A stretch of 32,462 nucleotides of DNA, from the NCBI GenBank assembly GCA_024239015.1, contig JANBVM010000003.1:1-32462 (forward strand), written 5' to 3'. Source of the stretch: Patescibacteria group bacterium. Its GTDB lineage: Bacteria; Patescibacteriota; Minisyncoccia; Minisyncoccales; JANBVM01. This document shows positions 1 through 32,462 of this stretch, piece by piece. Under the pieces are notes generated by a model that was not told the DNA's origin, did not search any database, and saw nothing but the letters and a program-made list of their open reading frames with translations. How positions within the stretch are numbered: the first letter of the stretch is position 1; each line of letters starts with the position of its first letter. The position numbers and the translations under genes were made by a program.

Positions 1-1
1 T

Positions 2-337
2 TGGCTTTTCAATAAGAACTTTGACATAGCCTATATAAGAACAATGATTTTTGCTGCTCTATCTATTGATTCTCTTTTTTATGTTTTTTCTTGCAAGAGC
101 TTGAGACGTAACTTATGGCATATTAACCCTTTTTCAAATAAGTTTTTGATTGGAGCTTTAATGGTTGGAGTTGTAATGCTGGTCTCAGCTATTTATCTTC
201 CTCTGTTCCAAACGCTTTTAAAAACGGTATCTCTTAATTTTCAGGACTGGCTAATTATTATTGGAGTAGGCCTTATTAATATGATTTTAATCGAAGCTAC
301 TAAGTGGTATTTTATTGTTAAAAAAGAATATGTTTAA
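2..337 (+). CDS. C-terminal fragment of a cation-transporting P-type ATPase (5' truncated by window edge)
   Basis: Frame is open from base 2 (WLFNKNFDIAYIRTMIFAALSIDSLFYVFSCKSLRRNLWHINPFSNKFLIGAL...); IRTMxFAALxxDSLFYVFSCRSLR and INxFSNKxLxxA resemble the Cation_ATPase_C region. The ORF track starts it at the internal Met44. Confidence 0.72.
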   Translation, partial: WLFNKNFDIAYIRTMIFAALSIDSLFYVFSCKSLRRNLWHINPFSNKFLIGALMVGVVMLVSAIYLPLFQTLLKTVSLNFQDWLIIIGVGLINMILIEATKWYFIVKKEYV

Positions 338-1484
338 GAAATTAATTCTTCCAATAGCTACTCTTTCTGGCACTATTGTGGGTGTGGGTGTTTTTTCTTT
401 ACCTTATATAACCTTGAAAGTAGGACTTTTACCAATGCTCATTTATTTTTTAATCTTGGGAACCTTGGTGATTTTAATTCATCTATTCTTTGGAGAATTA
501 GCTTTAGTTACTCCTGATTTCAAAAGATTGCCGGGCTTTGCTAAATTTCATTTGGGAGCTTTAGGTGGACAAATAGCTTCAATTTCTGCTATTTTGGGGG
601 GCTTTGGGGCAATTCTGGCCTATCTGATTGTTGGAGGAAGATTTTTAGAGAGTTTGCTTTCTCCAACCTTTGGAGGAAACAATCTTTTATATACTATCTC
701 TTACTTTGCCTTTGGAGCTATTTTAATTTTCTTTGGAATAAAAATTATAGCTAAAATAGAGTTTTTAGCATTGATTCTTTTTATTTTTGCTTTATTGGCT
801 ATTTTTTTCCGTAGTTATTCAATTATTGAAATAGGGAATTTCATGCTTTTTCCAGTGGGTTCAGTTTCAGGCATTGATACAGCAACTCTCTTTTTACCCT
901 ATGGAGCAGTCCTTTTTTCTCTTTGGGGAGCATCTTTAATTCCTGAAATAGAAGAGATGTTGGGGAAGAACAAGAAATTACTATCCAAGATACTTGTTAT
1001 AGCTACCTTAATCCCAATAATAATTTATCTCTTTTTTATTTATTTAATTTTAGGTATTACTGGAGTCCAAACTACAGAATCAGCCTTAACTGGCTTGCAG
1101 GATTATTTGGGAAACGGAATAGTGGTTCTAGCCCTTATCTTTGGTTTATTAGCTACCTTTACCTCTTTTATCGTTCTGGGCTTAACTTTGAAAAAGATTT
1201 TTTGGTATGATCTAAAGATAGGAAAGAATTTATCTTGGGCACTTACATGTTCTGTCCCTTTGATCCTTTTCTTAGCAGGTGTCAAAAGCTTCATTAAAGT
1301 GATAGGCTTGGTGGGTGGAGTAATGTTAGGAATCAACGGTATCTTGATCTTATTGATGTATCAAAAGTTTATTTCTAATCAGGCAGAGGGAGCAAAGCCT
1401 AAAAAAATTAGATTTCTAATATTACCTCTAATCTCGATCTTTGTTATTGGAATATTTTATGAAATATTTTACTTTTTAAGATAA
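330..1484 (+). CDS. Amino acid permease-like multi-TM transporter
   Basis: Hydrophobic multi-TM protein with N-terminal GTIVGVGVFSLPYI (APC-type TM1 motif). ATG at 330 preferred over TTG at 315; overlaps the preceding stop codon. Confidence 0.75.
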   Translation: MFKKLILPIATLSGTIVGVGVFSLPYITLKVGLLPMLIYFLILGTLVILIHLFFGELALVTPDFKRLPGFAKFHLGALGGQIASISAILGGFGAILAYLIVGGRFLESLLSPTFGGNNLLYTISYFAFGAILIFFGIKIIAKIEFLALILFIFALLAIFFRSYSIIEIGNFMLFPVGSVSGIDTATLFLPYGAVLFSLWGASLIPEIEEMLGKNKKLLSKILVIATLIPIIIYLFFIYLILGITGVQTTESALTGLQDYLGNGIVVLALIFGLLATFTSFIVLGLTLKKIFWYDLKIGKNLSWALTCSVPLILFLAGVKSFIKVIGLVGGVMLGINGILILLMYQKFISNQAEGAKPKKIRFLILPLISIFVIGIFYEIFYFLR

Positions 1485-2449
1485 TGGCTTTAATAATCTG
1501 GTTTTACATTTTAATCTTCATTCTTTCTTCCCTAGCCTTGGTTCAGTCTGGGGTATGGGTAATCAGAGTTTTAAATAGGATAGCTGAATTTTTAGGGTGG
1601 AGAGAGTTTGTGGTGGCTTCCGTCCTAATGAGTTTTGCAACTTCTTTGCCTGAAATTTTCATTGGTATTACCTCAGCCCTAGCTAAAAAGCCTGAACTTG
1701 CCTTCGGGGTTATTATTGGCTCTAACATAATTAATCTAACCTTAGTAATAGGAATTGGGGTTTTGGTTGCAAAGGGGTTAAGATTCGAAAGCAAAATCAT
1801 ACAAAGATCTTCTCTCTACGCTGGTCTGTACGGTATTTTACCTCTTGTTTTAATCCTCGATGGTAAAATTTCTCGACCAGATGGAGTCATTTTACTTTTG
1901 GCTCTAGCCTTTTATTTTTTCCAGCTCCTATCTCAAGAAAGGAAGTTTACCAAAATCTTTTCTAACCAGAATCAAAAAGGGTGGTCTCATTTCAAACTAT
2001 TTCTAAAAGATTTATTTGTTTTTTGGATAGCAATCGGTTTCTTGTTATTAAGTTCAGAAGGAATTATTTTTGCAGCTTCAAGGATAGCTGTTACTTTTAA
2101 CATATCCTTGGTAATCATCGGGGCTATCTTAGTAGCTTTTGGGACTTCTCTCCCCGAGCTAGTTGTTGAGATTAGGGCTGCTCAAGCAGGCCGCAAGAAA
2201 ACGATTCTGGGAAATATAATGGGTTCAGTAATAGTTAATTCTGCCCTTGTCTTGGGTTTAGTAGCTATAATTTCACCCTTTGAGATTACTAATTTTTCAC
2301 CCTACTTAATAGGAATCATTTTTACCGTAGTCACTTCTCTATTTTTTGTTCTTTTTGCCAAAACCGATAGTAAAATTACCGAAAGGGAGGCTATATTCTT
2401 AATTGGTATTTATATCATTTTCTTCTTAGCCCAGATTACCGTAGGGTAA
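1484..2449 (+). CDS. Calcium/sodium antiporter (CaCA family, YrbG-like)
   Basis: Duplicated alpha repeats: FATSLPEIFIGITSA...GVIIGSNIINLTLVIG and FGTSLPELVVEIRAA...GNIMGSVIVNSALVLG. Confidence 0.88.
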   Translation: MALIIWFYILIFILSSLALVQSGVWVIRVLNRIAEFLGWREFVVASVLMSFATSLPEIFIGITSALAKKPELAFGVIIGSNIINLTLVIGIGVLVAKGLRFESKIIQRSSLYAGLYGILPLVLILDGKISRPDGVILLLALAFYFFQLLSQERKFTKIFSNQNQKGWSHFKLFLKDLFVFWIAIGFLLLSSEGIIFAASRIAVTFNISLVIIGAILVAFGTSLPELVVEIRAAQAGRKKTILGNIMGSVIVNSALVLGLVAIISPFEITNFSPYLIGIIFTVVTSLFFVLFAKTDSKITEREAIFLIGIYIIFFLAQITVG

Positions 2450-2484
2450 TTGACTTTAATCAAATATTAAGATAAATTTAAGCA

Positions 2485-3477
2485 ATGAACGAGCTTTTTT
2501 TTATCTCATTTGTTATTTTACTAGGCGGAGGAATAGTTGGAACTTTTATCTTTTTGAACAGAAAATCAAGTTCTGATAAAACACAAAATGAGTCTATTAG
2601 AGATTTGGAGAGACGCCTGACTGACCTGATGATAAAACAGATGAAAGAAGTCAGAGATAGTCAGGGAGGAGCATCAAGAGCCCTCCACGACCAGATAAGG
2701 TCGTTTACAAAAGAAACGATTCAGATTAGAGAAGGTTTAAAGCAAATTCAAGAAAAGGTGCAAGATGTTTCCTCTTTCCAGGAAATCTTTAAGTCTCCCA
2801 AACTCAGAGGACAATGGGGAGAAGCTTCTTTAGAACACATCCTAACCCAACACTTTCCTCAAGAGCTTTGGATCCGCCAGCACAGTTTTTCTTCAGGGCA
2901 GCAAGTGGATATGGCTCTAAAGCTTCCCAATGGTAAAATATTGCCAATTGACTCAAAGTTCTCTTCAGATAATTTCCAAAGGATGCTTCATTCAACCACT
3001 GATGACGAGAGAAGTCTTCATGAAAAAAGCTTTCTCTCTGATTTAAAACTGAGGGTTGATGAAATATCTTCAAAGTATGTTTTACCCTCAGAAGGGACAG
3101 TAGATTTTGCCTTAATGTATATTCCAGCCGAAGCCATTTATTACGAGATAATGTTTAATTTGAGGGAAAAAGATGTGGCCTCTTATGCCTGGAAGAATAA
3201 GATTATTTTAACTTCTCCCAACACAATTTATCTGACTCTGAGAACTATTGAGCACTGGTTCAGAGACACCCAAGTCTCAAAGCAGACTCAAGAAATCTTA
3301 AAGAGATTAAGCAGGATTAATCAGGATGCTGGGAAACTGATGAAAAATTTTGGCAGGCTCGGCACCCATTTAAAAAACACGGTTTCTGCCTATGACAGCT
3401 CGGAAAAAAGACTTGGTTTATTCTCAGGTAGGGTCGAGAAATTATTAGACATGAAAAAGACAAAAAAATTAAAATAA
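2485..3477 (+). CDS. rmuC: DNA recombination protein RmuC
   Basis: N-terminal TM, coiled coil, then SPKLRGQWGEASLEHIL, LPIDSKFSSDNFQRM, ALMYIPAEAIYYEI, ILTSPNTIYLTLRTI. Confidence 0.93.
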   Translation: MNELFFISFVILLGGGIVGTFIFLNRKSSSDKTQNESIRDLERRLTDLMIKQMKEVRDSQGGASRALHDQIRSFTKETIQIREGLKQIQEKVQDVSSFQEIFKSPKLRGQWGEASLEHILTQHFPQELWIRQHSFSSGQQVDMALKLPNGKILPIDSKFSSDNFQRMLHSTTDDERSLHEKSFLSDLKLRVDEISSKYVLPSEGTVDFALMYIPAEAIYYEIMFNLREKDVASYAWKNKIILTSPNTIYLTLRTIEHWFRDTQVSKQTQEILKRLSRINQDAGKLMKNFGRLGTHLKNTVSAYDSSEKRLGLFSGRVEKLLDMKKTKKLK

Positions 3478-3484
3478 AATCAAT

Positions 3485-3799
3485 ATGTTTGCAGTTATAA
3501 AAACCGGGGGTAAACAATATATTGTCAGCCCTGGAGATAAAATAAAAATAGAGAAATTAGATAAAAAGGAGGGACAGGAAACAACCTTCAAAGAGGTTTT
3601 ATTATTGCAAAAAGGTAAAAAATTGGAGGTTGGAACACCCTTAGTTAAAAAAGCAAAGGTGGTAGGGAAAGTAATCAAGCAAGATAAGCATAAAAAGGTG
3701 ATTATCTTTAAATTCAGGGCCAGCAAAAGGTACAAGGTAAAAAAGGGTCACAGACAGTCCTTCACAGAGGTAGAGATAACTAAAATAGAGATAGAATAA
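3485..3799 (+). CDS. rplU: 50S ribosomal protein L21
   Basis: MFAVIKTGGKQYIVSPGDKIKIEKL...VGKVIKQDKHKKVIIFKFRASKRYKVKKGHRQSFTEVEI. Confidence 0.96.
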   Translation: MFAVIKTGGKQYIVSPGDKIKIEKLDKKEGQETTFKEVLLLQKGKKLEVGTPLVKKAKVVGKVIKQDKHKKVIIFKFRASKRYKVKKGHRQSFTEVEITKIEIE

Positions 3800-3839
3800 C
3801 AATAGGTTTATTCACAGAATGAATATCAGGGCTTTTTTT

Positions 3840-4439
3840 TTATTTCCTTCCTTCTAGAGCGCTTTTTAAGGTTTCTTCGTCAGCATATTCCAGTTCACCG
3901 CCAACTGGTAATCCTCGACCCAAACGAGTAATTTTTTTATTTAAAGGCGCTAAAATCCTTTCTATATACAAAGCTGTTGCTTCACCCTCAGTATTAGGAT
4001 TGGTAGCAATAATGATTTCTTGAATTCCCGGGTCTTTTTTAAGCCTTTCTTTTAATTCTTTAAATCTTAATTTCTCAATGTCTTTTTTCCTTAGAGCTGA
4101 AACTGTACCTCCTAAAATAAAGTAAAGCCCTTTATATATTTTTAATTTTTCAAGAGCCATTAAGTCTGGATCTTTTGAAACAATACAGAGTAGTTTTTTG
4201 TCTCGGCCAGAGTTAGAACAGATTTCACAAATTTCAGCTTCTGCCTCAAAGGTATTAAAACACAAAGAACAAGTCTTTATATTCTTTTTAAGGTCAGAAA
4301 TAGAAGAGACTAATCTATCAACATCCTCGTCTTTGGCTTTTAAAAGATAAAAAACAAATCGGGCAGCTGTTCTAGGCCCGATGGTTGGAAATTTAGAAAA
4401 TGATTCAATTAATTTTTGAATGCTTCTTGGGTAATTCAT
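3840..4439 (-). CDS. recR: Recombination mediator protein RecR
   Basis: LIESFSKFPTIGPRTAARFVFYLL, CSLCFNTFEAEAEICEIC zinc finger, Toprim ATNPNTEGEATALYIERIL, TRLGRGLPVGGELEYADEETL. Confidence 0.96.
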   Translation of the reverse strand: MNYPRSIQKLIESFSKFPTIGPRTAARFVFYLLKAKDEDVDRLVSSISDLKKNIKTCSLCFNTFEAEAEICEICSNSGRDKKLLCIVSKDPDLMALEKLKIYKGLYFILGGTVSALRKKDIEKLRFKELKERLKKDPGIQEIIIATNPNTEGEATALYIERILAPLNKKITRLGRGLPVGGELEYADEETLKSALEGRK

Positions 4440-4447
4440 AAAAATGT

Positions 4448-5800
4448 CTAAGCATCGTGAGATTTGTCTAAAGTTCTAAAGGTTACTCTTCTTTCATCAA
4501 AATAAAGCTCAACTCTTCCAATAGGTCCATTTCTATGTTTGGCAATAATCAAATCAGCTATATTCTTCCTTGCGGTTTCAGGTCGATAACGATCCTCACG
4601 GTAAATGAACAAAACTACGTCTGCATCCTGTTCAATTGTGCCAGACTGTCTTAGGTCAGACAACCTTGGAATCTGAGGAGATCTTTGTTCAACGGCTCGG
4701 GACAATTGAGAAACAACCAAAACTGGAATATCAATCTCTCTGGCCAAACCTTTCAAAGCCCTGGAATTCTCTGAAACCTGTTGCACTGGGTTAGCGTTTG
4801 GGTTCATGGGTTCCATTAATTGTAAGTAGTCAACAATAATTAATCCCAACCCTTTTTCCATTTGCAGCCTTCGACACATAGCTTTCATTTGCAATACGGT
4901 ATAAGAGAAAGCGTCATTAACATAGATTGGAGCTTCAGATAAAAGTCCCATGGCTTGTTGTATTTTACTGAAATCATCTTCATCGCCTTCTTCAGAAAGC
5001 CTGCCTGTTCTTAATCTCCACAAATCAACTCCAGAGACGCTGGCAATCAATCTATCGACTACCTGATCTTTTGACATTTCTAAAGAAAATAGTCCCACTG
5101 GAATTTTCTGATTAACTGAGATATTAAGAGCTAAGTTGATAGCTAGGGCTGACTTTCCTAGAGATGGACGAGCGGCTAGAATTATCAGGTCTGACTTTTG
5201 GAGACCAGCTAAAATATTGTCTAGGTCGGGAAAACCAGTGGCTAATCCTCTCAAGCCTGTTTTGTGTTTTGATAGATTATCAATTCTTTCAAAAGCTTGT
5301 TCTAGAGAGTCTTTTACTAGTGTGAATTCTTGGGAAAGACTTCTTTGGGCAATGCTGAAGATCCTTCTTTCAGCTTTATCTAAAACATTGTCTACGTCTT
5401 CTGCTTCATCATAGCCCAAGCCTTCTATTTCCTGAGAAGCTGATATTAGGTCTCTCAGAATCTTTTTTCGATGAACAATTTTGGCATAATTTAAGGTATG
5501 AGCTGCAGTAGGAACAGAATTTACTACTTCAGTTATATAGCTATTTCCTCCAATTCCTTCTAATCGATTCTCTTCTTTTAATCGATTTGAAACTGACAAG
5601 AAATCAATTGGTTCATTGTTTCCAAAGAGCTTCAAGCAAGCCTCATAGATTCTTTGGTGGTCTTTACGGTAAAAATCATCTGGTCTCAAAAAATCAGCCA
5701 CCTTAACAATAGCTTCTTTATCAAGCATTAGGCAGCCTAACAAAGATTGTTCAGCCTCAATTGATTGGGGAGGTAATTTTTTTGGTAAATCACTAGCCAT
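4448..5800 (-). CDS. dnaB: Replicative DNA helicase DnaB
   Basis: PPQSIEAEQSLLGCLMLD; Walker A-type AARPSLGKSALAINLA; IIVDYLQLM; VVSQLSRAVEQR; LSDLRQSGTIEQDADVVLFIYRED. Confidence 0.97.
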   Translation of the reverse strand: MASDLPKKLPPQSIEAEQSLLGCLMLDKEAIVKVADFLRPDDFYRKDHQRIYEACLKLFGNNEPIDFLSVSNRLKEENRLEGIGGNSYITEVVNSVPTAAHTLNYAKIVHRKKILRDLISASQEIEGLGYDEAEDVDNVLDKAERRIFSIAQRSLSQEFTLVKDSLEQAFERIDNLSKHKTGLRGLATGFPDLDNILAGLQKSDLIILAARPSLGKSALAINLALNISVNQKIPVGLFSLEMSKDQVVDRLIASVSGVDLWRLRTGRLSEEGDEDDFSKIQQAMGLLSEAPIYVNDAFSYTVLQMKAMCRRLQMEKGLGLIIVDYLQLMEPMNPNANPVQQVSENSRALKGLAREIDIPVLVVSQLSRAVEQRSPQIPRLSDLRQSGTIEQDADVVLFIYREDRYRPETARKNIADLIIAKHRNGPIGRVELYFDERRVTFRTLDKSHDA

Positions 5801-5891
5801 ACTATACTCAATTTACCCCAACAACTTAAGATTGGCAAGTTTTTGACTCTCTGCTAGAATAAACGAATTATTGGTAATAATTTGTAGAATT

Positions 5892-7118
5892 ATGAAGGTT
5901 GGTTTAATTTGCTTTCATTCTTTTTTAAACCCAGGCGGGGTAAAAAGGCACGTTTTGGATCTTCACAAAGAGCTGAAGAAAAGGGATGTAGAAACAAAAA
6001 TCATTATTCCAAGAAGGAAAAGGTCAGAAAGCTATGGTAAAGACGTCATCTTATTAGGAACTTCTTTTCCAATTAATTTTACTGGCAGCCAAGCTGATTT
6101 TAATATACATTTTGATCCTATAGCTATTGAAAGAACTTTAAAAAAAGAAAAGTTTGATATTCTGCACTTTCATAATTTTGGGTTCCCCTCCATTTTACAA
6201 ATTTTAATCAGCCCTTCTGCTTCAAAATCTTTAAATGTTTTAACTTTTCATGCCAACATTAAAGGCAATGAGTTTTTAGAGAATTTTCCTGCACTTATAT
6301 ATTTTTCTAATAAAATCAGCCAATGGAAAATAGATGGAGTCATAGGGGTAGCTCCTTTAAATCTAGAATACTTTAGCCTCTACAGTGGGCTGAAGAAAGT
6401 AATCCCCAATGGAATAGATCTTGATAAGTTTAATATAAGTATTCCTAAAATCAAGAAGTTTTCTGACAAGAAGATTAATATGCTCTTTGTGGGTAGGATA
6501 GAAGAAAGAAAAGGTTTAATCTATTTACTTAAGGCTTTTAAAATCTTGCAGAAAAAATCCTCAAACCTAAGACTAATTATTGTTGGTGAAGGCCCTTTGG
6601 AAAAAGAATGTAAGAAATATGTAAAAGACAACGATTTAAAAGAAGTTGTTTTTGAGGGCCAAGTTCCAAAAAGTTTAGCTGGTTATTACAGAACAGCAGA
6701 TATTTTTATCAGTCCAGCTATTTTTGGAGAAAGCTTCGGTTTAGTGCTCTTGGAAGCCATGGCTTGTGGAGCTCCAGTAGTAGCTTTTGCTAATCAAGGA
6801 TACAAGTCTTTTTTAAAAGGAAAAGCGGCTGAACGATTCTTAGTGGAACCAAAAGATTACAAGGGTTTAGCTAGAAAAATCGAGGTTTTAGTTAACAGCC
6901 AAGGATTGAGAGAGAAGATTGCAAAAAAGCAATTCCAAGAAGCCAAGAAATATTCTTGGCCAAAAGTGACAAATCAAGTTTTAGATTTTTACAGAGTTTG
7001 CCAGGAAGCCAAAACAAAAAAGAGAAAAAACGGTTTTTCTCTTAAAAATATAGAAAGTAAGATTTTTGATATAGCCAATAAAGATGTTTCAAAATGGATA
7101 GATCGTATTGGAAAGTGA
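5892..7118 (+). CDS. Glycosyltransferase family 4 (GT-B)
   Basis: MKVGLICFHSFLNPGGVKRHVLDLHKEL; IPNGIDLDKF; FVGRIEERKGLIYLLKAF; ISPAIFGESFGLVLLEAMACGAPVVAFANQGY. ATG at 5892 preferred to the TTG start at 5871. Confidence 0.9.
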   Translation: MKVGLICFHSFLNPGGVKRHVLDLHKELKKRDVETKIIIPRRKRSESYGKDVILLGTSFPINFTGSQADFNIHFDPIAIERTLKKEKFDILHFHNFGFPSILQILISPSASKSLNVLTFHANIKGNEFLENFPALIYFSNKISQWKIDGVIGVAPLNLEYFSLYSGLKKVIPNGIDLDKFNISIPKIKKFSDKKINMLFVGRIEERKGLIYLLKAFKILQKKSSNLRLIIVGEGPLEKECKKYVKDNDLKEVVFEGQVPKSLAGYYRTADIFISPAIFGESFGLVLLEAMACGAPVVAFANQGYKSFLKGKAAERFLVEPKDYKGLARKIEVLVNSQGLREKIAKKQFQEAKKYSWPKVTNQVLDFYRVCQEAKTKKRKNGFSLKNIESKIFDIANKDVSKWIDRIGK

Positions 7119-7127
7119 TTGTTTTCT

Positions 7128-8486
7128 TTAAATCTTATTGATTTTTGAACCCTCTTTTGTATCTTTAATTGAATATCCCAATTCTTTTATCTCCTTTCTT
7201 GCTCTGTCTGCTTTTTTCCAGTCATCCTTTTTTCGATATTCTTCTCTGATTTTAACCAAGTCTTTTATTTTTTTAGGAATGCTTGGTTTTTTAATTTTAG
7301 CTAAATTCAAGCCAAAAACTTTATCAAAATCTAAAATGATTTTGTATTTTTCTTCATTAGAAAGTTTTTTTGATTTTACTACATTCCACATTAAAGCTAG
7401 GGCTTTGGGCATGTCTAAATCATCATTAATGGATCTCAAGAACTTTTTTTGATAGCTCTGCATTATTTCGTTTCTTGCTGTTTGTTTTTTATTTCCTGTC
7501 TTTATTTCTATTACTTTCTGATAAAGATTATTTAAACTTTGTTCAGCTGACTTTAAGGATTTCCAGGTAAAATTCATCTTTGATCGATAATGAGCAGTTA
7601 AAAATAAGTAGCGTAAGGATAGGGGATTGAATCCTTTACTTTTAACCTCATGCATTTCAATGTAATTTCCTAACGACTTGCTCATCTTTTGGCCCTCAAT
7701 ATCCAAAAGGCCAGCGTGAAACCAATAATTAACAAATCTGACTTCATTAGCAGCTTCAGATTGAGCAATCTCATTCTCGTGATGGGGGAATTTTAAATCC
7801 ATTGCTCCTCCGTGAAGATCAATCGTCTTCCCTAAATACTTACTAGCCATCACCGAACACTCAATGTGCCATCCCGGTCTGCCCTTTCCCCATGGGCTTT
7901 TCCAATAAGGCTCTCCTTTCTTCCATCCTTTCCACAGGGCAAAGTCAGCGATATCTTTTTTTTCGTATTTATCGGTTTCTACTCTGGTGCCAGTTTTTGC
8001 TTTATCCAACTTAATGCCTGAGAGTTTTCCATAGTTTTTAAACTTGGAAACATCATAATATACAGATCCGTCTTTTTCCACATAACCATAATCTTTATTA
8101 ATTAAAGCCTGGGTCATTCGTATAATCCCAGGTACATGCTCGGTAACTTTAGGATACTTGTTAGCTGGAATAATATTTAGATCGGCAAGGTCTTTTAGGA
8201 AAAGGGGGGTATAACGATTAGCTAATTTTCTTATGGTGATATCGAGTTCATTTGCCTTTTTGATCATATCGTCATGAACGTCGGTAATGTTGAGAATGTG
8301 TTTCACTTTATAGCCGTTGTAGAGAAACATTCTTTTTAAGATGTCAAAATTTACGTAGCTTCGAGCATGACCTAAATGTCCCGGACCGTAAACAGTGGGT
8401 CCGCAAGTATACATACCTACCTGATTCTTTTTGATTGGTTTGAAAGTTTCTTTTTTTCGAGAAAGAGTGTTATAGATTTTAAGCAT
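7128..8486 (-). CDS. cysS: Cysteine--tRNA ligase
   Basis: MYTCGPTVYGPGHLGHARSYVNFD; HIECSVMASKYLG; DLKFPHHENEIAQSEA; GQKMSKSLGNYI. Confidence 0.97.
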   Translation of the reverse strand: MLKIYNTLSRKKETFKPIKKNQVGMYTCGPTVYGPGHLGHARSYVNFDILKRMFLYNGYKVKHILNITDVHDDMIKKANELDITIRKLANRYTPLFLKDLADLNIIPANKYPKVTEHVPGIIRMTQALINKDYGYVEKDGSVYYDVSKFKNYGKLSGIKLDKAKTGTRVETDKYEKKDIADFALWKGWKKGEPYWKSPWGKGRPGWHIECSVMASKYLGKTIDLHGGAMDLKFPHHENEIAQSEAANEVRFVNYWFHAGLLDIEGQKMSKSLGNYIEMHEVKSKGFNPLSLRYLFLTAHYRSKMNFTWKSLKSAEQSLNNLYQKVIEIKTGNKKQTARNEIMQSYQKKFLRSINDDLDMPKALALMWNVVKSKKLSNEEKYKIILDFDKVFGLNLAKIKKPSIPKKIKDLVKIREEYRKKDDWKKADRARKEIKELGYSIKDTKEGSKINKI

Positions 8487-8545
8487 AATATAATTATTTT
8501 ACTATAGGTCTTCTTTTTTTTAAAGATTTATGATAGAATAAGTTT

Positions 8546-9160
8546 ATGAAAAAAGCAGATATTATACTTGCAATTTTGTCTGGAGAGGGAGTAGCTTGGT
8601 TGTTTTATGGTCTAATTAAAGGTTCTGGTCTAGAAGAAATTTTTGGAATAGGAGTTGCACTTATGGGTTGGATTCTGTTTATTTCTTTTCCAATTTTAAC
8701 TCTATTTGCCCTTTGGATAAGTTTCTTAATTGGAAAGAAGTTCTTGTTTGTTTCTCAGGCAGCAAAGTTCTTTTTAACTGGAGTTATGGCGACCTTGATA
8801 GATCTGGGAATTTTGAATGTTCTATTTTGGTTCTTTGGACTAGCTACCGGTTTAACCTTCAGTGTTTTTAAGGGTATTTCTTTTTTGGTAGCTACTCTTG
8901 CTAAATACTGGGGGAACAAATTCTGGGCTTTTGAAAAATCTGAAATGACAGGGGTTAAGAAAGAGTTTACTCAGTTTTTCGTTGTCACCCTGATTGGCTT
9001 GGGAATAAACGTTGGGGTAGCCTCATTTATAGTAGATACGGTTGGCCCCCAATACGGAATACCACTCCAGGTTTGGATAAATATTTCAGCACTCTTTGCA
9101 GCTGTGGTTGGTTTCATCTGGAACTTTTCTGGCTACAAATTCATAGTATTTAAGAAGTGA
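8546..9160 (+). CDS. GtrA-family membrane protein
   Basis: Multi-TM protein with FFLTGVMATLIDLGILNVLF...KGISFLVATLAKYWGNKFWAFEKSE, typical of GtrA-like domains. Confidence 0.75.
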   Translation: MKKADIILAILSGEGVAWLFYGLIKGSGLEEIFGIGVALMGWILFISFPILTLFALWISFLIGKKFLFVSQAAKFFLTGVMATLIDLGILNVLFWFFGLATGLTFSVFKGISFLVATLAKYWGNKFWAFEKSEMTGVKKEFTQFFVVTLIGLGINVGVASFIVDTVGPQYGIPLQVWINISALFAAVVGFIWNFSGYKFIVFKK

Positions 9161-9164
9161 AGCT

Positions 9165-10283
9165 ATGTCATTAGTCCTGTATCGCAAATACCGACCTCAG
9201 GGATTTAATGAGATCGTTGGTCAAGAACATGTCGTTAAAACTCTAGCCAATGCCATTTCCAGCAATACTATTTCCCATGCCTATTTTTTCTCAGGGCCAA
9301 GAGGAACAGGAAAAACAAGTATAGCCCGTATTTTAGCTAAAGCAGCCAATTGTGAAAACAGAAAAAAGAAAGACTTTGAACCCTGTAATGAATGTTCTTC
9401 CTGTCTTGAGATCAAAGCTGGAAGATCAATTGATTTAATCGAAATTGATGCCGCATCTCATCGAGGAATAGATGATATTAGAGAGTTAAAAGAGGGGATT
9501 AAGTTTTCTCCAACAAAATCAAAATACAAGGTTTTTATATTTGATGAAGCCCATCAATTGACCAAGGAAGCTGCTAACGCTCTTTTAAAAACGCTAGAAG
9601 AACCACCAGCTCACGCTATTTTTGTTCTGGCAACAACAGAGATTCAAAAAATGATTCCAACAATTATTTCCAGGTGTCAGAGATTTGATTTTCGAAGGTT
9701 AACTCTGCCTGAAATATCAAAAAGATTGGATATTATTTCTAAAAAAGAGAGTGTTAAAATAGAAAAACCAGCTTTAGAATTAATTGCTCAAGTCTCAGGA
9801 GGATCAATTAGAGATGCAGAAAGTTTGTTGAACCAACTTTTTACTCTTTACGGGGGTTTGGGGAAGGAAGTTAAAGCTGAAGATATTAAAGATTTATTGG
9901 GATTGGTTGAGATAAAATTAGTCAGTGACTTTACTAATCTTTTAGCTGATAAAAAAACTTTTGAAGCAATAAGTTATTTGAATAAAGTCAATGAGAAAGG
10001 ATTAGATTTGCATGAGTTTGTAAAAACATTGATTAGTTATTTAAGGAAAGGGTTGATTTTAAAGATAATGGGGCAGGAAAGTAATCCTATTCATTCAGAA
10101 GATTTCTTGTCTGGATTAACAAGTGAGGAGATTAAAAGTCTTAAAAACCAGGTTGAGAGTTTTGAAGATAAAGATTTAAGAGAAATCCTGAATAGCCTTT
10201 TGGGAGCACAAAACAAAATGAAATATTCTCCAATACCACAATTACCTTTAGAATTAGTTATTGTAGAAATTTGTGAAACATAA
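9165..10283 (+). CDS. dnaX: DNA polymerase III subunit gamma/tau (short form)
   Basis: LYRKYRPQGFNEIVGQEHVVKTL; SGPRGTGKTSIARILAKAANC; zinc motif CENRKKKDFEPCNECSSC; IFDEAHQLTKEAANALLKTLEEPP; SGGSIRDAESLL. Confidence 0.94.
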   Translation: MSLVLYRKYRPQGFNEIVGQEHVVKTLANAISSNTISHAYFFSGPRGTGKTSIARILAKAANCENRKKKDFEPCNECSSCLEIKAGRSIDLIEIDAASHRGIDDIRELKEGIKFSPTKSKYKVFIFDEAHQLTKEAANALLKTLEEPPAHAIFVLATTEIQKMIPTIISRCQRFDFRRLTLPEISKRLDIISKKESVKIEKPALELIAQVSGGSIRDAESLLNQLFTLYGGLGKEVKAEDIKDLLGLVEIKLVSDFTNLLADKKTFEAISYLNKVNEKGLDLHEFVKTLISYLRKGLILKIMGQESNPIHSEDFLSGLTSEEIKSLKNQVESFEDKDLREILNSLLGAQNKMKYSPIPQLPLELVIVEICET

Positions 10284-10287
10284 TCAT

Positions 10288-10358
10288 TGCGGGGTCGTCC
10301 AATGGTAGGACGGAAGCCTTTGGAACTTCTAATCTAGGTTCGAATCCTAGCCCCGCAG
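10288..10358 (+). tRNA. tRNA-Gln (anticodon TTG)
   Basis: Acceptor TGCGGGG/CCCCGCA pairs fully; D-arm GTCC..GGAC; anticodon loop CTTTGGA (T33 then TTG); T-arm CTAGGTTCGAATCCTAG. One C31-A39 mismatch in the anticodon stem. Confidence 0.87.
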
Positions 10359-10386
10359 CAACCTTGAGCGCGGTTCGAGAGACCGA
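10357..10386 (+). repeat. Copy 1 of 30-nt hairpin repeat, starting at the tRNA-Gln 3' end
   Basis: AGCAACCTTGAGCGCGGTTCGAGAGACCGA; identical to the copy at 27932-27961 except one base. Confidence 0.85.
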
Positions 10387-10414
10387 TCTGCTTATCCCAT
10401 TAGAGCGACCGAGA

Positions 10415-10471
10415 GGGGTTCGAATCCTACCGCCGGAGCAGGCTAGTGCTCGGTTTGAGTGACCGAGCCGC
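10415..10471 (+). repeat. tRNA 3'-end-like remnant plus diverged hairpin repeat
   Basis: GGGGTTCGAATCCTACCGCCGGAGCA followed by GCTCGGTTTGAGTGACCGAGC hairpin; parallels the tRNA-Gln end GGTTCGAATCCTAGCCCCGCAGCA plus copy 1. No matching tRNA 5' half was seen. Confidence 0.6.
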
Positions 10472-10474
10472 ATT

Positions 10475-10498
10475 AAAAACCCGATAAATCGGGTTTTT
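10475..10498. terminator. Rho-independent terminator (potentially bidirectional)
   Basis: AAAAACCCGA-taaa-TCGGGTTTTT perfect 10-bp stem with U-tract. Confidence 0.85.
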
Positions 10499-10618
10499 AG
10501 TTTGGCTTGAATTTTTACGCTGGAGTTTATAAATAAAAGGCAAAAAATTAATTTTATAACAACTAGAATTATGAACATTCTAAAAAGGATAAAATTATTT
10601 TATAATTAAAGAACGATT

Positions 10619-11587
10619 ATGTATAAGAAAAGTATATACTTAGATAAAATAAATAATCTTCTTTCCGCTCTTGTTGTGAGCATTAAAAACAAGAATGCTT
10701 TATCACTTATTGATGGCAGCGTTCTTAGTGAAGATTTTTTCAAAGACCTTTTGAATAAAGTTTATGGCTATAAATTTATTAATTTAAATGAAGAAAAAAG
10801 TAATTACCCGGGCATAGATTTAGGCGATAAGAGGCGCAGGATGTGTGTGCAGATAACTGCTGAGAATGCTGCAAACAAGATTAAGGATACCATTACAACC
10901 TTTGAGACACAAAAAGGATATAAGGAGTATGATACGCTTATAATTTTTGTCGTTGGCTATAAGAAGAATTACAGAAAAGACTTTCAAACAAAAAAAATCC
11001 ATTTTGATAAAAACGACAATATATGGGATATTAGAACACTTTTCAAAAAAATTTATTCGCTTGATACTTTAAAGATAGCTGATATATCTAATTATCTCGA
11101 TTCTGAACTTCAAAACATTATAACTATCAATCCAATCGATTTGTCAGAGTATGATATCAAATTCATTTTGGAAACTCTTTGGGCATATATAAATAAAAAC
11201 CTCACAGTAATAGAGGGTTCAAAAAAGAAATATCAATTACATAAGCGTGAAAATGATTTCATTGCTCGGAAAAATACATTGAATAATGCTAGTGATACAC
11301 TTTTTGACAAGGAAATAATTCCAAATTTAAAGCATGCAAAGGAAATAGAAACTTTTTTAGGTGATCCAATCAACGATGAATACCAAAGAAAGTATTTTGA
11401 AATAACCGAGGCTTTTCAGAAAGTCTATTTTGAGGATTCTGAAAAATTTGATGGCATTGAATCCTTATTCGGCTTCATATTCGATGAAATAATTAATTAT
11501 CAGAACAGAGACGTAATGGATGATGCGAAGCTACTAATTATATTACATAATATGTATTTTAATTGCGATATTGGGAATAATCCCTAG
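10619..11587 (+). CDS. SMEK-domain protein, putative nuclease-like effector of an ABC three-component system
   Basis: YLDKINNLLSALVVSIKNKNALSLIDGSVLSEDFFKDLLNKVYGYKFINLNEEKSNYPGIDLGDKRRRMCVQITAENAANKIKDTI resembles the SMEK N-terminal domain. GIDLGD...CVQIT is compatible with a degenerate PD-(D/E)XK core. Confidence 0.75.
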   Translation: MYKKSIYLDKINNLLSALVVSIKNKNALSLIDGSVLSEDFFKDLLNKVYGYKFINLNEEKSNYPGIDLGDKRRRMCVQITAENAANKIKDTITTFETQKGYKEYDTLIIFVVGYKKNYRKDFQTKKIHFDKNDNIWDIRTLFKKIYSLDTLKIADISNYLDSELQNIITINPIDLSEYDIKFILETLWAYINKNLTVIEGSKKKYQLHKRENDFIARKNTLNNASDTLFDKEIIPNLKHAKEIETFLGDPINDEYQRKYFEITEAFQKVYFEDSEKFDGIESLFGFIFDEIINYQNRDVMDDAKLLIILHNMYFNCDIGNNP

Positions 11588-11592
11588 ATAAT

Positions 11593-11835
11593 ATGTTAAA
11601 GCCTAACAAGTACACAAGCGTAGATTTATCTGTTTTGTTTGTAAGCTACGAATTACTCAAGATATTTAAATCTCGTAAGGTTATAGCTTATTCAGATTTA
11701 TTAAATCAGGTCTTGAGCGTAAGAGGAGAGAATACACGAAAACTGTTTCTTCCTGCTTTAAGCTTTTTATATTTACTCGGCAGAATTGAGTATCATAAAA
11801 AAGAGGATGTAATAGAATTTAAACATGAAAATTAG
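11593..11835 (+). CDS. Small ABC-three-component middle component (MC6-like)
   Basis: 80-aa protein between SMEK and DUF2326 genes; LLPALSFLYLLGRIEY...DVIEF resembles MC6-type winged-helix middle components. Overlaps the next ORF start. Confidence 0.68.
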   Translation: MLKPNKYTSVDLSVLFVSYELLKIFKSRKVIAYSDLLNQVLSVRGENTRKLFLPALSFLYLLGRIEYHKKEDVIEFKHEN

Positions 11836-13591
11836 CAAAATATATTCAAACGATCCAAGAATGAAACCCATTCTTTTTAGGCCAGGCTTCAATGTTGTGT
11901 ATGGAGATGTTGAAAAGAAATCTGCAATCAAGAACGAACACAACATAGGGAAAACACTCCTTGTTGATTTAATCGATTTTTTATTATTGAAGCGTACGAG
12001 TAAAAAAAATAGACTGTTTAAATATAAAGATAAACTTGGGGGTTGGTGTTTTTTCATGGAACTTGAATTAGAAAAAGGAAAATTTCTAACGATCAAAAGA
12101 TCTCTAGACAGTTCTTCTTTAGCGTCCTTTAAACTCCACTCCAAGAAAAACCAAGATTTTTCGAATGAAATCGTCTGGGATGAGAAGGACACTAAGTTGT
12201 ACGCCAAGAAGTCAAAAGACTCATTGACGATCTTGGAGGATTTATTAGGTTTTGACGTATTGCAAAATTATTCAGTTCGTTTCTTTTTATCCTATCTCTT
12301 GCGCACCCAATATGATTACAGTGATGTATTCAAAATGCCTGAATTTCAAGGGCTAGACGTGGACTGGAAACCACCTCTCTTTAGTTTGTTGGGTTTTGAA
12401 GAAAAATACGTAATTGAAAAATATAGAATTCAGTATGAAATAGATAATAACCAAAGAATACTTAAAACGGTCTTAGGTAGTAAAAAAGATAGTAGCGGTG
12501 AAGCTTACGTATTAAAAGCTGCGATAACAGAGAAAGAGCGTGAAAAAATGCAGGTAAGTCAGCAAGTTGATAAGTTCGACTTTTATTTGAAAGAACAAAA
12601 GTTAAATAAACAATTAATAGAAGAAGTTGAAACTAAGATTAGTAAATTAAATTCTGAAAGATACAGACTTGACTATGAAATAAACAGGATAAAAGAAGCC
12701 TTAAGAGAGAAGGTGATCTTTAGTATTGATGATGTGCAAAAGGTGTTTGAAGATGTGAAAATTTATTTTCCTGAAAAAATGAAGAAAGATTACGATGATC
12801 TAATAAAATTTAATTTAAGTATTTCTAAAGAGAGATCTAAATATTTGCATGAAGATTTAGAAGCATATGCTGAATATCTATCTGATGTCACGTCAGAATT
12901 AAAGAAGTTGAACCAGCAAAAAGAGGAAGACCTCTCTTTCTTAAGAGGTACTGATACTTTTAGGAAGTATAAGCAGAATCAACAAGATTTATTTGGGCTA
13001 GAAGAGCAAATAAATCAATACAAAGCAAGATTGGATTCTTTAGGGACAGCCGAAAATTATGAGAAAAAAATCGAAGTTCTTAGAGAAGAATCTAAAGATG
13101 TCGCAAAAAGTCTAAAGAAAGTCATAGACGCTGGGAATAGAATACACGGTAAAATTTCAGCTATATTTACAGATATATTTAAAAAGACAATGCACGGTAG
13201 TGCATTACTTGTTGTGAGACCTAATAATGCTGGCAATCCTGAATTTGAAAGTATAACCATAAGCAAAGAAGCACAAGACGAGTTAACTGGTCAGAGCGAA
13301 GGCTATACGTCAAAAAAAGTGCAGTGTGCAGCTTTTGTGTTGTCCATCCTAAGTGTTTATAGCTCAAGAAAGTTTTATAAATTTGCCTATCACGATGGAT
13401 TGTTTGAGAGTTGGGGAAACAATCCCAAAAAGAATTTTACAAATGAAGTGAGAAAAATTTGTAAAGAAAATGATCTACAATACATAGTTAGTATGATTAA
13501 AAGCGATGTTCCTGAAGATTTTTCTTTCAACGAAGGAGAAATTATTTTAAGCTTAGACGATAAAAACAAATTACTTGGCTTTTCTTTTTAA
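11825..13591 (+). CDS. DUF2326-type ABC/SMC-like ATPase of an ABC three-component system
   Basis: MKISKIYSNDPRMKPILFRPGFNVVYGDVEKKSAIKNEHNIGKTLLVDLIDFLLLKR (Walker A variant HNIGKTLL), long central coiled coil, C-terminal FAYHDGLFESWGNNPKKNF. Confidence 0.82.
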   Translation: MKISKIYSNDPRMKPILFRPGFNVVYGDVEKKSAIKNEHNIGKTLLVDLIDFLLLKRTSKKNRLFKYKDKLGGWCFFMELELEKGKFLTIKRSLDSSSLASFKLHSKKNQDFSNEIVWDEKDTKLYAKKSKDSLTILEDLLGFDVLQNYSVRFFLSYLLRTQYDYSDVFKMPEFQGLDVDWKPPLFSLLGFEEKYVIEKYRIQYEIDNNQRILKTVLGSKKDSSGEAYVLKAAITEKEREKMQVSQQVDKFDFYLKEQKLNKQLIEEVETKISKLNSERYRLDYEINRIKEALREKVIFSIDDVQKVFEDVKIYFPEKMKKDYDDLIKFNLSISKERSKYLHEDLEAYAEYLSDVTSELKKLNQQKEEDLSFLRGTDTFRKYKQNQQDLFGLEEQINQYKARLDSLGTAENYEKKIEVLREESKDVAKSLKKVIDAGNRIHGKISAIFTDIFKKTMHGSALLVVRPNNAGNPEFESITISKEAQDELTGQSEGYTSKKVQCAAFVLSILSVYSSRKFYKFAYHDGLFESWGNNPKKNFTNEVRKICKENDLQYIVSMIKSDVPEDFSFNEGEIILSLDDKNKLLGFSF

Positions 13592-13745
13592 ACTATTTTT
13601 CTTACGAAGGAAATTAAAGGATAAATATATTTCATGAATTGAGTGGTGATTGTGCCTATTTTTAATTTACTCGGGTGTCCGAACATAGTTTACAATACCC
13701 CGCAGCTCAAATTCGAAGACAAAGAGATTTCTATAAATATAAAAC

Positions 13746-13764
13746 GTCCGATATCGGGCATTTT
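13746..13764. terminator. Possible terminator hairpin
   Basis: GTCCGATATCGGGC self-complementary (one G-T) followed by ATTTTATTTT. Confidence 0.4.
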
Positions 13765-13924
13765 ATTTTGTTATAGCTACGACCATATCTAATGTAGACT
13801 TTCACAAGCTATTTCATTATTGTCTCCATTAAGACGGTGAATGTCATTACTAATTCCTCCGCAATACTCAAAAACTCCTTGACTCTCTATATAAAGAATG
13901 TCTTAAGAGATATATTTAGATTTT

Positions 13925-14701
13925 TTAGTAAATACTATAAACTACTTCATCGTCAAGAATTATCTCTTCGCTCTGCCATCCTTCTGATTTATCCCAATTT
14001 AACGTAACAAACCAGTTACTTCTTATCATGGCACCAAAAGAATTTTGGGCATCAACATAAGAAACAACCCTGAAGCGATTTTTTAATGCTGGCTCGTCTT
14101 CGTGGGCCGGAACGTCAGGTAGGGAAATAATCCTAGGTTCGCCTTCAAAGACTCCGGGAAACTTAGCCGTTGAGGGAGATTTTAAGAAAGCTTTTACAAA
14201 CTTTTTTGCTATAATACCGGCTTGACCTTCAGTAGGCTTGCTTTCTTGCCCTTGATTGGATTGAGACGATGGAGAACTTGGTTTGGAATCATTTGTAAGC
14301 CCCGATTTAAAGATAAAGATTATCAGAATAATCAGGAAGGTTAAAACTACCGGATTACTTTTCTTTTTAGAAGGTTTTTCTAATACTGCTTGTTCAGGAA
14401 TTTCTGATAATGGTTTTTCTTGGTCTCCTCTTTGGTTTTGTTTAACCTGTCCGAACTCTCGTTTTGATTGGTAGATAGCGTCACGGAGTTTGTTTTGGTC
14501 GTTTGCCTTGACTGGTATTTTGATTCTTTTTCCCGCAGTTGTTTCAATAGTTACTTGTCCAAGAAATCTTGATGTTTCTACAGATACAATGTGATTGATT
14601 GCAATAGTCTTCTCGCCGCTCAAAATTAACTTGTAAGCCACATAATCAGGATAAACGCTTATCCTGGAGCCTGTTTGAGATGTTTCAAATAAAGGTTTCA
14701 T
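13925..14701 (-). CDS. Membrane-anchored protein with N-terminal PH-like region and lipoprotein-like C-terminal domain
   Basis: N-terminus ISVYPDYVAYKLILSGEKTIAINHIVSVE (bacterial PH-like), TM NPVVLTFLIILIIFIFKSGL, C-terminus FVKAFLKSPSTAKFPGV...YVDAQNSFGAMIRSNWFVTL. Confidence 0.6.
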   Translation of the reverse strand: MKPLFETSQTGSRISVYPDYVAYKLILSGEKTIAINHIVSVETSRFLGQVTIETTAGKRIKIPVKANDQNKLRDAIYQSKREFGQVKQNQRGDQEKPLSEIPEQAVLEKPSKKKSNPVVLTFLIILIIFIFKSGLTNDSKPSSPSSQSNQGQESKPTEGQAGIIAKKFVKAFLKSPSTAKFPGVFEGEPRIISLPDVPAHEDEPALKNRFRVVSYVDAQNSFGAMIRSNWFVTLNWDKSEGWQSEEIILDDEVVYSIY

Positions 14702-14820
14702 ATTTTGATTTATTTTAATTTTATTTTACCGACTTTTTTTGGTTTTGCATTTTAACTGACGGGAACACAAAGCTCGCCGCCAGCGATGACTTGCGCCACC
14801 CATACCGGTTTCCCGATATG

Positions 14821-14869
14821 ACCGATCAAGGTGCTCTGACGACGAGCTTAATACCTTGATCGGTTTTTT
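14821..14869 (+). terminator. Long stem-loop with U-tract
   Basis: ACCGATCAAGGT (14821-14832) and ACCTTGATCGGT (14853-14864) form a perfect 12-bp stem followed by TTTTT; internal GCTC/GAGC hairpin. Confidence 0.75.
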
Positions 14870-14938
14870 GCGCCATACCTTATGAAATTTATAAGGGTTA
14901 GGCATATTAAATTGTTACTTCATCATATCAGAACCTTT

Positions 14939-16264
14939 CTATTTTTCCAGATAAATCATTTTATCCTTGAGTACTAGCTTTGTCTTTAAGCGGGAAAGAA
15001 GTTCTCTTTTTTCTACGATAGAACCTTCCTTTAAAAGGTATTTTGCGTAGATCTTGGCATTTATTTTATCTTTGGCTTCAGCTTGCTTTTTTATTCCAAG
15101 AACTGAGGATCTGAATTTGTTATACCTTTCTACTTCTTTTTCTATTCCTTCTTCCATACCAAGCTTGTCCAAGCTAACCTTGTCTATGATGCTTAGCAGC
15201 TGCTCAATCAATCCTTCTTCTCTAATGTATCCTGATTTACATTCAATGTCCCTACTTCTAGTACAGCCATAATACACATACCTTTTAGTGGTTCCATCAC
15301 TAAGCTTTTTAAATTTTTCATCTGCGCTAACCCCAGAGTCACACAATCCACATTTAAGTAATCTGGTGAAGGCAAATTCTTTACTTTGAGCTCTTACTAT
15401 ATTGTCTCTGGTAAGCCTATCCTGAACTTTCTCAAACAACTCTTTGGTTATAATCGGGGTATGTTTACCCGTATACCAGTTTCCACTCCCGCGAGGATAT
15501 TCAAAGACTCCATAATAGAAGGTGTTTTTAAGAATGAGATATATATTGCTCAAACTCAGAGGTTTTCCATTCTTGGTTTTAAAATTAGTATCTCTCAACC
15601 ATTGGTATAGTTTTCTGCCGCTCCATTCTTCATGAATAACTTTCTCAAACATTTTTTTAATAACCGGTGCGCGCTTTGGATCAACTAATACATAGCCCTT
15701 TCTATCTGTCCTTTTTTCGTTTAGGTAGCCCGTTGGCGCTGTTGATGACCAAAGACCCATCTCTGCCTTAGCCCTTAAGCCTCGTTTAACATTTTGGCTT
15801 TTGTTATCGTTTTCAAGCTTGGCCTGACTCCCAAGAATCATTAGTAGAAATTTTTCATTAGGCGAGTCACTAAATTTTTGACTATAAGTTCTGATGGCGA
15901 GAAGTATTTTCTGGTCCATTAGATCTACTAATGCTCCCAAGTCACCTGCATTTCTACTTAGTCTATCTGGTGCCCACGTAAGAATAGCGTTGAACTTACC
16001 GACCTCTATATCTTTGAGCATTTGGTTATAAACAGGCCTTAATCCTACCGCTTTGGCAGAATGGCTTTCTTTTCGTATTTCAACCACATCGAGCTTCTCT
16101 CGTTCTGCTATCTTGAGCATTTCTTTAATCTGCGAATCAATGGAAAGCGCCTGAAGTTCATCAGATTCAGTTGATTTTCTGGCATATAGGCAGTAGCGGG
16201 TGATAGGGATTTGAGATGCTTCTTTACTTTTGTTTTGGGTATCTGTGAGGGTTGTATTCATCAT
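14939..16264 (-). CDS. Large serine recombinase (resolvase + recombinase + zinc ribbon)
   Basis: RYCLYARKSTESDELQALSIDSQIKEM...ILTWAPDRLSRNAGDLGALVDLMD (serine recombinase catalytic domain); zinc ribbon LLKCGLCDSGVSADEKFKKL...YYGCTRSRDIECKSGYIRE. Confidence 0.93.
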   Translation of the reverse strand: MMNTTLTDTQNKSKEASQIPITRYCLYARKSTESDELQALSIDSQIKEMLKIAEREKLDVVEIRKESHSAKAVGLRPVYNQMLKDIEVGKFNAILTWAPDRLSRNAGDLGALVDLMDQKILLAIRTYSQKFSDSPNEKFLLMILGSQAKLENDNKSQNVKRGLRAKAEMGLWSSTAPTGYLNEKRTDRKGYVLVDPKRAPVIKKMFEKVIHEEWSGRKLYQWLRDTNFKTKNGKPLSLSNIYLILKNTFYYGVFEYPRGSGNWYTGKHTPIITKELFEKVQDRLTRDNIVRAQSKEFAFTRLLKCGLCDSGVSADEKFKKLSDGTTKRYVYYGCTRSRDIECKSGYIREEGLIEQLLSIIDKVSLDKLGMEEGIEKEVERYNKFRSSVLGIKKQAEAKDKINAKIYAKYLLKEGSIVEKRELLSRLKTKLVLKDKMIYLEK

Positions 16265-16395
16265 TTATTGGTCTTTTTAATTCTTATATGTGTCGACCAA
16301 TTACATTGATGACGCAACCCTGCTAGTGAGTCCAGGATCCATCAGTTGGTAAACTGTTGGTAACTAAAAGCCATCAAAAATCCCTTTAAATCCCT

Positions 16396-17862
16396 CTAAA
16401 ATTCTCGGTCTAGGAGTCCAGCGAGAATCGGTCTTTGTCCTGTTCCCTGCGAGGGAAATCCGCTTGAAGTATAATCTGACTCTTCGATAATCTTTCCAAT
16501 AAGTAGCGCAAAAGCATCAGCCAAATCATCATATTTTTCTGATCCAAACCCTAAGAGCTGTTGTATCAACTGCTTGTTTCCCTCTCTATGAAACAAAACC
16601 TTTCCTTGTTTTAAATACGGAGTGGTGATAGACAGTCTAGCTTTTTTATCTTGACCCATAAGAGGAATCCCTTTAGCCGGATAACCTTCGTTTTCAAGTT
16701 GCTGAATAAGAGATTTCTGATAACCAACGTCTTCTATATAAATGTAGTGCGGTTTACCAGCTGAGGCATATATCTCTTTTATTCTTTCCGTTGTCTCAGG
16801 AAAAGTTAATCTTTCATTTACTGGAAAGGGGAGTATATATATTTTTAATTTTCCTCTTTCTCTACACACTCTGGCAGATACCATGGCTGTAAAGTGAGCG
16901 CTGGATTTCTGGGAAATAGCTAAATCTAAAGCAGTAGCTGAATAGAGATATTGAACTTCTTCTTTCTCTGTGTCAGGCAATTCATCATAATAAGTTATCC
17001 AATCAGGATGTATAACTCTGTCTGCATCCGGAACTATCTTTAACATATATTCCCTTTGCCAGGTTGCTTCATCTCCAATCTTCCTCTTTTCGGCATTTAC
17101 AGCCTGCTCGTCCGGGAATTTACTTCTCCATAAGGCATTTTCTCGGTCCATAAATGGGTATTCTTTATATAGTCCGTCTAACCGATCTTCTTTTATTCCT
17201 CTCTTGATGCGCATTAATGGTGAATCTTCGTGCAGGAGGTTACCTATAATAATTAATCTTGTGTTCTGATCTCCAGATGGAATTACATCACCTGTAAGCC
17301 AGGCATATGTTTTATCCCGATTCTCTTTAGTTCTTATTGAATCTAAATCCTCAATGTCGTCGCAGATAATGAGGTCTGGTCTGTGTTCTCCGTGTTTCAA
17401 CCCTCTGATGCTCTGCTCAACCGAAGCAACAGAAATCCGCGCCTTATACCTAGGTATTACAAGGGAAGACGAACCCCATTGATTAGTCTGTTCCTTGAAA
17501 GGACCCAGGTCTGCTCGTAATAAATCATTGTTTTCAAGCTCTTCTCTCAAATTTGCTAAGTGTTGATGCACTTGCCTTTGAGTTTGGCTGAGAATAACAA
17601 CGTATTTCTTTTGCTGTTCTCCAAGGATTGCCCAAATAGGGTAGGAGAGAGTAAAAATGGTTGATTTAGCTGAACCTCTGAAAGCTACCATGACAAGAGT
17701 TTTGATCTTTGTATTTTCACTCAAAGCAAACATTTCTTTCTGGAATTTAGCGGTTTGGTGTTTCACGTGTAACTTGAGATACATATTGAAAAACCAGTAA
17801 TGACTCCTTTTCCCAAGCTCCCGCCTGAGTCTTGGGTTTCTAATTATCTTATCTATATTCAT
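16396..17862 (-). CDS. Phage terminase large subunit-like protein
   Basis: Walker A-like AFRGSAKSTIFTLSYPIW, Walker B LIICDDIEDLDS, nuclease-domain acidic motifs ATALDLAISQKSSAHFTAMV, YIEDVGYQKSLIQQL, YDDLADAFALLI. Confidence 0.88.
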   Translation of the reverse strand: MNIDKIIRNPRLRRELGKRSHYWFFNMYLKLHVKHQTAKFQKEMFALSENTKIKTLVMVAFRGSAKSTIFTLSYPIWAILGEQQKKYVVILSQTQRQVHQHLANLREELENNDLLRADLGPFKEQTNQWGSSSLVIPRYKARISVASVEQSIRGLKHGEHRPDLIICDDIEDLDSIRTKENRDKTYAWLTGDVIPSGDQNTRLIIIGNLLHEDSPLMRIKRGIKEDRLDGLYKEYPFMDRENALWRSKFPDEQAVNAEKRKIGDEATWQREYMLKIVPDADRVIHPDWITYYDELPDTEKEEVQYLYSATALDLAISQKSSAHFTAMVSARVCRERGKLKIYILPFPVNERLTFPETTERIKEIYASAGKPHYIYIEDVGYQKSLIQQLENEGYPAKGIPLMGQDKKARLSITTPYLKQGKVLFHREGNKQLIQQLLGFGSEKYDDLADAFALLIGKIIEESDYTSSGFPSQGTGQRPILAGLLDREF

Positions 17863-18281
17863 TTTTCTTTTTCCTCCTTTAATTGTTTATTATCGAAACC
17901 TTTTGTATTAAGAGAGGCCAGACTTAGAGCCTCTTTAATGAGTGCTTCCTCCTCTGGGGTTAGTTCTTCGTCCTGGATTCTAAGTTTAGCCGTGATTTCT
18001 AAGTGATTGCCGTAGGTTCCATGGTGATGCCTCAACCAGAACGTTATAGCGCTCAAATTTTGGTCCTTAATAGCCGAGATCAGCTGACTCTCGGCTAAAT
18101 CATTGACCAGTAGTAAGCCCTGCTGAATCGCTTTGTCTGTCTCTTTTTTAAACTCAGGATCTTCTTTTCTCCATCGGTAGTAAGTGGCCCTTCCAACACC
18201 AGTTTTCTCGCATATAATCTGGACGATCGGTGTTTGGCTGAGGCGGTCTATTATTAGCTTTTTAGTCTTATCTTTTTTCAT
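17859..18281 (-). CDS. Terminase small subunit-like HTH protein
   Basis: IVQIICEKTGVGRATYYRWRKEDPEFKKETDKAIQQGLLLVNDLAESQLISAIKDQNLSAITFWLRHHHGTYG; overlaps the terL start by 4 bp. Confidence 0.75.
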   Translation of the reverse strand: MKKDKTKKLIIDRLSQTPIVQIICEKTGVGRATYYRWRKEDPEFKKETDKAIQQGLLLVNDLAESQLISAIKDQNLSAITFWLRHHHGTYGNHLEITAKLRIQDEELTPEEEALIKEALSLASLNTKGFDNKQLKEEKEK

Positions 18282-19603
18282 GACTGTATCTTTTTAGTTT
18301 TCTTACCGGTTAACCTTTCCCATCTTCGCTTGATAACTTCGCAATACACATTTGATAATTCCATCAGATAACATCTCCTCTGCATTTTTTCTGATGCAAT
18401 AAGTGTTGATCCACTTCCACCAAATGGTTCTATAATTAAATTGTTCCTTTTAGTTAAAACTTTGATGTAGGGGATAAGTATCTCCACTGGTTTGCAGCCA
18501 AAAACAACTCCTTGTCCTGAGCTTTTGGCGTCGTCAGCCTTAAACTGTATAAAGTCTGTAGGGCAAATCTTTTTGCCCTTTTTGTATCCTTCCCAGTGTG
18601 GTCTACCGCCAATTGCATACAGTGCAGTCTCATACTCGTTCTGCAATAATTCATCTTCATCTTCCATGTTCAAATCAATATTCCCTGAAGTACCTGCCAT
18701 GGCTATATCATGCTTACTGAAGAATCTATATTTAGCTGCGAACCCTTGAGTTCTATTAGGAAGGTTCCAGACAATCATATTCCTGACCTTCCAATGTTTT
18801 TCCATCTCGCCCCAGACTTCTCTGATGTTCTTCCAATTTTCAAAAACAATAATATTAAAATCTTGTTTTTGAATCTTACTGATATTAGCCATCCATTTTT
18901 CAGTAAAGTCATCCGGTAGAACATCTGTTTCAAGATACTTCCTATTTCTACGGAATCCAAACCCAGGAGCCTTGCCCTTATACTTAGTTTTTAGATATTC
19001 AAGCCGATAGGGCGGATCTGTAAAGCAGAAATCTGCTTTTTGTCCATCCATTAGTTTTAGGACGTCATCTTTTTGGGTCGAATTGCCACACATTAATTTG
19101 TGGTTTCCTAACTGATAGATATCTCCTTTTTTCACTTTCACTTTTTTAATATCCAGTTTTCTTAGCTCTTTCTCCAGATCAAATTCTTCCGGCATAGATT
19201 CGATAGGGAAGATATCGTCTAACTCTTCACTGTGGAATCCTATATCAGATAAGAAATTTTCATCAAATTTGCCCAAAAGCTCCAAGTCCCATTCTCCGGT
19301 GTTTTTATTTAGCCTAAGGTTTAACTCTTTTTCTTTTTCAATGTCTGATATGTTTATGTACAACACAGGAATCTCCTCATAGCCAAAATCTTTAGCCACC
19401 TTGAGCCTGAAATGGCCTCCTATTACTACATCCTTTCTGTTGGGAGCCGAGTTACAGATTACAGGCTTGAGCAATCCAAACTTCTTTATGCTTTCTTTTA
19501 AATCTGCCGTTGCTTTATCTGACCACTTTCTAGGATTGTATGTTGACGGCTTGAGCTGGTTTATTGGAACATAAGAAACCTTGAGGTTATTAATTTCATT
19601 CAT
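18278..19603 (-). CDS. ParB-like N-terminal domain fused to DNA methyltransferase (beta-class order)
   Basis: VPINQLKPSTYNPRKWSDKATADLKESIKKFGLLKPVICN...VIGGHFRLKVAKDFGYEEIPV (ParB/Srx-like); FCFTDPPYRLEYL (motif IV) precedes IIEPFGGSGSTLIASEKMQRRCYLMEL (motif I). Confidence 0.9.
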   Translation of the reverse strand: MNEINNLKVSYVPINQLKPSTYNPRKWSDKATADLKESIKKFGLLKPVICNSAPNRKDVVIGGHFRLKVAKDFGYEEIPVLYINISDIEKEKELNLRLNKNTGEWDLELLGKFDENFLSDIGFHSEELDDIFPIESMPEEFDLEKELRKLDIKKVKVKKGDIYQLGNHKLMCGNSTQKDDVLKLMDGQKADFCFTDPPYRLEYLKTKYKGKAPGFGFRRNRKYLETDVLPDDFTEKWMANISKIQKQDFNIIVFENWKNIREVWGEMEKHWKVRNMIVWNLPNRTQGFAAKYRFFSKHDIAMAGTSGNIDLNMEDEDELLQNEYETALYAIGGRPHWEGYKKGKKICPTDFIQFKADDAKSSGQGVVFGCKPVEILIPYIKVLTKRNNLIIEPFGGSGSTLIASEKMQRRCYLMELSNVYCEVIKRRWERLTGKKTKKIQS

Positions 19604-19634
19604 AGTAAATTCAAATTTAATTAATAAAACAAAA

Positions 19635-19662
19635 ATCAGTAGCTATAATATAAGCTACTGAT
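19635..19662. promoter_or_regulatory. Inverted repeat IR1 enclosing TATAAT-like core
   Basis: ATCAGTAGCT-ataatata-AGCTACTGAT, perfect 10-bp arms, 32 bp upstream of the ParB-MTase start. Confidence 0.65.
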
Positions 19663-19683
19663 GAAAAAACCGAGGTAAAATCA

Positions 19684-19723
19684 AATCAGCGCTTATAATA
19701 TAAACTAAGTGTAAGTGCTGATT
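19684..19723. promoter_or_regulatory. Inverted repeat IR2 enclosing TATAATATAA
   Basis: AATCAGCGCTT...TATAATATAA...AAGTGCTGATT, 11-bp arms with one mismatch; shares ATCAG outer arms and TATAATATAA core with IR1. Confidence 0.6.
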
Positions 19724-20020
19724 GACTACTTCTTGGCGGGCCAACTAGAAGTAATATATTTCCTCAAGCCGTACGAGAAGGAAGGAGAGTTTTTTACCTA
19801 TAAGAGTTCGACAACTACTATAGTTTTACAACCACCATCTTCTCTGACAATAAGGAACCTTTATATCTAGAATAGTCTTGAAGAGAAAGACAATCTTTTT
19901 ATTTATTTGTAAACTATTTTAATCATAGGTTATCAGGAATCTCTGTCAAGTCCCTCAAGAACTTGCGTTTCTCTCCTTTCTGTGCTACAAATACCTTATT
20001 AAGGAGTTAAAACCTATCTT

Positions 20021-20659
20021 ATGCATATAGTACAGAAAAAGATATTAAAATTTCTTCAAAAAACAAAAATATCGAGCATTGGTTATTCTACGCTGGGGAG
20101 GTTTATTGAGAGTCCTCACCCTCAGAAGATAAAACATCATATTGAGCAGTTAGAGAAAAAGGGATTTATTTCTTATAACCATGAGACCAAAGCCGTAAAG
20201 GTATTAAAGGTAGTTACTTTTGATGACTATGGTTTAATTAATCTGCCTATAGTGGGAGCTGCAAATTGTGGTCCGGCAGGCTTGATAGCTGAAGAATCTT
20301 TCGAAGGCTATCTAAAGGTATCCCCGGAAATTTTAGGAAATAAAAATCCAGACGGCTTATTTGTTATAAAGGCAGAGGGAAACTCTCTCAATGATGCAAA
20401 AATCCCGGGTGGAACTGTAGAGGATGGGGATTACGTCGTTATTGATGGGAAAAATCGTAGTCCCTCAGATGGTGATTACGTCCTATCTGTAATTGACGAT
20501 TGCGCTAATCTTAAAAGATTCTACAGAAAAGGAGATCAGATCATATTAATGTCCAAATCAAAATCAGACATACCTCCCATTTATATTCATTCCAAGGATT
20601 TTCCAGACTATATGGTAAATGGGGTAGTGGTAAGAGTTATTAAAAAACCAAAATCTTAA
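20021..20659 (+). CDS. LexA-like S24-family repressor
   Basis: N-terminal winged-helix (QKKILKFLQKTKISSIGYSTLGRFI); cleavage-site region VGAANCGPAGLIAEESFEGYLKVS; catalytic Ser in FVIKAEGNSLNDA; Lys in VLSVIDDCANLKRF. Confidence 0.88.
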   Translation: MHIVQKKILKFLQKTKISSIGYSTLGRFIESPHPQKIKHHIEQLEKKGFISYNHETKAVKVLKVVTFDDYGLINLPIVGAANCGPAGLIAEESFEGYLKVSPEILGNKNPDGLFVIKAEGNSLNDAKIPGGTVEDGDYVVIDGKNRSPSDGDYVLSVIDDCANLKRFYRKGDQIILMSKSKSDIPPIYIHSKDFPDYMVNGVVVRVIKKPKS

Positions 20660-20713
20660 TTTAAAGTTTCGTCGATAGGCGAGGAGATACGAGAGCGTCT
20701 GTCATAAAAGAAT

Positions 20714-23626
20714 ATGAAGTCAGTAATCAATAGATTAAAGAAGGTATTTTTAGAGAGAGGTAAAGGTTCCGAAGTTGATCCTGGCTTTAAGTTACTTCCA
20801 GATAAACCAATTAAACCAGACAAACAAGAAGACATCCGTTTTGGTCATAAACAAATAATAAATACAATTTTTAAACTTATAAGATACACTGATCCTCCTC
20901 TTGCGATAGGATTATACGGTAATTGGGGTACCGGTAAAACTACGATAGTTAAATCTGTTGAGGAGCTAGTAAAACAAATCGGGTACCAGACGCTTTATTT
21001 TGATGTATGGAAGTACGAACAAGACTCACTAAGAAGACAATTTCTTATTGAGCTCGATAGAAAAGTTTTTGATAGTCGCTTACAATATGAGGCATTATTA
21101 AATCAGTCACTTTCGTGGCCGAAGAAAATTGATTTTCGCACTTATGTAAAGGAAATAAGCAAAAACATCGTTGTTAGGTCTTTGGGGATCGGTACAATAG
21201 TTCTTCTTGGTCTTTGGGGATTCTTTACTTTAACCGAATCTAAACCTTCCGTAATATTTTTATCAAATGCAGTTTTCCAGCTCGGACTTCTGGGAACGAT
21301 AATAAGTTTTATCTTAAAGTCATTTGAAGTAGTTCATGGCACGGTTCGAGAATATCGAACAGATTCTGCCGAAGGCTTTGAAGCTCATTTTAAAAATGCT
21401 TTTGAGAAAAAAGAATTAAAGGACAAAACTCTTTTTGTAATCATAGATAATCTTGATCGTGTGGAAAACTCAAAAGTAATAAGTGTATTATCTGACATAA
21501 AAACTTTTCTTACAGGTGATGATGGTGAGCAAAAGGTGGTATTCTTAATTCCGTGTGATTATGAATCCCTAAGAGTACGTCTCAGCAAACTACATGGCGA
21601 CGACTTTGACGCAGACGAGTTTTTTAGGAAATTTTTCAACTTAAGTATTCGAATTCCGAAGTTTATCGATATAGATCTTTTTAATTATATTCGTGATTTA
21701 TTAAAAGAAACGAAAGTTGAAGAATATCAAAAAAATTCTGAACTAGGAGGAGTTATTTACGCATCACTCAAGGACAATCCTAGAGAGATAAAGCAATTCA
21801 TTAACTCGCTCACTACACAGGTGTTACTTGCACGAGAGAGACAGCTTCAGGTTGTGCTCGATAGCATCGCTTTTTTGGCAAAACTTCTAGTGATACGGCA
21901 AAAGTTTCCGAAACTGTATTTAATCCTTGAAGAAGAATCCATCCGCTCTCTCGTGACTTTGGATGACGAAGACTTGGCAAAGGCCTTTAAGCGTAATTTA
22001 GTCTTTTCGGGTTGGAGTGAAGACAAGATCGCCGAGGAAATTAGGAGGTTTGAAGAGTTTAATGGTCTTACGCCAGGTATTAACGTTGACACTCTCGATG
22101 TCTTTCTTACACTTCGTCAATCAGACGAAGAAAAACAAATACCCGAATGGAAGAGTTATGTATTGGCTGCCGAGGAGAAAGAATATAACGCTGCAACAAA
22201 AATATTTTCACAAATCAAAAAGGAAAATAATCTAGCAATTTTTGACCAACTTTTAAAAGACAGGGTTGAAAGGGTGCGTATGGGTTCTGCTCTTATAAAC
22301 TTTGTCGCGATTACATTGCAAATCCTTGGGAAAAACAAAGAACCCCTGAAAGAATTTTTTGATGCTGCAGCAAATCACTTTCCATATGACATTGATTTTA
22401 ATCGTTTCTACAAGGAGTTTGACCCTCAAACAATATTTAAGTTTTGGTATTCAAACATCAGTAACACAAAAAGAGATAGAATTGTACCACCGTTTATTGC
22501 ACTATTAGAGATAATAATTGACGGAAAAACAACCGCACTAGATCAAGATTATGCCTTGTCCTTACTAACCGTAATCGCAGAGAGTCCACAAATATTCCAA
22601 AAGTATAAAAAACAAATCGGAAATCAAATATCAGATCATTTCTTTACATATCCCTACTTACTTCAATTTAGAAGTAAAAGATCACGCGAGTTGTTTGTAT
22701 TAAAAGATGCTAGCGGTAAGTTTGTCGACTCCATTGACCTTGAAGATTTTGAGAATCCCGCACAATTGAAAGAAGTTCTTCGGTTTTGGAATAGATTGAG
22801 CCTACCTACCAGTGCAATATTAAATTCGTTCAAAAAATACAGAGAATTGGTCAAGGCGACTAAGCCTGAAGATGAGAGCGAGATAAAACTAGAACTCAGC
22901 AAACAGTTTGTGCAATTTTCTAAAAATAATGCGTCGATTGTAAATAAAGAAAGTGATACTTCGACATATTCGCTTGAAATATCAGCTATAGCTGCCAGTT
23001 TCGGTAGTTTCTACGATCAGATGGATGAAACAGGTAAGAAGCAAATAATATCCGCTATCGATTACTTATCTAATTGGAAAATGAACAGTAATCGTAGCGT
23101 GATGGATTCGAAGATTAGCAATTTTATCGAATCGTCAAGCGATGAGACTTTGCGCGCGGTAAGTATGAGGCAATTGAAGGATTGGACACAAAAGCCAACG
23201 ACCGTTGAGGCCGTTTTGCGTAGAAGTCAAAAAAATCCAATAATTTTCTTAGAAAAAAAGCTATACGAAGTTCTTAGTGACGACCAAAATCAAATAGTTG
23301 TTATGGGTCTCATAAATAATGGCCTAAGTTTTTTGCCCACCATGGAGGCAATTAATTTTAATATTAGCGACAAAGAGGCTATGATCGTGGGTATCATCCA
23401 GAGGATTCCTGCGTTGAATACAGCTGATTTGGCAAAAATTATGAATGCGCTAAAAGAATTAGGCATCGGCTCTCTTAGCCACAGAGTGGATGAGCTTAAG
23501 AATCGTTTAATTGAGCAAAAGAGCAATCATCCAGCGGAAAGGGAGGATTTTAAAAAATTACTTCGACAATATAAGAAAGATAATATTTTCAATAAGGGAC
23601 AGCTTAATGATTTAGGTATTGAATAG
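20714..23626 (+). CDS. KAP-family P-loop NTPase with TM segments
   Basis: Walker A IGLYGNWGTGKTTIVKSVEELV followed by YFDVWKYEQDSLRRQFLIEL; two TM stretches between Walker A and Walker B (TLFVIIDNLDRVENSKVISVLSDIKTFL). Confidence 0.88.
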   Translation: MKSVINRLKKVFLERGKGSEVDPGFKLLPDKPIKPDKQEDIRFGHKQIINTIFKLIRYTDPPLAIGLYGNWGTGKTTIVKSVEELVKQIGYQTLYFDVWKYEQDSLRRQFLIELDRKVFDSRLQYEALLNQSLSWPKKIDFRTYVKEISKNIVVRSLGIGTIVLLGLWGFFTLTESKPSVIFLSNAVFQLGLLGTIISFILKSFEVVHGTVREYRTDSAEGFEAHFKNAFEKKELKDKTLFVIIDNLDRVENSKVISVLSDIKTFLTGDDGEQKVVFLIPCDYESLRVRLSKLHGDDFDADEFFRKFFNLSIRIPKFIDIDLFNYIRDLLKETKVEEYQKNSELGGVIYASLKDNPREIKQFINSLTTQVLLARERQLQVVLDSIAFLAKLLVIRQKFPKLYLILEEESIRSLVTLDDEDLAKAFKRNLVFSGWSEDKIAEEIRRFEEFNGLTPGINVDTLDVFLTLRQSDEEKQIPEWKSYVLAAEEKEYNAATKIFSQIKKENNLAIFDQLLKDRVERVRMGSALINFVAITLQILGKNKEPLKEFFDAAANHFPYDIDFNRFYKEFDPQTIFKFWYSNISNTKRDRIVPPFIALLEIIIDGKTTALDQDYALSLLTVIAESPQIFQKYKKQIGNQISDHFFTYPYLLQFRSKRSRELFVLKDASGKFVDSIDLEDFENPAQLKEVLRFWNRLSLPTSAILNSFKKYRELVKATKPEDESEIKLELSKQFVQFSKNNASIVNKESDTSTYSLEISAIAASFGSFYDQMDETGKKQIISAIDYLSNWKMNSNRSVMDSKISNFIESSSDETLRAVSMRQLKDWTQKPTTVEAVLRRSQKNPIIFLEKKLYEVLSDDQNQIVVMGLINNGLSFLPTMEAINFNISDKEAMIVGIIQRIPALNTADLAKIMNALKELGIGSLSHRVDELKNRLIEQKSNHPAEREDFKKLLRQYKKDNIFNKGQLNDLGIE

Positions 23627-23752
23627 GTATTAAACAAAAAAAGAGATTTGTTAAAAAAAAGCAAAAGAGAAAACCAATAAAGGAAGTAGTCAAGAGATTA
23701 GCTGAGATTTTTTTCATGCAGGTCAGGGGCCGAAAAGAGTTTAGAGATTACT

Positions 23753-24835
23753 ATGGAAATGACTTATAAATATCTCAAACCAGAATCACATTACAGCGAT
23801 CTCTACGATCGCTTTACTGTTGAAGAATGTAGAAGGATAGAAAAAAGTCTTTCTAAATTAGAATACAAGCCAAAAATAAAAGGAAATAAAAAATCAAAGA
23901 AAAAAGAAATAAAGGTAACAATTAATTTAGCCCCCATTCCTTTATATGCTATTAAGGGCGAACGATATTTTAAAAAAGCTGAAACAATAAAAGAATGGAT
24001 GGAAAGAGATAGGGGCAGGGATGAAAAATTAGAAAACACGCCACCACCTCAAAATATTTCATGTCCCTCTTGTGACTCAGAAATGGAAGTTACTATGAAA
24101 GATTTACGTATTGAATTAGATGAATCAAAAAATAGGGTATTGTTCTCCTTTGAATGTCCCTCCTGTAAGAAAAGAAAAGGAATATATGAAAACGGAGAAG
24201 GGTGGAAACCTGCTCCGGTAATGTGCCCAAAATGCAACAATGAAGTAGAAAGGGATCATAAGAGGAAAGGAAACAAGATAACTACCATTTACAAGTGTTC
24301 AGAATGTGGTCATAAAGAAAAAGAGGTTTGGGATCTTGATAAAAAAGAGCCTAAAGAAAAGCTAGACCCAGATTTTGAAAAAGACAGAAAAAGATTCTGC
24401 CTATCAGAAAAAGAAGGACAAGAATATGTTGCTTCTAAGGTAAAGCTGGAGCATATTTCAAAGATGCTGGACGAATGGAAAGAAAAACAAAAGAACAAGG
24501 AATTATACGATAAGGTTAAGAAAATAAAGAAATTAAACATTGCAGGACTCAAAAAACTCTTAACACCAACCCTAGATAAAGGAAATTATATTAAACTTGA
24601 ATTTTCAAAACCAGAAATTAAAAAAGACATAGCCATTGAATTCACTGTTCAGGATGATAAAGCTGATAGGGGAAAGCATGACAGTAGAATCCAACTGCAA
24701 AGGATTATCAAGAAAAATATTGAAAATACGAACTGGAGATTAATGAGTGAAGGGGTTAATTACAGATTAGGGATTTTATCTGGGAGACTAAGAGGATATG
24801 ATAATAAAGAAGATTTAATAAGGCTGATAATCTGA
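23753..24835 (+). CDS. Hypothetical protein with two zinc-ribbon modules
   Basis: CPSCDSEM...CPSCKK and CPKCNNE...CSECGHKEKE knuckles in a charged protein. Confidence 0.6.
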   Translation: MEMTYKYLKPESHYSDLYDRFTVEECRRIEKSLSKLEYKPKIKGNKKSKKKEIKVTINLAPIPLYAIKGERYFKKAETIKEWMERDRGRDEKLENTPPPQNISCPSCDSEMEVTMKDLRIELDESKNRVLFSFECPSCKKRKGIYENGEGWKPAPVMCPKCNNEVERDHKRKGNKITTIYKCSECGHKEKEVWDLDKKEPKEKLDPDFEKDRKRFCLSEKEGQEYVASKVKLEHISKMLDEWKEKQKNKELYDKVKKIKKLNIAGLKKLLTPTLDKGNYIKLEFSKPEIKKDIAIEFTVQDDKADRGKHDSRIQLQRIIKKNIENTNWRLMSEGVNYRLGILSGRLRGYDNKEDLIRLII

Positions 24836-24838
24836 TAT

Positions 24839-25759
24839 ATGAACGAGTATTTAATTGAACATAAAATAAAAACACTGTCCCAACTTTCGGAGCCATTCGA
24901 TTATAAAGGTTTTAATTTTAGACATTGGGATTTTAATTACAGAGATGGTTGGCTGGGAGACGCATGGGTGGCAAGGAAACTCATTATTGCTGAGAGTGCT
25001 ACAGAAGCAATTAATAGGTTTAGGAAAGAATTAATTCCTATAGTTGATTGTATTGCCTTTGTAAGCCAATGTTATACTACCGTAGAGTTAGAGTCCTTTA
25101 TGATTTTAAGGAAAAACGATAATCCTCAGATTATTTTTTTCTTAAGGCACGCATACGAATCGAAAGGAGTCCCATTGCACTTTAACGATGAGGAAAAGAG
25201 CGCCCTAGAATCGCTTGATAAATTTAAGAAAAAGCATGTATTTCGATATCTGCGGGAATCCACTAATTCTTCTACATTTTATACTAGACTAGCCATGCTC
25301 GTTGCAGCTCTTGAAGGGATTGCAGGTCAAATATTAATCAAAGGTAAAAAGTTCACGAACAAAGAATATATTAAGGAAGAAATTGTCAAAGATGACAATC
25401 TATTCCAAAAAATTTTTGCTTATGGAGAGGGAATAAGACCTCAATTGTTTCATGGGTGTGAAGTTGATCTTGGTCCAGACGATGTTAATTATGCTAGAGA
25501 GATTTATAAGAAGATTGTTAGATTCTTTAATAATAGGTTTAAAGCAAAGATTAAAGTGGATGTTCGTAATCCTCAGAGAACTCCTTTCGGGAATTACAGG
25601 GGAGGAAATGTATACTTGGAATCAAAACACAAAGAAAATAACATTAATCTTAAGAATGTTATAGAGATTTTTGAAAGAGCATTTGGATACTATGACAAAA
25701 GAGATAGGGAGATTTTTGATAAATTTTTTTCAATAATAAAAATGCCCAAAAATTACTAA
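24839..25759 (+). CDS. Hypothetical protein with C-terminal HEPN-like domain (ApeA-like architecture)
   Basis: Helical region RLAMLVAALEGIAGQILI...FAYGEGIRPQLFHGCEVD contains R-x4-H (RPQLFH) following a helix, as in HEPN RNases. Confidence 0.5.
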   Translation: MNEYLIEHKIKTLSQLSEPFDYKGFNFRHWDFNYRDGWLGDAWVARKLIIAESATEAINRFRKELIPIVDCIAFVSQCYTTVELESFMILRKNDNPQIIFFLRHAYESKGVPLHFNDEEKSALESLDKFKKKHVFRYLRESTNSSTFYTRLAMLVAALEGIAGQILIKGKKFTNKEYIKEEIVKDDNLFQKIFAYGEGIRPQLFHGCEVDLGPDDVNYAREIYKKIVRFFNNRFKAKIKVDVRNPQRTPFGNYRGGNVYLESKHKENNINLKNVIEIFERAFGYYDKRDREIFDKFFSIIKMPKNY

Positions 25760-25830
25760 TATAATTCTGGCTTAAACGTTAAAAAAAACCGATAAAATTT
25801 ATAAAGAAAATGTAAAAATATTTCAGAATT

Positions 25831-26928
25831 ATGTCAGCAATCTCTAAAAAAATAAACAATCCTGAATTAAATAAATATATTGCTAGCAATAATATTTTGA
25901 GAGCGAAAGATTTTTTACTTAAATTAATATTAGAAGATAATGATTTTAGCAAAAGCACTGACTCGTGGTCATTCTATGCAAACAAGATATCCGTTAAGTT
26001 ACACAATATAAAAACAAAAATAGATTTTTGGATAAAATTAGGAAAAACCATTGAGGAGGCTGAGATATCTCAAAAACAGTCAATATATTGGGGTGTCGTA
26101 TATTGGAAACTAGCAACACTTGATTTAGTGGACGGAGAAGAATTCCCAAAAGTTATTCAATTATTAGAACAATCATACGAGCAAGACTTAGAGTACCAAA
26201 AGAAAGATCCAAGCAACTTCCGAAGTATAAAGCTTGCCGAGCATAAGGCAAAAGGAATGGCAGCGTTTAGACTAAAGAACTTTCTTTCGTTAATTATTGA
26301 TGATGTGAACAATGCGTATGCGGTTCATCCAGAATTTAGAATCATAAGAGGCTTTTTAAGCAACAGAAAGGATAGGAGGATCATCAATCAAATTATTGTC
26401 CAGGCCTTTGATCTTCATATTGAAGATCCAAATTTTTTTAACACATTGCCATGGGAACCGTTTGATAGACTTCTCAGAAGGAACCCGTATCGTGTTCACA
26501 TTCAATCATTTTATAATGCAGCTGGTTGGTTGGTGGGAAAAAGACAGGAATTAGAAAAGAATAGTTTAGAAAAATACGGAGTTTCTTATGCGATAATGCT
26601 ACTTGCCGGCACATTAATAGAAGGAGTTCTTTTCAACTTGCCAAAAGTTAGAAGGGAAGTGTCAAGAGAGAGGGTAAAAAAGCCTACCTTGGGTTATTTA
26701 ACTCATCTCTATTTCAAGGTATACAGAAGAAGGCTTTCTAAGGAAATCGGCTTCTTTCTGTGCGTTATTAATTATATACGCAATAAAATACATCCTAGTG
26801 ATTTTGATAAAAATATCGATCGTAGAATCAATATAAATTTTGCAAGTTTTGTTTACCGGCTTGCAGAAAGATGTATTATATTACTTGCAATACGTCACAC
26901 AAGGAAAAATCCATATAAACAAACTTAG
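25831..26928 (+). CDS. Hypothetical helical protein with RNxxHP motif (possible HEPN)
   Basis: SYAIMLLAGTLIEGVLFN...FFLCVINYIRNKIHPSDF; E in one helix and RNxxHP at a later helix end is a common HEPN layout. Confidence 0.45.
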   Translation: MSAISKKINNPELNKYIASNNILRAKDFLLKLILEDNDFSKSTDSWSFYANKISVKLHNIKTKIDFWIKLGKTIEEAEISQKQSIYWGVVYWKLATLDLVDGEEFPKVIQLLEQSYEQDLEYQKKDPSNFRSIKLAEHKAKGMAAFRLKNFLSLIIDDVNNAYAVHPEFRIIRGFLSNRKDRRIINQIIVQAFDLHIEDPNFFNTLPWEPFDRLLRRNPYRVHIQSFYNAAGWLVGKRQELEKNSLEKYGVSYAIMLLAGTLIEGVLFNLPKVRREVSRERVKKPTLGYLTHLYFKVYRRRLSKEIGFFLCVINYIRNKIHPSDFDKNIDRRININFASFVYRLAERCIILLAIRHTRKNPYKQT

Positions 26929-27012
26929 GGGTGGGTAGATAGATTCTTTGCTGTTTTCTATGCTTTCTAATTTTGATTTAAGGTTTTAATTAAGAGCTTT
27001 AATGTAGACTAT

Positions 27013-27810
27013 ATGCAAACACCATGGAAAATAATTTTTGGCTATCGCCGTGAGGGAAGAGTGAGCTGTCAAGGAGCCTATGAAGAGATTTTTAGAGCTG
27101 CCTTAGCATACAAATTCAAAAATCTTCCGCTTGGTAGTGCAATTCCTGTGGACGCCCAAGTATTAACAGATTCTATTTTCAAATTAAATGCACACGACCA
27201 ACTTACAGTAGGCGGTAAACAAATAGATGGACAGAAAGTAAAAGAGTTATTTATTACAACGATATTCCTTAAATATTTGGAAGATAAATTTCCCCCCGGT
27301 AGCTTAATTTTTGTTGTTATACCGGAGAAAGAATCCTCATGCGATACTGCGATAATGGTTGTTAAGCCAGGGGCAAAGATTGACAGGTTGGACGAGAAAC
27401 AGCTCAGACTGCCTACAGAACACTTACCTTTTCTTTTCCAAATTAAAGAGTATGTTGATTATAAAAATTTAATAAGTGGCTCACTGTCTCCCTTCCGACC
27501 CATAGATGTTGAAAAACTTCAGGTGTTAGTAAAAGATTACGAAGAGATTGTTTTGGTTTATCAGAGGGATTTTTTGGATTACAAAAGCGAAGATTTAAAT
27601 GAATTCTTTAAGCTAAATACTTATTGTTATCTTATTTCTCCCTTTTTTGATTCTCAATATATACCCAAGAATTCGAGTTCAAAAAAATACGAGCCCGTAC
27701 CCATAAACAAAGATAAACATAATTATATTATCACCTTCCCGGGCAAGACGTTCTCTATAGCCGATTTTGAACGTCCAAGATTCTTAATTAAAGAAAAATA
27801 TATTCTTTAG
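27013..27810 (+). CDS. Hypothetical protein, possible PD-(D/E)XK-like fold
   Basis: SSCDTAIMVVKPGAKID...LPFLFQIKEYVDYKNL: Asp on a strand followed by Q-x-K on the next strand, with an upstream Glu-containing helix (AYEEIFRAALAYKF). Confidence 0.4.
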   Translation: MQTPWKIIFGYRREGRVSCQGAYEEIFRAALAYKFKNLPLGSAIPVDAQVLTDSIFKLNAHDQLTVGGKQIDGQKVKELFITTIFLKYLEDKFPPGSLIFVVIPEKESSCDTAIMVVKPGAKIDRLDEKQLRLPTEHLPFLFQIKEYVDYKNLISGSLSPFRPIDVEKLQVLVKDYEEIVLVYQRDFLDYKSEDLNEFFKLNTYCYLISPFFDSQYIPKNSSSKKYEPVPINKDKHNYIITFPGKTFSIADFERPRFLIKEKYIL

Positions 27811-27907
27811 CCTATTCACTGTCTCATTTGTCTCGTTTTAGCTTAAAGTGGTCCCGACCGAGACGCGTTATTCAAAACCTTCAAGATCCTTCATTTTTCC
27901 CTTAAAA

Positions 27908-27963
27908 CTTCGGTTCTAGACCGAGGATGCCAGCAACCTTGAGCTCGGTTCGAGAGACCGAGA
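27908..27963 (+). repeat. Copy 2 of hairpin repeat with upstream T-arm-like half
   Basis: CTTCGGTTCTAGACCGAGG hairpin then ATGCCAGCAACCTTGAGCTCGGTTCGAGAGACCGAGA; 29/30 match of AGCAACCTTGAGC..ACCGA to 10357-10386. Confidence 0.85.
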
Positions 27964-28003
27964 CGGATCAGAAGGTTCCAAGAACAAATCAATTATTAAG
28001 AAT

Positions 28004-28915
28004 ATGGCTATTCAGAAACAATTCGAAAAATTTTACGCGAACATTAAACTTACATCAGTCCAAAGAGAAGATGCAAGGAGGAAATATGATGGTGTTTGCA
28101 AAAAGCTACATGATAATTATTATCCTGAGATTGAATATAACGGGAGCACAAGATTACTGATTGGTTCTTATGGAAAACAAACACACATAAGACCCGCAAG
28201 AGATATCGATGTAATTTTTATAATGCCTTCAGAAAAATTTGACCAATACGATGATAATCAATCAAATTGTCAGTCTCAACTTTTGCAGGATATTAAAAAA
28301 ATTTTAGAAGAAAAATATCCAGATACTCCAATTAGAGCATCCGGAAAAGTAGTGATATTAGAATTTTCTGATAGCCAGCATCAGGTAGAGTTGCTCCCAG
28401 CGTGGGAGAATGAGGACAAAACCTTCAAAATTCCGAACTCAGAAAATGGAGGAAGTTGGGAAGGGTGGGACCCAAGATCAGAAATACAAGGAATTAAAGA
28501 CTCAGACACAAAAACCGGAGATACAAAAGCATTAATTCGAATGATTAAAAAATGGACGGAGAGATGTTCGGTGGAGATAAAATCATATAAGATAGAAAAC
28601 GAAGTATTGAATTTCTTTCATTTATCTGATTTAAAGTATCAATTTTATTCAATTTTAGTTCGAGATTTCTTTGCTTTTTTCTACGATAATGCCAGTGATG
28701 AAGATCTAAAAAGTCATCTGAAAACAGTACGCGATCGAGCTCAAAAGGCTTATTCTTTTGAAGAAGAGGGAAAAATTAATAAAGCGACCGATGAATGGAA
28801 AAAAATATTTGGTGACGATTTTCCAAAAGAAGAAGAACAGCAAAGGAATAATTTTGCTCCAAGTAATGATCAGCCTGGGCCAATAGTAAATCCTCCCAAG
28901 CCACATGGTTATTGA
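28004..28915 (+). CDS. CBASS CD-NTase (cGAS/DncV-like nucleotidyltransferase)
   Basis: RLLIGSYGKQTHIRPARDIDVIFIMP (GS..K and DxD), third acidic position in HQVELLPAW, disordered C-terminal tail ending NPPKPHGY. Confidence 0.9.
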   Translation: MAIQKQFEKFYANIKLTSVQREDARRKYDGVCKKLHDNYYPEIEYNGSTRLLIGSYGKQTHIRPARDIDVIFIMPSEKFDQYDDNQSNCQSQLLQDIKKILEEKYPDTPIRASGKVVILEFSDSQHQVELLPAWENEDKTFKIPNSENGGSWEGWDPRSEIQGIKDSDTKTGDTKALIRMIKKWTERCSVEIKSYKIENEVLNFFHLSDLKYQFYSILVRDFFAFFYDNASDEDLKSHLKTVRDRAQKAYSFEEEGKINKATDEWKKIFGDDFPKEEEQQRNNFAPSNDQPGPIVNPPKPHGY

Positions 28916-29540
28916 GCTAACGTTAGATGATATAACTTGGCTCAAGAAAAAATATCCCAAACTAAAATTTCATAGAGAAAAAAATGTGATTCGAGGTGAA
29001 TTATCTTTTAATAGAAAATATGGAAGCGTTGGGATTAAGGATTCCTATTTTCTTGAGATAAAACTGCAGAGTAAGGAGAACTCTATTTTACCTCAAGTAA
29101 AAGAATTTGGTGGGAAAATTAAAAGAATTTCGGAAAAATTAGCAAAGCCCCTAATCGATTTGCATGTTAATCCAGACGGAACTTTATGCCCGTGTATTTT
29201 TGAAAAAGAAAAAGCGTATTTCCCAACTGGTTTCAAAATGCAAGTATTCTTTGAGCAGATACTAGAACCTTATCTTTATTGGATTAGTTATACTCAAAAA
29301 TATAAAATATCTCCCTGGGAAGAATACGCTCATGGAAATTTAGGATATTTAGAATTATATGCCGAAGAATATATAAATCTTGAAAAACTAAGAGAATATT
29401 TTTCTGAGAAAGAATTACAAAAAATTAAAAAAGCAAAAGGCCATCATCAGTGTCTTTGTAAAAGAGAGAAAGAATTAAAAAATTGTCATAAATTAATTTA
29501 CAGTGCCATTTATAAATTAAAAAATGAACTCTATGGATAA
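28905..29540 (+). CDS. Standalone E2-like protein of type II-short CBASS
   Basis: DLHVNPDGTLCPCIFEKEKAYFP (E2-like catalytic Cys region), ISPWEEYAHGNLGYLELYAEE, C-terminal GHHQCLCKREKELKNCH zinc-binding-like motif; overlaps the CD-NTase by 11 bp. Confidence 0.8.
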   Translation: MVIELTLDDITWLKKKYPKLKFHREKNVIRGELSFNRKYGSVGIKDSYFLEIKLQSKENSILPQVKEFGGKIKRISEKLAKPLIDLHVNPDGTLCPCIFEKEKAYFPTGFKMQVFFEQILEPYLYWISYTQKYKISPWEEYAHGNLGYLELYAEEYINLEKLREYFSEKELQKIKKAKGHHQCLCKREKELKNCHKLIYSAIYKLKNELYG

Positions 29541-30084
29541 AACTAATTTACAAATCATAAGAGAATCATTCGGGAAAGTTGCATATTCGCATAAAACACA
29601 TGAAAAGGCAGCAGAAATAGAGGAAGGCAAAAAGAAAAAAATTAAATGGGGTAATATTTTTTTGACAACTTTTACTTCAGGAACTTTAGTCGGCAGGATC
29701 GTGACCAATGAAGCAGCTTTACTTTATATTGGTGCTGCTCTCGCTACCTTAGCTTTGGCTTTCACAATTTTTCAGCTAAGTTTCAATCCTGCAGAGAGAG
29801 CCGCAAAACATAAATCCACAGCCCAAAAACTTTGGTATATAAGAGAAAAATATGTTCATTTGATGGCAGATATAATTAATGATAGATTGAGCGAGGATTT
29901 AATTGTTGCCGAGAGAAATCAGTTAATTGAGGAATTAAAACTTATATATGAGTTTGCTCCAGGAACGGATTCAAAATCCTATCAAGAAGCAAGAAAAGCT
30001 TTAAAGATTAATGAAGAGTTGACTTTTTCGAACGAAGAAATTGATCAATTTTTACCTGATAGCTTAAGGATTGAGAAGGATTAA
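29524..30084 (+). CDS. SLATT-domain 2TM effector
   Basis: Two hydrophobic segments (WGNIFLTTFTSGTLVGRIV and EAALLYIGAALATLALAFTIFQLSF) followed by NPAERAAKHKSTAQKLWYIREKYVHLMADI, typical of SLATT; overlaps the E2-like gene. Confidence 0.85.
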   Translation: MNSMDKTNLQIIRESFGKVAYSHKTHEKAAEIEEGKKKKIKWGNIFLTTFTSGTLVGRIVTNEAALLYIGAALATLALAFTIFQLSFNPAERAAKHKSTAQKLWYIREKYVHLMADIINDRLSEDLIVAERNQLIEELKLIYEFAPGTDSKSYQEARKALKINEELTFSNEEIDQFLPDSLRIEKD

Positions 30085-30132
30085 TTTTCTTTAATCCCTA
30101 TTTATTTCTGAGGTTTTACTTAAATTTCTAGC

Positions 30133-30194
30133 AAGCAGGTTCTAGTATCGTCTGCGACCCGCAGCTATCTTGAGCTCCGTTCGAGAGACCGAGA
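30133..30194 (+). repeat. Copy 3 (diverged) of hairpin repeat
   Basis: AAGCAGGTTCTAG...AGCTATCTTGAGCTCCGTTCGAGAGACCGAGA; the segment at 30163-30192 is 27/30 identical to copy 2. Confidence 0.8.
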
Positions 30195-30244
30195 CTCTCC
30201 AATCAATGGTTCTGAACTCATTCAATAGGGGGGAGCAAATTTAG

Positions 30245-30268
30245 CCTGAGATTATTCCTCGGGTTTTT
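30245..30268. terminator. Terminator-like hairpin
   Basis: CCTGAG-attattc-CTCGGG followed by TTTTT. Confidence 0.65.
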
Positions 30269-30271
30269 AAT

Positions 30272-31210
30272 TTATGAAATAAAGGTTCTTAGTTTTTTCA
30301 AACTATCCTGATTATGAATAGAAACGGGCAATATTTGTTTTTTCAGTTTTTTCAAAACCTTAAGGATTAACTTAATTTCTTTCTCTGACTTTAAATCTGT
30401 TTTGGTAAGAAGAATAATTTCCGGTATCTTTAATAATTTTTCATTATAACTCTTTAGCTCATTCCTGATTTGTCGATAGCTTTTTTCAGGTTCTTCAAGT
30501 TCACAAGAAAGGCAGTGAAATAAAAGTGAAACTTTCTCAATATGTTTTAAAAATTTAATCCCTAAACCTTTTCCTTTAGAAGCCCCCTCTATAAGTCCTG
30601 GAATATCAGCAATAATTTTACCCCCTAATTCTCCTAAGTTAGGCTCAAGAGTAGTAAAAGGGTAATCACTGATTTTTGGATTAGCGTTTGTTAGCTCTTT
30701 AAGCAAACTGCTTTTACCAGCATTAGGGAAGCCAATAAGCCCATAATCAGCAATAAGCTTAAGATTAATATATAAATCTCTTTCCTGGCCTTTAAAACCC
30801 TTCTGGGCATTCATTGGCGTAACATTTGTAGAAGAACGAAATTCCCAGTTGCCTTTACCGCCTCGTCCTCCCTGACATAAGAGAAAACGAGAATCTTTAT
30901 CAGTCACTTCAAAGGTTTCTTTAGAATTATTATCAGTAATAATAGTCCCAATAGGAACTTTAATTTCTAAATCCTCAGCAGACTTACCGGACTTTATGTT
31001 TGACGTCCCATGCTGACCGTTTTCTGTTTTGATTTTAGCGCCTTTTGAAATATTAGAAAGAGCATAAATATCTGAAGTAGAGGTAATAAAAATACTGCCG
31101 CCATTTCCTCCATTACCGCCATCTGGGCCTTTTATTCTTTTATGAAAAGAAACTTTTCCATTCCCGCCATCCCCAGCCTTAAATTTAATGTTTATTTCTG
31201 TAATTAACAT
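30272..31210 (-). CDS. obgE: GTPase Obg/CgtA
   Basis: Gly-rich Obg fold KFKAGDGGNGKVSFHKRIKGPDGGNGGNGGSI; G1 IGFPNAGKSSLLKELTNANPKISDYPFTTLEPNLGEL; DIPGLIEGASKGKGLGIKFLKHIE; LTKTDL. Confidence 0.97.
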   Translation of the reverse strand: MLITEINIKFKAGDGGNGKVSFHKRIKGPDGGNGGNGGSIFITSTSDIYALSNISKGAKIKTENGQHGTSNIKSGKSAEDLEIKVPIGTIITDNNSKETFEVTDKDSRFLLCQGGRGGKGNWEFRSSTNVTPMNAQKGFKGQERDLYINLKLIADYGLIGFPNAGKSSLLKELTNANPKISDYPFTTLEPNLGELGGKIIADIPGLIEGASKGKGLGIKFLKHIEKVSLLFHCLSCELEEPEKSYRQIRNELKSYNEKLLKIPEIILLTKTDLKSEKEIKLILKVLKKLKKQILPVSIHNQDSLKKLRTFIS

Positions 31211-31254
31211 ATGTTTTTTTCATTATATCAGGCAGAATGAGTTCTGTGAATTTC

Positions 31255-31290
31255 ACCTTCAAGGTGTTTTAGTTATTGCGCCTTGAAGGT
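31255..31290. repeat. Inverted repeat in the obgE upstream region
   Basis: ACCTTCAAGGTG-ttttagttattg-CGCCTTGAAGGT, 12-bp arms with one G-T. Confidence 0.6.
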
Positions 31291-31471
31291 ACTACATCTC
31301 TAATAGGTAGATTTAGTGAGAGATAAACAGGAACAGGAATAAGCTGTTTTGCGCCTAGCTAACTGGTAAAATCGTCTTTTAAGCGGTTTTTGTTTTGTTT
31401 TAGGCAAGGACATTTGTCGGTTTTTGTTTTCTCAAAATTGACAAGGATTAGGAAAGAGCTAAATTAAAATA

Positions 31472-31687
31472 ATGAAAGAAAAAATTAAGAAACTCTGGCT
31501 ACTATTTGGCATCTCAATGGCGTTGGTTTCAGCTTGTGTTTGGCTTTATTTTTTAATACCCTTTTTCATAGATCCTAATAGTTATCAAATTATTGGAGAA
31601 TCTAATAGATTGATTTCTGGTGTTGAGATTTTATTACAAGTAAATGTTATTACAGTCTTAATTTATTTTTTAGCTAAGAAATTGTAG
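31472..31687 (+). CDS. Small hypothetical two-TM protein
   Basis: 71 aa with ATG start and hydrophobic segments (LWLLFGISMALVSACVWLYFLIPFFI; LLQVNVITVLIYFLA). Confidence 0.45.
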   Translation: MKEKIKKLWLLFGISMALVSACVWLYFLIPFFIDPNSYQIIGESNRLISGVEILLQVNVITVLIYFLAKKL

Positions 31688-31716
31688 GACATATATTATA
31701 AAAATGAATTGGATAA

Positions 31717-32424
31717 ATGATTAATGGTAACAATATGCATCAAATACAAAAAAATGTTCTCAGGAATTTACTTTTTAAAGAAAAGGCACGTTTTTCAGAA
31801 TTAAATACAGAGAATGTCTCTAATGATCATTTTAGTTTTCATGTAAGGAAATTAGCAGAAAAGGAATTAATTGAGAAAAGTCAGGAAGGTTTTTACAATT
31901 TAACTATTTCAGGGAAAGAATATGCTAATAGATTAGATACAGACACTACAGAAGTAAAAATAGAAAAACAGGCGAAAATAAGCGTTCTTATAGTTTGTAT
32001 AGACGATTCTGGGGATAAGAAGAAATATCTGGTTCAACAAAGACTAAAACATCCTTATTATGGTTTTCATGGTTTTGTCTCGGGAAAAATCCGATGGGGA
32101 GAGACCGTTTACGAGGCAAGCGCCAGGGAGCTGGAAGAAGAAACAGGCTTGCGAGCAAAATTAGAATTAGCTGGCATTGAGCATAAAATAGACTATTCTA
32201 AAGATGGAAAACTTTTAGAAGATAAATATTTTTATATTCTCAAAACAAATAAACTATCAGGAGAGTTATTGGAAAATTTTGAAGGAGGAAGAAATCTGTG
32301 GATGACCAAAAAAGAAATAAAAGAAACTCCTGAATTATTTGACGATGTGCTAAAGGTAATAGATGTTGTTGACGGAGATAGGTTCACTTTTTTTGAAGAT
32401 AAATATAATGTAAAGCGTTATTAG
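31717..32424 (+). CDS. NUDIX hydrolase with N-terminal winged-helix region
   Basis: GFHGFVSGKIRWGETVYEASARELEEETGL matches the Nudix box Gx5Ex7REUxEExGU; N-terminal MarR-like helix region. Confidence 0.9.
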   Translation: MINGNNMHQIQKNVLRNLLFKEKARFSELNTENVSNDHFSFHVRKLAEKELIEKSQEGFYNLTISGKEYANRLDTDTTEVKIEKQAKISVLIVCIDDSGDKKKYLVQQRLKHPYYGFHGFVSGKIRWGETVYEASARELEEETGLRAKLELAGIEHKIDYSKDGKLLEDKYFYILKTNKLSGELLENFEGGRNLWMTKKEIKETPELFDDVLKVIDVVDGDRFTFFEDKYNVKRY

Positions 32425-32428
32425 ATTA

Positions 32429-32462
32429 TTTCTAAGCAGGTTCTAGATCGAGAATGCCAGAT
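32429..32462 (+). repeat. Partial copy 4 of repeat left half, cut by window end
   Basis: TTTCTAAGCAGGTTCTAGATCGAGAATGCCAGAT resembles TTTCTAGCAAGCAGGTTCTAG (30125-30145) and GGTTCTAGACCGAGGATGCCAGCA (27912-27935). Confidence 0.65.

Follow-up and report, generated by a model that had tools for sequence, protein, structure and literature searches.

The window analysed here, a stretch of 32,462 nucleotides belonging to contig C3 of a 1.03 Mb Patescibacteria (CPR) genome, holds an island that spans from a tRNA-Gln gene (10288), which adjoins its left edge, to obg (30272). Its genes and features are as follows.

10288..10359, plus strand: tRNA-Gln(TTG), island left edge
10363..10386, plus strand: 24-nt repeat, copy 1 (one mismatch), a candidate attachment-type site near the tRNA 3' end
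10619..13591, plus strand: ABC-3C system (SMEK_N/CTD12; MC8; DUF2326), by profile matches
13925..14701, minus strand: 258-aa membrane-anchored protein, a relative of which adjoins the serine recombinase (SerInt) in locus L128
14785..14904, minus strand: LOOT RNA (RF03000, 94.8 bits), which recurs beside this terminase
14939..16264, minus strand: large serine recombinase / integrase, SerInt (PHROG_95, 1e-70)
16396..17862, minus strand: terminase large subunit, TerL (PHROG_38, 1e-78)
17859..18281, minus strand: terminase small subunit, TerS (profile match)
18278..19603, minus strand: ParB-N fused to an N6/N4 DNA methyltransferase (MTase; profile matches)
20021..20659, plus strand: LexA-like S24 repressor (Peptidase_S24, 8e-16; TIGR00498 lexA, 1e-24)
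20714..23626, plus strand: KAP P-loop NTPase, 970 aa, with two inserted TM helices (PF07693, 8e-28)
23753..24835, plus strand: ZnR, 360 aa, a tandem zinc ribbon with a C-terminal alpha/beta (ferredoxin-like) domain; marker of the cargo slot
24839..25759, plus strand: orphan protein, 306 aa, 3 bp past ZnR, with an RPQLFH motif
25831..26928, plus strand: orphan protein, 365 aa, with the motif RNKIHP (R-x3-H)
27013..27810, plus strand: possible PD-(D/E)XK-type nuclease, 265 aa; four relatives share an invariant D111 and Q143-x-K145
27938..27961, plus strand: 24-nt repeat, copy 2 (exact), separating the five-gene block from CBASS
28004..30084, plus strand: CBASS operon of SMODS CD-NTase (5e-31), E2-like protein (6e-35) and SLATT_4 2TM effector (1e-51)
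30169..30192, plus strand: 24-nt repeat, copy 3 (one mismatch), past CBASS at the island right edge before obg

The leftward arm of the island comprises the serine recombinase, the LOOT RNA, TerL, TerS and the ParB-methylase, all on one strand, and the rightward arm runs from the LexA-like repressor, in which cleavage site (CG), Ser and Lys are all present, through KAP and ZnR to the remaining three of the five genes at issue here. The CBASS operon holds a CD-NTase, an ancillary gene and an effector gene. No role of the LOOT RNA is known to us so far. The long ORFs between 10619 and 30084, all of which were compared with Pfam and most with PHROGs, include none that is recognisable as a capsid, portal or tail gene, so that the terminase genes are the sole phage-morphogenetic genes among the scanned island ORFs; AlpA and primase profiles found no match among them either. 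Scans for promoters and terminators remained near chance level.

As for the borders of the island, the order dnaX-tRNA-Gln is kept in 9/9 relatives from the same taxonomic order, and the 24-nt sequence CTTGAGCTCGGTTCGAGAGACCGA occurs in the three copies listed above, where shuffled sequence leads one to expect 0. Elsewhere in the genome it is found at two further places only, one of them at the border of a different recombinase/defence island, on contig C7. Since among 142 genomes of the class just one other carries it, and this as a degenerate copy, the repeat is not a general CPR element. Copies 2 and 3 lie on both sides of CBASS, which therefore appears to be a unit with borders of its own. 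The obg loci of relatives provided no usable case of an empty site, and no close relative offered one; what serine recombinases usually leave behind are short identical cores only.

The five-gene block

An earlier note, made without database searches, had seen in the five genes a candidate defence module of a KAP NTPase, a zinc-ribbon protein, two HEPN-like proteins and a nuclease-like protein. Much of its description holds: five consecutive same-strand ORFs do occupy 20714-27810 between the LexA-like gene and the CBASS operon (both identified by profile matches), and they are spaced by 126, 3, 71 and 84 bp, the second of these being the gap of a few bases that the note reported for 23753/24839. 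ABC-3C, which it placed next to the block, is actually located 7 kb off at the opposite end of the island. The KAP label is borne out by the PF07693 match, a Walker A motif (GNWGTGKT), the motif IIDNLDR and two TM helices (residues 152-170 and 179-197) inserted into the P-loop domain. In its KAP P-loop domain, into which TM helices are inserted, the protein resembles QatA of QatABCD (NF041923, PDLC02209; E=5e-21), yet the QatA score of 74.9 bits stays below the cut-off of 600 and the island contains no QatB, QatC (QueC-like) or QatD. Similarly, the zinc-ribbon label agrees with four CxxC pairs in ZnR, which are invariant in the alignment.

The HEPN labels, on the other hand, are not supported for either orphan (24839 and 25831, named by their start positions), as neither matches a HEPN profile in Pfam, PADLOC or NCBIfam; the R-x4-H of 24839 is present in 37% of its shuffled copies, and RNKIH in 25831 is an R-x3-H motif. 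Credible homologues of the two were found neither in 380 CPR genomes nor in the other loci searched, where they never lie alongside ZnR. The nuclease-like label of 27013 is backed by a D-TA-M...FQ(I/V)KE pattern in four relatives and by nothing beyond this pattern; its predicted model (pLDDT 47) was discarded with a fold that is not assessable. Matches to 27013 came from two of the 380 genomes searched, and three relatives are located in variable regions, apart from the other four genes. PDB sequence searches returned nothing credible for 24839, 25831 or 27013. There was no match in viral contigs to 24839 or 27013 in single-protein scans nor to the 27013 alignment, none in phages to 27013, and none in plasmids by tblastn with four proteins.

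Taken as one new anti-phage system, the block could be envisaged as a KAP sensor and a ZnR adaptor coupled to HEPN and nuclease effectors, and its single strand and short gaps speak for such an arrangement, as do loci elsewhere in which KAP directly precedes ZnR (L067, L068, L130) or lies near it (L109). ZnR in L067, L068 and L130 is near-identical, however, so that these represent one lineage of the pair, and ZnR is paired just as well with CBASS, R-M, Hachiman and Shedu. Moreover, the HEPN-like genes are never found with ZnR elsewhere, the relatives of the nuclease are located elsewhere too, and our neighbourhood comparison recovered all five genes together in no relative. To our minds, a single five-gene system is thus very unlikely, and a single conserved module misplaces the boundaries. 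What has to be taken as the unit is an integrative element of CPR bacteria whose exchangeable slot for defence genes is marked by ZnR; KAP is cargo and the last three genes are putative cargo. Guilt by association, on which the earlier note had relied, hence stands for KAP and ZnR and falls for the five genes as one module.

ZnR and its neighbourhoods across the CPR

ZnR is a previously unnamed, CPR-wide protein family. When 380 genomes of the phylum were searched with the four uncharacterised proteins joined, 31 matched, nearly all via ZnR and mostly at 30-46% identity over the full length. A scan of GTDB contigs, for which a six-row subset of the alignment served as query (the first alignment being too diverse), yielded at least 80 ZnR loci, mostly from CPR. 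The AF2 model (pLDDT 89) has a C-terminal part with a weak ferredoxin-like Foldseek match (E about 0.02), PDB sequence searches gave for ZnR weak zinc-ribbon matches only (NrdR/RPB9-like ribbons), and a comparison with viral structures produced nothing convincing. In the ZnR tree, near-identical proteins occur across lineages (Portnoybacteria, Woesebacteria and one viral contig), and two MAGs carry an identical ZnR behind different upstream cargo (L102, L103).

The upstream neighbour is on the strand of ZnR in 54/70 cases and about 31 of those leave a gap of at most 21 bp. According to PADLOC and Pfam, the cargo includes CBASS, type I R-M, type IIG with an SNF2 helicase, Hachiman, Shedu and HerA-like systems; in L068 a type III R-M, as read from the sequence, sits beside KAP-ZnR. 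ZnR is a conserved accessory gene that, by its position and gap lengths, seems to share transcripts with many defence systems unrelated to one another. Among 20 other upstream neighbours compared with Pfam, more than half remained without a match and the rest fell to DUF4145, PDDEXK, helicase, MTase, AAA and a few unrelated families. Because most direct upstream neighbours matched no defence profile used, ZnR may be regarded as a marker for undiscovered defences.

What surrounds ZnR was compared between 43 loci of at least 15 kb and 20 control regions, 18 of which stem from ZnR-bearing genomes. A mobility gene lies near 31/43 ZnR loci and in 1/20 controls (p=3.6e-7). With known defence genes added, the numbers are 40/43 and 3/20, a count which is biased towards ZnR loci since the defence profiles were built on ZnR neighbours, the mobility count being less so. 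In about half of all ZnR loci sampled, many of them cut by contig ends, a mobility gene went undetected. The earlier note had named homologues mainly outside defence contexts as evidence against its idea; as nearly all ZnR homologues lie in a mobile or a defence context, this objection does not apply to ZnR.

A link with the terminase is seen in the 380 genomes, 40 of which carry TerL: it accompanies ZnR in 15/23 ZnR genomes (p=4e-11), and in 14 of these 15 both are on one contig within 20 kb. The plan that recurs in CPR, SerInt-TerL-TerS-MTase leftward and LexA-[cargo]-ZnR rightward, is the one seen in the window. The terminase element, however, can do without ZnR, for 25 of the 40 TerL genomes have no ZnR match. 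This bears on the option that ZnR stands outside the defence cargo and is a mobility factor, be it a recombination directionality factor, an excisionase or a packaging accessory. Such a role would fit ZnR copies that directly follow the MTase without any cargo (L066, L071, L076) or TerS (L128), as well as members that contain, or lie beside, what looks like an additional zinc/HTH domain. It sits less well with its lack in those 25 genomes, with ZnR closing defence operons at near-zero gaps and with its place beside R-M loci in which no recombinase was detected (L092, L106, L135), and we regard it as rather unlikely. Its zinc ribbons and predicted fold make ZnR most likely a nucleic-acid-binding protein by which the cargo is regulated or licensed.

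A probable satellite-like carrier of defence genes

In line with the gene content above, the five genes are, at a probability of about 0.6, the cargo-bearing arm of an integrative element in Patescibacteria that resembles phage satellites. With no capsid, portal or tail gene, the island is best understood as a satellite-like element that has no capsid of its own and offers a slot for defence genes: it encodes a recombinase, lacks structural genes and, by sequence, has packaging genes (TerS and TerL). The 24-nt repeats (10363, 27938, 30169) beside tRNA-Gln are candidate attachment-type sites, although close relatives provided no empty site for comparison. Alternatively, recombinase, terminase, methylase and LexA-like repressor may be the remnants of a temperate phage, a decayed prophage into which defence genes arrived later. 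TerL, TerS, the ParB-methylase and the S24 repressor are indeed all of phage type. Yet the same capsid-less MTase-TerS-TerL order is seen in about 14 TerL-bearing loci from different CPR lineages, where TerL is followed, as far as gene order tells, by SerInt or divergent genes rather than by a portal gene. With the ORFs of the window being intact and independent decay to an identical set being improbable, we hold the decayed prophage to be unlikely.

The satellite-like element shares with P4-like, PICI, PLE and PICMI satellites (PMC10803314; reviewed in PMC11389934) an integrase, the lack of capsid genes and a putatively site-specific insertion, together with packaging gene(s), as found in some satellite families, and a variable slot with differing anti-phage systems, which in PICMI lies between prim and fis (PMC10803314). 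Unlike known satellites, it combines a serine recombinase, TerS plus TerL, a ParB-methylase, a LexA-like repressor, the LOOT RNA and ZnR, its host belongs to the CPR phylum, the window is without AlpA or primase and there is no known helper. Accordingly, the PICMI core of int, alpA and primase next to fis is not found here and the neighbours are dnaX/tRNA-Gln and obg. Capsid-forming PICIs (PMC10690885) likewise encode both terminase subunits but have capsid, portal, protease and connectors in addition, none of which the CPR element possesses. The genomic islands of Patescibacteria that carry type I R-M (PMC12455944) are, in the available part of that source, likewise horizontally acquired CPR defence islands, and a shared terminase/recombinase/ZnR element is not described in that part. 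The open-access portions of the CPR defence and phage literature at hand (PMC12259885, PMC12455944, PMC13059738) do not describe this element either.

How such an element might operate can be sketched from its genes. The LexA-like repressor would keep the element shut off until DNA is damaged or a phage infects the cell, upon which the serine recombinase would excise it and TerS/TerL would steer its DNA into helper-phage heads. While resident, the cargo would guard the cell, probably via abortive infection; the protective cargo here would be the membrane-anchored KAP NTPase, possibly joined by the two orphans and the putative nuclease, with ZnR as a presumed nucleic-acid-binding accessory. Whether the element typifies a new CPR-wide satellite family, capsid-less and terminase-encoding, that is a main shuttle of exchangeable defences in these minimal genomes and has ZnR as a shared accessory factor for many unrelated defence systems, is a more tentative proposition to which we give somewhat less than even odds. 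As hallmarks of that family we propose SerInt, LOOT RNA, TerL, TerS, ParB-methylase, LexA and ZnR.

CRISPR-Cas is rare in CPR bacteria (PMC6509639), and their genomes hold few defence systems each and yet at high density (PMC12259885). Our findings bear on how such small genomes acquire and shed their defences, and they tie the LOOT RNA to a terminase/recombinase module. A recognisable shuttle element that pairs a constant marker gene with an exchangeable slot would, moreover, allow the defences of CPR bacteria, known and unknown, to be listed directly.

A candidate functional RNA beside the recombinase and terminase

Where the serine recombinase lies in the window, it is adjoined by two further features:
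13925-14701 (-): uncharacterised protein with a transmembrane segment
14785-14904 (-): LOOT RNA (RF03000), adjoining the recombinase/terminase module

The RNA sits beside such a module in five other loci as well (L068, L073, L086, L100, L140). Across 380 CPR genomes, 15 of the 47 sites encoding the terminase large subunit (TerL) have a LOOT RNA within 5 kb, with 0.15 expected by density, and the RNA was found in 83 of these genomes versus none of 14 control genomes. We consider it a candidate functional RNA of the element. The membrane protein has a distant relative (L128:5250-5909; E=2e-12), also encoded beside a recombinase, that of another element.

Repeats at the edges of defence segments

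Window 10363, 27938 and 30169; same genome, C7:14118 (-) and C22:8402 (+): 24-nt repeat, at edges of defence segments
Window 10406-10466: tRNA 3'-like fragment with a degenerate copy of the repeat
C7, ~14.1-24.7 kb: second island of the same genome (L009/L149)

The repeat contains a hairpin (CTCGGT...ACCGAG), and in many cases it follows a tRNA 3'-like fragment. The fragment and degenerate copy at 10406-10466 are shared by a genome of the same order (L148), in which a terminator-like hairpin then follows. Copies of the repeat flank the 2.2-kb CBASS operon on both sides, so that the operon resembles a separately movable cassette.

The second island, one edge of which bears the same repeat, has its own serine recombinase, primase-like and ATPase genes and an AAA/OLD-like ATPase operon with a small protein that has an R-x4-H motif at its end.

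Distribution of the zinc-ribbon protein and exchange of its neighbours

Loci L080, L088, L090, L095, L104 and L127, among the matches listed for the tandem zinc-ribbon protein (ZnR), come from MAGs that bear the labels Woesearchaeota, Omnitrophota, Verrucomicrobia and Solirubrobacteraceae. In the tree the L080 protein is nearly identical to a Shapirobacteria copy, which points to misbinning or recent transfer. By eye, from sequence alone, we read an extra zinc and HTH-like domain in, or next to, some ZnR proteins (L056, L059, L063 in its C-terminal part, L049:5487-6152, L064).

Two Saccharibacteria MAGs (L102 and L103, around 9000) encode identical ZnR proteins followed by the same downstream genes, whereas the defence cargo upstream differs, being IIG/SNF2 in one and CBASS in the other. 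This pair is a direct sign that cargo is exchanged.
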